A stretch of 64,000 bases of DNA, taken from NCBI GenBank assembly GCA_009664345.1, contig CP043547.1, forward strand, positions 5,608,709 through 5,672,708, read 5' to 3'. The translations under genes and the position numbers were made by a program. The stretch comes from Planctomycetales bacterium 10988 (GTDB lineage Bacteria; Planctomycetota; Planctomycetia; Pirellulales; Pb10988). Below, in pieces: positions 1 to 64,000 of the stretch (position 1 is its first letter; each line of letters begins with the position of its first letter). A model generated the notes under the pieces. The model did not search any database and was not told where the DNA came from. It worked only from the letters and a program-made list of their open reading frames with translations.

Positions 1-450
1 TCAATTGAAGTTCGGCTTCGAGAGTTACGGTTGCCAAAAATCGACAGCATCAAAGCTGCTGCCCCCTTTTCAGACCCGACAATCGCCAAATTACTTGGAG
101 AGACCATTCCCCGGAGAGTCTCGCAAATCGAATCGTCAACATCAACAGTGTCGGCATCAATCAGTCGGATTAAGCAAGCGAAGATGTTAGCTGAGCGTCG
201 GGCGAGATTGAAGGTCGATGTCTACGGACTAATGACGTGTGGGAGAACAACGCAAGTATTGGAAATCTACAAGCGCCAGGGGATCAAGGCGACATTTCAC
301 GACATAGACAGTGATGATGTCGCGAAGGCTGAGGTGAGGACCGCGATCTTGAAGAAGAACGAATTACCGTTGGTGAAAGTGAACGGCATAAGCATAAACG
401 GAAGGGGAGAAGAACTATCATACGAGAGTATTCTCAAATCATGTAAGTAG
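1..450 (+). CDS. Glutaredoxin-like protein, 5' end outside window
   Basis: The frame is open from base 1, so the gene probably begins upstream of the window; the first in-window start is a TTG at 31, giving 139 residues. The last 75 residues look like a glutaredoxin-type thioredoxin fold: a beta strand (VDVYGLMTCGRTTQV) carrying one cysteine, a helix, a second strand, then a Leu-Pro pair at the usual cis-proline site and a glycine-rich turn (KVNGISINGRG). A single cysteine points to a monothiol or non-catalytic form. The preceding 60 residues are polar and helical and match nothing I recognise, so this may be the C-terminal domain of a larger protein. It lies 34 bases before the protease-nuclease gene on the same strand and could share its transcript. 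The fold is inferred from pattern only. Confidence 0.5.
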   Translation, partial: SIEVRLRELRLPKIDSIKAAAPFSDPTIAKLLGETIPRRVSQIESSTSTVSASISRIKQAKMLAERRARLKVDVYGLMTCGRTTQVLEIYKRQGIKATFHDIDSDDVAKAEVRTAILKKNELPLVKVNGISINGRGEELSYESILKSCK

Positions 451-484
451 GATTTTCGTTTTGTAGCTAGTTAATTGTGGACAT

Positions 485-3427
485 ATGGCACTCGTTTATC
501 CATTCGATACAGTTTGGTACGTTGAAGGCCACAACGCCTACGGGCAGGTCGTAACGTCGGGCAGCGCGGTGGCTGTACGGTTGAGGCATGGTGACGATCC
601 TGCGGAGACGTACCTTCTCACGTGCTCGCACGTTGTCAGAGGGCTTTCTTCCGACAGACAAAAGGGACATGGGGAAATTCTCAGTTCCATTAAAGTCTGG
701 CCGCCGGGGCGAGGCTTTGATGACGATGATGGGATTGCTGCACACATTCAACAGGACGCAAAGGCCACTGACCTAAACGATGTGCCCGTTGACAAACGCT
801 TGAACGTGACGGACGACTGGTTGTTGCTGCGGATTGACGATGATACACGGCGCCGCGGTGCGGACACGGTGGTTTGGGCCGACGAGGTGAGTGCTGGTCA
901 ATCTGTCGCTGTATTTGGATACCCCGCCGGAAGAGCCTCGATAAGTGATACCAACGTTGTCGTTCCCACTAAAGCACCACAGGATATCACGGTGCGCAGC
1001 GAAAGCAGTGGCGTTGTTCAACTGACTGGTAGTGCGACTGAACCGGGAATGAGCGGCGGTGGTATCTTCGATGAACACGGTAACTTTGTCGGTCTACATC
1101 GTGCAAAATACGCAGGTGCGATCCAGCTTCACGGCGTTTACGCTCCCAAGATTCGTCAGTGGCTGAGCGAAAGCGATTACTTGGTTGTCACGGAAGCACC
1201 AAGGTTGCCGGACGCGGAGGAGGCTGATACGGAGCAGACGGATGGACTTGCCAGTGGCACACTGCGGGAACAACCTGATGATCCGATGAATTGGAGGAAA
1301 CTCATTGCGTGGATTTCGGCCAGTGTCTTGGTAGTTGGCGGATTGATTGCCGCGATTCCTTATTTGATTCCCGACAATCCCGACATCGTTCCCGTCGAAC
1401 CAACAAGTCAGACGACTCACGTTCGCCTGAATGCCTCGTTGCTCACAATCGGTGAGAGTGGTTTTGTAAAAGAACGGACACCATTATCGAATGCAAAGAT
1501 CAGTATACATCCCTCTTCCTTTGACGCACTTAGAATCGTCCCCACACTGACCGACGAGAATGGTGATTCCATTGTCGAGATCGACCACCCACCATTGACT
1601 TCGCAGCAACAGTTGAAGGGACACTTTGTGGTGCTCGATGTTCCCGATGAACTTGAGGGCGACTCACCGTACGCGACAACAGAGCATGGAGCGGTCATGG
1701 AGGGAGAGAGTCTGCGAATGCTGCGAATGACGCCCCGCGTCTTCGCAGATGGCGAGCAAATTGAGCTTCAGGTCGTACCGGAGAAGGACATACCACGGTT
1801 CTACCTTGCCAGCGTCGCACCGTCATTGGCCGATGACCCGTCTGGTAATCCCGTTTACACCACATCTTCACATCGGGTGTTTGCAGACATTCAACAAACG
1901 GAGGCGGATGCAACGCTTGCCCTTTGGAGCGAGATACTTAAACGTCAACGACCTGTGCTTGGCCCCGACGATTTAGAGCGAGCGGATGAATGGAAAAATA
2001 TCGAAAGCCTTCAACCACTACTCAATTCGGTTTGCTACGCCACCGACACGAACAGGCCAGAGTTGACTTACCTTGGTACTGGCTTTGTTGTCGCGAAAGA
2101 CACCGTGATAGTCGCCTCCTATTCCGAGCCAGTTGATCAGATTGGAGTTGGGCTATCGATGAATCCGTCGGACGAAGGGCATCGTGTGTTTCCTGTGTCC
2201 GACGTATTATTTCGTTCACATGATCTTCAAGTGGCAGTTCTGGACGTTCCGGGAATCGAAACTGAGCCACTGACGCTGCTGGAAAAAAATCCATTCATTG
2301 GAGACCAGTCGTCCATCGCCGTGCTCGGTTACCCAGCGATTGATCACAGATTGCCGCCTGAAGTGAACGAGTTGTTCAACGGTAGAAAGCATCGATTGAG
2401 CATTATGCCCGGGAAACTTCTGGGATTCCGGAGCAAGGAGGAATTTGGATCGACGAAAAAGTATGTCGAACTGACGTACGACGCAACAACGGCTGGTGGA
2501 GTTGGTGGCGCTCCTGTGGTTGATTTGGCGTCTGGGGCTGTGGCTGGTATCCACCTGACTGGTAAGTGGTCGGGAGAGCGGAAAATCGGAGGTGCAGTTC
2601 CCACTTGGGCACTGCTGGAAGACGAAGAATTGGCCGCAGTGCTTCGCGATCGCGGTGCCAAGTTCGCGACTCCTGCTCGCGTCAATGACGCGGCCTTCGC
2701 CCTTGGAGGAAACGGATACGATTCGGAATTCCTGAGCGGCGGCACAGTCCCGCTACCGTTACCAAAAGAACGCCCAGAAAAACTTGAGCAGCTAAAATTC
2801 GACTACCCTCACTTCACCGTCGTGATGAATCCACGGCATGCATTAGCTTGGTACACCGCATGCAATATTGATCGCTCCGATTTGAAACGCATTTCGCGAG
2901 CTCGATTTGAGTTCGTTGTGGATTCACGGGGAGGTTTAACGCTTCAACGCACCAATGAGTACTACAACAACAACGAATGGGACCGCGGGCATCTTGTCAG
3001 CTCAAGCAGTGTCGCCTGGGGAACGATTGATGAAGCGACCAAGGCGAAGAACGCAGCGTACGCGTTTACGAACATTACACCGCAATACATGACTTTCAAT
3101 CAGGGCGTTTGGCTCAACTTGGAGGACGCAATCCTCTCAGACTTGGAACCAGACTCCAACCGAATTTCCGTGTTTTCCGGACCGGTCTTTAGCGAGGACG
3201 ACCCCGTGTATCGCGGTTTTACAATCCCGCAAGCGTTCTGGAAAATTGCAGTGTTCGCGCCAAGGCAATCAGGCGAGAGGCGAGTTCTCGCTTGGATCAT
3301 CCCGCAGTTTGATACCAGCAACGGGGTCGCAATTCCGTTTCCGCGCGAACGCGAATTCGCCGAGTTTGAAACAACTGTTGAGGCCGTCGAGCAAGCAACC
3401 TATCTGGTTTTTAGAAGATTGGATTAG
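485..3427 (+). CDS. Trypsin-like protease / membrane / pseudo-protease / DRGH nuclease fusion
   Basis: 980 residues with several modules. Residues about 15-225 are a trypsin-like serine protease with a complete triad: His in TCSHVV (about 49), Asp in DDWLLLRID (about 111) and Ser in GMSGGG (about 190). One transmembrane segment lies at about 273-295. Residues about 505-730 form a second trypsin-like fold whose catalytic His and Ser positions are replaced (ASYSEP, GGVGGAP), so it is probably an inactive binding domain. Residues about 780-980 are a DNA/RNA non-specific endonuclease of the EndoG/NUC1 type, with the DRGH motif at about 833-836, then the NITPQ..FNQG.W..LE metal-binding region. A natural inference is that the protease or pseudo-protease senses or processes a trigger and the nuclease degrades nucleic acid, as in abortive-infection effectors. 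The protease-lipase gene downstream supports a conflict-system role. The start is the ATG at 485. Confidence 0.88.
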   Translation: MALVYPFDTVWYVEGHNAYGQVVTSGSAVAVRLRHGDDPAETYLLTCSHVVRGLSSDRQKGHGEILSSIKVWPPGRGFDDDDGIAAHIQQDAKATDLNDVPVDKRLNVTDDWLLLRIDDDTRRRGADTVVWADEVSAGQSVAVFGYPAGRASISDTNVVVPTKAPQDITVRSESSGVVQLTGSATEPGMSGGGIFDEHGNFVGLHRAKYAGAIQLHGVYAPKIRQWLSESDYLVVTEAPRLPDAEEADTEQTDGLASGTLREQPDDPMNWRKLIAWISASVLVVGGLIAAIPYLIPDNPDIVPVEPTSQTTHVRLNASLLTIGESGFVKERTPLSNAKISIHPSSFDALRIVPTLTDENGDSIVEIDHPPLTSQQQLKGHFVVLDVPDELEGDSPYATTEHGAVMEGESLRMLRMTPRVFADGEQIELQVVPEKDIPRFYLASVAPSLADDPSGNPVYTTSSHRVFADIQQTEADATLALWSEILKRQRPVLGPDDLERADEWKNIESLQPLLNSVCYATDTNRPELTYLGTGFVVAKDTVIVASYSEPVDQIGVGLSMNPSDEGHRVFPVSDVLFRSHDLQVAVLDVPGIETEPLTLLEKNPFIGDQSSIAVLGYPAIDHRLPPEVNELFNGRKHRLSIMPGKLLGFRSKEEFGSTKKYVELTYDATTAGGVGGAPVVDLASGAVAGIHLTGKWSGERKIGGAVPTWALLEDEELAAVLRDRGAKFATPARVNDAAFALGGNGYDSEFLSGGTVPLPLPKERPEKLEQLKFDYPHFTVVMNPRHALAWYTACNIDRSDLKRISRARFEFVVDSRGGLTLQRTNEYYNNNEWDRGHLVSSSSVAWGTIDEATKAKNAAYAFTNITPQYMTFNQGVWLNLEDAILSDLEPDSNRISVFSGPVFSEDDPVYRGFTIPQAFWKIAVFAPRQSGERRVLAWIIPQFDTSNGVAIPFPREREFAEFETTVEAVEQATYLVFRRLD

Positions 3428-3563
3428 TTGACGATCGCTGCATGCTTGGATTGAGATTGACAGATTGATGACTTTGAACTCCGGCCTCAGCAGCTGTGCC
3501 GACCTTAGAAACTGAAGACACTAATCAAGATTGTTTCACCCACTGAGGATTACGAGGATTACC

Positions 3564-5843
3564 ATGTCTGACGACCGGCTAGCACGTATCCGAAAAATGA
3601 TCGAACAAGTCGATCCTTCGCGGAAAGCAGATGGCCTAAAAGAAACGCTTGAGAGCAGTTGTGGTATGGGTGCCGGGCCAACGCTGGATTCACACTCTCC
3701 CGGTTCTGGTGGAGAGCTTGAGTATCAAATCGCGGTAGAGTCACTTGACGTTCTGGATCGCGGCGATCAGCTCGATAGCCAGCATCAGTTTGCTTTGGAA
3801 GCAATCGTGATGCCCTTTTATCGTCCCGTTGTTGACATTGTTGACAATCACATGACGGTGAATCAACTTACATCTAAGTGGAAGCATCTCGGCGAAGAAG
3901 AAAATCGCACACGAATCGAACAGAAATTGTTGTCGATCGGTCGCTTGGAGATTCCCGGTCATCCTTCTCTGCCCTATGCCGGAACGGGTTTCGTCGTTGG
4001 GCAAAGACGCGACGGTCGTTCAATCTTAATGACAAACCGCCATGTCGCCGAGATTTTCTCAACAGGAATCGGAGACAATAATCTTGACTTCGTGGCCGGA
4101 CAACGCGTGGATGTTGACTTTCTGCAGGAATTCGGTCGGATCAAGAAAGACAGTCTAAAAGTCGAACGGGTCGTGATGATTCACCCGTTCTGGGATATGG
4201 CATTGCTCGAAGTCCGTGGCCTGTCACCGCAACGGCAGCCATTGACGTTACGCACCGACCCGCCAGAACAGTTCGCCGAGAACGAAGTCGTTGTAGTTGG
4301 TTACCCCGGATACGATCCTGAGCCGGATGTCGTCTATCAACAAACGCAAGCCCGGATATTTCGCAGTGTGTACTATGTGAAACGGCTGCAACCGGGCGTA
4401 CTAAAAACGCGTGACGAGGTGCCAAGCTACGGGCGAACTGTGCCAGCCATCACCCACGACTGCTCAACGCTGGGCGGCAACTCTGGATCAGCCGTGATTA
4501 ACGTCAAGTCGGGAGACGTAATCGCACTTCATTTCGCGGGCGCGTATTTGCGAGCAAACTATGCTATTCCAATTCACGATCTCGCTCAGGATCAACGGGT
4601 TCTGGACCAAGACCTGAATTTCCAAGGTCCAAGTGCTGACCCCGAACAAGGGTTGTACGATGAATACTGGCGTCTCCTAAAAACCGAAGGATCGTCGAAG
4701 GCAGGTCACTCGCACGGCCTAGGCCGCATGGCTCAAACTCCCAGTTCAACATCCATTCAGTCTGGCAGTACAAATCAGCCGAAGGCGGTGTCTTCTACCA
4801 AAAAGCCGCAGGCGGCTCATAAAGTTGCTGCATTTACTTTCTCTGTACCGCTGTGCATTACGGTTGACTTTGGCGACACTACTTTCCCATCAGCAACTTA
4901 CTCGACCGATGTGACTCACCATGTTTCCGAAGCCGATACGGATTTGACTGAACGCGAAGGGCTATTTGGGCGCGAGGAACTTCCGCTTGGGGAAGCGTTG
5001 AATCTGTTTTCACTCGACTCGCTTTCGACCACCGGTTTTGACTGGGAAGCTTCGTTATCGTTGGCGGTTTGCAGCAAGCTGGCTTACGCCACTGCATCCA
5101 TCGTCGAAGCGGCAGTTACCGGCACGATGGGATTCGATGATGGAGAGTTCGTGGACGAGAACGAAACTCAATGTTTCATCGGTTCCACGACCGATTTCAC
5201 CCTCGTCAGCTTTCGCGGTACGGAAAGCCTGCGTGACTGGCTGGCTGACCTCAATGTTCGCAGCATTCAGCATGACTACGGTCGGGTCCATCGCGGATTT
5301 TTCGGTGCCTTTGAAGATGCCCGAGAGCAATTGGAGGAAAAAATTCGCGACTCTGGAAACCGATCCCTTGTGTTGACCGGCCATAGTCTCGGAGGCGCTC
5401 TCGCGACGGTGGCGGCCGCAGAGTGGCACGACATGTTCGACATCAGGAGCGTTTACACATACGGGCAACCGGCGGTCGTCAAGAGAGGTTTTCGCGACTT
5501 TTTCAAGTCCTATCTTGGCGACATACTAATCCGGTTTGTCAACGACGACGACATTGTCACCCGCGTTCCACCGACCTACGTCCATGTCGGTCTGCTTAAA
5601 CATTTGGATGCAAACGGTAATCTGCGTCCAGCGACAGAATCCTTCGGCGCTCAACCACCCACAATGAGCGAACGTGAATTCGACCTACTTCGGGCCGAGC
5701 TACTTCGCCAGAGAATAAACGAGCGAAGTTTGGGTTCATCAAGCACCGAGTCGCTTGGAGCACCCGCAACAGAAGGCCTATTCCCCAGCATCTCCGATCA
5801 TAGTATCGATAACTACATTTCAAAGATACGTGATCAAAAATGA
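3564..5843 (+). CDS. Trypsin-like protease fused to class 3 lipase
   Basis: The ATG at 3564 is preferred over an upstream TTG because GAGG stands about 8 bases before it; the product has 759 residues. A short helical N-terminus (DDRLARIRKMIEQVDP) is followed by a trypsin-like protease at about 140-350 with His in TNRHVA (about 160), Asp in WDMALLEV (about 211) and Ser in GGNSGSAV (about 307), so the triad looks intact. After a low-complexity linker rich in Ser, Thr and Gln comes an alpha/beta-hydrolase of the class 3 lipase type, with the nucleophile elbow GHSLGG (Ser about 608), an Asp in FVNDDDIVTRVPP and a downstream His. The lipase would attack membrane lipids. There is no obvious signal peptide, so the protein probably acts inside the cell. 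The same plan as the upstream gene (protease plus toxic enzyme) suggests that both are alternative effectors of one conflict system. Confidence 0.88.
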   Translation: MSDDRLARIRKMIEQVDPSRKADGLKETLESSCGMGAGPTLDSHSPGSGGELEYQIAVESLDVLDRGDQLDSQHQFALEAIVMPFYRPVVDIVDNHMTVNQLTSKWKHLGEEENRTRIEQKLLSIGRLEIPGHPSLPYAGTGFVVGQRRDGRSILMTNRHVAEIFSTGIGDNNLDFVAGQRVDVDFLQEFGRIKKDSLKVERVVMIHPFWDMALLEVRGLSPQRQPLTLRTDPPEQFAENEVVVVGYPGYDPEPDVVYQQTQARIFRSVYYVKRLQPGVLKTRDEVPSYGRTVPAITHDCSTLGGNSGSAVINVKSGDVIALHFAGAYLRANYAIPIHDLAQDQRVLDQDLNFQGPSADPEQGLYDEYWRLLKTEGSSKAGHSHGLGRMAQTPSSTSIQSGSTNQPKAVSSTKKPQAAHKVAAFTFSVPLCITVDFGDTTFPSATYSTDVTHHVSEADTDLTEREGLFGREELPLGEALNLFSLDSLSTTGFDWEASLSLAVCSKLAYATASIVEAAVTGTMGFDDGEFVDENETQCFIGSTTDFTLVSFRGTESLRDWLADLNVRSIQHDYGRVHRGFFGAFEDAREQLEEKIRDSGNRSLVLTGHSLGGALATVAAAEWHDMFDIRSVYTYGQPAVVKRGFRDFFKSYLGDILIRFVNDDDIVTRVPPTYVHVGLLKHLDANGNLRPATESFGAQPPTMSEREFDLLRAELLRQRINERSLGSSSTESLGAPATEGLFPSISDHSIDNYISKIRDQK

Positions 5844-6607
5844 AGGCGACTGCCGACAACAGTCTTCTCATGATCATGATACAGCAATGTATTCTTGGAT
5901 ATTCTGACACGTTTGGTGCACAACTCTAACTATAACTCTAAATGCCGATGTCTCAACTTAAGACTTTTACATCGGTTGCATCGTTGCCTTGCGGACAAAC
6001 TCTGGCGCTAAGTGCTTCCTGTTCTGCTCGTCCAGCCCGACTGAGATTGTGCCAGATGAGATTGTGCCAGATGAGATTGTGCCATAATTGTTCGCTGTCT
6101 CGATGTCCGAAGCAGGCTACAGGGCGGTGTTTTTTCTAAATCTCCGATTCGTTTGTAGTCAACCGATGCGGATTGCAGAGATGGCTCAGACGCCGAGTTT
6201 GCATCGACTGCCGCATTTTCATCCGGCTGAAAACTCGTATTGGTCCTGAGCACAGATGTATTTTTCATGAAAGTGCGGTATGTTGTGCTCTTGCGCCGCC
6301 GGAACATATCCGTATTGGCTGAATCAAAGTAGTTAAGTTCTGATTACCTAAAACCCCTTGCGGTTCGGATGATCGTTCGCATTCAGAGCTGAGTTGGACC
6401 CCGAACCGAATTGCGATCTGCCTGGACCACTACGACAAAACCCTCACACAAAAAACGACTTGCGATCGAGGGCTGTTGGTTCGTATTGTGATCCAATTCT
6501 TCGCGGCTCCCCGAGGCGGTATCAACTCGAATCTCGGGTTCGTCGAGCTAGGTGCCTTTCGCTGCAGGAGTTTACGTCAACAGCCAGTCATCGAGTTTTT
6601 CAAGTGA
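5844..6607 (+). other. Gene-poor stretch with a short tandem repeat
   Basis: No convincing gene is visible on either strand. Short open frames here are low complexity or arise from the repeat at 6043-6085. The stretch sits between intact effector genes and decayed ones and may be a deletion scar. I see no clear promoter or terminator. Confidence 0.5.
6043..6085 (+). repeat. 15-bp direct repeat, 2.9 copies
   Basis: The unit GAGATTGTGCCAGAT occurs twice exactly and a third time for 13 bases. The unit length is a multiple of three, but no supported gene covers it. It may be a replication-slippage product. Confidence 0.9.
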
Positions 6608-6787
6608 AACTCGATTTTTGAGCAGCTTTCGACCGAAGTGAAAGCGGAGCCACCGAAGCAGAAACCAGACCGAATGCGGCTCGCGAAGCACTATCAGTCA
6701 CTGAAGGACAGTGGCAAATTCGAGTCGCGGGCGGCATTGGCAAGTCATCCGGGCGTTAGTCATGCTCGGGTAACTCAAGTGCTTTAG
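6608..6787 (+). pseudogene. Remnant of a helix-turn-helix protein
   Basis: Reading from just after a stop, this frame gives about 59 residues ending in a clear helix-turn-helix: RLAKHYQSLKDSGKFESRAA then ALASHPGVSHARVTQVL. The second helix (ARVTQVL) resembles the recognition helix of small DNA-binding proteins that accompany site-specific recombinases and mobile elements. There is no proper start, and the frame closes at a TAG directly after QVL, where related proteins continue (often with Q or R). It is probably a decayed C-terminal fragment. The upstream codons do not extend to a recognisable domain. Confidence 0.4.
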
Positions 6788-6960
6788 CGAGTCAAGTCAA
6801 CGACTAGAAATCCAAAGAAGGTTGTCCCACCCGATCGACCAGCATTGCGATCGACAATCAATGGGCAGATAATTGTGAAAGTTAGATACTGCGTCTATCA
6901 ACATTTTGGGAGAGCCAATTCCGATGACGCAACAGTCCGAGGGAACCCCGTTGCGATTGA

Positions 6961-7341
6961 TTGTCGTTAGCGGCAAAGCAGTCATCTACGAGGCCACTGT
7001 TAAAACCTGTCGCTGGCAATCACGCCGAAGAGGAAGATGCGGGTAAGGAGTTTAGGATTGAGTGGGGAAAAGTGACTCCTCGGCTAGGAGCGACCGGTTC
7101 CGAGTTTGAACTCATCGGCGTTATCGCTTGGGTTGGCGGATTCGGGTCAGCTGTAACTGTCAGCCAGCTGGCCAATTGGATTTCTTCGACGTTCTATCCA
7201 AAGGACAATGAGCGGGTGCCGCTGGCGAAGAATGATCTGAAGATTGAGATAGAGCGATCTGATGGGCTGCGGATAAAAATCGAGGCGACTTCCAATGGGA
7301 AGATCCGGATACCCGTCGACAAGCTCTTCGGCGGTGAGTGA
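6961..7341 (+). CDS. Small membrane-associated adaptor, possibly EACC1-like
   Basis: 126 residues from a TTG at 6961; the true start may be elsewhere and no good ribosome site is visible. After a polar N-terminus (about 1-45) there is a hydrophobic segment (about 48-72, IGVIAWVGGFGSAVTVSQLANWI), then a beta-rich tail with the pattern LKIEIERSDGLRIKIEATSNGKI. Hydrophobic stretch, short basic helix and beta hairpin is the general plan of EACC1, the effector-associated constant component predicted in bacterial conflict systems with trypsin-like and other effectors. That family assignment is an inference from shape and neighbourhood, not from a recognised motif. The stop TGA overlaps the GTG start of the next, now decayed, metallopeptidase gene, so the two were translationally coupled. 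Confidence 0.5.
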   Translation: MSLAAKQSSTRPLLKPVAGNHAEEEDAGKEFRIEWGKVTPRLGATGSEFELIGVIAWVGGFGSAVTVSQLANWISSTFYPKDNERVPLAKNDLKIEIERSDGLRIKIEATSNGKIRIPVDKLFGGE

Positions 7342-8435
7342 CCGTCGCCCTCGGAAGGCTGGCGCGTCGCCACATCATCGGTATCGATGGACCGCCACCA
7401 CCAGAACCCGTCTTAGGTGCAAAGAACTCGCCTGATGGTGTGGTCGCAATGCGTCATGCCATCGAGTGTCAAGCAGCGTTCGTCCGGACGTTATCGAACG
7501 CCTGAACGAATGTGAGATTCGTATTGTCGACTCCGGAGTCTTCGACGCGCACGCCTGTGTTGAGAATCAGACGCCAATATTGGCGATCTCAACAGGACTT
7601 CTCGATACCCTTGACTGCCAGCTCAGCATGTCTCACGGCTTGTCGAATCTGCCCGTTGAGCTGTCACGCCATGCTCCGCGCAAGGACCTCCCCGAAATTC
7701 CGTACTAGGCTGGTCGAGCATCCTGTTCGGTCGCCTTGTCAGAGACTTTGCATTGGGGCTTCGTCTAAAGCCAAACTCCGCGCGATGCTGACGGTTGACC
7801 GAGAAGTCGAGATCCATCACGGGATACATGGTGCGATTGCATGGACGGTGCTTCGTCAATTGGGACACCACGAGTGCGGACACTTCGAAGATCGAGATAG
7901 TGCAGTGACCAATGTCGCTTGTGAAATGCTTGTCGACGAAACGCTGACAGCGTTTCAACGCGCTGAACTAGAAGCAGACTACTAAGCATTCGAGGCTCTC
8001 AACGACAACTGCCGTGACGTTTTGCTGCCGTGGATGAGTACAGCCCTACAGTCCCAACTGATGTTCGACTCTCTGGGTGCTAAGCGAAAAGACACACCTC
8101 CTCTTACGGTGAATCGGCTTGCTGTTGCCGCTTCACGATCGAATTTGAATCGGGCTACCATTGACCCAGCCGAACACCTCGAATTTCTGAGGTCTACGGC
8201 GTTCAACTTCGAGCAGATCGAGAAACAATTCGCACCCTCCGGGAACTCGCAGTCCACTTTCTTCGACTCGTTATCTCAAGAACAAGTGAAAACGCTGATC
8301 TTGGGTTTGCATCCATGGTTCGACGATTATGAAATACCTTTGAGGGATATGCTTCAAGTTGACACTCGCGATTGGCTGCACCTACTTGGCGCTGAACCTG
8401 ATCTAGATGCGGGCGTTCAAAAGCGCGAGCGATGA
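7338..8435 (+). pseudogene. Decayed metallopeptidase gene A (HxxxH type)
   Basis: The start GTG (7338-7340) overlaps the upstream stop. Frame 3 reads IIGIDGPPPPEPVLGAKNSP... to a TGA near 7503. Coding then continues in frame 2 (VIERLNECEIRIVDSGVFDAHACV, then ILAISTGLLDTL) to a TAG at 7706, and resumes in frame 3 from about 7760 with LRQLGHHECGHFEDRD and, about 25 residues on, ELEADY. HHECGH plus a downstream E.EAD is the zinc-site pattern of M48/U49-like peptidases, and the N-terminal ILAIST-GLLD stretch fits the M48 core. Within frame 3 a TAA (7983) interrupts an otherwise continuous reading. At least two frameshifts and two nonsense codons mean that no full protein can be made. Its position after a small adaptor-like gene suggests that it was part of the same conflict locus. 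Confidence 0.6.
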
Positions 8436-8436
8436 A

Positions 8437-9531
8437 ATGAATTTAGATTATGAACTTCAAGAGTTCCTTCGTAGCGAGAACACCAGTCTCGTTCCATTCT
8501 TCGCGACCGACCAAAGTCGATTCGATGGCGTCGCACCAACGTGGATCAGTTCATTGCGGACACATCTGATCGAGGTAACCGAACAACCGTTTCGATCCCA
8601 TGGTGGGATTGTAAGAGTCGGCGTGGGACTCGTTGAATCACAGGGTGACAAAGGTAGGAACGATTTCCGTCGAGATGCAGTGTGTTGGCGTAACGAGCAG
8701 TCTCCTGGATTTGTATACTGGAGACTTTTCACTCGTTCGATGCTTAGTGATCTCTATTTTACTCTCGCAGCCGTCGATCTCGGGCCAGATAGCCTAATTG
8801 ATGAAAACGTAGACGAGATCGGACATGTTGATACTCTTGGGGATGCATTTCTCAATTCCCCGGCTGCAGCACGAGCGCTGTCGCTGACGCAGCTAGCCGT
8901 AGAGTTCATTTATCTCCACGAGTTATCTCACATTATTCGAGCACACATTCCATATCTTTCATCACGATTTCTTTGCGATCGTCAGTATCTTTGCGAGGTA
9001 AACGACGGCCCCGCCGCTCCGCCTGGGTTGTCGAGTCTGCTTCAGGCGATTGAGATTGATGCCGATCTCACGGCGTTAGGAATAGAGTTGCACTTCGCCA
9101 GCCGGAACGAAAGTGCAACTCCAAATATATACTCGGACGACGATGTTGCCGTTGGGAAGAACCTCGGATTAGCTACGGGGATTGCATAGCGGCTCTTTGA
9201 GCTGTGGAGAAGACACGGGGAGGGGAGCGAGTTTAACCCGTCGAACGCTCTTCATCCGCATCCAAATGTTCGCGAAGTGCTTTAGAACGCTTGGCTTGCG
9301 CGAAGAGAGCAAGAGGACGGGCCTGTCAATCCGGAAGTCTGCCGGCAGGTGAGATTAGGCCGCGATCTCGCCGAAGAGCAGCTCAGCCGACTCGGACCGG
9401 AGTTCCTTCCATCCGCAAAATATCTACGGCAGCGAGGACACGAAAACTTGATGCAGGAGGTTACCTCCTTTACTGATCTCCTTCCAACAACTGTACGCCC
9501 GGATTTACGTGCCTTTGTCACGGAGGTTTAA
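8437..9531 (+). pseudogene. Metallopeptidase gene B (HELSH), two in-frame amber codons
   Basis: The ATG at 8437 lies one base after the stop of gene A. The frame runs 250 codons to a TAG at 9187, continues in the same frame to a second TAG at 9283, then to a TAA at 9529-9531, about 364 codons in all. The first part contains EFIYLHELSHIIRAH (a zinc-binding HExxH) and, about 40 residues on, ALEIDADLTAL-like spacing (QAIEIDADL), the third-ligand region typical of gluzincin-like peptidases; Lit/U49-type phage-exclusion proteases have a comparable layout. The tail after the stops (RLFELWRRHG, NPSNALHPHPNVREVL) is clearly coding. CAG in place of each TAG would give one uninterrupted protein. A truncated 250-residue product retaining the zinc site could still be made from the first segment. 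Confidence 0.6.
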
Positions 9532-9783
9532 TCGAATGCCTGGGGATCGACAAGTTCCAAACGAGGCTACTACTTTCAGCCGCAAACTTGAGACCTGATG
9601 GTACGAAAGCGGTGTTCGATGACCGGTTGAAGCGCCGTTAAGTAGGCGTCGGACGAGGTGGGCCTATAACGATCACCCGATGGGACCTTTACCGCACGGA
9701 ACGCCTAGGTAACACGCCGCTCGTATACACAGTTCGCAAGACGCGTTATACGCCAAGCCTCGAGTGAGATGCTACGAGTCGAT

Positions 9784-11046
9784 CTACACATCGTCATGAA
9801 GGATTGTGGCGGGACGCTCAGTTGTGTTCCAGAGAAGCTGATCCAAAGAGTGAACAACTTCCTCATGCGGGTGGCCATACTTGTTGTTTTCACCGGCTGA
9901 AACAAAGAACAGTGCAGGATGCATCACCTTCAATTCCTCGTGGAAGTTGTGTTTTGAGCCGTGATGTGGAAGCCCGAACGTGCCGACAAGTTCCATCACT
10001 TGCGCGAAGTGAGTTTTAAATGCATCTCTGCGTTTTTTGACGCTCAAGTCCGCGTCGCCAGTCGCCAACCACCCGATCCATCCGTCGTTGCTCTTGAGCT
10101 CGTACGGATAGAAGTGTAGGTCGTGACGCAACCGGTGTTGCTGTACGAGCCTCGCTTTCGGATGCTTTCTCGTCGGTCCCGAATAGATTGACATGGATGT
10201 CAGGGTGCGATTGCGGCGAATGATTCCGTAACAATCCACCAAACGATCCCTTTTTTGTTTTTCCTGCAAGATCGAGACGAGCTTCGCATGATCCGTTCCG
10301 CGATCGTTTAGTCCGTTTTCCAACTCGGCGTGAAATTCTTCTCGCACTACTTTCCGAAAGCGATCTTCTCGATCACGTTCTGGCTGCACGAATGGGATGA
10401 AGACCCAGTCAACAGTATGCTCGCCCCACTTCAGGCAGATTGCGGTCTGATGAGTGATGTGGAGCACCTCATTTGCTCTTTGTCGCCCTGAATAGTCCTG
10501 GGCTTCACTTCTCAAACGATCGATGTCGACGGACAAGTGATTTGACGAATCGCCTTTGGCTACGATACGATCGCTGTCGTCGCCTCCAGGAATGATCGGG
10601 TCATCCGGTAACTGCGGCGGTTAACGGCCATCGTCACTCTCAACGAAAACGACGCGAGCGACTCCTCGATCAAAAAAACACTCCTTAGGATCGGAAACGA
10701 GGGAACTCAAGGTTCCCGTAACATGTCCCCCAGCAGCGGCTTTGGCAATAATGGCTAGCCGTTCGATATTTGAGAGGTAGGGCAAGACTACGGTTTCCGT
10801 CTCAACCGTAGCGAGAAGAGAGTCGAGACCAGAAACGTGATCGCTGTCGGGATGGGAGACAAAGAGAATGTCGAGGCGACCAGCACCATCGCGATCCGCG
10901 TAGTCGTTGATCGCTGTCTGCAACGCAGTGTCTTTTTCTGAGCCGCAATCGTAAACGTAGGAAATAGATTCCTCGCCAACGCGAACTTCGCCGTTGTGAA
11001 AACGACTTTGCCCGATCGGATGTTGGATTCGGACGTTCTCCAACAT
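9784..11046 (-). pseudogene. ComEC-like metallo-beta-lactamase-fold protein split by one in-frame stop
   Basis: The gene starts at the ATG at 11046, with GAGGAG upstream. The first 141 residues hold the metallo-beta-lactamase motif SHPDSDHVSGLD (HxDxDH variant) after a VYDCGS strand. A TAA at 10623-10621 interrupts the frame, which then continues unbroken for about 28 more codons into a 250-residue part. That part ends in the typical C-terminal half of the ComEC/Rec2-type fold: WLATGDADL, FGLPHHGSKHN and KYGHPHEEVV. One CAA-to-TAA change would explain the split. The frame may even extend past the TAG at 9784. Stand-alone ComEC-like MBL proteins occur in conflict systems next to protease effectors, which fits this neighbourhood. 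It could be two translated fragments, but a single inactivated gene is simpler. Confidence 0.65.
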
Positions 11047-11825
11047 AAATCACTCCTCGTCGCTCTAGGCGAGATAAAAGCTGTTTCGTGTCACGCTTGG
11101 ACGTAAGTCCGCACTCCACCTGACGAACAAATGATCGGATACTTGACACAGCCCTATTTTACTCTGGCGATTAAGGCCAATTCAATTATCCGAGAACCTC
11201 TCTCGCAACTATAGTGCTTCCGAGAGCATTAGTCGCCGCGAACCCGGTTTGCCTAAAAAAAATCCGCAACGCAGGTGAATTCGCGCTGGCACTTGCCGCG
11301 ACATCACCACTCTGAAAATGTGACGTCGCGTATGCATCGATGGATGGAACGAGGCAACCGACTCCTGTCTCGAAAAGCATTACGCAGACGCGATCACTGA
11401 CCAAGAGCTTTGCGGGCAACTCTGCTCCTGGTCGAATCGCTTTCTGCATCGTTACCAGCGAGATAGAAATGTCGTTTTGCTTCATTCTCATTACATCATG
11501 TGCGATCATAACCTATCCGTCACCGATGCTCAAATCTGCTACTTCCAGACTGGGGAATCAAAACCGATGACGCCCAGTGAGTTGCAGAGGAAATCTTGCA
11601 ACGACAGCTTGATGAGTCCGAGTTGATGCGATTGCCCGATTACGGGCAAAGTTTCAACCACAGGCAGTTCGCTACGCCGTGCTTTCTGCGACTGACATAG
11701 CTTCTTTAGAGCAGGCTCTCTATGCCACCGAAGCGGAAGTATTGCAGGCAACGCCAGACGTCAGACGCATCGCTACCGTCCTGTTACCGATCGAACCGAT
11801 GGCAGGCTAACTACGGTTTTTCCCT
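11047..11825. other. Non-coding or decayed stretch between MBL and XRE genes
   Basis: No intact gene is convincing. A weak minus-strand frame (11186-11509, 107 residues) and a plus-strand frame (11340-11570) overlap each other and have no recognisable motifs. The right part carries a plus-strand coding-like remnant listed separately. Confidence 0.4.
11584..11810 (+). pseudogene. Coding-like remnant, C-terminal fragment of unknown protein
   Basis: Two overlapping plus-strand frames read like one protein with a frameshift near 11625: AEEILQRQLDESEL and then DAIARLRAKFQPQAVRYAVL followed by SATDIASLEQALYATEAEVL, ending PIEPMAG and a TAA. Helical, charged and alanine-rich composition is the only support; I recognise no family. 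There is no start codon or ribosome site, so it would be a decayed fragment. Confidence 0.25.
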
Positions 11826-12047
11826 TTAAAGACCCTGCATCAGCTCGGAAAGATTCACTTCCAACGCCTCGGCGATGCGTTCGATATTTCGCAAAGCAAC
11901 GTTCCGCTCACCCCGCTCGATGCCACCGACGTACGTTCGGTCCAACCCGCATTGCAAGGCCAAATCCTCCTGCGACCAGCCCCGCTGCCGACGGAGCTCT
12001 CTCACCCGATGCCCGAATCGCACCAAGATATCTGCTGTGTTTGCCAT
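11826..12047 (-). CDS. XRE-family HTH transcriptional regulator
   Basis: 73 residues, nearly all one Cro/C1-type helix-turn-helix: [20 protein letters not shown], then [20 protein letters not shown] and an IERIAEAL helix. The length is typical of stand-alone XRE regulators of restriction and mobile-element genes (controller-like proteins). It is intact although the genes to its left are decayed. It is transcribed away from the small membrane protein gene at 12201, so the 150 bases between them probably hold divergent promoters and possibly its operator. No clear target gene remains. A 73-residue XRE protein usually acts as a dimeric repressor or activator. Confidence 0.85.
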
Positions 12048-12200
12048 CCCCGAATCGTGAAGAATGGATGACTATCAGTCTACGGACTATAAGTATCATT
12101 TCATATCCATATGGTTTAGAATGAGGGAGGTCTGCTTGGCACGAGAAAGTCATGAAATTCACAAGTAGCTTTACCGCTAGGAAGAAAAGGAGACAGCGAC

Positions 12201-12647
12201 ATGTCTGAGGATGTAGGCGTTCCCTGGTATAAACATTGGGGAAATTGGGTGTTTTTCCCGGCCGTTGGGTTCCTGATTTATTGTCTGTGGTGGAATATGA
12301 CCCTCAAAAATGCGGAGCTTCGGATCGTCGGGCAGAATGATCCCGGGATATTTCAGAGCACGCTCACGATCCACGTCTGGCATCAAAACACGTACCCCCT
12401 TGAGAAGGCTCAAATCAAGTTGATGGCACAAGGGGAGACGATCGCCGGAGAGACTGAGGGTCGGGAGCACTTCTTCGAGCATTGGAAACCCAATGGCGAG
12501 AACGCCAAAGAGTTCCAATTCCCGCTCACGGAATACGATCCACAAAAGCCCATCTACGTGTACTGTCGGCTGGATGCCGCGAATGCGAGACCCGCCGTGC
12601 TTCGCTATATCTGGAGGAACCATCGATGGGAACAACCTGAAGATTAA
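12201..12647 (+). CDS. Small membrane protein of unknown function
   Basis: 148 residues; the ATG at 12201 is well supported by AAGGAGA about 8 bases upstream. One N-terminal transmembrane helix (WVFFPAVGFLIYCLWW, about 16-32) anchors a beta-rich domain of about 110 residues with an Ig-like or FixG-like alternation (ELRIVGQNDPGIFQSTLTIH and IYVYCRLDAANARPAVLRYI). The topology suggests a short cytoplasmic end and an exported domain. I recognise no family. It is followed by a good terminator, so it forms its own transcript and is probably not part of the DUF3150-like operon. Confidence 0.7.
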   Translation: MSEDVGVPWYKHWGNWVFFPAVGFLIYCLWWNMTLKNAELRIVGQNDPGIFQSTLTIHVWHQNTYPLEKAQIKLMAQGETIAGETEGREHFFEHWKPNGENAKEFQFPLTEYDPQKPIYVYCRLDAANARPAVLRYIWRNHRWEQPED

Positions 12648-12673
12648 TCAACGATGACCGTAACGTGTTCACG

Positions 12674-12711
12674 CCGGGTCTCCTTCTCGACAATGGAGGC
12701 CCGGTATTTTT
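12674..12711 (+). terminator. Rho-independent terminator
   Basis: A 10-bp stem CCGGGTCTCC / GGAGGCCCGG (one G-U pair) with an 11-base loop is followed by TATTTTTA. It ends the 12201-12647 transcript. Confidence 0.75.
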
Positions 12712-12751
12712 ATGCGCCGATCCAATTTTCTAAGCCTTTAGGAGAAAACCA

Positions 12752-13702
12752 ATGACAACGATTACTGAAACTTCGACGTCGACGACCGTGCAGAATCAAG
12801 TGGCATCGACCCGGCTTCGCGCCACGATGGCTGCGGCGCGATTGAGTTTTACCTGGTTGGGAGTGAGAAAATCCCTCAATGCCCAGCAGAAAAACCAAGC
12901 GGCGGACTCGTTCGGCGCGGAAGGGAGATTTCTTTCCGCAGGGAAAAAGGTGATCGATACCACCCATCCCGCCTACAAAGCGGTCACCGCGATTCGCAGT
13001 CAGGCCCTCAGCTATTGGAAGGGGATGAGCCTCCCCTTTCCCGAGGCCGGGATTCGGCTGATCCGGCAGGAGGCGATCGGTGAGTTCGATGCCCACATCG
13101 CCGGTTTTCGCGAGGAACTCGAAGGGGCGGTGCTGGAGCTGGACCGTCATTACGACGAACTGCGACAGCAAGCCCGTGAGCGATTGGGCGATCTGTTTGA
13201 CGCTCGCGATTATCCGCCGACGTTGCTTGGGATGTTTGGGATTGAGCATGACTATCCGTCGATCGAACCGCCGAATTATTTGCAGCAGCTCAATCCGGAA
13301 CTCTACCAACAGGAGTGCCAACGGGTGCAGGCCCGCTTCGAAGAGGCGGTGCAACTCGCGGAACAAGCATTTGCCGAGGAATTGACGAAGTTGATCGAGC
13401 ATCTCCACGAGCGGCTGAGTGGTGAGACCGATGGCAAGCCCAAGATCTTTCGCGATTCGGCGATCACCAATCTGACGGAATTTTTCGAACGCTTTCGCAC
13501 CCTCAACATCCGTTCCAACGCTCAGCTCGATGAGTTGGTCAGCCAGGCCAGAGGGGTCATGCAAGGCGTTCAGCCGCAATATCTACGGGATAGCGGGGTC
13601 CTCCGTGAGCAGATCGCCACGCAGCTTTCCGCCGTGCAGACCTCACTGGATGATCTCTTGGTTGACCGTCCCCGCCGCAATATTCTTCGCAAACCACACT
13701 AA
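12752..13702 (+). CDS. DUF3150-like protein
   Basis: 316 residues, ATG at 12752 with AGGAG about 10 bases upstream. The protein is mostly helical and soluble. The N-terminal third reads LSFTWLGVRKSLNAQQKNQA, then residues like AGKKVIDTTHPAYKAVTAIR and a segment ending with a short FPEAG loop. This matches my memory of DUF3150 proteins of plasmids and phages (a helical domain, a FLG/FPE-type loop, then a coiled coil around HYDELRQQARERLGDLF). Their function is unknown, and they occur in replication or accessory modules of mobile elements. It is the first gene of a co-directional run ending in a DnaN-like clamp at 16109, which supports a replication-linked or mobile-element role. The family call is by resemblance only. 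Confidence 0.7.
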   Translation: MTTITETSTSTTVQNQVASTRLRATMAAARLSFTWLGVRKSLNAQQKNQAADSFGAEGRFLSAGKKVIDTTHPAYKAVTAIRSQALSYWKGMSLPFPEAGIRLIRQEAIGEFDAHIAGFREELEGAVLELDRHYDELRQQARERLGDLFDARDYPPTLLGMFGIEHDYPSIEPPNYLQQLNPELYQQECQRVQARFEEAVQLAEQAFAEELTKLIEHLHERLSGETDGKPKIFRDSAITNLTEFFERFRTLNIRSNAQLDELVSQARGVMQGVQPQYLRDSGVLREQIATQLSAVQTSLDDLLVDRPRRNILRKPH

Positions 13703-13717
13703 AACCAGGGAAAAACG

Positions 13718-13960
13718 ATGGAACTCTTGATTCAACCAACGGGGACGGTTCGTTGTCTCTATGACGAAACGCTACCGCTACGCGAGCTCGGGAGCGTCTT
13801 GATCCGTCGTGGCTCACACGTCGAACCCGATGCAGATGGCCGTTGGAACGCGGACCTCTCCCCGGTTGGTGGACCAAACTTAGGGCCATTCACCACCCGT
13901 TCGGAAGCCCTGGCGACAGAAGTCCAGTGGCTTCATCGGCACTGGCTCTTTCCTCAGTAA
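13718..13960 (+). CDS. Small protein of the DUF3150-like operon
   Basis: 80 residues starting 15 bases after the upstream gene, with AGGGAAAAACG before the ATG. It is a compact alpha/beta protein (LIQPTGTVRCLYDETLPLRE, then SVLIRRGSHVEPDADGRW, ending EALATEVQWLHRHWLFPQ). The ending looks like a short amphipathic helix used for an interaction. I recognise no motif. Small proteins of this shape are common next to DUF3150-type genes in planctomycete-like elements, but that is a recollection and not a demonstrated family. Confidence 0.65.
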   Translation: MELLIQPTGTVRCLYDETLPLRELGSVLIRRGSHVEPDADGRWNADLSPVGGPNLGPFTTRSEALATEVQWLHRHWLFPQ

Positions 13961-13961
13961 T

Positions 13962-14002
13962 AAAAACCACTTTTTAGATTGAATACAAAAACCACTTTTA
14001 GA
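13962..14002 (+). repeat. Pair of AAAAACCACTTTT(T)AGA direct repeats
   Basis: Copies at 13962-13978 and 13987-14002 differ by one T and start 25 bases apart, a bit over two helical turns. They lie between two genes just upstream of the ribosome site of the gene at 14012. They could be protein-binding half sites or a small duplication. Confidence 0.55.
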
Positions 14003-14011
14003 AAGGTACGC

Positions 14012-14410
14012 ATGTCATCCTCCACCGAGCCCTCGCATGCTCAGGCTGTGAGCCACCAAGTCACCGCCTTCATCGAAGGATTAAAAGAAGCGATCGTCGT
14101 CTCGATGGCCGCAGCTGCCGAAGGGATTCGCCTGGAAAGTGAAGTCGCTCGCGTCATGCAACGGATGAGTGCCTATCACGCGGTGCTGGAAGGAATCGAA
14201 TCTCAGAAGCAAGCGCTCCGCGAGCTATTGAACCAGAACCGTAGTGCCGCGGAAAAGGAAAGCTTGCGGTTTCAACTCAAACTTCTCGACCAGCAAACCA
14301 TCGCCGTACTCACCCGTTCCGGCTTGCCCGCTGAGGTCGCCGAGCAAACGGTAACCAAACAGCTTTCCGAACCTACCCGCGATGCCAAAGGGCGTTTCGC
14401 AAAAACCTAG
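14012..14410 (+). CDS. Helical protein with basic KGRFAK tail
   Basis: The ATG at 14012 (after GAAAGG) is preferred over an upstream non-ATG start; it gives 132 residues. The protein is almost entirely helical with heptad-like spacing (EGLKEAIVVSMAAAAEGIRL, then MQRMSAYHAVLEGIESQKQA), probably a coiled-coil dimer. The last residues DAKGRFAKT resemble the basic tails of phage and plasmid structural or DNA-binding proteins. It belongs to the same run as the DUF3150-like gene. Function unknown. Confidence 0.7.
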   Translation: MSSSTEPSHAQAVSHQVTAFIEGLKEAIVVSMAAAAEGIRLESEVARVMQRMSAYHAVLEGIESQKQALRELLNQNRSAAEKESLRFQLKLLDQQTIAVLTRSGLPAEVAEQTVTKQLSEPTRDAKGRFAKT

Positions 14411-14442
14411 CACCAACAACGATCTCAAAACCGAATCCCAAG

Positions 14443-14470
14443 AAAAGCCCACTCGCCGGGCTTTTTCTAT
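14443..14470 (+). terminator. Intrinsic terminator or attenuator
   Basis: AAAAGCCC / GGGCTTTTT with a 7-base loop followed by a T-rich stretch. It lies inside the operon, 33 bases after a stop and just before the next small gene, so it may only reduce read-through. Confidence 0.6.
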
Positions 14471-14490
14471 TTTTCTAGGAGTTAGACATC

Positions 14491-14703
14491 ATGACTCAAC
14501 GTGAACTCGATCAAGCCATCGCCGATCAAACAGGCGAACCGCTCGGAATAATTGAGCGAATTGGATTTAGTTTGGTCAAACCGTTCAATGCTTCATCGAT
14601 CGCCGAGGACTCTGACGACGCGCCGGATGTTCTTGACTGGGATGATCCCGATCACCTTGTACCCACCGCCACCATCTCCTCACTCGACACTTTTCAGGAC
14701 TAA
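14491..14703 (+). CDS. Small acidic protein
   Basis: 70 residues, ATG at 14491 with TAGGAG about 9 bases upstream. It is strongly acidic in the middle (AEDSDDAPDVLDWDDPDHL). The composition suggests a soluble partner or anti-DNA mimic, but nothing specific is recognisable. Spacing to the next gene is 6 bases, so the two are probably co-translated. Confidence 0.55.
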   Translation: MTQRELDQAIADQTGEPLGIIERIGFSLVKPFNASSIAEDSDDAPDVLDWDDPDHLVPTATISSLDTFQD

Positions 14704-14709
14704 GAGATC

Positions 14710-14976
14710 ATGAAAAAACGATCGGAATCATTTTTCTCACTTCCAGACTATCGGACCGCAGCGACCTATCGAAATTCGATTGACCAGAGCTTGGGCTTTT
14801 TCGCGATCGTCTGCTTTCTTAGTTCCATCTTTATCGGCCCCGGCATGATCCTCGTGTGGCTGCTTACCGCTTACGTCCTCACCGGAGGTGCCCTCTTCGA
14901 GGGTTGGCTGCCAGCCTCAACCAAGGGGTCCAAACCGAATTCCCACTGCTCTTGCAAACCAAGGAGACGCCGATGA
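14710..14976 (+). CDS. Small two-helix membrane protein
   Basis: 88 residues with two hydrophobic segments (LGFFAIVCFLSSIFIGPGMI running into LVWLLTAYVLTGG) and a basic, cysteine-containing tail (CSCKPRRRR). Its stop overlaps the start of the DnaN-like gene (ATGA at 14973-14976), so the two are translationally coupled. Function unknown; it may anchor a complex to the membrane. Confidence 0.55.
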   Translation: MKKRSESFFSLPDYRTAATYRNSIDQSLGFFAIVCFLSSIFIGPGMILVWLLTAYVLTGGALFEGWLPASTKGSKPNSHCSCKPRRRR

Positions 14977-16109
14977 TCACCCTCACTCGAAAACAAATTC
15001 GCACCGCTCGTTCCCTCCTACGCCGAACGCTGGGACTGCGTTCACGGAACGATCAAACACCTGTCGAAATAGCTGTCACGGCCGAAGGCACCTCGGTGCG
15101 AGCCGCGAGCCAAAAGTTTGCCATTGAATATCTCTTCCCCGGCAATCCGACAATCGAGACTATCATTCTACCTTATGCGACGCTTGTGGAGTGTGAAGGG
15201 ACCCGGCAAGACCCCGTTCGGGTCCACACCGCCAAGGATCAGGTCGTGCTGCAATGGGAAGAAAAAGGGTTTCCTCAATGCATTTGGACGGTTGCAAAGA
15301 GTGCTTCTAATTTTCCAGCACGACCCGAGGAGATGCAGGAAAATCCCTCTTCTCTGTTGACCACTCTGACGGAAGCGGTGGCGATTACCTCAAAAGAGTC
15401 AAGCCGATTCGCACTCGATTGCCTCAGGCTTCGTGGCCATGACGGTCAGCTTGCAGCGACCGATGGCCGTCAGGCGTTGGTGCAAGCGGGATTCGACTTT
15501 CCCTGGGAAGAAGGATTGTTGATCCCCGCCTGTTCAGGATTAACAGCGAAAGAATTCTTGAACGAGAAGCCCGTCCGCATGGGGAAAACGGAAGACTGGG
15601 TCGCGATTCAATCCGGCCCTTGCACGATCTGGTGTCGCATAGACCAGCAGCGGCGTTTCCCGGATATTGATCGAATTACCCCGAAAGAATCGGAGACGAG
15701 CACCACACTTACTCTCACGGACCACGATGCGAGTTTCCTGCACTCTGCGCTTTCACGACTCCCTGGCACGGAGGAATACAACGCACCGATCACTTTGGAC
15801 CTCAGCGAGAACCCTATCCTTCGAGCAAGGTCCACGAGCCATCCGACGACCGAACTTCTCCTCTGTCAATCGACTTACATCGGTGAGAAGCTGAGGTGCT
15901 GCACCAACCGTCTCTACCTTGCGCGTGCGATAGAGCTCGGCTTTCGTAGCTTTCGCTTGAAAGGCGTGAACTCGCCCATCCTCTGTCATAAAAATTCTAA
16001 AACCTACTTTTGGGCCCCCCTGGATCAAAGCGGAGTCCTTCCCCCAGAAGAAAACTCTCTGCAAATCGAATCCGCTCCACCGAAGCTGACAGCAACGAAC
16101 GCCGCCTAA
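14973..16109 (+). CDS. Diverged DNA polymerase III beta clamp (DnaN-like)
   Basis: The ATG at 14973 has AAGGAG 7-8 bases upstream and overlaps the previous stop; the product has 378 residues, close to the usual 365-380 of bacterial clamps. Residues about 120-180 contain the most recognisable clamp signature: TLTEAVAITSKESSRFALDC, then RLRGHDGQLAATDGRQALVQ, matching the second clamp domain (F..V...TDGHRLA). Earlier domain 1 and later domain 3 are diverged; the usual C-terminal peptide-binding pocket residues are not obvious. The host chromosome would carry its own dnaN next to dnaA, so this is an accessory clamp, as found on some large phages and plasmids. It may load a dedicated polymerase or act as an immunity or decoy clamp. 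It ends the operon before a strong terminator. Confidence 0.72.
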   Translation: MITLTRKQIRTARSLLRRTLGLRSRNDQTPVEIAVTAEGTSVRAASQKFAIEYLFPGNPTIETIILPYATLVECEGTRQDPVRVHTAKDQVVLQWEEKGFPQCIWTVAKSASNFPARPEEMQENPSSLLTTLTEAVAITSKESSRFALDCLRLRGHDGQLAATDGRQALVQAGFDFPWEEGLLIPACSGLTAKEFLNEKPVRMGKTEDWVAIQSGPCTIWCRIDQQRRFPDIDRITPKESETSTTLTLTDHDASFLHSALSRLPGTEEYNAPITLDLSENPILRARSTSHPTTELLLCQSTYIGEKLRCCTNRLYLARAIELGFRSFRLKGVNSPILCHKNSKTYFWAPLDQSGVLPPEENSLQIESAPPKLTATNAA

Positions 16110-16166
16110 CGGCGTCAGAAAAAACGTCTCTAACTCGACCTAATCAATGAAGTAAACCACATCTCC

Positions 16167-16212
16167 CTCCCTCTCGCCCGGCCGGAGAGCCGGGCGAGAG
16201 GGAGATTTTTTT
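16167..16212 (+). terminator. Very strong Rho-independent terminator
   Basis: A perfect 16-bp stem (CTCCCTCTCGCCCGGC / GCCGGGCGAGAGGGAG) with a 6-base loop, then seven T. It closes the DUF3150-like/DnaN-like operon and isolates the RNA candidate downstream. Confidence 0.95.
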
Positions 16213-16376
16213 AGCTCTTGGAATGTTCTCTCTTCGGATGGTTAGCGGAGAAATTTTCATGGATTCCACGATGGATGCGATTGCTTTTTTCAATAAATCC
16301 AAGCTACAATATGGTTGAATTTATAGCGGAATAGGTTCCGCAGACGGATTACTTGACAAAGGACTTTGACGACATG

Positions 16377-16644
16377 CGGGGACGGAACGGGTCCCCGAGA
16401 TAATTGAATACGCGTGAGCGTAAATCGCTGCATTACTCGAAACCACCACCCTGGACCACAAGGTCCTTGTATGCATGTACGCAGCATTGTGCCACGCCCC
16501 GAAAGGGGCGTCGGCCAGTGTTGGTACGTGCGCCTCTGTGGTGGAGGTCGGGTAATCACTCTGGTTCGGCGCCTTCTTTTCTGCGCCTTACCCGAGAATC
16601 AGCCTCGCTCACGTGGCCCCCTCAAACCACCAGTGAGGACCTCC
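16377..16644 (+). ncRNA. Candidate structured RNA or leader with GNRA-loop hairpins
   Basis: No good reading frame with a ribosome site covers this stretch, yet it folds densely by eye. Hairpins: CGGGGAC/GTCCCCG (16377-16397); TACGC-GTGA-GCGTA (16409-16422, GNRA loop); GGACC-ACAA-GGTCC (16453-16466); ACGCCCC-GAAA-GGGGCGT inside a GCC/GGC closure (16491-16514, GNRA loop); CGGGTAA/TTACCCG (16549-16594) with inner GGCGC/GCGCC. Longer pairings enclose them: GCATGTAC with GTACGTGC (16473-16480/16524-16531) and CCACCAC with GTGGTGG (16443-16449/16538-16544). GGAGGTC (16543-16549) can pair with GACCTCC (16638-16644) directly before the ATG at 16645, competing with the previous helix. This suggests either an independent RNA or a switch-like leader of the downstream gene. 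I do not recognise a known class (not tmRNA, RNase P, SRP or group II domain V). Confidence 0.45.
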
Positions 16645-17028
16645 ATGAACGATCCGAATCCGGGCCGCTGCCCGATCTGTAACAGTGCTAAGATCAAGGT
16701 TGCATCCACGCCATCCTTCCAATATGAGCGCAATCTTAAGTGCCGCGACTGCCAAGCCGTTTGGCGCCTCGCCTGCCCCCTCTGGGGTGCAATCGTTTCC
16801 CTTCTCCTTGGTGCATTGATCGCTGGTGGGATGGGTTATCTTCTGTTCGACCACCTCCTTTCTCATGGGCTGTCGCTTAGTGGCCCCAATCTAGTGATGT
16901 ATGTACTCTTTGGTGTGGTCTTTGCATTTGGCTGGCGCATGCTCCGTTATGGAGGCGGAACTCTTCGAGGCACAGCAGGTCAATTTGAGGTCTTACAAGA
17001 GCCTCCTCCTTCTAAAGGCAAATCATAA
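16645..17028 (+). CDS. Zinc-ribbon membrane protein
   Basis: The start is the ATG at 16645, preceded by GAGG; upstream in-frame codons lie in the candidate RNA and are not used. 127 residues. The first 35 residues form a zinc ribbon with CPIC ... CRDC spacing. Two transmembrane helices follow (about 46-65 LWGAIVSLLLGALIAGGMGY and about 82-102 LVMYVLFGVVFAFGWRM). It has the same N-terminal plan as the gene at 18813 and a related layout to the gene at 17104, so the three may be paralogues. Possibly a membrane-bound sensor or scaffold; the substrate is unknown. Confidence 0.7.
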   Translation: MNDPNPGRCPICNSAKIKVASTPSFQYERNLKCRDCQAVWRLACPLWGAIVSLLLGALIAGGMGYLLFDHLLSHGLSLSGPNLVMYVLFGVVFAFGWRMLRYGGGTLRGTAGQFEVLQEPPPSKGKS

Positions 17029-17103
17029 TATTTGTCTTGTCTGATTCTTTCTTCATTAAAGTACCAACCTTCTACCCCTCCATCCAACGCAAAGTGAGAT
17101 AGC

Positions 17104-18741
17104 ATGCGTCAGGGAAAATGTCGACTCTGTCAGATCACGATCCAGGAGGATACTCGCATCTGTCCCGGCTGTGGGGAGAGAAACCCCTGGAAAAAAGCAA
17201 TACATATAGAAAAGGAAACTTCCGCAACCCCCTTACAGCCTCCACCTCCGCCTCCGCCACCTACCAAAATGAAAGAAAGTTCGGCTCATACCCTCGGGCT
17301 GGGTCTCGGACAATTGCTGAACGGCAAATTTCTTGCGGCGGCAAAGACTTGGAAGCTTCGAATCTGGCTCGGCCGCTATTGCGGTTTTGTCCTTGGGCTA
17401 CTTGCCATCCTGATGCTACTGGGATCGCTAGCTGGTCTCCCGATAACGCCAGCATCACTGACGGAGTTGTTCGTGACCATGGCCATTGCTTCTCTCTTTC
17501 TCTTTCCCCTCGCCATCCTTGGTTTTTTCTCTCTCTTCGGAAAATGGACGTACTCGTTCCGGGCAACCTCCTTTTGGGGAGCCGGGATGGAAGGGTTCGG
17601 TTGCGCCGTCTCATTTTTCGTCCTCTATACCTTGCTACGTTGGATCCAAAAAGAACCACCTCCCTTCCACGAGCCTCCGCTCCCTCAGCTTTCGATGCCA
17701 CAACCTCAGCAGCCATTCAATCTCGACCTATTTGTCGCGGAGACCCCGCAGTATAGAGGTTTCAGCGACTTCTTTGACGAGCAGATGAAACGGGATGAGG
17801 CCTTCGGCTCGCTTGACCCGGACGATCCTGCCTCGAGTCCAGGCGTGCGAGCGTTCCTTCAAGGCCGTGAGTTGGTAGAAGTCGGACGCTTCGAGGAGGC
17901 GAGGGATGCATATACGTTGGCCCTGGAAAATGATCCACAACTCTGGCCTGCCTATCAAAAACGTGGGGAGCTAGCTGCCGCCCTCGGTGACTTTGACTCG
18001 GCAGCCAAGGACTTTTCGGCAGCCCTACGGATCGAGTCTGAACTTTCGGTCCTCTATCTCGATCGAGCGTATGCCTACTCTCAACTCGGCAATTTTCCGC
18101 AAGTAGTGGAGGACTGCAACGCCGCGCTCGACCTCGATTGTTTCTCTGTCGACGGACTGAACTTGCGGGGCTTGGCCCTTTCGTTTCTTCAAGAGCATCG
18201 CAGAGCAATCCAGGATTTTACCACAGCCCTGCGACTCGACCCCTCGCAGGTGGCGATCTTCAGCAACCGAGCTTTCTCGCTGCTTGCCCTGGGGGCCTAT
18301 CAAGAGGCGATCGCCGATTGCAACCGTGCAATTCGACTCGATCCAACGCATCCAGATGCCTACGATCGTCGCGGTCAGGTCTATCGTGCGTTGGGTGAAT
18401 GGAAGAATGCCCTGCAGGACTTCGATCGGGCGATCGAGTTGAACCCGGATTTTGGCTCCGCCTATTGTAATCGGGCTCTGCTGAGAAGCCATGCTACGGA
18501 TCAGACCATCTTTAACCCTTCTTTGGCCATCAAAGATGCCCAGCAGGCCTGTGAAATCTCTGGCTGGCAAGACTTCACGGCCATCTACCTGCTGGCTTTG
18601 GTCTACATTACTGCTGGTCAGATAGACGATGGGCGTTGGACGTCCGACCTCATGGTAGAAGCCGCTCCTCCCCAGTTCAAAGAAAGGGCCAAGGCCTTAA
18701 GAAGCGAGTTGAAGGTCATGATCGAGAAACAGTCACCCTAA
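17104..18741 (+). CDS. Zinc-ribbon, membrane and TPR-repeat protein
   Basis: 545 residues; ATG at 17104 after GTGAGATAGC. The N-terminus carries a CxxC...CxxC zinc ribbon (CRLCQ and CPGCG), then a proline run (about 44-52), transmembrane helices around residues 95-120, 122-140 and 158-180, and about seven tetratricopeptide repeats from residue 245 to the end. Typical TPR lines are FLQGRELVEVGRFEEARDAY, AYQKRGELAAALGDFDSAAK and AFSLLALGAYQEAIADCNRA. TPR arrays bind partner proteins, so this is probably a membrane scaffold whose repeats face the cytoplasm or periplasm. Function unknown. The start of the next gene lies about 70 bases downstream. Confidence 0.85.
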   Translation: MRQGKCRLCQITIQEDTRICPGCGERNPWKKAIHIEKETSATPLQPPPPPPPPTKMKESSAHTLGLGLGQLLNGKFLAAAKTWKLRIWLGRYCGFVLGLLAILMLLGSLAGLPITPASLTELFVTMAIASLFLFPLAILGFFSLFGKWTYSFRATSFWGAGMEGFGCAVSFFVLYTLLRWIQKEPPPFHEPPLPQLSMPQPQQPFNLDLFVAETPQYRGFSDFFDEQMKRDEAFGSLDPDDPASSPGVRAFLQGRELVEVGRFEEARDAYTLALENDPQLWPAYQKRGELAAALGDFDSAAKDFSAALRIESELSVLYLDRAYAYSQLGNFPQVVEDCNAALDLDCFSVDGLNLRGLALSFLQEHRRAIQDFTTALRLDPSQVAIFSNRAFSLLALGAYQEAIADCNRAIRLDPTHPDAYDRRGQVYRALGEWKNALQDFDRAIELNPDFGSAYCNRALLRSHATDQTIFNPSLAIKDAQQACEISGWQDFTAIYLLALVYITAGQIDDGRWTSDLMVEAAPPQFKERAKALRSELKVMIEKQSP

Positions 18742-18812
18742 CCCAGCCGACCTTGAGTTTTGTGCTATCTGCGAGACCCCAGTACAACTTCAAAGTAAAA
18801 AACAGGAGTACG

Positions 18813-20207
18813 ATGATGTCCGAGAAACTACCTAGAAGTGAGCTTTTCGAGTATCGATGCCCTGAGTGTGGAAGTACAAAGATTAAATATTTGGAGTACA
18901 CTTCCTTCGAAATAACAACGCGTCGCCACCGGGAATGTCTCAGTTGCAAGGCAACTTGGTGTCCCGTTATCTCTCCTAGTCTGCTATTGGCAAGTGGAAT
19001 TGCTATATTGGTAGTGGGTCTTTGGCTGAGCTCTGAACTGCTTTTTCTTTTTTCTCAAGAGGAAGAAACAGCGGTTTCAAATGCTTCCGTCTTCGGAATC
19101 CTCTCCCTAGCATGCGGTGGGTGGATGGTCTGGCTCGGTAGGGGCTACTGGTTCGAAAAAGTACGACGCCCTACCTGTATCCGTCGCGGCAAGCTCGCCG
19201 AGAATGGAGACGGCGATCATCAGTTTTTCTCAATCGTTCGGAAACCTGTGGAGTCGACAAGCTGGTCGGAAAATCCTTGGCTGGCCGCCGGTGGGTATCT
19301 ATTGCTCCTTCTAGCGTTCTATATCGGCAGAAGTCATGACGGCCAAGCTCGCCCTTACAAATTCTACCCCGCGCGTGTAGGTCGTTATCGATTGATGATC
19401 CCCAAATTCGAGAAACCTTCTTATCCCTCTCCGTTCGAACCCTCAAAGCTACCAAACGTCCTTCCTCCCCAGACCATTCAACCGGCCCCTCTACCTGAGA
19501 ATCAGCTCCGCCATCACCTGGATCGAGGGGGTGCCTACATGGATCAACAACAGTGGGCCCTGGCAATCGAGGAGTTGTCGAAGGCGTTACAACATGCACC
19601 GGACGAACCCGATATATTGCTAACCAGGGGCTATGCGTATTATCAATTGGAGGAATACGAGCAGTCCCTCCAAGACATGCACCAGTCGATCCGATTGAAC
19701 CCAGCGGAGCCGTTGCCGTTGTATACCTGTGCGGAGATCGCCATCTTGCAAGGCCAGTACAGGACGGCACTCGCCTATGCGAACCGTATTCTCCGGCTAG
19801 AACCAGAAAAAGCGGAAGGCTATTTCTTGCGAGGAATCGCCTACCAAGAGCAGCAAGCCTTCGTTGAAGCAAAATGTGATTTTTCACTGGGTCTGCAACT
19901 CGACGAAAAGAACATCAAGCTCCTCACCATGAGGGCGTTCTTATTGGCAACTTGCCTCGATGAAGACATCCGCGACGGACAGCAAGCGGTCATCGACGCA
20001 CACCTAGCCTGTACATTAACCGGCTGGTCCCAGTCCTTTCAGCTCAGGGCCTTAGCTGCTGCCTATGCCGAACAAGGAGACTTCCCCCACGCTCAACAGG
20101 TCGCCCAGCTCGCCATCCAACACGCCGGCCCCGAAAAATCCTTCGTTACTCACTTCCTCGCCCCCACCTTCAAGAATCAACCTATCCGCATGAACTATGG
20201 GGAATAG
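18813..20207 (+). CDS. Zinc-ribbon, membrane and TPR-repeat protein (paralogue)
   Basis: CAGGAG at about 18803-18808 supports the ATG at 18813 or the one directly after it at 18816; the product has about 464 residues. A zinc ribbon (CPECGSTKIK ... CLSCKATWCP) is followed by hydrophobic helices at about 48-68, 85-103 and near 155-170, and by about five TPR units from residue 230 (ALAIEELSKALQHAPDEPDI, YYQLEEYEQSLQDMHQSIRL, then AIAILQGQYRTALAYANRIL-like units). The N-terminal ribbon and first helices resemble the gene at 16645, and the TPR half resembles the gene at 17104, so this is a paralogous family that arose by duplication. Role unknown; a membrane scaffold is the safest description. Confidence 0.85.
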   Translation: MMSEKLPRSELFEYRCPECGSTKIKYLEYTSFEITTRRHRECLSCKATWCPVISPSLLLASGIAILVVGLWLSSELLFLFSQEEETAVSNASVFGILSLACGGWMVWLGRGYWFEKVRRPTCIRRGKLAENGDGDHQFFSIVRKPVESTSWSENPWLAAGGYLLLLLAFYIGRSHDGQARPYKFYPARVGRYRLMIPKFEKPSYPSPFEPSKLPNVLPPQTIQPAPLPENQLRHHLDRGGAYMDQQQWALAIEELSKALQHAPDEPDILLTRGYAYYQLEEYEQSLQDMHQSIRLNPAEPLPLYTCAEIAILQGQYRTALAYANRILRLEPEKAEGYFLRGIAYQEQQAFVEAKCDFSLGLQLDEKNIKLLTMRAFLLATCLDEDIRDGQQAVIDAHLACTLTGWSQSFQLRALAAAYAEQGDFPHAQQVAQLAIQHAGPEKSFVTHFLAPTFKNQPIRMNYGE

Positions 20208-20577
20208 AAGTTTCATTTGTTCAATAAGAAGATTCTTAGTTGAGAAGGCGGCAAGTGGATAAGTGTACCGGTCATGAATTTGTGTCGTAAGTGGGAGGAG
20301 GGGTTGTCCTAAGTTGTGGGTGATTCAATGGATAGTTCATTCCTAAAAAAACTTAGGTTTTACCCCTTGTAATTTGGAGGAAATCGGTATCATATTGCTT
20401 CATACCATAAAACGAACTGCCTACTCTCTGGAGTTTTAAAAAGTAGTGAATTGGCTGTCACTCTAACCATTACAGCTTTTGATGACCAGAAAAGTAAAGC
20501 GGCGGTGGTTGGTTCGGTGCTTGGGGGCGATGGGCAGAGGGCGGATTTTCTCCTTTTTTTGCGGGTGAAACGGCATC
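20208..20577 (+). other. Gene-free leader of the giant Rhs gene
   Basis: 370 bases with no supported gene. The left part is AT-rich and presumably carries the promoter of the Rhs gene; I cannot place -35/-10 boxes with confidence. The ribosome site before the ATG at 20578 is weak (GGGTGAAA). Confidence 0.4.
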
Positions 20578-23500
20578 ATGGCGAAGGGATTTAGCGGCGG
20601 TTTGTGGTCGGGATGGTTGCAACGCGTGCGGGAGGCCCGGCGGAATCGCCAGCGGCGGGAGGCGGAACGGCTGGCGATGGAGAAGCTGGAGGAGCGGCAG
20701 ATGATGGCCGTGACGTCGCTGCCGCAGGAGTTTTGGGCGAGTGAGGCGACCCCGTTGGCGGTGGCCTCGGGCGGGGTGAACGGCGACGCTTGGGCCGACT
20801 TGGTCGTGCTGAATGAGGACGGCTCGCTGCAAGTCGCTCTCAATGAGGCGGGCACTGGCTGGCAGGTGCTGGCGGCTCAGGACCTCGGGATCAGTGACCC
20901 GCAAGGGCTTTCGCTCGGCGAGTTCAATCAAGACGGCCTAGCGGATGTGGTCGTACAAACCGCCGATGGTTTGGTGATTGGCCTCGGACAAGGGGACGGG
21001 TCCTTTGCCCTGTCGCAGTCGCTGGATTTTGGAACACCGGGGGCGCTAGCGAGTTCGGACGAGGCTCCGCTTTCTCCAGCGATCGGGTATTTGGACAGTG
21101 ATTATCGGCCGGATATCGCGGTGGTGGTGCCGGGCAGCGATGCGGTCTGGTGGCTGTCGGGCGAGGGCGACGGGACATTTACGCCGCGGGAAGTGCTGCC
21201 CAGTGGGGGGACGACTCCGCAGGCGATCGCGATCGGAAATGTGATTGGCGATCCGCATCAAGATTTGATCGTCGGGCATGGCGGTGGCACGCTCACATTT
21301 TTTGAAGGGAACGCCGGGGGTGCGTATGCCTTCCGTTCCGACCTGACGATCAGCGGTCAAGGGGAGGTCACCGCGGTTGCGGTTGCGGACCTCGATGGTG
21401 ACGGGGATCAGGACCTGTTGGTGAGTGGGACCGATCGAGTGACGGCGCTGTTGAATGCCGATGATCCTGCCCCGGAAACGCTGTTGCTCAATGGAGATTT
21501 TTCTGCCGGCCTAACGGGTTGGACGGCGAGTGAAGACTCGGTGCAGGTCGTCGGCGAAGTGGCCAATCTGTACGAGTCGTCGACGTCGTTGTTGAGCACG
21601 CTGGAGCAATCGTTCGTCGTGCCGGAGGGGGCGACGTCGATCTCCTTCGATCTTGTCGCGTTGGGGCTGGAGTCGAGCACGGCGATCCCCGATGCCTTTG
21701 AAGTGTCTTTGCTGAATGCGGCCCACCAGTCGTTGGTTCCGACGTTTCACCCGGAAGCGACGAGCTTTTTCAATGTCGGTCCGGACGGGCTCCCCCGCGT
21801 GGCGGCCGGGGTGACGATCGACGGAACACGGGTCACGCTCGATCTTTCTTCGCTCACGCCGGGGACCGAGGCCCGGTTGGTCTTCGATCTCGTGGGCAAT
21901 CCGCCGGGGCTGACTTCGCTGGTGCGGATCGATTCCGTCGAGCTGTTGCCCGATACGCGATATGCCGAGAGTTTCACGGCGATCAGTTTGCCGGGGCCGT
22001 GGACCGGGGCGACGAATGCGATCCTCGGAGAGGTTGATGGCGACGGGGTGACGGAGATCGTGGTGGCCGACCTGCAGACATTGCGGGTATTCGAGTGGAA
22101 TGGCAGCGATGGTTTTCTGGCGGATTCTTATGATTTCAGTGAGTACGGGGCCGGGGCAACGTCACTAACGGTAGGCCCCTTCACGGATGATGGCATCGAC
22201 GATGTCGCGGTGAGCCTGCAAATACCCGGCGGTGTCCTTTCGCCACTCCCCCTGTTAAATGACGTGGCACCGACGGTGAGCTTGGTCGAGCCGAGTAGTT
22301 CCCCGCATGTCGGCACGCTCGCTGAGGTGGTGTTGGCCTTCAGTGAACCGGTGCGAAATACGGGGGCGAGCGATCTCTTTTCGGTCGAGCATCCGGAGGC
22401 CTATCGGCTGATTGAAGCAGGAGCCAACGGTACCTTCGGCGATAGCGATGACGTCACCATCGACATTTCTACCTTCATCTATAGTGTCAGTACCGATGAG
22501 ATCACGCTGAGTTTTCTGGATACGCTAGAGCCGGGGAGCTATCGGCTGGAGGTCGCCACGCCGGAGCTGAGTGGGACGATCCTCGATCTAGCGGGGCAGC
22601 GATTGGAAGACGGCTTGGGGGCGGTCTTCTTTTTTGAAGTCCTGCCGATCGAAATCGAACCGGAGCCGGAGACCGGCATCGGTTGCGGGCCGATGATTCC
22701 CCCGGAGATCACCGGCATCTTACGCGATGACGGCGGCGATCCGAGTGACGGGCTGACGAGTGATCGGACCTTGGTCATCGTAGGAACGGCGGCCCCGCAG
22801 AGCGTGGTCTATGTGGGTCGCGATGATATCGGCACCCTCGGTTGGACGGTGGCGGACCTCGATGGGCACTGGAGTTTCGACTATACGCAGACCTCGCTGG
22901 TCGATGGCAACTACACCTTCACGGCGATGGCCGATTCGACCGGGCCGCTGGGCATCGCCGGGGATTTTGACCTGTTTGTCTTGGAAGACCTGGATGCCAA
23001 TGGGACGGATGTCGGCGGGCGTGTCGCGGTGGGGGGCAACGCGATTCTCACCGGCTACGGCGTGGCGAGTGCCATCGGCTCGCTTGGGGAGCGGGATGGT
23101 TTGATCGTCGAGGGCGACCTGACGTTCAACAGCGGTCAAGTCTATCAAGGGAACGTCGCGGTCGGCGGCACACCGAATGTCGCCGGGGCAGGACATATAT
23201 ATACTGGCGCTCTGCGGCAAGAGAGTCGCATCGATTTCGACGAGGCGGCGACGTATCTGGAAGGGAAGTCGCTGCAACTCGCCGGGCTGACGGCCAATGG
23301 CACGACGACCTATCAGTGGGGCGGGGTCTATCTCGATGGCAGCGATGCGACGCTCAATATCTTTGAAGTCTCCGCCGCCCAGCTCGCTTCCAGTTGGGGC
23401 GTGCAACTGAGTGTCCCCAGTGGTTCGACGGTCTTGATCAACGTCACCGGCACTACCGCGTCGCTGCAAAACATGGGCATCTCGCTGGGGGGCCTGAATC

Positions 23501-26500
23501 CAAAAAACGTTCTTTGGAACTTTTCCGAGGCCACGACCCTGACGCTGCAAGGCATTCAGGTGCCGGGGAGTTTGCTGGCTCCCTTCGCCGCATTGAACTT
23601 TCAGAACGGCCATATCGATGGCCAGCTGATCGTCCGCTCCTTCACGGGCAATGGCGAAGTCCATCACGTTCCTTTCGAACATGACTGCCCGCCGCTGCCG
23701 ATCGATACCTTCGCGGTAGAGGTAGAAGGCCCGGCGGTGACGATCATCCCTCGTTACTTTGTGGTCGATGCCGCGGCCGAGGCGATCTTTTATTATGATC
23801 CGACCGGGGCCACGCTGGGGCAGTCTGACCTGGCGGAAGTCCCTGGCACGATCGTCGGGGTGGCGACCGATGCCACCGGCGAGCGGGTGTGGGTCCTCGA
23901 TTCGCTCGGCATGATCACGCAGTACGATGCCGATGGTTCCTATCGCGGGCAGTGGCAAGCGGTCGGCCTCAACGATCCGACGGATGTGGCTGTCTTGGGG
24001 AGCGACCTGTGGATCGTCGATGCCGGTAGCGATCAACTCTTGCAATTTACCGACGGCACGGACTTGCGATCGGGTGGTTGGGAAGCAAATACCACGTTTA
24101 GCCTTGACGCCAGCAACCTGAACGCTACCGGGTTGGCGGCCCGCGATGGGCTATTGTGGGTGACGGACGACGGGGCGACGACCGATCACGTCTTTGTCTA
24201 TGAAGCGGCCAGCGGTTGGCTGATGGGGAGTTGGACGCTCGCCGCGGCCAATGCCGATCCGACCGGCATCACTCTCGATCCGGCCGGCGGGGAAAACCTG
24301 TGGGTAGTCGATGCCGTGGATGGCCTTGTCTATCGCTATGACCCCGGCAGTTCCTTGCGAAGCGGCACCGGAGTCATCGCCGGGTCGTGGTCGCTGGCGG
24401 CCGGAAATCTCCAACCCGCCGGCATCGCCGATCCCCCCGGAGAGATTCAACTCGATCAGGTCGTCAATGGCCAAATCGATCTGCCGCTGGAAGAGGACGA
24501 ATACACCTTCACTTTGACCGAAACTCAAAAAGTGTTTTTTGATGTCCTGCAAGGGAATGTTTCGCAGATGCGGTGGACGCTGGCGGGGCCGGACGGGCAG
24601 CCGCTCGCGGAGTTCACCCATGAGTTCTTTCGCGACCAAGAATGGCTGGAGCTAGCGGCGGGAACGTATACCCTCACCGTTCAAGGAGTGGGCAGTAGTT
24701 ATACGGGTGCCTATTCCTTTCAATTAGTCGACGTGCCTGCCACCACCATCACGCCCATCGTGGCCGAGGCGATTGTCAGCGGGAGCCTCGACCTTCCTGG
24801 CGAAGAGGACGCTTTCACGTTCACCGCTACCGCCGGCAATCAACTTTTCCTCGACCGTCTCAGCGGCAATACTTTCTTTATCGATTGGATTCTGACCGAT
24901 CCGACAGGGCAAGAACTTTACCAAGGCAACTCGGGTGACCTCGGCCCCCTTCTACTGACGACGACCGGCACCTACACGCTGACTCTCGATGGGGAAGGGG
25001 ACACCCTCGGGGCGTACTCGTTTCGCTTCTTTGAATTCCCCGATCCGACTCCCACGCCGATTGCCCTCGATCAGGAGGTCGTCGGCGAGTTCACGATGCC
25101 AGGGGAATTTGAGATCTACAGCTTCGATCTGGTTGCGGGCGACCGCATCTTCGTCGATCATGTCAGCGGCAATGAGCTGAACGTCGATTGGTGGTTGACC
25201 GATCCCACCGGACAAGAACTCTACCGGGGCTACTCGTTCGACATCGGTCCTTTTGACATCACGACCGCCGGGACATATACCCTCACGATCGATGGTCGGG
25301 GTGATTTCACCGGTCCTTATGTCTTGGAAGTCGCTACCCTGCCGGAAAATCCCCCGGTCACGATCGGAGTCGGGCAGACGATCGAGGCCTCGATCGGCAG
25401 GCCTGGAGAAGAGGATATGTATCTCTTCACCGTGGAAGCAGGTAAGGTCCTCTACTTCGATGCCCAGCAAGGGAATGGTATCAATCTCCAGTGGTCGCTT
25501 CAACTTCCTAATGGGACTTCCCTGTTTGCCGGGAATTTTCACGATCACGGCCCCCTCACGTTCAGTGCCGAGGGCATCTATCGATTGACGGTGGATGGCA
25601 ATGGGGGTTGGCAGGAAGATTACCGCTTTCGTCTGCATGACGTTCCCCAAAATCAGCTCTTGCCTTTGACTTTTGGGGAGACCTATGCCGGCTGGATTTC
25701 CGTGCCGGGCGAGTCGCAGACCTATACCTTCTCGGCCAATGCCGGAGACTTGATCCTGCCGGAGGTGGTGGCGGGACATTATATCCGCATGAATTGGTAT
25801 CTGACGGCTCCGTCGGGGACGCAGCTCTTTGGCGGAAATATCAATGCCGGGGATCGGATCCTGCTGGATGAAAGTGGGGAATATCAACTGCGACTCGATG
25901 CCGACTTCGATGCTACGGAGTTTTATAGCTTCCGCATCCATGCCGTTCCTCCCACGGTCCCGCAACCACTGGTTGTCGATGCCCCGACGACCGCCGCCCT
26001 CGATCAGCCGGGCGAAATCTTGGCCTATACCTTCACCGCCACGGCCGGCGACCCGTTTTTCCTCGATATTCTTCACAATCAAACTTATGGCGGGAACGCA
26101 ACCAACCCGCTGGCCTTCTCGCTCGTCGCGCCTTCGGGAACGGTCTTGGCCCAGAATATCCGCACCAGCACCGCCTTGCCGACTTTGAGTGAGACCGGCG
26201 AATATACGTTGCTGGTCGATCAGACGACCGCCTATCCGCACCGCCCGATTGCCACCGGCTTGGCGACCTTCCGCCTGACGCCTGGCACGGTCGCGACCCC
26301 TTGGCAAGACCCCTTCCAGTTGGAGATCACCGACTTCACCACCCCACACCAGGTTGTGGGCGATCCCGCGTCGATCGATTTGAGTTGGACGGTGACCAAC
26401 AGCGGCCCTGGCACCATCGACGGCGGTTGGGTCGATCGCGTCTATCTTTCTAGTGATGAATTCTTTCAGCCCGAGGCGGATCAGCTGTTGGGAAGCTTCG

Positions 26501-29500
26501 CCCAGCCCAGCGACCTGCTGGCGGGAGAAAGTTATACCGGCAATCTCACCGTGACCTTGCCCGCCGGACTGGAGGGAGAAGTTTTTCTGTTCGTGGAGGT
26601 CGATGGCGAGCATTTTCTCTTCAAAACTCCCAATCCGAATCTGTTGATCAGCTCGTCGGTGGCCGTCTATCGCGAACTTCCCGAAGCCGGCAGCCGCCCA
26701 CAGTTCGCCCTCGATCAGGCAGACGGCAGCAGCTTCCCCGCCGAAGAACCGCTGTTGCTCAGCGGGCAGGCGAGTTCCTTCCCCGGCGTGGTCAATGCGA
26801 TTTTCATTGTCGACTTCTCGTCGAGCACGACCTTCGTCACTGGCCTGGATGCCAACTTCGATGGGGTCGTCGATGCCGCGGATGACATCAACGGCGATAA
26901 CCGGATCGGGGATATTTTGGATGTCGAGCTGGGGGCGACCCTCAAAGTGGCCCAAGAGCTGAACGGGCAGGTCGGAGCCTTGAATCTGGCCTTCATCGGC
27001 TTCGCCAGCACCGCCGAGCCTTTCGATCTCACCTCGGCCCCCTACTGGCAGACGTTCATCGATCTGCAGCAGGACAGCAACCGCGATGGGATCAGCGACT
27101 TCGAAGAGGTGATCCGCGAAGGGAATCACCGCTCCACTTATCTGGGAACGGGAACCAACTTCGCCGGGGCGATGGAATCACTGAAGAGCCTGCTCCAGCG
27201 GCAACCGACCGCCGATCGCACCCAGGTCTTCATGTTGACCGACGGACAAGCGGCGGAGCCAGGGGCCACGCTTTTACAAGAGATTGCCTCGTTTGGGATC
27301 GAGTTCCATGGCTTTCAGATCACCGGCGAGGCCGTGAGCAACGAGCTCAAATTCATCGTCGATCAGATCGATGCCCATCCCGGCAGCCGTGGCACTGGGC
27401 AGATCGTCAGCGATCCGGAAGACCTGCAAGAGGCCCTGCTCGCCAACCTGCGAATCGCGGCGGTGACGGTCAACGGCGTGCCGGTCGACAGCCTCGATGC
27501 CGCCGGTCGTTTCTTCCTGCCGGTGGAACTTGCCCCCGGCGAAAATAGTTTCGAGATCGTCGTCTATGATGAAAACGGCGGTCGCCGCGAGCAGACGCTC
27601 ACCCTCTACGGCCTCGATGATGGCAACCCGGACGATATTTACTCACAGCTCGAAGCGTTGCCGGGGTCGACCACGATCGGCTTTAGCGGCACCTTCTTCA
27701 ATCGGGAAACAGGCGTGCTGCACGTCGATTCGCAACTGCATCACGACGGCACGACCTCGCTCGATGCCCCCGTTTGGACCTCGTTCACCTCGATCAGTCC
27801 GCTGGCAGTCACGCTGGCGAGTGCCGAAGGACTCGACGAACGCCTCAATCCCTTTATCCTCTTCGATCAAGAAATCCCCGGCGGCGAACTGTTGACCGGG
27901 CAGTCGAGTGAGGCGATCTCGCTGGCCTTCGCCAATCCGAGTACGAACCGTTTCTCGGTGGACGTCGCCCTCCGCGGCCTGCCGAATACCCCACCGCGAT
28001 TCACCTCTCCGCCAGCGACCCAAGCCCAGCCCGACGCACCTTATATATATAGTGTCACCGTGGCGGATACCGAATCGTCCGAGTTGGTCCTGGAAATCGT
28101 TTCCGCCCCCGGCGGGATGACCCTCGATCCGAATACCGGAGAGTTGAGTTGGACGCCGACCGCCGGCGACGTCGGCAATCATGAAATCACCTTGCTCGTC
28201 ACTGATAAAAAAGGGGCGACCGCCCAGCAGACCTTCACCCTCAGCGTCGCCGCGCCCGTCCCCAATCGACCGCCGCGGTTCGTCACCCCTCCGCCGACGA
28301 GCGGCATGGTGAACCAAGCAGTCTTCTATCAGGCCGAAGTCTTCGAGCCGGAGGGCGAAGCGGTCACCTTCACCCTCGTCGACGGCCCGGCCGGGGCGAC
28401 CTTCGGTGAAAGCTCGGGTTACCTGAGCTTCACGCCCACGGCGGCCGGGAGTTATGCCTTCACTCTAGAGGTCAGCGATCCGCACGGGGCCACTGCCCAA
28501 CAGACCTTCGTGCTGACCGTCGAAGGGGCGCCCACCGCTACAACGCCGGTCTTCCAATCGAGTCCGCCGACCGTGGCCAGCGTCGGCCAACCGTATCTCT
28601 ACTTGGCCTTTGCCCAGGGCGAGGATGGTTTTCAATACGAACTCCTGCAAGGCCCCGCCGGGATGGAGGTCGATCCCGACACCGGCCAACTCACTTGGAC
28701 GCCGACTGCCGGCGAGGTCGGCACGCACTCCGTTCTGCTCGCCGCGGTCGCTTCCCCCGACGTCCGCGCCACGCAGTTCTTCCAGATCGAAGTCGCCGCC
28801 GCCCCGATCAATCAACCCCCGGTCATCACCAGTCACCCGCTCACCCAAGCGAGTATCGACCGGGCCTACCTTTATCAACCGACCGCCGTTGATCCGGAAG
28901 GTTCGTCCTTGACGTGGGACCTCTTGACGGGGCCGGCCGGTCTTTCCGTGAACGCCGATTCTGGGCAACTGATCTGGCAGCCCGGCTCGATGACCCTCGG
29001 CTCGCATCGAATCGAACTCATCGTCAGCGACCATGACGGTGGGACCGCCCAGCAAGCCTTTTGGCTGGAGGTCCTGCCGCCCAACAACGCCCCCACGATC
29101 GATTCGGGAACCGTCGAGGTCACTGCCGGGAACGAGCTCGTCTACGACCTCCAAGCCAGCGACCCCGACGGCGACCTCTTGAGGTTCGGCCTCCTCAATC
29201 CTCTCAAACAAATCCGCGTCAGCCCGGACAAAGGGCAACTCTTCTGGCTTACCAACAACGGAGATATCGGTGTCTATGAAGCGATTGTGCAAGCGATCGA
29301 TAGCCGCGGTGACAGCGATCAAGCCACCATCACGATCAACGTGGTCGCCGACGCCGATCCCCCGGAAGTCGGCATCACCCTCAATAATTACGTCGCCCAG
29401 CCCGGTGAGGTGATCACCGTCTTCGTTTCCGCTCAAGACAACGTCGGCATCGAAAGCCTCCAGCTGACCGCCGATGGCCAAGTGGTCCCTCTCGACCCTC

Positions 29501-32500
29501 AACACCAATACCACTTTTTGAGTTCGACCCCTGGTCTGACCACGTTCGAAGTCACCGCTACCGACCCCAGCGGCAACACCGCCACTGCCACTACCACCCT
29601 CCGCACCCTCGACCCCAACGATACGACCGCCCCACTCATTTCGATCCTCGGGCCGCAGCCGGGTTCGGTCGTCACCTACCTGACCGAGATTACCGGCAGC
29701 GTCACCGATCCGAATCTCGAATTCTATCAACTGCAATATAACTTGCCGGGGACCTCCCAGTGGATCACCTTCGCCGAAGGGACGACCGAGGTAGTCGATG
29801 GTGTGTTGGGCACTTTCGATCCAACGGTCCTGGCCCGCGACGCGTACGACTTGCGGGTCTTCGCCCAAGACATCAGTGGCAATCAATATACCTTGGAGAT
29901 TCCCAGGATTTCGGTGGAAGGGGGCGCGGTCCTGGGAGAATTTTCTCTGGACATCACCGACCTCTCGATTCCGCTGGCGGGGATTCCGATTACCGTCTCG
30001 CGGCACTACAGCACCTACGAAACGCACCGCCCAGGGGATTTTGGGGTCGGTTGGTCGCTGGGGATGGCTGACGCCCACATCCGCGAGACCGTGCCGCAAA
30101 ATCCCTTCGAGGAACAAAACGGCCTCTTCAGTGCCTCCCCCTTCACAGCGGGAACCCGCATCTATCTCACCGGCCCCGACGGCCAGCGGGCGGGGTATAC
30201 CTTCGAACCGGAGCTGGTGGGCACCGGGCTGATCGGGCCGATCTGGCAGGCCAAGTTCACCGCCGATCCCGGTGTTTATGCGACGCTCACGGTCGACGAC
30301 ATTCCGCTGCGTCAAAACAGCGACGGCACTTTTAGTCTTTACTTTGGCGGCTTTGCCTTCAATCCGCGGGAGTACACCCTCACCACCAAAGACGGCACCG
30401 CCTATCGCTACGATCAATTCGAGGGCCTGCAAACCGTCACTGATCGCCAGGGCAATCAGCTGACCTACACCGAGTCGGGCATCTATCATTCCTCCGGCGC
30501 GAGCGTGCAGTTCGTCCGCGATGAGGCCGGTCGCATCACCCAGGTCATCGACCCCGACGGCGGGGTGATTCAATATACCTATAGTGAGCAGGGCGACCTG
30601 ATTCGGGTGGAGGACCAGGTCGGCAACATCACCAGCCTGTGGTATCACGACGATCGGCCCCACTATCTGGAAGAGATGTCGCAACCCGGTTGTGGCTGTG
30701 CCGGCACGACCTTCGTGCGGACCGAGTTCGATGAGCAAGGCCGCATCGTCGCCCAGTACGATGCCTCCGGAAATGCCGTCACCACCAGCTATGACCTTCA
30801 AGCACAGACCGAGACCGTCGCCGATTCGCTGGGGAACGTTTCGCAGATCAGCTACGATCAGCGGGGCAACATCACCGCCATCGTCGATCCGCTCGGCAAC
30901 CGCACCGAATATACCTACGACGATCAAGATAACCTCCTGACCCTGACCGATGCCCGCGGCTTTGTCACTTCGTATACGTACGATGCTCGGGGCAATGTCC
31001 TAACGATCCTCGATGCCGAAGGCGGGAGCTGGAGCTATACTTACAACGCCACCAATGATCTGACTGACGTGGTCGATGCCCTCGGCCGCTCGACGCACTT
31101 CACCATGGATGCGTATGGCAATGTGACGCAGATCGAAGACGCCGCCGGGACGTTTACGTATTTTGCCTACGACGGGTCCGGTCGGATGACGGCGATGACC
31201 GATCGCAACGGGCTGACGACCACCTTCACTTATGGCCTGTTCGCCGAGCCGACCCAGGTGACGTATGCCGACGGCAGCACGATCTCGCTGGCCTATAACT
31301 ATTTCGGCTTGCCCACGGAGATGATCGACGAGAACGGCAACCTCAATACGATGCTCTATGATGAGCAGGGCCGGCTCCTCTCGATCACCGATGCCTTGGG
31401 AGAGGTGACCTCCTTCACGTGGGATGCCCAGCTGATTTCTTCGGTGACCGATCGCCTCGGTCGCGTCACCCAGTATTTCTATGACGAACAAGATCGCCTG
31501 ATCGAGATGATCGATGCCGAAGGAGGCAGCACGACTTATCAGTATGATGCCAATAGCCGGCTGATCGAAACGATCGACCCCATCGGTCGGCGGACCACTT
31601 CCGAGTATGATGCCGCAGGGCGGTTGATCGCCTCCACGCTCTTCGCCGCCCCCGGCACCCTCGGCCCGGCCTCGGCCACGATGCAGTATGAATACGACGA
31701 AGTCGGCAACGTCCTCGCCACCATCGATGCCTTGGGCAATCGCTCGACCTTTAGCTATGACGGGCTGCAGCGGCTGTTGAGCCAGACCGATCCCCTCGGT
31801 CAAGTTGAAAGTTTTGGCTACGACGCGGTGGGCAATCTCCTCAGCATGACCGATGCCCGGGGGGCGACGTGGTCCTACAGCTACGACTTGCTGGACCGGC
31901 TGCTCGTCTCGACCGATCCGCTGAGCGGGACTACCTCGCGAACCTACGATGCGATCGGCAATCTTCTTTCGCTCACCGATCCGAATGCCAATACCACTTT
32001 TTATGAGTACGATGACCGCTACCGCCTGACGACGATCACCGATGCCCTCGGCGAATCGATCCAGTACAGTTATGACGACGCCGGGAACTTGGCCACGGTC
32101 ACCGATCGCCGGGGCTACACGACGTCGTATACCTACGATGCACTCCATCGCTTGACCGCGATGACCAATCCGCTGCTTGATTCGCAGCAGTTCGCTTACG
32201 ATGCCGAAGGGAATCTCACTCAGTGGACTGACGAGCTAGGCCGCAGTTGGACCTATACCTACGACGACCTCAATCGCCTCCTGACAACCACCGATCCGCT
32301 CAGCGGGCAAGACCAATACAGCTACAATGCGGTCGGGCAACTCTTGGCCTACACCGATGCCAACAGCCATACGACCTCCTTTGAATACAATCTCTATTCG
32401 CAAGTCGCCCGGCTGACTGATGCCCTCGGCGGTCAGGACTTCTACCAACACGACGCCGCGGGCAATGTCCTCTCGGCCACCGATGCCAATGGCCACACGA

Positions 32501-35500
32501 CCAGCTACAGTTACGATGCCCTCCATCGCTTGACCACCGTGACGGATGCCTTGGGCTATCAAACGCACTTCAGCTACGATGCCAACAGCAACCTCACCGC
32601 TTTCACCGATCAGGCCGGCTCCACGACGAACTACCAATACGACCTCTTGAACCGACTGACCTCGATCACCGATTCGCTTGGCTATCAAGATTGGTACGCC
32701 TACGATGCCGCTGGGAACCTGACCGCTTATACCGATGCCAATGGCCATGCGACGCAATATACTTACGACGCGCTCCATCGGCTGGCGAGCGTGGTCGATG
32801 CCCTGGGGCACGAGGAATTTTATCAGCACGATGCCTCAGGCAATCTCCTCAGCTTCACCGATGCCAACGGCCATGCGACTGCCTTCACGTACGACGCCTT
32901 GAGTCGGCTGACCACCATGACCGACGCCTTGGGCTATCAACGTCATTACGCCTACGATGCGACCAGCAACCTTCTTGCCTTCACCGATCAGGCCGGTTCC
33001 ACAACGAACTATCAATACGATGCCCTCGATCGCGTGACCTCGATCACCGACCCGCTCGGCTACCAGGTGAGTTACGGCTACGATGCCAACAGCAACTTGA
33101 CCTCCTTCACCGACGAAGCAGGCTATACGACGACCTTCCAGTACGACGCCCTCGATCGGCAGACCCAGACCGTCAATCCCTTGGGCGGCATCTTCGAAAC
33201 GGTCTACGATGCGGTTGGCAATGTCGTGCAAGAGATCGACGAACTCGGCCGCACGACGGGTTACGTCTACGATCCCTTGAACCGGATGATCGAGATTCAC
33301 GACCCCCGCAGCACCCTCGCAACCCCGGTCGTGACGACCCTTTCCTACGACGGCGTCGGCAACTTGTTGTCGCTCACCGATCCGCTGGGGCAGACGACCG
33401 AGTACGAATACGACTCCTTGCACCGCTTGATCCTCAGCCGCGATCCCCGGCAACAGACGACCACCTATGCCTACGACCCGGTCGGCAATCTCACCGAGAC
33501 CATCGATCGCAACGGCCGCCGCACGACCTTCAGTTACGACGATCTCGATCGCCTCCTCACCGAGAGCTGGTGGCAAGACACGACGGAGGTCAACCGCATC
33601 GACCTCAGCTACGACCCCGTCGGCAACCTCCTCTCCGCCAGCGATGCCTTCAGCCATTACACCTTTACTTATGACGACCTCGACCGCCTCACCACGACCG
33701 ACAACACCGGCACGCCCGGCCTCCCGCAAGTCGTGCTCAGCTACACCTACGATGCCGTCGGCAATACCCTGGCGGTCAACGACAACCTTGGCGTGCAGCA
33801 GTCCAGCACCTACAATCCGCGGCATGAACTCCTCCGCCGTGAGTGGTCCGGCCTGCCCGACGGTGCCGAGGCCCGCCTCGATTTCGACTACGATTCGCGG
33901 GGCCTGCTGGAATCGATCTCCCGCTTCGGCAACCTGCAGGGGCAGTCGCTGGCGGCCTTCACGCAGTTCGATCATGATGAGCTGGGCCGGCTGACCGACC
34001 TCACCCACACCGATCCGCTGGGGGCGATCCTCGCTGATTACGATTATCAGTACAACGCCGCCCACGAGCTGATTCAGGAGTCGCACCACGGCGAGACGAT
34101 CGACTACACCTACGACCCCGCCGGGCAACTCCTCTCGGCCATTTCCGATCTCGCCCTGCCGGATGAGCAGTATGCCTACGATGAAAACGGCAACCGCACC
34201 GGCGAAGATTACGACCTCGGCGAGAACAATCAGCTCGACTCCGATGGCGTTTACGACTACCAGTACGACCACGAAGGCAATCTCATTCGCCGGACCGAGA
34301 TCGCCACCGGCGAGTACACGCTTTACGCCTACGACCACCGCAATCGCCTGGTTGAAGCCGAAATCTTCTCCGCCGGGGGGATTCTGCTCAAGGAGCTTTC
34401 GTATACCTACGACCTCTTCGACCGGCTAATCGCTCGCACAGTCGATGACGATGGGGAAGGTCCGCAAGAAGCAAAAACTACTTTTACGGTTTACGATGGC
34501 CAACACGCCTGGGCGGACTTCGATGAAAACGGCGACGTCCTCGCCCGATATCTGTACGGCGACCAGATTGATGAACTCCTCGCTCGCTGGCGACCGACGG
34601 AAGGAATCGCCTTCTACCTCACCGATCACCTCGGCACCGTCCGCGACCTCGTCGATACCACCGGCGAGCTTTTGACCCACTACGACTACACCGCCTTCGG
34701 CCTCCTGACCAACATCACTAACCCCGCCTTCGCCGACCGCTTCACCTACACCGGCCGCGAGTTCGACCCTCACCTGAACCTCTATTACTACCGTGCCCGC
34801 TGGTACGACGCCGCCACCGCCCGCTTTCTCTCTCAAGACCCCCTCGCCTTCACCGCCGGCGACACCAACCTCTACCGCTACGTCGGGAATTCTCCTCTCA
34901 ACGCCACCGATCCGACCGGCAACGTGGCAATGAGCGAGTATCGCCCTCAATGGTTTGGCGGTATTTTTAGTGCGTCAAATGACGTAGATTGTGAGGAGCT
35001 GAATAATCAGCTGGAGCAGGCTGAAGAAAGGTACAAAAATGCAAATGACGAATACCGGGCTGCAAAATATTTTCTGCAACTGGCGGATTCAGACGGGCAA
35101 CGGACTTATGGCAAACCCTGGTATAGAATTCGTGGCCGAACCACCGTTGGGCGAGGTTACTTCATTAAGGAATGGGCTGAGGCACAATCAAGGTTCAATG
35201 AAGCTCAACAAGAACAGCACGAAGCTACAAATTTCTTACGAGCTCAGAAGAACGCCTACTTTCGAAATTGTAACCCAAATTATTGGGACAGACGACGAGC
35301 TTCTAGGAGTGGATTGCCTAAGGAGTATCAAGTTGATAAATCGGAGCTGACAAATTATCGCGAAGGGGTTGTTAAGGATGTCGGAACTTTCGTAATTGGT
35401 TTTATTCCTGTTGCCGGAGAAGCCGCTGATTTTGCCGTGATCATCGCTCCGGAAAGCACGCTGGCGGAACGCGGCATAGCTGCTGGTAGCTTAGGTATCA

Positions 35501-36066
35501 ATATTGTTCTGGCAGGCTTCGCTCCTAACTTTGGTGCTGCTGCCGGAAGACTCGGCAAAAAGACTCTTCTTTTCTCTGACGATCCTTTAGTTGACAGTAA
35601 CGTTTTGATCCAAGCAAGTCATGGAAATCCAAATGCAATCATTTTTCTTCAATCAAATCGCGGATTGATCAGCTTTGGTAGAGCAACTCGAAACGAATTT
35701 CTGAAAAGGGCTTCACAGGCTGATTTGAGTTCTTTAATCCGGCAGCATGATGTAATTTTTGATAACACTTTAAACTATTCAGACGTAATTTCAGATGCAA
35801 AACTTTTAAGGGAGGCATTTTTGGCTGCTGATCAAGGGTCCAATCAAGCAAGGGTTTTGCAATTGATGGATTCTCGCCAGCTGTCTGTCTCAAGATTAAG
35901 TGGTATTGATTTCGTTACTAATGATTTAAAATTATTTAAACGCGCCAAAGATCTAGGTATGAACGTTCATTTCTTAGATTTGTTTCCAGGGGCTTCGGGA
36001 CCGAGTAAGGCCGCCCGTAAAGCCGCTTCCTATATTCCTAATTCGGTTAACGTACCTTTGCCGTAA
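20578..36066 (+). CDS. Giant Rhs/YD-repeat polymorphic toxin with PIN-like RNase tip
   Basis: 5,162 residues. A basic N-terminus with LEERQMMA (37-44) resembles the planctomycete LEPR-XLL motif of very large secreted proteins. Approximate modules: FG-GAP/VCBS-like repeats (60-540); Big-like domain (560-690); choice-of-anchor-A-like domain (795-1035); NHL-like beta-propeller (1058-1281); about seven pre-peptidase C-terminal repeats (1285-1905); CARDB-like (1911-2035); VWA with a DFSSS metal site (2071-2288); He_PIG/cadherin-like repeats (2470-2928); Rhs shell with dozens of YD repeats (3117-4781) ending in the conserved FTYTGREFDPHLNLYYYRAR core and NATDPTG. The remaining 381 residues are the variable tip: a pre-toxin (GFIPVAGEAADF, 4922-4994) and a PIN-like nuclease with acidic residues in DSNVLI, RNEF and TNDLKLF (5002-5142). 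The tip is AT-rich compared with the GC-rich shell, as expected for exchanged toxin modules. Likely role: contact-dependent delivery of an RNase. The next gene is its probable immunity. Confidence 0.93.
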   Translation: MAKGFSGGLWSGWLQRVREARRNRQRREAERLAMEKLEERQMMAVTSLPQEFWASEATPLAVASGGVNGDAWADLVVLNEDGSLQVALNEAGTGWQVLAAQDLGISDPQGLSLGEFNQDGLADVVVQTADGLVIGLGQGDGSFALSQSLDFGTPGALASSDEAPLSPAIGYLDSDYRPDIAVVVPGSDAVWWLSGEGDGTFTPREVLPSGGTTPQAIAIGNVIGDPHQDLIVGHGGGTLTFFEGNAGGAYAFRSDLTISGQGEVTAVAVADLDGDGDQDLLVSGTDRVTALLNADDPAPETLLLNGDFSAGLTGWTASEDSVQVVGEVANLYESSTSLLSTLEQSFVVPEGATSISFDLVALGLESSTAIPDAFEVSLLNAAHQSLVPTFHPEATSFFNVGPDGLPRVAAGVTIDGTRVTLDLSSLTPGTEARLVFDLVGNPPGLTSLVRIDSVELLPDTRYAESFTAISLPGPWTGATNAILGEVDGDGVTEIVVADLQTLRVFEWNGSDGFLADSYDFSEYGAGATSLTVGPFTDDGIDDVAVSLQIPGGVLSPLPLLNDVAPTVSLVEPSSSPHVGTLAEVVLAFSEPVRNTGASDLFSVEHPEAYRLIEAGANGTFGDSDDVTIDISTFIYSVSTDEITLSFLDTLEPGSYRLEVATPELSGTILDLAGQRLEDGLGAVFFFEVLPIEIEPEPETGIGCGPMIPPEITGILRDDGGDPSDGLTSDRTLVIVGTAAPQSVVYVGRDDIGTLGWTVADLDGHWSFDYTQTSLVDGNYTFTAMADSTGPLGIAGDFDLFVLEDLDANGTDVGGRVAVGGNAILTGYGVASAIGSLGERDGLIVEGDLTFNSGQVYQGNVAVGGTPNVAGAGHIYTGALRQESRIDFDEAATYLEGKSLQLAGLTANGTTTYQWGGVYLDGSDATLNIFEVSAAQLASSWGVQLSVPSGSTVLINVTGTTASLQNMGISLGGLNPKNVLWNFSEATTLTLQGIQVPGSLLAPFAALNFQNGHIDGQLIVRSFTGNGEVHHVPFEHDCPPLPIDTFAVEVEGPAVTIIPRYFVVDAAAEAIFYYDPTGATLGQSDLAEVPGTIVGVATDATGERVWVLDSLGMITQYDADGSYRGQWQAVGLNDPTDVAVLGSDLWIVDAGSDQLLQFTDGTDLRSGGWEANTTFSLDASNLNATGLAARDGLLWVTDDGATTDHVFVYEAASGWLMGSWTLAAANADPTGITLDPAGGENLWVVDAVDGLVYRYDPGSSLRSGTGVIAGSWSLAAGNLQPAGIADPPGEIQLDQVVNGQIDLPLEEDEYTFTLTETQKVFFDVLQGNVSQMRWTLAGPDGQPLAEFTHEFFRDQEWLELAAGTYTLTVQGVGSSYTGAYSFQLVDVPATTITPIVAEAIVSGSLDLPGEEDAFTFTATAGNQLFLDRLSGNTFFIDWILTDPTGQELYQGNSGDLGPLLLTTTGTYTLTLDGEGDTLGAYSFRFFEFPDPTPTPIALDQEVVGEFTMPGEFEIYSFDLVAGDRIFVDHVSGNELNVDWWLTDPTGQELYRGYSFDIGPFDITTAGTYTLTIDGRGDFTGPYVLEVATLPENPPVTIGVGQTIEASIGRPGEEDMYLFTVEAGKVLYFDAQQGNGINLQWSLQLPNGTSLFAGNFHDHGPLTFSAEGIYRLTVDGNGGWQEDYRFRLHDVPQNQLLPLTFGETYAGWISVPGESQTYTFSANAGDLILPEVVAGHYIRMNWYLTAPSGTQLFGGNINAGDRILLDESGEYQLRLDADFDATEFYSFRIHAVPPTVPQPLVVDAPTTAALDQPGEILAYTFTATAGDPFFLDILHNQTYGGNATNPLAFSLVAPSGTVLAQNIRTSTALPTLSETGEYTLLVDQTTAYPHRPIATGLATFRLTPGTVATPWQDPFQLEITDFTTPHQVVGDPASIDLSWTVTNSGPGTIDGGWVDRVYLSSDEFFQPEADQLLGSFAQPSDLLAGESYTGNLTVTLPAGLEGEVFLFVEVDGEHFLFKTPNPNLLISSSVAVYRELPEAGSRPQFALDQADGSSFPAEEPLLLSGQASSFPGVVNAIFIVDFSSSTTFVTGLDANFDGVVDAADDINGDNRIGDILDVELGATLKVAQELNGQVGALNLAFIGFASTAEPFDLTSAPYWQTFIDLQQDSNRDGISDFEEVIREGNHRSTYLGTGTNFAGAMESLKSLLQRQPTADRTQVFMLTDGQAAEPGATLLQEIASFGIEFHGFQITGEAVSNELKFIVDQIDAHPGSRGTGQIVSDPEDLQEALLANLRIAAVTVNGVPVDSLDAAGRFFLPVELAPGENSFEIVVYDENGGRREQTLTLYGLDDGNPDDIYSQLEALPGSTTIGFSGTFFNRETGVLHVDSQLHHDGTTSLDAPVWTSFTSISPLAVTLASAEGLDERLNPFILFDQEIPGGELLTGQSSEAISLAFANPSTNRFSVDVALRGLPNTPPRFTSPPATQAQPDAPYIYSVTVADTESSELVLEIVSAPGGMTLDPNTGELSWTPTAGDVGNHEITLLVTDKKGATAQQTFTLSVAAPVPNRPPRFVTPPPTSGMVNQAVFYQAEVFEPEGEAVTFTLVDGPAGATFGESSGYLSFTPTAAGSYAFTLEVSDPHGATAQQTFVLTVEGAPTATTPVFQSSPPTVASVGQPYLYLAFAQGEDGFQYELLQGPAGMEVDPDTGQLTWTPTAGEVGTHSVLLAAVASPDVRATQFFQIEVAAAPINQPPVITSHPLTQASIDRAYLYQPTAVDPEGSSLTWDLLTGPAGLSVNADSGQLIWQPGSMTLGSHRIELIVSDHDGGTAQQAFWLEVLPPNNAPTIDSGTVEVTAGNELVYDLQASDPDGDLLRFGLLNPLKQIRVSPDKGQLFWLTNNGDIGVYEAIVQAIDSRGDSDQATITINVVADADPPEVGITLNNYVAQPGEVITVFVSAQDNVGIESLQLTADGQVVPLDPQHQYHFLSSTPGLTTFEVTATDPSGNTATATTTLRTLDPNDTTAPLISILGPQPGSVVTYLTEITGSVTDPNLEFYQLQYNLPGTSQWITFAEGTTEVVDGVLGTFDPTVLARDAYDLRVFAQDISGNQYTLEIPRISVEGGAVLGEFSLDITDLSIPLAGIPITVSRHYSTYETHRPGDFGVGWSLGMADAHIRETVPQNPFEEQNGLFSASPFTAGTRIYLTGPDGQRAGYTFEPELVGTGLIGPIWQAKFTADPGVYATLTVDDIPLRQNSDGTFSLYFGGFAFNPREYTLTTKDGTAYRYDQFEGLQTVTDRQGNQLTYTESGIYHSSGASVQFVRDEAGRITQVIDPDGGVIQYTYSEQGDLIRVEDQVGNITSLWYHDDRPHYLEEMSQPGCGCAGTTFVRTEFDEQGRIVAQYDASGNAVTTSYDLQAQTETVADSLGNVSQISYDQRGNITAIVDPLGNRTEYTYDDQDNLLTLTDARGFVTSYTYDARGNVLTILDAEGGSWSYTYNATNDLTDVVDALGRSTHFTMDAYGNVTQIEDAAGTFTYFAYDGSGRMTAMTDRNGLTTTFTYGLFAEPTQVTYADGSTISLAYNYFGLPTEMIDENGNLNTMLYDEQGRLLSITDALGEVTSFTWDAQLISSVTDRLGRVTQYFYDEQDRLIEMIDAEGGSTTYQYDANSRLIETIDPIGRRTTSEYDAAGRLIASTLFAAPGTLGPASATMQYEYDEVGNVLATIDALGNRSTFSYDGLQRLLSQTDPLGQVESFGYDAVGNLLSMTDARGATWSYSYDLLDRLLVSTDPLSGTTSRTYDAIGNLLSLTDPNANTTFYEYDDRYRLTTITDALGESIQYSYDDAGNLATVTDRRGYTTSYTYDALHRLTAMTNPLLDSQQFAYDAEGNLTQWTDELGRSWTYTYDDLNRLLTTTDPLSGQDQYSYNAVGQLLAYTDANSHTTSFEYNLYSQVARLTDALGGQDFYQHDAAGNVLSATDANGHTTSYSYDALHRLTTVTDALGYQTHFSYDANSNLTAFTDQAGSTTNYQYDLLNRLTSITDSLGYQDWYAYDAAGNLTAYTDANGHATQYTYDALHRLASVVDALGHEEFYQHDASGNLLSFTDANGHATAFTYDALSRLTTMTDALGYQRHYAYDATSNLLAFTDQAGSTTNYQYDALDRVTSITDPLGYQVSYGYDANSNLTSFTDEAGYTTTFQYDALDRQTQTVNPLGGIFETVYDAVGNVVQEIDELGRTTGYVYDPLNRMIEIHDPRSTLATPVVTTLSYDGVGNLLSLTDPLGQTTEYEYDSLHRLILSRDPRQQTTTYAYDPVGNLTETIDRNGRRTTFSYDDLDRLLTESWWQDTTEVNRIDLSYDPVGNLLSASDAFSHYTFTYDDLDRLTTTDNTGTPGLPQVVLSYTYDAVGNTLAVNDNLGVQQSSTYNPRHELLRREWSGLPDGAEARLDFDYDSRGLLESISRFGNLQGQSLAAFTQFDHDELGRLTDLTHTDPLGAILADYDYQYNAAHELIQESHHGETIDYTYDPAGQLLSAISDLALPDEQYAYDENGNRTGEDYDLGENNQLDSDGVYDYQYDHEGNLIRRTEIATGEYTLYAYDHRNRLVEAEIFSAGGILLKELSYTYDLFDRLIARTVDDDGEGPQEAKTTFTVYDGQHAWADFDENGDVLARYLYGDQIDELLARWRPTEGIAFYLTDHLGTVRDLVDTTGELLTHYDYTAFGLLTNITNPAFADRFTYTGREFDPHLNLYYYRARWYDAATARFLSQDPLAFTAGDTNLYRYVGNSPLNATDPTGNVAMSEYRPQWFGGIFSASNDVDCEELNNQLEQAEERYKNANDEYRAAKYFLQLADSDGQRTYGKPWYRIRGRTTVGRGYFIKEWAEAQSRFNEAQQEQHEATNFLRAQKNAYFRNCNPNYWDRRRASRSGLPKEYQVDKSELTNYREGVVKDVGTFVIGFIPVAGEAADFAVIIAPESTLAERGIAAGSLGINIVLAGFAPNFGAAAGRLGKKTLLFSDDPLVDSNVLIQASHGNPNAIIFLQSNRGLISFGRATRNEFLKRASQADLSSLIRQHDVIFDNTLNYSDVISDAKLLREAFLAADQGSNQARVLQLMDSRQLSVSRLSGIDFVTNDLKLFKRAKDLGMNVHFLDLFPGASGPSKAARKAASYIPNSVNVPLP

Positions 36067-36076
36067 ATGAAAGAAG

Positions 36077-36484
36077 ATGAGAGATAATATTCCGGTAGCT
36101 ATGTTCCATTCGGCAATGGTAAGAGATCTCTTTACAGAGCCTCTTGTTTCGAAGGATGCACTCTGTTTGATGCTACTTTTACATGCTTGCAAGATACAGC
36201 TTTCTGATCAGGCAAAAGTTGCTGGTGGAACGAAAGGTTTCGAAGCAATTACTACCAGACATGCTTCGAAATTGGTTGCTTCTCTTTTTTCTACAGGCGA
36301 AAAATCTTGTGCGAGCTATTGGTACAATTTGTGGAATGGTCAATGGAGAGGTTACGCACTACTTGAAGAATTTCCTTCAAACCTCAGGACGAACCTACGC
36401 AAGATCAAAACAATAATTGAATCTCATCCATGGATTCGTAAACTTGAGGATGAGGATTGGGATCTTCTAAGTAACTTAGATTAG
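36077..36484 (+). CDS. Putative immunity protein for the Rhs PIN tip
   Basis: 135 residues starting 10 bases after the Rhs stop. It is AT-rich like the toxin tip and unlike the Rhs shell, so tip and gene probably moved together. The protein is helical and soluble (SKDALCLMLLLHACKIQLSD, then FPSNLRTNLRKIKTIIESHP) with no signal peptide. Position, size and base composition are those of Rhs/CDI immunity genes; no family is recognised. The ribosome site is poor, so another start (for example the ATG near 36101) is possible. Confidence 0.6.
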   Translation: MRDNIPVAMFHSAMVRDLFTEPLVSKDALCLMLLLHACKIQLSDQAKVAGGTKGFEAITTRHASKLVASLFSTGEKSCASYWYNLWNGQWRGYALLEEFPSNLRTNLRKIKTIIESHPWIRKLEDEDWDLLSNLD

Positions 36485-36498
36485 CTCTAAATCACTAA

Positions 36499-37200
36499 TT
36501 CTGTTCTAGGAAAACTACTTTTACAGTTTACGAGGGCCAGCACGCCTGGGCGGACTTCGATGAAAACGGCGACGTCCTCGCTCGGTATCTGTACGGCGAC
36601 CAGATCGATGAACTTCTCGCCCGCTGGCGACCGACCGAGGGCATCGCCTTCTATCTCACCGATCACCTCGGCACCGTCCGCGACCTCGTCGATACCACCG
36701 GCGGCATCCTGACTAACCTCACCAACCCCACCTTCGCCGACCGCTTCACCTACACTGGTCGGGAGTTCGATCCGCACCTGAACCTTTATTACTACCGTGC
36801 CCGTTGGTACGACGCCGCCACCGCCCGCTTCCTCTCCCAAGACCCCCTCGCCTTCTCCGCCGGCGATACCAACCTCTACCGCTACGTGGGGAATTCTCCC
36901 CTCAACGCCACCGACCCCACCGGCATGACAACGACGGCTGAATATGAGAGGCAAATTCGCGAAGACCTTAAGGTAGCTGCAGCGGCTGCTCAAAAGGCAA
37001 TAAACCAACGCTTATTACTGGCATTGATACAAGGAGTTCCCTTTCAAGCGGCTGGTCTAATGTGTGTTCATAACGGGATAATCATTTTTTCCAAAACTTA
37101 TTATTTGCCGGTGGTGGACGTTACTAAACTCAATCCGTCTTGTCGAATCCAGAGAAGAAGCAAAGGATCGTTTAACATTTTAGTCCAAATGAACCTTTAG
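36499..37200 (+). pseudogene. Orphan Rhs C-terminal cassette with alternative tip
   Basis: From 36511 the frame repeats the end of the Rhs shell (KTTFTVYEGQHAWADFDENG, then TDHLGTVRDLVDTTGGILTN, FTYTGREFDPHLNLYYYRAR and NATDPTG) nearly identically in DNA to about 34,470-34,920, but with about 11 codons missing after DTTG (LLTHYDYTAFG absent). After NATDPTG a different, shorter tail of about 91 residues follows (EYERQIREDLKVAAAAAQKA, later HNGIIIFSKTYYLPVV). There is no start codon or ribosome site of its own; the frame opens just after a stop at 36498. This is the classic layout of a displaced Rhs tip that can be swapped onto the main gene by recombination in the shared shell. The tail toxin is not recognised and may be truncated. 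Confidence 0.82.
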
Positions 37201-37279
37201 TAGATTGACTTTGTCAAATAGCTAGTCGTAAAATGGAAGAGTCAAGATCGACACCCAATTAGGTATGGAAGACTAGCAC

Positions 37280-37852
37280 ATGGCGGAAAACGAATCTCTA
37301 GACATAGGGAAACCCGGCGGCCAAGGTTGGAAATTAGTCCTTGATGCGATTAAGAAGCACAAGTCACCCTCTGAAGTTGGCAAGCACATTGCACGAAAGT
37401 TGCCGAAAGCCCTTAGCAAGGCCTTCCAAGATTTTGTAGAGAATGGTGTTTCCTTTCATGACTTCCTTGCAAACCGGAATGATAAGGAAGCTCTCACGCG
37501 ATTAGTTCAAAAGTGTCGTAGCCACACATACGCCAACCTGTTTGCGGAGGTAACAGCCATTTCCTCGGGTCGGTCGGATATGGAATTGATCGTTTCTTTT
37601 CAACAAGCAATTATCGAAAGGGTCGGCGACCAAATCAAACACGAAGTTCTAGGTATGGAATGGGAAAGCCTTCCGGATTTGAGAAAGCTTTTGCGAGAAG
37701 CTCTTGACTGTGTTCAACCTGACTTGGAATGGATTGCCAATAAGCTTGCTGAAGAGCCAAGGTGGAAACCTAGGGTGAAGCCAAGAAGAGGCCGGAACAA
37801 AGCCAAGGAACTAAAAGATCTGCTCGGCGTTTCATTGCTGGGAGGTAAATAG
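37280..37852 (+). CDS. Small helical partner of QatC-like protein
   Basis: 190 residues, ATG at 37280 with GGAAG about 10 bases upstream. A glycine-containing N-terminus (MAENESLDIGKPGGQGW) is followed by a helical body (VGKHIARKLPKALSKAFQDF, later FQQAIIERVGDQIKHEVLGM) and a very basic C-terminus (KPRVKPRRGRNKAKEL). The stop is 2 bases before the QatC-like start, so translation is coupled. In Qat systems a small helical protein (QatB) precedes QatC; size, position and glycine-rich front are similar, but I cannot align the two by eye. It could be the substrate or a nucleic-acid-binding partner of the QueC-like enzyme. Confidence 0.7.
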   Translation: MAENESLDIGKPGGQGWKLVLDAIKKHKSPSEVGKHIARKLPKALSKAFQDFVENGVSFHDFLANRNDKEALTRLVQKCRSHTYANLFAEVTAISSGRSDMELIVSFQQAIIERVGDQIKHEVLGMEWESLPDLRKLLREALDCVQPDLEWIANKLAEEPRWKPRVKPRRGRNKAKELKDLLGVSLLGGK

Positions 37853-37854
37853 AA

Positions 37855-39237
37855 ATGACTCCATTCGACATCACGTTTTCGAAACAAGGGGACCCAGAAT
37901 CAACCACTCTGACTGCTGGAAAAGATTTTCATTTGGACGTTGAACGAATTGAATCTTTCTCCCTCCGCCCTTTGCCTTCACCGATGCTTGATTTGCTCCG
38001 TATTGCAATGGCCGTCTACGTCGTAGATAGATTGGTTCGACGTGGGAAACATCAAAGCTGGTCGCGCGAAATCAGACTAACTGTCGGTCTCATTGAACCG
38101 AATCTATGGAATTCCGATGAGATTCGAGATCAGCTTCTCAACTGCCTTGAATTTCTCACCGACGACCATTGGGACATGTCTTTTCATTTGGATGATCGCC
38201 GAATGTCCCAAAAACAACGGACGTTCGAGATGTCTCAAGAACCATCGCGCATTTGCCTTTACAGCGGCGGACTTGATTCTGCTGCGGGGTTGGGAAGTCA
38301 GATTCTCAACGATTTGGAACGACCTACTTTTCCGGTCACGGTTTGGCATCAAGGTCTTCAGCGGCACAACGTAAGGAAGCAAATTAAACTGCTACATAAC
38401 AAGCTACCTGCTGCCAAGATAAGCTCGCTTATTTTCAAGGCTCACTTTTTGTGGAACTCGCAGGTGCGTGGGCGAGAAGAGTCGACTCAACGGAGCCGTG
38501 CGTTCCTGTTTATGGTTGCTGGAATTGTTTTCGCGTATCTCTGTGATTCGCCCGAAGTTGAAGTGTATGAATCAGGAGTGGGTGCCATCAACCTTCCGCT
38601 GATGGCTGGCATGACCGGAACTCGAACGACCCGAAGCACGCATCCAACTTTTTTGAGGCTTATTTCTGAGCTTGGGAGCCTCGTGGCTAATCAAACCATA
38701 TCCATCACGTTACCTTTTTGGAATCGCACAAAAGGTCAGATGGTTCGGTCGTTGTTGCAAAATGGTTTACAAGAGTTAGCAGTGGCAACGGTCTCCTGTG
38801 TATCGTACCCACTGAGAGAAAAACAATCCAAACAATGCGGATTTTGTCCTGCTTGCATCTTTCGACGACAAGCAATGATCGTAGCGGGTATCCCCGAAGC
38901 TTCGCATACTTACAAGTATGACCTCTTTGGTAATTCGGACGGTTCGGGGGATCACTCCGAGCAATTTGACTTTCTTAAAGCCTACCTAATGCAAGTATCT
39001 GAACTTGAGCATATCCAAGCAGGGAAGCCTCTACCAGAACGAATTCGAAGGCATTTGATTGGGACTGGAATTCTGAGCCTAGGCGAATCTTCAGAACAAT
39101 ACAATCGCCTGCTGAGAGAATACCGAGATGAATGGCAGAGTGTCATCAATTCGGCGAAGAGTTTTGGCCACCCGTGGCCGCATTGGATGGAGACGGGTAA
39201 AGGGGCCTTGGAAGGAGCTAACCGTGCTTCAGCTTGA
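37855..39237 (+). CDS. QueC-like PP-loop enzyme, QatC-like
   Basis: 460 residues; ATG at 37855 with GGGAGG about 10 bases upstream. The N-terminal 125 residues (LRPLPSPMLDLLRIAMAVYV, then DRLVRRGKHQSWSREIRLTV) are the extension that I associate with QatC of the Qat anti-phage system. From about 131 comes the ATP-pyrophosphatase PP-loop SGGLDS (137-142), and at the C-terminal side the zinc-binding cysteines of QueC (C315, C328, C331, C334 in CGFCPACIFRR). QueC makes preQ0 from carboxy-deazaguanine; QueC-like proteins in Qat and type IV CBASS are thought to make related deazaguanine or N-terminal amide linkages in immunity. The protein is about twice as long as housekeeping QueC, and no queCDE genes are nearby, so a defence role is favoured. 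It overlaps the next gene by 14 bases. Confidence 0.85.
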   Translation: MTPFDITFSKQGDPESTTLTAGKDFHLDVERIESFSLRPLPSPMLDLLRIAMAVYVVDRLVRRGKHQSWSREIRLTVGLIEPNLWNSDEIRDQLLNCLEFLTDDHWDMSFHLDDRRMSQKQRTFEMSQEPSRICLYSGGLDSAAGLGSQILNDLERPTFPVTVWHQGLQRHNVRKQIKLLHNKLPAAKISSLIFKAHFLWNSQVRGREESTQRSRAFLFMVAGIVFAYLCDSPEVEVYESGVGAINLPLMAGMTGTRTTRSTHPTFLRLISELGSLVANQTISITLPFWNRTKGQMVRSLLQNGLQELAVATVSCVSYPLREKQSKQCGFCPACIFRRQAMIVAGIPEASHTYKYDLFGNSDGSGDHSEQFDFLKAYLMQVSELEHIQAGKPLPERIRRHLIGTGILSLGESSEQYNRLLREYRDEWQSVINSAKSFGHPWPHWMETGKGALEGANRASA

Positions 39238-40444
39238 GTCAATTGATCCCCGATCATTCGGCAAGCGTATCGTAGAGGCGAGAAAGGCCCGTGGTGTTAC
39301 CCAGAAGGAGGTGGCAGAGTTTCTCGGATGTAGTCGGCCAACGTACATCGCCATCGAGAAGGGTGAACGCCCTCTCAACCCCGACGAAGTGCGCAAAATA
39401 GCTTCTTTCTTGGGGCAGCGGGTTCATGAGCTTGTTCGCCCAGCAGAACCTGTAGTTGATTTGCAGCCGCATCTTCGAGCGGTTGTAGGGAAAATAAGGG
39501 CCGCCGATGAACAGCAGCTGTACGCTGGAATTGATGAACTTCAGCGTTTTGCCGAAGACTATCGAGAGCTAGAACGTCTGGCGAATGCTCAGCTTCCATA
39601 CAACTATCCTCCGACGGTTGAATTGGGCGGCCGCATTGATCCGGCTCAACTGGCAGAATCCATCTCGGTGAGAGAGCGGCAGCGTCTGGGACTTGGGGAC
39701 CAGCCAGTAAGCAATTTGAGAAGCCTGTTGGAGCTAGATGTCGGCCTGAGGATTTTCTACGGCGTATTACCCTCAAACATTGCTGGAATGTATGCCTACA
39801 CGACCGACTTAGGTTGTTGTATTCTCATTAATCGGAACCACCCTGCCGAAAAACGAAGAGCCTCCATGCTTCATGAGTACGGTCACCTTATCGTCGATCG
39901 CTATCAACCGGGCATTGACTACCTGACCTTTCCCGGGAGAAAACCAGCCAACGAGAGATTCGCGGAACAATTCTCCCTATGTTTTCTAATGCCCACAAGT
40001 TCCGTTCACAAACGATTTCAGGAAATTGTCACTACGACTGGCGATTTTCAAGTCGGTGACCTTTGCCGTCTTAGTCACTTTTATTTTGTTTCCGTCGAAG
40101 CGATGGCGCTTCGCCTCGAACAATTAGGACTGATGCCCAGAGGGACTTGGCAAGCGTTGATGGAGTCGGAACTCGCTCCGAGGAAAGCCCAAGAAATGCT
40201 GGAGTTACCATCGCAACCAATTTCCAGTGACCCGTTTTCCAAGCGATATACGTTTCTCGCCGTTCAAGTTTTTGAACAAGCCAAAATAAGTCAGGGACAG
40301 TTAGCACGATTTCTTCGTTGTGATCCTCTATCGGCCAGAGAAATCGTCGCAGAGTGCCGTGCCAGCCTACAGATTGAAGAAAGTGGAGTATCGAGACAAC
40401 TCGAGCTTCCATTTGACAGATCATTGCTCGATGACCAGCGATAA
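39224..40444 (+). CDS. XRE HTH - ImmA/IrrE metallopeptidase protein
   Basis: The GTG at 39224 has a strong AAGGAG seven bases upstream and overlaps the previous stop by 14 bases; the product has 406 residues. Residues about 10-70 are an XRE helix-turn-helix (RIVEARKARGVTQKEVAEFL, then GCSRPTYIAIEKGERPL). Residues about 190-280 hold the ImmA/IrrE-type zinc site MLHEYGHLIVDR, with a following FAEQFSLCFLMP stretch. Such XRE-ImmA fusions regulate mobile elements and toxin-antitoxin pairs by cleaving or releasing a repressor, and frequently pair with PIN proteins. It probably represses this operon and controls the PIN gene 17 bases downstream. The C-terminal 120 residues are helical and may bind the toxin. 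Confidence 0.9.
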   Translation: MLQLESIDPRSFGKRIVEARKARGVTQKEVAEFLGCSRPTYIAIEKGERPLNPDEVRKIASFLGQRVHELVRPAEPVVDLQPHLRAVVGKIRAADEQQLYAGIDELQRFAEDYRELERLANAQLPYNYPPTVELGGRIDPAQLAESISVRERQRLGLGDQPVSNLRSLLELDVGLRIFYGVLPSNIAGMYAYTTDLGCCILINRNHPAEKRRASMLHEYGHLIVDRYQPGIDYLTFPGRKPANERFAEQFSLCFLMPTSSVHKRFQEIVTTTGDFQVGDLCRLSHFYFVSVEAMALRLEQLGLMPRGTWQALMESELAPRKAQEMLELPSQPISSDPFSKRYTFLAVQVFEQAKISQGQLARFLRCDPLSAREIVAECRASLQIEESGVSRQLELPFDRSLLDDQR

Positions 40445-40461
40445 AAGGAGGTATCTGGGCA

Positions 40462-41031
40462 ATGAAGAATATCGTGGTGGATGCTTGCTGTTTGATCAAT
40501 CTGGTCGCGGCAGGACATATTCTTCCAAACCCATCGAGCACTTCGAAGCCGAAGACGAAATGGTTTCCTGACAAGCTTCATGTGTCGGCAACGGTGATGA
40601 GGGAAGCCCTTTATGTTAAGCAGGCCGATCTAGATGATCCGACAAAGTTGGTTAAGAGCGAAATCGATCTCTCGAAGCTCATTCAGCAAAAGATCCTTCA
40701 TGGCTGTGATATTGAAGGAATGCATGAGTCCCGCTTGTTTGTGGAGTGTGCCGCTAACCTCGACGATGGAGAAGCCGCCTCTCTGGCGATCGCAAAGAGC
40801 CGGTCCTGGACGCTTGCCACGGATGACCGACTGGCCGCAAAATTTGCCACAAGCATGGAGGTTGGGGTATTGAATACGGCTCAGCTAGTAAAAATGTGGG
40901 CACTTCATTCCTTGGCAAGTGAAGCGGTGATTGAGGAAGCACTTAAGAATATCCAGACTTACGCGAAATTTGTTCCACGCGAACAATCAAAAGGATATGA
41001 TTGGTGGGGCAAGCACACCCCTAATGTTTGA
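40462..41031 (+). CDS. PIN-domain ribonuclease, putative effector/toxin
   Basis: 189 residues with AAAGGAGGT about 12 bases before the ATG. PIN signatures: NIVVDACCLINL at the start (first Asp), LDDGEAASLAIA in the middle (acidic cluster) and TLATDDRLAAKFA (last Asp). The first half has an inserted segment compared with short VapC toxins, and the C-terminal 40 residues are basic and helical (SKGYDWWGKH). PIN genes following an XRE-ImmA protein are a known toxin-antitoxin layout. Here the pair is embedded behind a QatC-like gene, so the PIN protein is the likely effector. The activity would be RNA cleavage; target unknown. Confidence 0.85.
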   Translation: MKNIVVDACCLINLVAAGHILPNPSSTSKPKTKWFPDKLHVSATVMREALYVKQADLDDPTKLVKSEIDLSKLIQQKILHGCDIEGMHESRLFVECAANLDDGEAASLAIAKSRSWTLATDDRLAAKFATSMEVGVLNTAQLVKMWALHSLASEAVIEEALKNIQTYAKFVPREQSKGYDWWGKHTPNV

Positions 41032-41457
41032 GCGCCAAGTGAGCAGGGAAAGTGCTGAAGAGCCTTATGACCGATCTATTTGGTTTTCCTCCCTCCAGAA
41101 CACCACATTTGCAATTACATCGCATCATTTGAGATATCCTACGAGCTGATAGAAATGGTTCCAAGATCGGCATTCCCATCCCAAGTGAACAATACACTTT
41201 TCTCAAAGTTTTGTCCTACAGTATAAATTTCAAGGGGACGATACACCATCTCTCTACCTTCAAAGCGTCGGTTAGATAGCCCCGACATGGACAGTATTAT
41301 CTCGAATCCGCATATCCAGAATCCCATTCCGGTTAAGTGTCCAGATGAGTTAGTTATCGTTCGCAGAGAAAGACCGAAAGTGCCTTCAAAATGATAGCCC
41401 TTTGATTTACATATGTAGAGCCCTTTCCCCTCAAGAAAATCGGCTCCTAAAAACAAT
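41032..41457. other. Spacer between PIN gene and IS1595 element
   Basis: 426 bases without a convincing gene. A minus-strand frame at 41139-41456 (105 residues) has no recognisable motif and no strong ribosome site. The right end contains the left copy of the IS target duplication (AAACAAT, 41451-41457). Confidence 0.45.
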
Positions 41458-42203
41458 GGGGCTTAGGACGCCCAGGGGTGATTGAGGTAGACTTCACCCT
41501 AGGAAACAAGGCAAAAATCGCTATTACAAAAATTCACGAATCCGAGAGGCAAAATTCCGGCAGTTGCTCAAAGCCTTTGCCATGGATTTCACCGCCACCG
41601 ATACCGCCGAGCTGACAGGCCTTTCTATCCGTCGAGTCAATGATATTTATCTGCCGATTCGAAGGCGAATCGCTCAGGACTGTGAGCGAAGCTCTCCCCT
41701 TCAAGGAGAGGTCGAAGTCGATGAATCTTACTTTGGCCCCATACGCATTCGCGGTAAGCGAGGTCGTGGGGCAGGAGGCAAAACGATCGTCTTCGGCATT
41801 TTCAAACGCAACGGCCACGTCTACACCGAGATCGTGCCCGACGCCAAGAAACCACGCTTTTAAAGGCAATTCGTGGGCAAGTCAGCCTGGAAACGATCCT
41901 TCATTCCGACGGCTGGCGAGGCTACAATGGCCTGGTGGATGTCGGCTATCAAAAGCACCTTCGCGTCCGTCATGGCGAGAATGAATTTGCCAATCCGAGC
42001 TCGCACATTAACGGGATCGAATCCTTTTGGAGCTTTGCCAAACGCCGCTTGATCAAGTTTAACGGAGTCCCTCAACATACTTTTTATTTACACTTGAAGG
42101 AAACCGAGTTTCGTTTTAACAAACGCCGTGATAATGTTTATAAAGTCCTTCTAAAAATACTACGAAAACATCCCCTTTGACAACCTGGGCGTCCTAAGAC
42201 CCC
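41458..42203 (+). mobile_element. IS1595-family insertion sequence, frameshifted
   Basis: The terminal inverted repeats match: GGGGCTTAGGACGCCCAGG at 41458-41476 and its complement (one extra T) at 42184-42203. A 7-base target duplication AAACAAT flanks the element (41451-41457 and 42204-42210), so the insertion is recent on this scale. The size (746 bases) and the transposase type fit short IS1595-family members. Confidence 0.92.
41564..42180 (+). pseudogene. IS1595-type transposase, one frameshift
   Basis: Recognisable homology begins near 41520 without an ATG (RKQGKNRYYKNSRIREAKFR). The first frame carries the helix-turn-helix (TELTGLSIRR-like region) and the DDE start VEVDESYFGPIRIRGKRGRG, typical of ISXO2-like/IS1595 transposases, and stops at 41861. 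Coding continues one base earlier in another frame: LLKAIRGQVSLETILHSDGW, then YQKHLRVRHGENEFANPSSH and NGIESFWSFAKRRLIKF. The shift lies near CGCTTTTAAAGG. A programmed -1 shift is possible in this family, but a simple indel is also plausible. The element is probably immobile unless the shift is used. Confidence 0.85.
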
Positions 42204-42207
42204 AAAC

Positions 42208-42288
42208 AATACAGCGACAACGAAGGATTCAAACGATGGCTCGCCGACACCGTCTTCGGCCTCACCTTTGAGGAGGGCGCGGCGTGAT
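42208..42288 (+). pseudogene. C-terminal fragment resembling a type I restriction R subunit
   Basis: Directly right of the IS, one frame reads QYSDNEGFKRWLADTVFGLTFEEGAA and a stop. This short helical end resembles the last residues of some HsdR-type restriction helicases (FKRWL-DTVF-LT). Nothing of the rest of such a gene is visible to the left of the IS, so a deletion beside the insertion is likely. The evidence is one short match from memory. Confidence 0.3.
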
Positions 42289-42369
42289 GGTGTCTAGGGG
42301 CAACTTGTTTCGTCTTCCTCTTTGTTCCCGTTGATAGTGCTTATTCCCTAACTTCAAAGGAGTGTTTTC

Positions 42370-43323
42370 ATGAGTGACACACAATCGACTGCCAAGTTGC
42401 CGAACCAGCTTATCTGGCTTGCTGATGCTCCACTGTTCGTCGACTCGCATCAGATCGACTGTTTCTTTGATGCCGTCGTCCAACCGTCATCTAAAGTCGT
42501 CAAATGGCTGAGCAGTAGAGATGACGGAAGTAAAGTCGCACTATCCGCTAAAGGAAAAGGTGGAGGTAAACTTGACGTTTCTAGTGCTCTGGGACCGTTA
42601 GGCAAATTCTTCCCTGGCCTCGGAGAGATTTCTGCTGAGATAGAAGGAAGTGGAAGAGGAGATCTCACAAGTAACAATCATTCGGCAACAGAGTACGCCC
42701 CGATACAGAGTCCCCAACGCCAACTACTTGGTCTGACCCTGCATTATTTAGCCAATCAATCAGAGCGGGTATTCCTGATCGACGATCCGGCAGATGAAAG
42801 TTGGCGTACAAAAGACGTTCTAACAGACGTGCCTCGTGCTTTAGTCTTTCTTGAGCTTCACGGCACGGAATCGAATCAACAATCCGAAGAACACTTCGGC
42901 ACAATGTTGATTCCAACCGCAGCTGAGTTCGATGACGGCGTTGTTGTTCCCATCTATCCAGAGCTTACCCGAGCGTCAGGCGAGAAGCCTCCCAAGTATC
43001 CTGAGACAGGCTCGGCAGTAAAACTGTTGAACGACAGACGCGAATACTGGAAGTGGTTCAGTAAGGAGTTTAGTGCGGATCAGGCTATGCGAGCCATCGA
43101 ACGGGCGGCTTCGCAGCACGGACGCATTCGATGGATTGACTTTCGCGTCCCAATCACAAATCAGGGTGACACCTTGCATCTCCATGTTGTTCCGGCTGCA
43201 AAGTACGACACGGGTGTCTTCGCGTACAATTTCGTCAAACGAGGATTCAAGCATGGTCTTCGCTTGGTTGGTACGTTGAAGTCAGAGCCGGATATGAATG
43301 TACTTGCCATCTATGAGCGCTGA
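42370..43323 (+). CDS. Unknown first protein of the DpdA-like operon
   Basis: 317 residues; ATG at 42370 with AAAGGAG about 10 bases upstream. No known motif. After a short N-terminal segment (PNQLIWLADAPLFVDSHQID) there is a glycine/lysine-rich stretch (SAKGKGGGKLDV), followed by an alpha/beta body containing FLELHGTESNQQSEEHFGTM and GRIRWIDFRVPITNQGDTLH. It ends in a beta-rich portion (HVVPAAKYDTGVFAYNFVKR). No signal peptide or membrane helix is seen. It is 26 bases before the DpdA-like gene and co-directional with helicase and nuclease genes, so it is probably a dedicated component of that system. Confidence 0.75.
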   Translation: MSDTQSTAKLPNQLIWLADAPLFVDSHQIDCFFDAVVQPSSKVVKWLSSRDDGSKVALSAKGKGGGKLDVSSALGPLGKFFPGLGEISAEIEGSGRGDLTSNNHSATEYAPIQSPQRQLLGLTLHYLANQSERVFLIDDPADESWRTKDVLTDVPRALVFLELHGTESNQQSEEHFGTMLIPTAAEFDDGVVVPIYPELTRASGEKPPKYPETGSAVKLLNDRREYWKWFSKEFSADQAMRAIERAASQHGRIRWIDFRVPITNQGDTLHLHVVPAAKYDTGVFAYNFVKRGFKHGLRLVGTLKSEPDMNVLAIYER

Positions 43324-43349
43324 TTATTTGTCGCCGTCAAATCAAAAGG

Positions 43350-45122
43350 GTGTGTTATGAAAAAGGAAGCCAATACTTGGTAGGATTCACCGAACAGAAA
43401 TCAAAGCGACAACTCGTCGTGTTGGGTTGCTCAGACCGCAAACTGGAGGTCGATGGCACGTTGCCAGCGGTCTCTATGTACGACGGCCCTATGTACCGCG
43501 TGTTGAGAAACTACCTGCGAGATCATCACTGGCCGAACAGTCTTTCAATCGCAGTGCTTTCAGCGAAGTACGGGCTCATCGGAGGGATTTCTCCTATTGA
43601 GTCCTACAACCAACGCCTGACGGCCGATCGCGCCCGAGAGTTGTCTGGCAACGTGACGGAAACGCTCCTGAGTTGGGGGATGAGCCACAATCGCGTGGAT
43701 TTTGTTCTCGGCAAAGATTATGCCGCTATTATCGACGAACCGGCTCTGAGAACATTTTACAAATCTTGCGAAGTTGTTCCTGGCGGAATCGGTCTGAAAC
43801 AACAGCAGTTCCGGGATCTGCTTTACTCTGCCAGTCGTCAGTCACCGCGCCGAGGCGATCGGAAACTCACGCCTAAGACTCGACCACTATATTTTTTGCC
43901 GGACTGGGACGATTTTATCGACGAGAGTTATGACTATGAGAACGATCAGTTTTCGTCGCCAACACGAGCAGATCGTCATGAGAAGCATACGATCCAACTG
44001 ATGCGTCCAAAACGAATGTGCGACGGTGTTCTGGTCAGTCTCGCACAAAACCTTGGAACCAAAGGCTTGCTAAAGCGAGTTGACGCAACTGATACGGAAT
44101 CACTGCGTCCCAAATCCGTCAAATCGCACTTCGGCTTGACAGAAAACCAGTGGGGGTTCGGTGACTGCGGCGCGTTCTCTTATGTTGCTGAGCCGGAGCC
44201 AACAATTAGCGTAGAGCAAGCAGTTGCACTCTATGATTTATACGACTTTGATCTAGGTGCGAGTGTCGACCACATACCGGTTGCAGCCCTGCCGGGCGAA
44301 AATGGCATGGTTGCACAGTCCGAATACAAGCGCCGGCGTCGTATTTCCCTGACCAGAAGTAACGCTGCGGACTTCATCTCAGAACACTCCCGTCGGAAGG
44401 CTCGTTTCACACCGATTGGTGTCATTCAGGGACTCGGAGCCAAGAGTTACGCCAACCAAATTGGCGATTATCTTGAAATGGGCTATGACCACATCGCGCT
44501 CGGCGGATTAGTTCCTCGGAAAGACTCTGATATTGAAGCAATCGTCAAAGCGGTTCACAAAGAGCTGAAACGACACAAACAGCATCCGTGGGTGCATCTT
44601 CTGGGCGTGTTTCGTCCTCGATTGCAGGAACTGTTTCGCGAGTTAGGAATCGCGAGTTTCGACAGCGCGACCTATTTCAGGAAAGCGTGGTTGCGATCGG
44701 ACCAGAACTACTTGGGCAGGAATGGTGAATGGTATGCGGCAATTAGGGTGCCACCGTCTGGTGATCCCCGAGTACTGAAGCGGCTCAAGCAGTCGAACGT
44801 GAGCCACTGCAAGATCCAGCGTCTCGAAGACGCGTCGCTGTGTGGACTCCGAGATTATGCTCGTGGAGCAGCAGCAATCGACGACGTGTTGGCTGTGGTG
44901 ATGGAATATGACCGACTGCTCGCGAGGGCGGAAGATCTGGATTCACGTTTGCTTGACTCATACCGAAGAACATTGTTGGCAAAACCGTGGACGAGTTGCG
45001 AGTGTCCAATGTGTAAGAAGCTCGGGATCGACGTGCTGATCTTTCGGGGCAAAAATCGGAACAAAAGTCGAGGTGCCCACAACACGTTGATGCTCTACCA
45101 CATGTTGGGTACACGGAAATAA
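43350..45122 (+). CDS. dpdA-like: DpdA-like 7-deazaguanine transglycosylase with N-terminal DUF6884-like domain
   Basis: 590 residues from a GTG at 43350; the site AAAAGG lies directly before it, so a slightly different start is possible. Residues about 18-165 match the DUF6884 pattern (VVLGCSDRKLEVDGTLPAVS, then LSIAVLSAKYGLIGGISPIE). Residues about 190-590 resemble the TIM barrel of tRNA-guanine transglycosylases, with a substrate Asp in GASVDHIPVA, the loop GYDHIALGGLVPRKD and a C-terminal CECPMCKKLG cysteine pair. In the dpd clusters known from genomic islands and phages, DpdA inserts preQ0 into DNA. The following helicase and nuclease genes match a restriction role against unmodified DNA. 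Assignment as DpdA rather than a queuine TGT rests on the DUF6884-like N-terminus and on the neighbours. Confidence 0.78.
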   Translation: MCYEKGSQYLVGFTEQKSKRQLVVLGCSDRKLEVDGTLPAVSMYDGPMYRVLRNYLRDHHWPNSLSIAVLSAKYGLIGGISPIESYNQRLTADRARELSGNVTETLLSWGMSHNRVDFVLGKDYAAIIDEPALRTFYKSCEVVPGGIGLKQQQFRDLLYSASRQSPRRGDRKLTPKTRPLYFLPDWDDFIDESYDYENDQFSSPTRADRHEKHTIQLMRPKRMCDGVLVSLAQNLGTKGLLKRVDATDTESLRPKSVKSHFGLTENQWGFGDCGAFSYVAEPEPTISVEQAVALYDLYDFDLGASVDHIPVAALPGENGMVAQSEYKRRRRISLTRSNAADFISEHSRRKARFTPIGVIQGLGAKSYANQIGDYLEMGYDHIALGGLVPRKDSDIEAIVKAVHKELKRHKQHPWVHLLGVFRPRLQELFRELGIASFDSATYFRKAWLRSDQNYLGRNGEWYAAIRVPPSGDPRVLKRLKQSNVSHCKIQRLEDASLCGLRDYARGAAAIDDVLAVVMEYDRLLARAEDLDSRLLDSYRRTLLAKPWTSCECPMCKKLGIDVLIFRGKNRNKSRGAHNTLMLYHMLGTRK

Positions 45123-45135
45123 TAAGGCTTGAACA

Positions 45136-47523
45136 ATGATACCGTTGAACGAATTTATGCCTCGAATCTGCGCAGCTATCCCACGCTTCGCAAAGAATTC
45201 ACCGAATCCCCAGCAAAGCAAGTGTATCTTGCACTCAGAGTCTACGCCTCTAATGATCGTGGCGGGGCCTGGCTCGGGCAAGACAACTGTGCTCGTACTA
45301 CGAGCCTTACGCTTCGTGTTCGTGAACGGGTGGATGCCTGAGCAAATTGTAATAACGACATTCACCCGTAAGGCCGCCGATGAACTCAGGGCTAGACTTA
45401 TTGAGTGGGGTCTACTCGTTCGTGACCATCTCAAGTCGAGTCCGCCACAGAACGCCACACAGCAATTCCACGATTGGCTCGACAACATTGACATCAACAG
45501 ATTTGTCACGGGCACGCTAGACGCATTATGTGAAGAGTTACTGACCACACATCGCGACCCTAGCGATCCAGTTCCGGTTTTGGTCGAGGGTTTTGTAGGA
45601 AACGGTATTCTCGCCCAACGTGCGCTTTTCCCAAATCAAGCACATAGCGATCAAGATCTATCAACCTACCTATCGGCATTTACGCGCGACGGAGGTCCTC
45701 CACCCAATTTCGGTGACACTCTGGGGATATGCCGAACAATACTCGATCGGTTCGTGCATGACATGGTGGATCTGAAGTCATTCCAAGGTGTGACGGCAGA
45801 CCGTAATGCTCGGACACTACTGGTGACGGCTGTCAAGAACTACCGCGATTTTATGGCTGACGGATCGAGGATGGACTTTGCTCTTCTAGAAGAAACATTC
45901 TTGGAGCGGCTACGTCAAGGCAGACTTCAGAGGTTCACGCAAGGCGTCGACGCGATGTTGATCGACGAGTATCAGGATACCAATCCACTCCAAGAGTCCA
46001 TTTACGTTGAACTAGTCAGCGCAACTTCTAGCTCATTGACCATAGTTGGGGATGACGATCAATCGCTATACCGTTTTCGGGGTGCAACCGTTGAGTTGTT
46101 CAATAATTTTCAATCTCGATTCTCAGCAGCCTGCAAAACGAGCGTTACACCTCATCGAGAAGACTTGACAGACAACTATCGCTCTACGCCCGAAATTGTT
46201 GAGTTCTTCAACAACTTCATCACCTGCGATCCCAATTTTCAGGCAGCACGGGTGACGCCACCAAAACCTGTTATCGTTTCTAACAAGTCATCCAACGGAG
46301 TTCCGGTCCTCGGCTTGTTCAGATCCGATCCCGATATTCTAGCTGACGACTTGACGTCATTCTTGATGGATGTCTTCAGGAATGGTGGGAGAGCTATCGA
46401 CGGTGTCGACATAGTTGCAGATCAAAAAGGCGGGGATTTTGGTGACGCAGTTCTTTTGTCGCATACCGTAAACGAATATGGCTCTCAGTTTGGTCGGAAT
46501 CCTCCCAAAGAACGGCTGCCAAAATTGTTGCGGGATCGTCTAGCAATCCAAGGTATTGACGTGTTCAACCCTCGTGGACGACTCCTGCGGGACATTCCGC
46601 GAGTCCAACAGTTGCTCGGTGTAGTCTTGGAGTGCATTGACGGACAGGCGCAGATTCAGTCACAACTTAGATTACGTGCAGGGGCCACTCGCTATCTCGA
46701 CGAGTGGCGTCAAGCCGGTACTGCAGTCATAAATTCCAATCCACACCCCACGCATCCACACACTTTGGCAGATTTCGTTCAATCTTGGCGAAGTCGCCAG
46801 CCTCAGGCGCAAATGCAAAATTGGCCGGGCGAATGGCCACTCCTGGAACTTTGCTTCAAAGTGATCAGCTGGCTTCCATTCTTCCAAGATGATCCAGAGG
46901 GGCAGGTTTACCTTGAAGCGATTTCTCGATGTGTCGCGCAAGCGGCAACATTCTCATCGTACCGGTCACAAATTCTGAACGGACAGGGGGTACACGATGA
47001 GAACAGTGTCAAGAAAGCCATCCAAGATATCTTGGCACCGATTGCTGAGTCAGCGGTTGAAGTGGATGAGGAGGTCATGCCACACGTTCCTCGCAATCGT
47101 TTTCCAATTATGACTATCCATCAGTCAAAAGGTTTGGAGTTTCCTTTGGTAATTGTGGATGTTGCATCTGACTACAAAACGAATCACCACAAGAATCGCT
47201 TCCGACGATTTCCCGAAACCCCATCTTCGGTGCAGAACATGGAGGACGATTTCGCTGCGCATTGCAACATTGGACCACTCCGGCAAACAAGAACAGGCCT
47301 TGAACGATCTTTCGACGATCTGGTTCGTCTCTATTACGTGGCATACAGCCGGCCCGAATCCGTGTTGCTGTTGGTCGGGCTAGACCAGTGCCTTCGCTAT
47401 AACACTAACATCAAGCATGTGGCACTTAGTTGGGCATCTGATGAGTCGTGGGCGTGGAAAAGGCCTGTTGCCGGAAAGCCGCCCGCGATCGCGGTCAATG
47501 ACATTCCATTGCGACTTATTTGA
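45136..47523 (+). CDS. UvrD/Rep-type superfamily 1 helicase
   Basis: 795 residues. Walker A MIVAGPGSGKTT at about 40-50, motif Ia FTRKAADELRARL, Walker B MLIDEYQDTNPLQ, motif III GDDDQSLYRFRGA, a DNYRSTPEIVEFF motif and, near the end, QSKGLEFPLVIVD and LVRLYYVAYSRPESVLLLVG (motifs V-VI). This is a complete UvrD-like translocase, but it lacks the nuclease domain of RecB/AddA; that function is supplied by the next gene 9 bases downstream. As part of the DpdA operon it probably translocates on and opens DNA for the nuclease when modification is absent. Alternative: a general repair helicase; the operon context argues against this. Confidence 0.9.
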   Translation: MIPLNEFMPRICAAIPRFAKNSPNPQQSKCILHSESTPLMIVAGPGSGKTTVLVLRALRFVFVNGWMPEQIVITTFTRKAADELRARLIEWGLLVRDHLKSSPPQNATQQFHDWLDNIDINRFVTGTLDALCEELLTTHRDPSDPVPVLVEGFVGNGILAQRALFPNQAHSDQDLSTYLSAFTRDGGPPPNFGDTLGICRTILDRFVHDMVDLKSFQGVTADRNARTLLVTAVKNYRDFMADGSRMDFALLEETFLERLRQGRLQRFTQGVDAMLIDEYQDTNPLQESIYVELVSATSSSLTIVGDDDQSLYRFRGATVELFNNFQSRFSAACKTSVTPHREDLTDNYRSTPEIVEFFNNFITCDPNFQAARVTPPKPVIVSNKSSNGVPVLGLFRSDPDILADDLTSFLMDVFRNGGRAIDGVDIVADQKGGDFGDAVLLSHTVNEYGSQFGRNPPKERLPKLLRDRLAIQGIDVFNPRGRLLRDIPRVQQLLGVVLECIDGQAQIQSQLRLRAGATRYLDEWRQAGTAVINSNPHPTHPHTLADFVQSWRSRQPQAQMQNWPGEWPLLELCFKVISWLPFFQDDPEGQVYLEAISRCVAQAATFSSYRSQILNGQGVHDENSVKKAIQDILAPIAESAVEVDEEVMPHVPRNRFPIMTIHQSKGLEFPLVIVDVASDYKTNHHKNRFRRFPETPSSVQNMEDDFAAHCNIGPLRQTRTGLERSFDDLVRLYYVAYSRPESVLLLVGLDQCLRYNTNIKHVALSWASDESWAWKRPVAGKPPAIAVNDIPLRLI

Positions 47524-47532
47524 GGACTTCAC

Positions 47533-48699
47533 ATGGTGCTATCAAAGAAGCGAGGGAATGAACTAATCCCTCAATACAGTCTGACCGGCGACTTGCTCTC
47601 ATACCTTCGTTGCGGCTTGCAATATCGGTACCACAACGGTAGTTCGCTTCCGCCATCACGTCCCGTTCAGTTGTGGTTCGGCGAGTTCATTCATGGAGTG
47701 ATGGAAGCGGCGTACCGCATCTGGAGCACGACAAATCCTGCGTTTCCTTGGCCAAGCAATCCGACTCCGTACCGACAAACTCCTCCGACAGGAAGGAGTG
47801 CTCATGACATTGGTGTGATCGGTGATGTGGTCGAAGGCACTCTTAGGGCACAAGGCAAGAGCGCTCGCAGCAAAGATACGCGAGACAACGCCTATATTCG
47901 TGCTCAGAAGGCTGTCAACGAATTAGGGCCACATCTTTTTCCCCTTATTGCTAGTGCAGAAGAAAAGGTCATTGGCACGCGCACTATCCCCAACAGCTCG
48001 GCAAACGCGTCGAGATCTCAACTGTATGAACTCCATGGTATAATCGATGTTGTGACAGATGTGCAGCTTTCGGGGGCGACAACCAGTAATGTGATTCGGC
48101 AAGCAATTCAAGATTCCTGCCCAGCTTTGTCAGGTAGCTACGAGGTAATCGTTGACTACAAAGGATCTCGGCGTCCAGCGATCAACCAGCCGTACTGGCA
48201 ACAGGGCGAATGGCAGGTGCAGACCTACGGATGGTTGCGCACTCGACAAGCAAACTCTTTGCCTGTTGCAGCAGGTGTGTTGCTTTACGTCAACGAATTG
48301 TCCCCGGTTTCTAGTGATTTAGTGTCCTTACGCCGTGAAGTCGGCAACAACACCACCGATGTTATCCCGGCAAATGGCACGCCGGACTCATATGCCCTGA
48401 ACGCCTGGAGACAAGGCAGTGCAATCCCGAACTTTTCACTAGCGTTTCGTTTGGCTAGAGCGATACGCGTCGTCCCGATCGATCCGACAAGCCAAGCAAC
48501 GGCAACTAACAACTTTGATCAAGTAGTTGCATCAATCGAGCAATGTGTTGGGCATGAGGCGATTGCCGGAGCGATCAATCCTAACTGGGACCCATGTGGT
48601 GACGAGGAAACATGTGCAGCGTGTGACTTCCGGCATTTCTGCCCAAGTCCGCATCCTCACAAGAAAGGGTACGTTGTTGGGGCACCATCAGCACCTTAG
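47533..48699 (+). CDS. RecB/Cas4-like PD-(D/E)XK nuclease with Fe-S cysteines
   Basis: 388 residues from the ATG at 47533. Motifs in order: a first cysteine in YLRCGLQYRY, then GEFIHGVMEAAY (the GxxxH-type helix), a DVVTD strand, EVIVDYKGSRRP (the D...xYK catalytic strand) and QVQTYGWLRTRQ (the QxxxY helix). The C-terminus has ETCAACDFRHFC. One early and three late cysteines are the 4Fe-4S pattern of AddB, Cas4 and related nucleases. Together with the helicase it forms a split AddAB-like engine. In this operon it probably degrades DNA lacking the DpdA mark. The start has no strong ribosome site, suggesting coupling to the helicase stop. Confidence 0.85.
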   Translation: MVLSKKRGNELIPQYSLTGDLLSYLRCGLQYRYHNGSSLPPSRPVQLWFGEFIHGVMEAAYRIWSTTNPAFPWPSNPTPYRQTPPTGRSAHDIGVIGDVVEGTLRAQGKSARSKDTRDNAYIRAQKAVNELGPHLFPLIASAEEKVIGTRTIPNSSANASRSQLYELHGIIDVVTDVQLSGATTSNVIRQAIQDSCPALSGSYEVIVDYKGSRRPAINQPYWQQGEWQVQTYGWLRTRQANSLPVAAGVLLYVNELSPVSSDLVSLRREVGNNTTDVIPANGTPDSYALNAWRQGSAIPNFSLAFRLARAIRVVPIDPTSQATATNNFDQVVASIEQCVGHEAIAGAINPNWDPCGDEETCAACDFRHFCPSPHPHKKGYVVGAPSAP

Positions 48700-48803
48700 G
48701 GAACGCATACAGACTTCGATGATTTGTTGTTGAACACGTCGACGAGGACATTTCTACTTCTCGCGGGTAGAATAAGTTTTATAGACAGAAAGGAGCCAAT
48801 GCA

Positions 48804-49924
48804 GTGCGTCGTCAGATCTCACACCATCCATCAACGGCCGTCATGTACGCTCGCGTCTCGTCTGACGAGCAGGAGAAAGAAGGCTTTTCAATTCCAGCCC
48901 AGCAAAAGTTGCTACGGGGCTATGCCGCCGAAGAAGGCATCGACATCGTCGAAGACTACATCGACGTCGAGACTGCCAAGGTAGCAGGAAGGACCGGCTT
49001 CAATTCGATGGTCGAGTTCTTTGAGAAGCAGGCGAAGATCAAAGATGACGAGCGTCGCTGCAAAACCATTCTGGTCGAGAAGACTGACCGGCTGTATCGC
49101 AATCTGAAGGACTACGTCACGCTGGATGAACTCGGGGTCGACGCTTCGTCAAAGAGAACGTCGTGCTGTCCCCGAACTCGCACTCATCCGAGCGATTCAT
49201 GCACGGCATCAAGTTGTTGATGGCTCGCCAGTACGTCGACAACCTCAGCGAGGAAGTCAAGAAGGGGATGCTGGAAAAGGCCGAACAGGGGATTTGGCCC
49301 AGCAAGGCACCGATTGGATATTTGAATGTCGAGGGGCCGAACGGGAAGAAAGTAGTCATTCCCGATCCTGAAACGGGGCCGATCATCAAGCGGATCTTCG
49401 AGCGATACGTCGCTGGAAACATTTCAATGGAAGAAGTTGGCCAGCTGGCGATGGAGGAAGGCTTACCTCTGAAGCGGGAAGGGAACTATCGCGCGGTAGT
49501 CCAGTACATCCTCAAAAGTCGGTTCTACTACGGCGACTTCATCTACAAAAAGAAGGTCTACAAGGGTATCCACGAAGGGTTGGTGAGTCGCGAATGCTGG
49601 GATAAGGTCCAAGAAGTCCGAGCAAAGCGTAACGCCGACAAGCTGCGGAAGCCCAAAAATCGGAAGTCGTTTGCCTTCGCTCGCATGATCGCATGCGGAC
49701 ATTGTGGCTGTTCGCTGATCGACGAATTGAAAAAGGGCAAATACATCTACTACTACTGCACGCATTACCGGGGAAAATGCGATGAGCCATACGTTCGCGA
49801 GGAGGTTCTGGAGGAGAAGTTCACGGAAATCCTGCGGACGCTCCATTTCGACGATGAAGCGCTCGACTGGATGCGTCGGGCACTGCGTGAGAGCCAGGCC
49901 GACGAGCAGAAGTATGACAGTTAA
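48804..49924 (+). pseudogene. Large serine recombinase, one frameshift
   Basis: GTG start at 48804 with AAGGAG eight bases upstream. The first frame has the resolvase signature VMYARVSSDEQEKEGFSIPA (catalytic Ser in the ARVSS motif) and ILVEKTDRLYRNLKDYVTLD, and breaks near 49135. The continuing frame starts RFVKENVVLSPNSHSSERFM and runs through the recombinase domain (GMLEKAEQGIWPSKAPIGYL) and the zinc ribbon (ACGHCGCSLIDELKKGKYIY, with later cysteines) to a TAA at 49924. One missing base after GTCGA would restore it. The length of about 370 codons lacks the long coiled coil of full-size enzymes. It is therefore inactive and probably a relic of an earlier integration. Confidence 0.9.
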
Positions 49925-50157
49925 AAACCCTCTGTCTACTCTTTCTGGGGAAGGTCAGAGGTCTTCAGTTTTTGAGAGGGACGAAGTCTGCCTGAACATC
50001 GTCTACATTTTGGATGATGTCGGACTTTGGTTACTACGCCTGTTCGCAGCTCAAGTGCTATTGTAGAATCGATTTGCTCACAATATGCGGCTAGTTGCTT
50101 AACCGCCGATCGCAACTCAGCCTCTGTCAGTGCATGCCTCCACTGAAGGACCGCAGA

Positions 50158-50692
50158 TTGATCCGTTTGTGATTGACCTGCCAGCCTTCCCGCCGCAGCA
50201 TCGCGGTGATCCGTCGATAGCCATAGCGGCCGTACTGCGTTACCAGCCGCACCATCGCATGGACTAGTCGCGGCTCGTCTGTCCGAACGCGAGGCACGCG
50301 ACGTTGCGTCGATCGCGGCTGCCGTAGCACTCGACAAGCCCGGCGTTCGGAGACCTCACTTCTTCCCAAGGCTTCGCGAACGTGCCGCACCGCTCGACAG
50401 CGTTTGGCTGGCGTCAAAAGTTTCCCGAGGCCGCCTCCCGCAGGATTGCCTTGTCGAGTTCCGCTTCCGCCAAAAGCTTTTTGAGACGGGCGTTCTCCTC
50501 TCCAACTCTTTGAGCCTCTTGGCTTGATCGGTGCGAATGCCGCCGTATTTTCTTCTGCCACCTGTAGTACGTCTGCTCGTGAATCTCCAGCTTTTTACAG
50601 GCCTGGGTCACGGACAAACTTTGAGCCAGATGGACCTCCGCTTCGCGGAGCTTGGCAATCATCTGCTCGGGTGAAGGTCGCTTGCTGGGCAT
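50158..50692 (-). mobile_element. Truncated IS3-family element
   Basis: OrfA reads on the minus strand from 50692: MPSKRPSPEQMIAKLREAEV, then SVTQACKKLEIHEQTYYRWQ and ending DKAILREAASGNF at 50414, with a one-base insertion and a compensating change in the middle. OrfB begins (KLLTPAKRCRAVRHVREALG, then SERRACRVLRQPRSTQRRV and GYRRITAMLRREGWQVNHKR) but is cut at about 50158. The catalytic core is missing, so the element is dead. No right-end repeat or target duplication is visible. Confidence 0.85.
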
Positions 50693-50699
50693 CGGTTGC

Positions 50700-51542
50700 C
50701 TCCTTCAAAGAATGTCCAAAACCTAGATTTACTATATCACAGGCTGGACTCGATTCCGGGGGCCGGGTCAACTCCCGTAGTTATTACCATCGCGACCAAA
50801 CTGTCCAATGAAGTTTTTTCACATCGCGGCAATTATTTTATGTTTTTTTTGATGCTTAGTAGAAACCAGTTGCTCTTACAAACTCATCAACAATATAGGA
50901 ACAGTCGGAGACGGCCATCACTCGTTGAACAACAGGAGGGGCGGAATTAAGAAATCTTGATTCCATGATTAGGTTGTAAGAAAATAATTTTTGGAGCTAC
51001 TGAAGTAGTGAGTTCTGACAAAAATAGCCCTTAAGCGGGAAATTTTTAAAAGTAATTTTACGCCTAAATTCAATAATGACATACATTTACGTATCGATAA
51101 TAAAACTAAGGTTTGATAACGGTTGTCTTCTGAGAGTGTTTATAAAACCTTGATTGGGTTGTTTTCGATTTGATCAAAGTGGAAGAAAGGAGTGTCAGAA
51201 AATGATCAAAAGTGTTGGTTCTTGTAGAGGATTAAAATATAGTATGTGGTGAGTGCTAAATCCGTGGAGAAAATGCGTCATGTACTGTGGGGAGTTTTTA
51301 GCTATCAACATTGTCTATTCTACAAAATTCTCCCTCGTTCTTTATTTAAAAGGCATCAAGTTCTCTGAAAATGATAACTTTATCTGGGGTTTATGGTGTG
51401 CTTTCTCCTTCAATCGATGCCTCAAAAAAGCCACTACCTTCGACTACATAAATTTGTTGATTGATAATTAACGTTTTCAAGGGAATAATAAAAAAGTTTA
51501 CACCTTGCTCAGGAGGAGCTTCCACTTTTAAAAGGTTCAGGG
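50700..51542. other. AT-rich gene-free stretch before the recombinase pair
   Basis: 840 bases with no supported gene. The part from about 50,940 to 51,480 is clearly AT-rich compared with its neighbours, with runs of A and T. It could be a leader, replication-like or attachment region of the element; no repeated iteron or att duplicate was found by eye. The small frame at 51253-51471 has no motif and no ribosome site. Confidence 0.5.
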
Positions 51543-52044
51543 ATGTTTGAAATAGAAACAGACGAGAAGACCTATCTAGTTCCGGAACCTCTTGTTTCTG
51601 CGGTTGTTCAATATGCCTCCCGCCATGCAGAACTTGTCGGAACTTTTCTTCGGCATCCAGAGTGCCTTGGCGAGCGAGCCTGTTCGCTGCCACCTGGGGC
51701 TTTGCTTGAACTCGCAGCCGTCCTTGAACTTGGTCTCTGGGAAAGGTTGCACATTCGTCAGCAACTTGATGTCGAACTTCCTACCTTTAAAGAAGCGAAG
51801 GCTCAGTTCATCGCCCGCACCAAGCTCGGGCCAGATGCCTTCTCTGAGCCGCAAAGCGTTTTGCTTTCCTATCAGGTCATGAAAGCCTGGCTTGAACATT
51901 TTTCCTGGGAAGCACCCCAACAATTGGGGGCGGATATCTTGATTGCTCCGCCGGATGATGAGGATGCCTTTGTCGAACTGTTGGCCGAATTTTTCTGGTC
52001 TCATCGAAAGGAACTAGAGGCATTGTTAGAGGTGAAAGAGGAAA

Positions 52045-52061
<17 letters not shown>
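51543..52061 (+). CDS. Unknown protein coupled to serine recombinase
   Basis: 172 residues, ATG at 51543, with AGGAGGAGC further upstream. Mostly helical and acidic toward the end (PDDEDAFVELLAEFFWSHRK). The last 17 bases overlap the start of the recombinase at 52045, so the two are translationally coupled. In some integrative elements a small helical protein of this kind acts as a directionality factor or recombinase partner; I have no motif to support this here. Unrecognised family. Confidence 0.7.
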
Positions 52062-54080
<2,019 letters not shown>

Positions 54081-54747
54081 TTGTTTGATTTGTCTTAGGA
54101 ACCGACTTGGGTTGGTTCGGTGTAAAGGATCATTCTCTTCAGTAAAGAGAGTCAAGAAACGTCGATGGTTCGGGGGTTCTTGCTCTGGAATGATCTTTTG
54201 CGATTCCTATCGGGTTTGCATTGACCTCTTCGTAATAGAGTGGAATGTCGTGGTAAATCAGCGACGGATTCCTCCAATGCGAAAAGTCAAGTGTACCGGG
54301 TTCGGCTCATTTCGACAATACGGGTTAAGCGGTTTTCTCTTCTCCAACCGTTTCTGTTTACTGGATTGGTGATGACTCACCGGTTCTAGGAAATTGGGAA
54401 TGCCGTGGTTTCAGTAGAAGAAGCGATCTTCTTTTCTGCCCAACATGGTCCCTGCGAGAGGGTACTCTTTTGCAAGGGGCTCATCTACTCTCGGAAATCT
54501 TTGCAAAAAAAGGGCCTTGAAGCGATGAAGTGATCGCTTGAGAGAGAAGATCCTTTACCCTGCCGATTGGGGGAAGTATACTCAAATTCGGGCAAAGGGT
54601 CTTTCTCTATCTCTATCTCTGTCGGGTACTTTTTCACTTTTTACGAGAAATGGATTCGCCATCGATCGGTGGAGGAATCGGGAGTGAGACCGTTTGCTTT
54701 AAGTAGAAAATGAATGGCTTCATTGGTTCCAGATCAGGAGAACTTTC
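54081..54747. other. Gene-free stretch between tRNA-Pro and the WXG-like gene
   Basis: About 670 bases without a supported gene. It contains the upstream region of the tRNA (minus strand) and of the type VII-like operon (plus strand), including a TCTCTATCTCTATCTCTGTC pyrimidine run near 54600. No clear promoter boxes could be placed. Confidence 0.5.
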
Positions 54748-55020
54748 ATGGCCCAAGCGAATGTCGATCCGCACGAACTGAGACGATTTGCGCGTCAGCT
54801 AAAAAAATTCACGCAAGAGTTGGAAGGGCAAATGGGGCTTTTGAATAGTCAGATGAATAATTTAGCGGCCTCTTGGCGGGATCAAGAGCAAGCGAAATTC
54901 TCGGCGGAGTTTGACGAAACCATCAAGCAAATCGCCCGATTTACCAATGCGGCTAATCAGCATATTCCGTTTTTGCTGCGTAAAGCGGAGCGGGCTGAGG
55001 AATATCTCAATCAACGGTAA
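54748..55020 (+). CDS. WXG100-like protein
   Basis: 90 residues after AGGAGAAC. Two helices separated by a turn: LRRFARQLKKFTQELEGQMG, then a turn at LAASWRDQEQAKF and a second helix. Length, hairpin shape and the central tryptophan match WXG100 substrates of type VII secretion, but the motif reads W-R-D instead of W-x-G. It opens a plus-strand cluster that ends with an FtsK/EssC-type ATPase, as in type VII loci. It is likely to form a dimer and to be a substrate or structural part of the export system. Confidence 0.85.
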   Translation: MAQANVDPHELRRFARQLKKFTQELEGQMGLLNSQMNNLAASWRDQEQAKFSAEFDETIKQIARFTNAANQHIPFLLRKAERAEEYLNQR

Positions 55021-55176
55021 GAGAAAACATCCTCTTTTGGGGGAATGTTTGAGTTTTATGCTGTAGGCTTATAGTTAGACTATTGGCTACTTCGTTTGCA
55101 AGGGCCATTCGGAATGGACCATTTTCATTCGAATGTCAACGGAGCATTTTAGTTCGGAAAGGTCGAAGGATCGCCC

Positions 55177-55899
55177 ATGTCGGAAAGAGTTCGTGTTGGC
55201 TCACTAGATTCTCTCGAGGATTTCGTTCGTACTCTGCAAACCTTTCAAGAGGAAGCAGGGGGAGGTCTGATCGGGGTTGAGCTGGAAACACGACGCTTTT
55301 TGGAATGGCTCAAGAATGATCAATTCCGCTATTGGAAAATTCAATATCGAAAAGCGGATGAAAAGCTAGCAGAGGCCAAAGCGGAACTCCATCGAAAGAA
55401 AATCACTGCCGCGGGGCAACATCGTTCGCTCGTTGAAGAGCAAAAGATGGTCCGCAAGTGGAAGATGCGGATGGAGGTTGCCGAAGAAAAGTTGGCAAAA
55501 ATCAAATACTGGGTGAGGGCGACCGAAGAGGCTTTCTCCGAATTTAAAGGGCAAGCTCAGCAGTTACGTGGGGTCGTCGATTCGGATGTCCCCAGAGCGA
55601 TCCATGTGATCAAACGAATCATCCATGCATTGGAACGGTATTTTCAACTCCAGGCTCCGACCTCACAGCGAGAGCCGGAGTCTTCTTCCACCTGGATGAT
55701 GAATGTCGCTTCCAGCAGCAGTGAAACGGAGACCGAAGAAGAGGAACCTGCCATTGATTTCACCGAAGAAGATATCATCGAACAGGCAATGGTCCAAAGC
55801 GAGCAACCAAGCGAACCCACCAACGAAGAAGAATCGGAAGAGGATGACCCGTTTGAAGGGCTTTCCGCGGATGCTTCTGAGCCGGAGAAAGATGGATGA
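55177..55899 (+). CDS. Coiled-coil protein of the type VII-like cluster
   Basis: 240 residues; start at the ATG at 55177, 156 bases after the WXG-like gene. Helical N-terminus (SLDSLEDFVRTLQTFQEEAG) and a long coiled coil of about residues 55-150 (KADEKLAEAKAELHRKKITA, then VRKWKMRMEVAEEKLAKIKY). The last 70 residues are very acidic and disordered. Similar plan to the LXG/coiled-coil scaffolds or chaperones of type VII systems. Its stop overlaps the next ATG (55896), so the two are coupled. Specific role unknown. Confidence 0.75.
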   Translation: MSERVRVGSLDSLEDFVRTLQTFQEEAGGGLIGVELETRRFLEWLKNDQFRYWKIQYRKADEKLAEAKAELHRKKITAAGQHRSLVEEQKMVRKWKMRMEVAEEKLAKIKYWVRATEEAFSEFKGQAQQLRGVVDSDVPRAIHVIKRIIHALERYFQLQAPTSQREPESSSTWMMNVASSSSETETEEEEPAIDFTEEDIIEQAMVQSEQPSEPTNEEESEEDDPFEGLSADASEPEKDG

Positions 55900-56117
55900 G
55901 TATTACTAGTGGGAGAGCTCGAATCTATCTTGCAATGAAAAATGTCAAACAACGCTGGGCAGCACTTTCGGAATCATGGCGTGACCAGACAAGAAAGCGA
56001 TTTGAAGAGCATCATCTCGGCCCCATGGAACCGAAGATGGTCGCGACGATCCAAGCGATGGATCGACTGAAAGAAGTCTTAGATAAAGCGAAGAAGGAAT
56101 GCTCGGAAGACCAGTAG
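55896..56117 (+). CDS. Second WXG-like small protein
   Basis: 73 residues overlapping the previous gene by 4 bases. It again has the SWRDQ turn (LSESWRDQTRKRFEEHHL) between two helices, matching the first WXG-like protein. Together they could form a heterodimer. It is shorter than typical WXG100 proteins at the N-terminus. Confidence 0.7.
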   Translation: MSITSGRARIYLAMKNVKQRWAALSESWRDQTRKRFEEHHLGPMEPKMVATIQAMDRLKEVLDKAKKECSEDQ

Positions 56118-56305
56118 AACAGGGGCTTCCCGGCGAAAGTAGGAATAGGTTTGATTTTCCCAGGAGCATTGGTAATCTCGAAACGAGAACGTTTTCTTCC
56201 TTTCAAAAAACGAGGACTCCTCTCGGGTATCAGCGGAAAAGGTTGATAAGGAGTCTCCAAAGTTTCGAGAATGTTTCGCTCCAATTCCAGGCAAGATAGT
56301 GACAG

Positions 56306-59300
56306 ATGGCTGAACCGATCATCGAGCAACAGCGTAAGGTGCTAAGGAATCTCACCTCGCTTTTTGAAGAACGATCTCAATTTGAAAAAGAGGTTGAAGG
56401 TTCTTACGGAAAGCAAAGCAGTGGTTCAGAGAAAGAGTTTCATCAGCGGCTCGCCGATGAAAACGAACGCTTTGAGAAAATCTACAATGATGTCGAAAAG
56501 CGGATCGCCTCGCAACGAGAACGGATCGATAGCGACTTCCAAAAGGAAAAGAAGAAAGCCCAAGAAGCGTATCAAGCCCGCAAGGAACGTGCGGAAACAC
56601 GCCTAGAAGAAGATATCAAAAAGCTGGAAACCGAAGCCAAGGAAGCCCGTTGGGAAGCGACGACGCTTTTCGAAGCCAACAAAGATAAACCCAAAGCACA
56701 GTACGAAGAGTTTAAAAAGAAGCTCGATGACAAGCTGGTGATTCTCCAAGCTTTGCATGAGCAAGCGAAGCGGTATTTAAAGTCTTGCTTCCAAACGGAG
56801 GCGATCAATGAAATTCCGCTTCCGCCTCCTCAAACGCAATCGGACCCCGCCCTCGCGGAAGCGGCCTTCTCGCAAAATCTGTCCCAAGCGGAAAAGCAGC
56901 TCGCCCAACTGCAAAAAGTACCCGCGGCCAATGTCTTTCGTGGCGGCCAATTTATTGGGATCTATTTACTGCTGGCAATGATCTTGATCTTGCCTTCGAT
57001 CATGGTGGTCGGTTGGGAGAGTTTTCTCTGGATTCCTTTAAGTCTCGCCGGATCTTTTTTAGTTGGAACCGCGACGCTCTATCTCCTCTATTCGCAGGCC
57101 AGTCGCCGGGTTCGGGAGGAATATGCTCCGCTCTGTCAGTTTGTCTCCACCGGTTTGGAATTGCACCGTTTGGCGATTCTTTATGCGGCGACTCGGTCGG
57201 AAAAAGCCTCGCTCGAAATGATGCGAGAGTATGAAGCCGAGGTCTCTAAGGTCGACATCAAACTCGAAAAAGAACTCCCGGAGATTAAAAAGAAGCGGGA
57301 AACCGACCTGGATACCTTAGAAATTGCCCATCGCAAGAAAGTCAAAGAACGGGCGAAACGGCATGATCTCGATCTCGATGAACACGAAGATCAAGCCAAG
57401 GAGAAACTCAAGAAAGTCAAACGCGATCACGACGAGGTTCTCAAAGAAATTCACGAAGAGTACTTTTTGAGTTTAGGAGAATCTAAGCAAAGTCGGCAAT
57501 CCGGTTGGGAAATGATTGTCGATAAGTGGACGAATGGGACAAAGGAATCCTTCACGGAACTTGATCGCATTCGCGAGTTGTGTGATGGACTGTTCCTTCC
57601 TTGGGAAGACCCTTCTTGGGAAGAATGGAAGCCAAACGAAAAAGTTCCCCCCGGTATCCGCTTCGGCGAAATGAAAATCAACCTAGAGACGTTCCCCGGT
57701 GGTTTGTCGCAAGACCCACGCCTGAGAATCAATCGAGAGTCGGAATTCATTTTTCCCGCGATGCTCTCCTATCCGAACTATGGCTCGCTTCTCTTGAAAG
57801 CCCGTGGCGAGGGTCGGAACAAAGCGATCAATGTTTTACAGCAAATCATGCTGAGACTCCTCACGGCGATTCCTCCCGGAAAGGTCCGTTTCACGATCAT
57901 CGATCCGGTCGGCCTCGGGGAAAACTTCGCCGCCTTCATGCACTTGGCCGACTACAACGATCAACTGGTCAACAATCGGATTTGGACAGAAACGCAGCAC
58001 ATCGAACGCCGCTTGATTGACCTGACCGAACACATGGAGAACGTGATTCAAAAGTATCTCCGTAGCGAGTTCGATAGCATCGATGCCTATAACGAACACG
58101 CCGGGGAGATTGCCGAACCGTATCGGGTCTTGGTCATTGCCAACCTTCCGGTGAACTTCACCGAAGCCGCGGCCCGCCGCTTAATTAGTGTCGCTAATAG
58201 CGGAGCACGTTGCGGAGTTTATACCTTGATCGCTGCGGATATGGATGAAAATCCGGTGGCAGGACTCAACTTGGCCGACTTGGAAAATAACTGCTTAACG
58301 CTGGAATGGGATCATACGCAATTCAGGTGGGTGGACCCCGATTTGGGTCGTTTCCCCTTGAAGCTCGACGAGGCACCTTCGAACGACTTTATGATCCGTG
58401 TCTTGAATCAAGTGGGGGAATCCGCCCGAGATGCCAATCGCGTCGTGGTACCGTTCCGCTCGATTGCCCCGACGGAAGAGAATTTCTGGAAGAAAGATTC
58501 TCGCAAAGGGATTCAAGTGCCACTCGGCCGTTCCGGGGCCAACAAGCGACAAATGCTGGAACTCGGCAAAGGGACTTCTCATCATGCCCTGATCGCCGGA
58601 AAGACAGGTTCGGGGAAATCGACCTTGATGCACGCCCTGATCACGAATGTCTCGCTACTTTATAGCCCCAACGAAGTCGAGCTTTATCTGATCGACTTCA
58701 AGAAAGGGGTCGAGTTCAAGACGTACGCCAAGCATCGCCTGCCACATGCTAAGGTCGTCGCGGTAGAAAGCGAACGCGAATTTGGCCTCAGTGTGTTGCA
58801 GCGACTCGATCAGGAACTCAAACGTCGTGGAGACCTTTTTCGGCAATCGGATGTGCAGGATGTGGCCGCGTTCCGGGATGCCAATCCCAACGAAGTCATG
58901 CCCAGGGTGATGTTGATCGTCGATGAATTTCAAGAGTTTTTCGTGGAAGATGACCGCCTTGCTCAAGAGGCATCGCTCTTGCTCGATCGCTTGGTGCGAC
59001 AAGGCCGGGCCTTCGGGATTCACCTGATCTTCGGTTCGCAAACCCTCGGCGGAAGTTTCTCACTTGCAAAAAGTACTATTGGACAGATGACCGTGCGGAT
59101 CGCCTTGCAGTGCAGCGAATCGGATGCCCACTTGATTCTCAGTGATGAAAACCCGGCCGCCCGCTTGCTCTCGCGACCTGGAGAGGCGATCTACAACGAC
59201 GCCAATGGCTTGGTGGAAGGGAATAACCTCTTCCAAGTCGTTTGGCTAGAAGACGATTTGCGTGAAGAGTATCTGACGAAGCTGCATGACAAAGCTGAAA

Positions 59301-60229
59301 AGTCCGATCTTGAACTTCCGCATCAAATCGTCTTCGAAGGAAATGTGCCGGCCCGTCTCGACAATTATCGCCACTTGATGAACCTGTTGGAGAAACCGGC
59401 TTGGGGAAGCGATCCCAAAATGGCCTACTCTTGGATGGGGGAAGCGATTGCCATCAAAGAACCGACGGCTGCCGAGTTCCCTGCCCAAAGTGGCAGCAAT
59501 CTGATCGTCATCGGCCAACAAAGCGAGGTTGCCTTGGGAATCTTTTCCTCGGCGTTAATCTCCCTGGCGGCACAATTTGCTCCGGCAGAATCGCTGGAAT
59601 CCAGCCAAGGGGCCATGTTCTACTTCCTCGATGGAACCCCGCCCGACTCTGCCTACAATGGCGAAATCGCATCCTGGCAAGAGCTGGTTCCGCATCCTTT
59701 GAACCTTGTCCGCAAACGAGAGCTCGTGGATGTGTTGAATCAACTGCGGATGGAGAAAGACCGCCGCGTCAAAGAGAATCTAACCCAGGCAGCCTCCGTC
59801 TATCTGTTCATTCACGACCTTGGCCGCTTCCGCGATCTGCGAAAAGATGAAGATGATTTCAGCTTCTCCTCGCCGGACCCTGAAGAAGAAGTCAAGGCTT
59901 CAAAGTGCTTGCAAGAACTTTTGGAGGAAGGACCGAATGTGCGAATGCATGTGATGGTCTGGTGCGATACGCTCAACAATGTGAATCGTTGTCTTGATCG
60001 GAAGATGCAACGCGAGTTTGAACAGCGGGTACTATTCCAAATGAGTGCGAATGACTCCAGCACGTTGATCGATACCCCGGCGGCCAGCAAGCTTGGCATG
60101 CAACGGGCACTGCTTTACAGCGAAGAGAAAAACGTGCTGGAGAAGTTTCGACCCTATAGTCTTCCCACAGCCGAACTGCGAGAACGGATTCGAGAACTTC
60201 TCCAGCGTCGTATCGAGGCCGCTTCTTAG
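56306..60229 (+). CDS. EssC/FtsK-SpoIIIE-type secretion ATPase
   Basis: 1,307 residues. An N-terminal coiled coil (about 20-160) and two transmembrane segments (about 215-235 and 240-262) are followed by a second coiled coil (about 310-390), then an ATPase region. The canonical FtsK Walker A AGKTGSGKSTLMHALI lies at about 765, with LYLIDFKKGVEFKTYAKHRL and Walker B VMLIVDEFQEFFVEDD, and GRAFGIHLIFGSQTLGG as a sensor region. Regions before and after it look like degenerate ATPase modules, as in EssC. The protein drives type VII export of WXG-type proteins through the membrane. The location after two WXG-like genes supports this. The order and the coiled-coil front differ from Firmicute EssC, suggesting a planctomycete-type variant. 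Confidence 0.9.
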   Translation: MAEPIIEQQRKVLRNLTSLFEERSQFEKEVEGSYGKQSSGSEKEFHQRLADENERFEKIYNDVEKRIASQRERIDSDFQKEKKKAQEAYQARKERAETRLEEDIKKLETEAKEARWEATTLFEANKDKPKAQYEEFKKKLDDKLVILQALHEQAKRYLKSCFQTEAINEIPLPPPQTQSDPALAEAAFSQNLSQAEKQLAQLQKVPAANVFRGGQFIGIYLLLAMILILPSIMVVGWESFLWIPLSLAGSFLVGTATLYLLYSQASRRVREEYAPLCQFVSTGLELHRLAILYAATRSEKASLEMMREYEAEVSKVDIKLEKELPEIKKKRETDLDTLEIAHRKKVKERAKRHDLDLDEHEDQAKEKLKKVKRDHDEVLKEIHEEYFLSLGESKQSRQSGWEMIVDKWTNGTKESFTELDRIRELCDGLFLPWEDPSWEEWKPNEKVPPGIRFGEMKINLETFPGGLSQDPRLRINRESEFIFPAMLSYPNYGSLLLKARGEGRNKAINVLQQIMLRLLTAIPPGKVRFTIIDPVGLGENFAAFMHLADYNDQLVNNRIWTETQHIERRLIDLTEHMENVIQKYLRSEFDSIDAYNEHAGEIAEPYRVLVIANLPVNFTEAAARRLISVANSGARCGVYTLIAADMDENPVAGLNLADLENNCLTLEWDHTQFRWVDPDLGRFPLKLDEAPSNDFMIRVLNQVGESARDANRVVVPFRSIAPTEENFWKKDSRKGIQVPLGRSGANKRQMLELGKGTSHHALIAGKTGSGKSTLMHALITNVSLLYSPNEVELYLIDFKKGVEFKTYAKHRLPHAKVVAVESEREFGLSVLQRLDQELKRRGDLFRQSDVQDVAAFRDANPNEVMPRVMLIVDEFQEFFVEDDRLAQEASLLLDRLVRQGRAFGIHLIFGSQTLGGSFSLAKSTIGQMTVRIALQCSESDAHLILSDENPAARLLSRPGEAIYNDANGLVEGNNLFQVVWLEDDLREEYLTKLHDKAEKSDLELPHQIVFEGNVPARLDNYRHLMNLLEKPAWGSDPKMAYSWMGEAIAIKEPTAAEFPAQSGSNLIVIGQQSEVALGIFSSALISLAAQFAPAESLESSQGAMFYFLDGTPPDSAYNGEIASWQELVPHPLNLVRKRELVDVLNQLRMEKDRRVKENLTQAASVYLFIHDLGRFRDLRKDEDDFSFSSPDPEEEVKASKCLQELLEEGPNVRMHVMVWCDTLNNVNRCLDRKMQREFEQRVLFQMSANDSSTLIDTPAASKLGMQRALLYSEEKNVLEKFRPYSLPTAELRERIRELLQRRIEAAS

Positions 60230-60291
60230 AGTGCATTCAATCTAAAAAGCGGTTTTTGACAGTGTTATTCAACTAAAGGCAAAAAGTGCTT

Positions 60292-61794
60292 TTAGAATTC
60301 CCGTGTACCGCGCGGGGCTCGGGCTTGCAGTTGATGCTGCAATTGGACGCATTCCTCTTTCAACTGATAGATCATGCTATACAGTTGAGAGATCGTTTCT
60401 TCCACGGAGGCACTGGGAAACACCGGGTAAGCAGCACAGGGAGGCATCCCGGTCACCGCTGGTCCCGGACTAACAGGGAGATAAGGGCCACGGGGATCGT
60501 GATATTCTCCGTTAGGTCGAACAACCGGCTTGCTCGTTGGAATCGCTCGGGCTTGAGCACGATAGTCCGCAGCCAAGGCCCGCATTTGATCGGCCTGTTC
60601 ATAGAGATTTTGATGCTCAAGGTCGTGAGCCAAGCCTTCCAGATGGAAGCTCAATTCGCGGAGGCTTTCCACATCGCGAGCATCCAGCGGAGCGGTCATC
60701 TTCACCGGAGTGGTTGCTTTCAAGGGGCAAGTCGAGCCTTTGCCTTGAAGAACGGGACATCCCCCTTCGCAACTACAAGTTGATTTGCAAGGACAGGCTT
60801 TCACTTCTTCCACCGGAATGAAAGCGGCTTCGGCCAGCTCTTGTTCTTCACGACGAATTTCCTCAATGAATTGAGCCATCAGCGAATCGCTGGTTTCTTT
60901 CGCTGATTTCCCACAGCAACCACTTTCGGAAGTGCAAACCGTTTCGGTTTCTTTCCCGCACTTGCATTTGCCGGTCGGGCAGCAGCAATCGCCATTGGGA
61001 CATTTGCAATCCTTCTTGGTACAGATGGTTACGGTTTCTTCCGCTGAGCAAGTTTCAATTGCTTCGAAGCTCGTTCCTTGCAAGACGCTCCCATTCTTCT
61101 TCAACAGATCGAGTAAGACCGCGGCAGTTTCTTCCGGATCAAGGTCTTCATCGAAGTCGGCATCGTATTGATCGCAAGACTCGTCACATTGAGCCGTTTG
61201 GCAAGTGCCGCCTTTGCAGCTGCCGGATTTGCAAGCAGTCCCGCAAATCGGAACTTCCGCCTGACAAGCGGTAATCGCCGGTTTGGCAAGGACCGGGAAG
61301 GTAAATTTTTGCTCTCCTTCACAATCCTCCACCGTGCAAGTGATCGTCGCCGGGGCAATGTAAGTGACTTCCGGGTCTAAAGGAATCGGCTCGAATTTCA
61401 CCGAAGGCGGAGTCATCTTCATTCGTCGCAAGCCGGTTTGATTGGGAAGGCAAAGCTCCATTTCGGCAATGGTGCTGTCTTCGCAACTCTCCTCGCAAGG
61501 AACCATCTCACTACACGGACAGCAAGGGTCTTCCAAGCTACAGAGTTCCTTCGAACTACAAACCGCTTCGGTGCAGTCGGCTTCGTCTTCACAGCAAGAA
61601 GCCTCTTCCAAGGTCAACTTTTCATAGGAGCATTTCGCTTCTTTACCGCATGCTTCCTTGGAGGAACACGCTGGTTTCGATTTCGTCATTTTTGCCGTCT
61701 TAGAGCAGCACTCTTCGGCTTGAAGGGTTTTGGTCGACAGACCTCCGAAGACCAGGAGGCACAGTCCCAAAACGAAGGTTCCTTTGTGTGGCAT
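60292..61794 (-). CDS. Cysteine-rich secreted protein
   Basis: 500 residues from the ATG at 61794. The N-terminus is a signal peptide (MPHKGTFVLGLCLLVFGG, cut near LQA-EECC), followed by very many cysteines, often as CC, CxC and CxxC (for example CCEDEADCTEAVCSSKELC, and CKCGKETE later). A helical, cysteine-free tail of about 130 residues (residues 370-500) contains LRELSFHLEGLAHDLEHQNL and ends with QLYSMIYQLKEECVQLQHQL, an alpha-helical repeat. It could be an extracellular structural or metal-binding protein rich in disulphides. It is not recognised as a known family. It shares a strand with the VWA protein upstream; the 324 bases before its start may hold its own promoter. Confidence 0.8.
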   Translation of the reverse strand: MPHKGTFVLGLCLLVFGGLSTKTLQAEECCSKTAKMTKSKPACSSKEACGKEAKCSYEKLTLEEASCCEDEADCTEAVCSSKELCSLEDPCCPCSEMVPCEESCEDSTIAEMELCLPNQTGLRRMKMTPPSVKFEPIPLDPEVTYIAPATITCTVEDCEGEQKFTFPVLAKPAITACQAEVPICGTACKSGSCKGGTCQTAQCDESCDQYDADFDEDLDPEETAAVLLDLLKKNGSVLQGTSFEAIETCSAEETVTICTKKDCKCPNGDCCCPTGKCKCGKETETVCTSESGCCGKSAKETSDSLMAQFIEEIRREEQELAEAAFIPVEEVKACPCKSTCSCEGGCPVLQGKGSTCPLKATTPVKMTAPLDARDVESLRELSFHLEGLAHDLEHQNLYEQADQMRALAADYRAQARAIPTSKPVVRPNGEYHDPRGPYLPVSPGPAVTGMPPCAAYPVFPSASVEETISQLYSMIYQLKEECVQLQHQLQARAPRGTREF

Positions 61795-62118
61795 GAATTG
61801 CACGTGGAAATCCTTTCCGCAGAGAAAGAGATCGTAAGCCGGAAAACAAACCAACCAAGGTTCTTCCGGGAAGCGGGACTTCGCCGGGTATTTTTCCTGA
61901 CTTATTGCGTCTGCCGGGTCTGTCTTTGGAAACAGCCGACAGCGCGAAAGATGTGAACGCGGTAGGATTATAAAGGAGATCGCAATCTATGCGAAGATCA
62001 GAATTCTTGTCGAAGCCCTGGACTATATCTAATGAAAGATGTCAGCACAAACGCTTTTGAGAACTGCCTTTAGATAGACTGATGGAAGGATTTGAAACTG
62101 GAGAGCGACTGTAAATCT
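61795..62118 (-). other. Leader between VWA gene and cysteine-rich gene
   Basis: 324 bases without a supported gene, upstream of the minus-strand cysteine-rich gene. Probably a promoter and untranslated leader; no clear boxes or hairpins could be fixed by eye. Confidence 0.4.
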
Positions 62119-63720
62119 CTATTCGACGAAGCGATATTCGCCGCCATTTTGATAGGCGATATCTTTCAACAAGTGTTCGCCGACGCCGGATTCGAGGCCA
62201 ATCGTATAGATGATCACCCCTTTATCGGCATTCGCCTCTCGAACTTTATCCACTGTTTGATTATCAAATTCCCCATCGGAAAGGAAGAAAATCACATCGG
62301 GGCGGAGATTGATCATCTGCAACAGGGCATCTTCAGGAATCGTTCCGCCAAAAGGCGTTGCTTTGGAGAGCCAATCTTTCAAGCGATAACGGTTCTCCGG
62401 CGTCGCGGGAATCAGGTCTTTCCGCACTTTGCGTTGAAAGCGATCATCCGGTTCATAGAACATGGGGTAAGTGCCGTGATTGAAGAAGATCACGAAGAAA
62501 CGCTGATCGGGAGTCAGTTCATTGACGGAATAAAGGGTTTCTTTAATCGCCCGTTCGAAACGAGCCCCGGACATACTATCGGAGGCATCCAGGACATAGG
62601 CGAAACTCATTCCATTTGAGGCAATCCCAAAGAATTCCCCACGGGGTTGTCCGTCGCCGCCGGATTCTCCGCCGCCACCACCTTCTTCCCCACCGCCTAG
62701 AGCGCCGCCATCCAAGGATGGTTCAAAAGACTCAAGCATGGAATCTTCAAAAGAGGGAATCTCGATGCTCGAAAAATCTTCTTCAACAAAAGAGGGATCT
62801 GTCTCGAACGATTGCGATTCAATTTCTTGGGATTCACTATCAAAGAGCGAATCACTGGCGCTGTCGTCCAACGTCTCTTCCGACAAGGCCACGGAAAGTT
62901 CGAGGCTTCCTCCATCACCTCCATCCATCGGTAACAGCAGCAGACCCAATAGTAGAAGGGTCAAGGCATGGAGAATGATGGCGGACGAATGAGCGGTCAA
63001 GGCTTTGCGGTGACGCCAGTACCAGGGCTGAGCGTCTTCTTCCTCCTCGGCAGCGTTAATTTCGACCTGTTGAAGCTCGACATCGTTTGGATTCTGCACT
63101 TTATTAAAATGAGCGCGAAGCAAGTCGGCTTTGGAATCCTCGGTCGTCGGCTTGATGGTTCGTTGTGGAGTCTGTTTTGTTTCCGCAGGGGCGTTCTTCG
63201 CCGCAGACTCTTTTTTCGAAGTGCTGAGAACATTCTCTTCCGTTGACTGGGCTGGTTGCGTTTCACTCGATTTGGCAACTTCCGGCAGAGTCACGGCCAG
63301 GGCCGGTTCGCAACGGAGGCGAATGGCTTGCTTGGTTGAATTATGAATGTGAACCGATTGCTTGACCAATTGCGAGAGAATTGTGTGGCAAGCGGCGACC
63401 TCTGCCAAGCGGCCATCTTTTTGCCAACAGGCTTGTTCCACTTGAGCTTGTTTTTCGGCTGGCAGGACATTTTCCAAGTAACGAGCGACTTCACTGCATT
63501 CACGAAAGTCCTGGGAATCTTCGATAGGAAGACCTTCTTGCGGCTCTTGCACGACTTGTCGGATGCGGGCGTTAAGTTGAGAAGCCCTTTGATTTTCGGA
63601 GATTTGCCTCTCGATCTGCTCAACTTGCATGCCACGAAGAAGCCCATCGCGATAGGCCAGGAATGGTCGAATGACTGGAAAGGTGTCTGCCTGCAATCCT
63701 TCGGTATCCGTGGTAGCCAT
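62119..63720 (-). CDS. Membrane-anchored von Willebrand factor A protein
   Basis: 533 residues. The N-terminal part (1-240) is helical with a coiled-coil tendency (QIERQISENQRASQLNARIR) and Gln/Lys-rich linkers. One transmembrane helix lies at about 246-264 (IILHALTLLLLGLLLLP). An acidic, Gly/Ser-rich linker (about 270-365) leads into a VWA domain with the metal site DASDSMSG (about 377-384), DQRFFVIFFNHG and IFFLSDGEFDNQTVD. The N-terminus is inside, so the VWA domain faces the periplasm or outside. Planctomycetes carry many such VWA membrane proteins; binding partners are unknown. The start ATG at 63720 has the sequence GGAGAGT upstream on the coding strand. Confidence 0.88.
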   Translation of the reverse strand: MATTDTEGLQADTFPVIRPFLAYRDGLLRGMQVEQIERQISENQRASQLNARIRQVVQEPQEGLPIEDSQDFRECSEVARYLENVLPAEKQAQVEQACWQKDGRLAEVAACHTILSQLVKQSVHIHNSTKQAIRLRCEPALAVTLPEVAKSSETQPAQSTEENVLSTSKKESAAKNAPAETKQTPQRTIKPTTEDSKADLLRAHFNKVQNPNDVELQQVEINAAEEEEDAQPWYWRHRKALTAHSSAIILHALTLLLLGLLLLPMDGGDGGSLELSVALSEETLDDSASDSLFDSESQEIESQSFETDPSFVEEDFSSIEIPSFEDSMLESFEPSLDGGALGGGEEGGGGGESGGDGQPRGEFFGIASNGMSFAYVLDASDSMSGARFERAIKETLYSVNELTPDQRFFVIFFNHGTYPMFYEPDDRFQRKVRKDLIPATPENRYRLKDWLSKATPFGGTIPEDALLQMINLRPDVIFFLSDGEFDNQTVDKVREANADKGVIIYTIGLESGVGEHLLKDIAYQNGGEYRFVE

Positions 63721-64000
63721 TAAATACTCTCCTATCTATTCCAGCAAAGCGATCATGCCTGAGGCAGCAATCCATCCCCATTGTGCCAAAATAGACGAAA
63801 TCGAAACGATGATGTTGATCGCGTCGTTGCTTTGGTTTTTCTAAGAACCACAGTCAGAATCGTTCTTGACTTCGTAGTTACTAGAAATAGAGCAAACCGT
63901 ATTCCAATCAATCTTAATAGTTACACCTTCTAAGTTTGTTGCTCTTAGCTTTTTATCGAACCTTTTTCGGTCGAACCTCATCTATTCTTTATACGGAGAA

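Follow-up and report, generated by a model that had tools for sequence, protein, structure and literature searches.

A compact gene set joining a DpdC-core/DpdA fusion to a helicase and an Fe-S nuclease: a probable Dpd-like modification–restriction system

What a putative DNA-base-exchanging enzyme would do in one operon with a helicase and a nuclease is the question raised by positions 42370–48699 of the window, the 64,000-nucleotide stretch of Planctomycetales bacterium 10988 analysed here. We consider it likely that these genes encode a compact Dpd-like modification–restriction system in which a UvrD helicase and a Cas4/AddB-type nuclease replace DpdD–K; the gene set probably replaces some guanines in the DNA of its own cell with a modified base and shreds DNA without the mark. 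A preliminary description had claimed a four-gene operon of an unknown protein, a DUF6884–DpdA protein, a UvrD helicase and an Fe-S nuclease, and a check of the open reading frames (ORFs) confirmed this layout: four genes on one strand (+), in the order U317, DUF6884–DpdA fusion, UvrD helicase and Fe-S PD-(D/E)XK nuclease, with intergenic gaps of 26, 13 and 9 bp. The motif AAAGGAG lies upstream of the first ATG, and promoter-like and terminator-like sites did not exceed their number in shuffles. The features are as follows.

42370..43323, + strand: U317, 317 aa, accessory gene without a family match; homologues in L016 and L026
43350..45122, + strand: DpdC-core/DpdA fusion, 590 aa, GTG start (NF041059, 346 bits)
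43416..43772, + strand: DUF6884/DpdC-like domain, residues 23–141 of the fusion (Pfam, 9.4e-8; hhalign against DpdC)
43890..45104, + strand: predicted DpdA transglycosylase domain, residues 181–585 of the fusion (NF041059; 7ui4 profile match)
45136..47523, + strand: UvrD-type SF1 helicase, 795 aa (PF00580, 1.1e-44)
47533..48699, + strand: PD-(D/E)XK nuclease, Cas4/AddB type (PF12705 (PDDEXK_1), 2e-12)

We rejected a QatC/QueC-like gene (37855–39237), an M78-HTH gene and a PIN gene upstream as parts of the operon, because related loci lack homologues of them (none in L016–L022; none in L016–L019, L023, L024, L026, L027 and L029) and an IS1595-type transposase remnant separates them from the operon. 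The operon sits on a bacterial genomic island and is followed downstream by serine recombinases as well as a tRNA gene; no att-like repeats were found flanking the island.

By its sequence, the fusion is a DpdA, that is, a DNA-guanine transglycosylase, and not a tRNA enzyme. It matched the NCBIfam DpdA family over residues 181–585 with 346 bits against a cut-off of 200, and its Pfam TGT match was weak (22.4 bits, below the cut-off of 26.3). Its profile matched the DNA preQ0 insertase 7ui4 with an E value of 6.5e-85. Foldseek on the fusion model (pLDDT 75) also placed 7ui4 nearest among solved structures, at 2.1e-26, with the best tRNA TGT at 3e-7, which bears out the earlier claim of a DpdA-like transglycosylase; the alignment to 7ui4 (Z 23.8 over 386 residues) has rows for model residues 169–590 only, so that the DUF6884 half lies outside the structural comparison. 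Residues D272, D438, C550, C552, C555 and H577, which we take from work on TGT and DpdA enzymes to have catalytic and zinc roles, are invariant among the relatives of the fusion. These relatives align from about residue 18–20, and the true start may thus lie slightly downstream of the GTG. In a tree that contained no tRNA TGT, the fusion grouped with DpdA proteins.

The N-terminal domain, described earlier as DUF6884-like, matched Pfam DUF6884 over residues 23–141 (32.7 bits, cut-off 30) and carries CxxxK (C27, K31) and LSAxxG (L70–G75), which match the Pfam description of that family. The assignment can be sharpened to DpdC-like: hhalign against the DpdC profile gave 91.7% and an E value of 7.6e-7 over 108 columns, with a PADLOC DpdC match of 0.026 only, and the domain is, as judged from these alignments, homologous to the DpdC core. 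It covers only the N-terminal part of DpdC and the C-terminal half is absent, which makes nitrile hydration by the fused domain uncertain.

The two remaining core genes proved to be a UvrD-type helicase and a Cas4/AddB-like Fe-S nuclease, as first described. The helicase motor motifs (G44–T50 and D277–E278) are intact and invariant in 14 aligned relatives. Besides its PDDEXK_1 match the nuclease gave weak Cas4 matches, and its four cysteines (C27, C361, C364 and C370) as well as H54, D172, D208-x-K210 and Q228-x3-Y232 are invariant in 13 aligned relatives; its profile matched no solved structure.

A neighbourhood survey of DpdA homologues, as the preliminary description had proposed, found the helicase–nuclease pair behind the fusion, in the same order, in all ten distinct loci that hold a full-length fusion. 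These loci span Planctomycetota, Acidobacteriota, Desulfobacterales and one IMG/VR contig, and such recurrence exceeds chance. L025, L028 and L046 (contigs of L017, L019 and L029, respectively) were dropped before counting, and L008 (G234, a 4,267-base contig) lay outside the neighbour comparison. Genome contigs were searched with DpdA queries only; a first search with a single-protein query gave no matches. Independent searches with the nuclease led back to DpdA in 4/4 matching records among 72,556 plasmid records, in 3/3 matches among 392 planctomycete genomes and in 2/2 matching viral contigs. With an L019-type nuclease query, 7 of the 392 genomes matched: three DpdA modules, three UvrD–Cas4 fusions beside methylase genes, and one long frame (G283). 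The same helicase–nuclease pair occurs on two rhizobial plasmids next to separate dpdC-B-A-B and queC/D/E genes, and trees joined the pair to different DpdA lineages and showed it replaced in place between DpdA sisters. Taken together, the gene neighbourhoods support a real link between the marking enzyme and the helicase–nuclease. Counting against the modification–restriction reading, DpdA occurs without the pair in 22 of 26 DpdA plasmid records and in L020–L022. A further point against it is that a tailed phage carries DpdA, DUF6884 and two UvrD–nuclease pairs, so that the set may have a use outside host defence. On phage L047 a stand-alone DUF6884 gene immediately precedes UvrD–nuclease.

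Known dpd clusters had been described as larger and as having other restriction genes, and the searches support the absence of the usual dpdD–K genes here. Queries with Enterobacter cloacae DpdD, F, G, H, I, J, K and a partial DpdE found nothing in the window (phmmer, 1e-5), and no DpdD–K homologue was found at 1e-5 in any of 12 pair loci (the ten fusion loci and the two rhizobial plasmids), whereas some were found at DpdA loci without the pair (L021, L022 and L032). Some queries matched in L021, L022, L032 and L038 and served as positive controls; the DpdD, DpdI and DpdK queries matched nothing anywhere and so have none. L038 holds a DpdJ-like helicase plus a weakly related pair, which also counts against the modification–restriction reading. 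For DpdB, an E. cloacae query found nothing in the window and finds DpdB in L021, L036 and L037, and a rhizobial query found no match in the whole host genome. DpdB is required in the Salmonella Dpd system. According to one paper, it may be dispensable in some Dpd clusters. No que genes adjoin the module in the window; elsewhere the host genome encodes QueC (252 bits), two PTPS genes and, next to QueC, a QueE-like frame (37% identity, 1.5e-9), and preQ0 biosynthesis thus appears to be available to the host.

No recognition subunit was identified. The suggestion that the 317-residue protein is a recognition or specificity factor found no support: U317 occurs in 3/10 module loci and at differing positions (in L016 upstream of the module, in L026 downstream), a count in which its absence from L023 and L027 is not firm because the flanks are short (1.2 kb and 2 bases in L023, 1.6 kb downstream in L027; L026 has 1.4 kb upstream). 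Seen in so few loci, it is an accessory, optional gene. It matched nothing in Pfam, PADLOC, NCBIfam or PHROGs, its profile matched no solved structure, and its fold model, built from a two-row alignment, was unusable (pLDDT 41). We rejected a weak U317 match in G359, where the ORF is antisense to a longer one.

The module resembles several known systems. With Dpd of the Salmonella Montevideo type it has in common DpdA, a DpdC-type domain, a preQ0 supply and linked DNA-destroying genes, but here the DpdC core is fused to DpdA, DpdB and DpdD–K are lacking, and UvrD and an Fe-S nuclease stand where Dpd has the DpdE/F/J helicases and the PLD nuclease DpdK; finding neither DpdB nor dpdD–K, we rejected the canonical Dpd label. 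UvrD–Cas4-like helicase–nuclease fusions, which are associated with type III R-M and Dcm (PMC5704561), likewise tie a UvrD motor and a PDDEXK_1/Cas4-like nuclease to a DNA-modification enzyme, and in three planctomycetes we found such fusions next to genes of type III R-M (ResIII genes confirmed in two of the three). Those are single polypeptides with methyltransferases, whereas here two genes (45136–47523 and 47533–48699) accompany a 7-deazaguanine transglycosylase. BRIGADE of haloarchaea is also a 7-deazaguanine cluster, occasionally with PD-(D/E)xK nucleases, but is defined by YprA-type helicases (PMC12458937); a query with the YprA-like DpdJ found none in the window and matched in L038 and L021, a PADLOC scan of 17 window ORFs showed none either (for UvrD, among the best 25 of 54 matches), and that label was rejected. 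The Gabija label was rejected as well, the neighbours being DpdA and PDDEXK_1 with no GajA (OLD/TOPRIM nuclease); the helicase does match GajB, on account of the UvrD motor common to both. AddAB/RecBCD also combine an SF1 motor with an Fe-S PD-(D/E)XK nuclease; here the subunits are smaller, UvrD lacks a nuclease domain and the genes are tied to DpdA.

In the mechanism that we propose, the host would supply preQ0 through QueD, QueE and QueC, whose genes lie elsewhere in its genome. Within the fusion, the DpdA half would exchange DNA guanine for preQ0, and the DpdC-core half would flip the new base and might hydrate its nitrile to dADG. UvrD and the Fe-S nuclease may form a two-subunit, ATP-driven helicase–nuclease (a split UvrD–Cas4 or a small AddAB), and we infer that this complex degrades DNA in which the mark is missing. 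It would stand in for the DpdD–K restriction genes, with DpdB dispensed with and U317 as an optional partner. We offer tentatively, as an improbable variant, that the mark acts as a chemical Chi: UvrD–nuclease would enter at DNA ends and degrade until it meets 7-deazaguanine, then stall or switch to recombination.

It is unlikely, although UvrD and Cas4/AddB-type nucleases are usually repair enzymes, that the pair is instead a repair partner of DpdA that removes what base exchange leaves behind (lesions, abasic sites or covalent adducts) or processes marked ends, without restriction. An unfused UvrD plus Cas4-like operon in Clostridiales was interpreted as repair, and the DUF6884 protein YfjM of Bacillus subtilis was found among DNA-lesion interactors. 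However, none of the 12 pair loci and three contrasting DpdA loci has both the pair and DpdD–K, as expected if the pair replaces restriction genes, and most DpdA plasmid records lack the pair, which argues that marking can do without it. We give little credence to a reversed, type IV-like logic in which invading DNA is marked, or phage DNA bears the mark, and marked DNA is destroyed: DUF6884 could recognise the modified base once it is flipped, and the L047 arrangement would fit, but a marking enzyme made constitutively from this operon would modify the host chromosome as well, and marked DNA is protected in the known Dpd system. Still less probable is a selfish mobile-element set that degrades competing or host DNA for the benefit of the element; the downstream recombinases and tRNA gene and the tailed-phage set speak for it, but bacterial chromosomes or plasmids account for most of the loci, and the same enzymology would be needed; this proposal concerns the beneficiary and not the mechanism. 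That the transglycosylase is a tRNA enzyme with an unrelated helicase–nuclease neighbour is the least credible proposal, given that, despite a fold common to tRNA TGTs and the weak Pfam TGT match, 7ui4 is nearest by far, the fusion groups with DpdA in the tree described above and the neighbourhood is kept in 10/10 loci.

The known presumptive Dpd restriction cluster comprises eight genes. A literature search, with incomplete coverage of the key Dpd papers, found no description of the present variant, and a 2025 review states that the restriction linked to ADG marks has yet to be explored further (PMC12707154). On the modification–restriction reading, marking and restriction would be reduced here to three core genes whose enzymes are recognisable, so that 7-deazaguanine protection of DNA could be tested with three purified proteins. 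If the Chi-like variant were true, restriction would depend on DNA ends and could do without a cutter of defined sequence specificity. The self-mark would then also act as a signal for repair, with one helicase–nuclease design serving repair and self-recognition. More broadly, our findings suggest that the enzyme that marks DNA and the arm that destroys it are exchangeable modules, found in bacteria, plasmids and a tailed phage.

Four same-strand open reading frames lie where the preliminary description had placed them, separated by intergenic gaps of 26, 13 and 9 bp:

42370-43323, + strand, U317, a protein of 317 residues
43350-45122, + strand, DUF6884-DpdA fusion protein
45136-47523, + strand, UvrD-type helicase
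47533-48699, + strand, Fe-S PD-(D/E)XK nuclease

The second was described as a DpdA-like transglycosylase with an N-terminal DUF6884-like domain, and this was borne out: residues 181-585 matched NCBIfam DpdA (346 bits; cut-off 200), residues 23-141 matched Pfam DUF6884, and the nearest structure was the DNA-guanine transglycosylase 7ui4. In a search with a five-relative profile of the fusion, 7ui4 scored E = 6.5e-85, against 0.002 for an archaeal tRNA TGT. With an AlphaFold model (pLDDT 75), Foldseek returned 7ui4 ('DNA preQ0 insertase DpdA') as the best match at 2.1e-26, with tRNA TGTs from 3e-7, and VIA-align of model and 7ui4 gave Z 23.8 and 4.7 A over 386 residues. D272, D438, C550, C552, C555 and H577, which we take to be the catalytic and zinc residues, were invariant in aligned relatives.

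We also compared the N-terminal half with DpdC, whose domain is called DUF6884 in the GATOR-GC paper (PMC11888242) and DUF328/PF03883, a family related to DUF6884, in another paper (PMC12839542). The DpdC of a canonical E. cloacae plasmid cluster (L030) matched PADLOC DpdC at 6e-142 and DUF6884 at 6e-5, under that family's cut-off. Aligned profile to profile, the fused domains matched three DpdC proteins (91.7%, E = 7.6e-7, 108 columns), and the two groups have CxxxK and LSAxxG in common. The Pfam authors (PMC11701544) propose these motifs as part of an active site, and describe DUF6884 as YaaA-like in fold and modelled as base-flipping. The fused domain lacks the C-terminal half of DpdC. On the DUF6884 match, the DpdC profile match and the common motifs, we identify the protein as a predicted DpdC core joined to DpdA. 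Distant DUF6884-TGT/DpdA fusions occur at L022 (6955-9168; N-terminal domain assigned by likeness to the other two), L031 (1074-3149) and L032 (9573-11543). These loci carry SF2 helicases or genes of DpdE/F type, which means that a fusion of this sort is not peculiar to the fusion-UvrD-nuclease module.

Motor motifs of the helicase were kept across 14 aligned relatives, and the PD-(D/E)XK residues and four cysteines of the nuclease across 13, in agreement with their earlier assignment as UvrD-type and Cas4/AddB-like. A neighbourhood survey for this pair, which the preliminary description had proposed, found the order fusion-UvrD-nuclease in all ten distinct fusion loci. Among 392 genomes of the phylum, the fusion query had any match in 12 and a full-length match in 5 including its own; UvrD and nuclease follow in all four others. 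A second contig scan returned six loci. Two duplicated earlier ones, and the other four came from Thermoguttaceae, another planctomycete, Thermoanaerobaculia and Desulfobacterales; a scan of viral contigs added L029. Three DpdA loci from the 392-genome survey (L020, L021 and L022, the last two in one genome, G107) are not followed by the pair.

The nuclease query led back to DpdA. It matched three of the 392 genomes including its own, all with the module; two viral contigs, both carrying DpdA; and 4 of 72,556 plasmid records (one weakly, Halobaculum, 22.6% identity), all four on the DpdA-matching list of 39 records (26 across the transglycosylase region by our count). If the two were independent, this overlap would arise by chance at ~1e-14. 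Among 50,697 phage records the nuclease had no match and DpdA one. The module is patchily distributed, since among 57 close relatives only its own genome and G167 match. Directly upstream of the G167 module (L018, 960-8387) are a PLD-SNF2 helicase, an Eco57I-type methylase and a DprA-like gene.

Searched at 1e-5, E. cloacae DpdD, E (partial), F, G, H, I, J and K had no match anywhere in the window, in the other nine fusion loci or on two rhizobial plasmids (L036, L037), with flanks of 2 bases to 10 kb covered; the pair probably takes the place of these genes. These queries do match elsewhere (DpdE/F/H in L032, DpdE/F/G in L022, DpdH/J in L021, DpdJ in L038), although absence of DpdD, I and K is less firm because these three matched nothing in any locus. 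L038 departs from this pattern in combining a DpdJ-like helicase with a weakly related pair; L020 has neither pair nor DpdD-K match. DpdB, whose query matches L036, L037 and L021, was not found in the fusion loci within the same flanks or in the whole host genome.

The pair also occurs in other architectures. The Bradyrhizobium plasmid L036 carries queC, queD, queE, dpdB, dpdA, dpdB and, divergent from UvrD-nuclease, a DpdC-like gene; the unannotated Rhizobium plasmid L037 has UvrD-nuclease followed by DpdC, DpdB, DpdA, DpdB, QueE, QueD and QueC homologues. On a Picosynechococcus plasmid (L031) the pair lies ~9 kb from a 691-residue DUF6884-DpdA protein. A phage record (G442; L047, L051), whose matches include tail sheath, tape measure and baseplate proteins, has stand-alone DUF6884-UvrD-nuclease at one site and UvrD-nuclease-DpdA at another, its two pairs being from different lineages. 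Endonuclease_NS plus trypsin-like and lipase plus trypsin-like proteins at 485-5843 of the window, and a non-specific endonuclease, trypsin-like peptidase and serine protease near the dpd genes of L036 (1-3249), are perhaps a coincidence.

Maximum-likelihood trees (18 rows each) placed 12 members in the window-type UvrD clade (100/99), including rhizobial, cyanobacterial and one phage copy. Rhizobial DpdA groups with canonical DpdA, though rhizobial UvrD falls in this clade. DpdAs of L017 and L019 (100/100) and of L024 and L016 (99/100) are sisters, and despite this L019 and L016 have UvrDs of other lineages at that position; the branch leading to the L016 UvrD is very long and its placement unsure, and some other inner forks are weak. 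We interpret these trees to mean that marking modules and helicase-nuclease modules have been re-paired, which is hard to explain without a joint function.

U317 has three homologues including itself, all adjoining the module (upstream in the window and L016, downstream in L026). Both strong matches in the 392 genomes accompany the module, and there was none on the plasmids or viral contigs searched. U317 is specific to the module, yet not a constant member; three of ten loci is a lower bound because the flanks of L023 and L027 are short.

The surrounding genome is one contig of 6.65 Mb, and G+C drops at the operon to ~0.46-0.53 versus ~0.60 up to 35 kb. Just upstream (41564-42180) is an IS1595-type transposase remnant broken across two frames. 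Downstream are a serine recombinase gene spread over two overlapping frames (48804-49924) and a second large serine recombinase (52045-54080) whose end overlaps a tRNA-Pro gene (54006-54080), signs of an integrated element, then a 1307-aa FtsK/HerA protein matching SspH and Mads-8 (56306-60229). At the end of a 5162-aa ORF (20578-36066) is a pair of direct repeats, 226 and 239 nt long (34474-36925; 88-89% identity, ~2 kb apart). A possible second defence operon lies upstream:

37280-37852, unknown gene, part of the candidate operon
within 37280-41031, QatC/QueC-like protein, scoring 205.7 bits where the QatC cut-off is 280
within 37280-41031, remaining members: HTH and M78 peptidase gene, PIN-like gene

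For precursor genes, the host has QueC (252 bits) adjoining a QueE-like frame (37% identity, 1.5e-9) and two PTPS genes, and QueD flanks the module in four of ten loci (L016, L017, L019 and L024).

We found no published report of the DpdA-UvrD-nuclease set in the literature searched; a mention in two main Dpd papers outside it, or elsewhere, is possible. The nearest described system is BRIGADE, where, according to a preprint (PMC12458937), the place of the PLD nucleases next to YprA helicases is occasionally taken by PD-(D/E)xK nucleases. As a precedent, PMC5704561 describes UvrD-Cas4 fusions that sit alongside genes for type III R-M and Dcm; UvrD-Cas4-type fusions adjoin a DNA methylase gene in three planctomycetes, two of which also have a confirmed ResIII gene there. 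The economical reading is that the fusion would mark DNA and the two-subunit UvrD-nuclease would destroy DNA without the mark. Marked and unmarked DNA may be told apart by the helicase, by U317 or by the DUF6884 half of the fusion.
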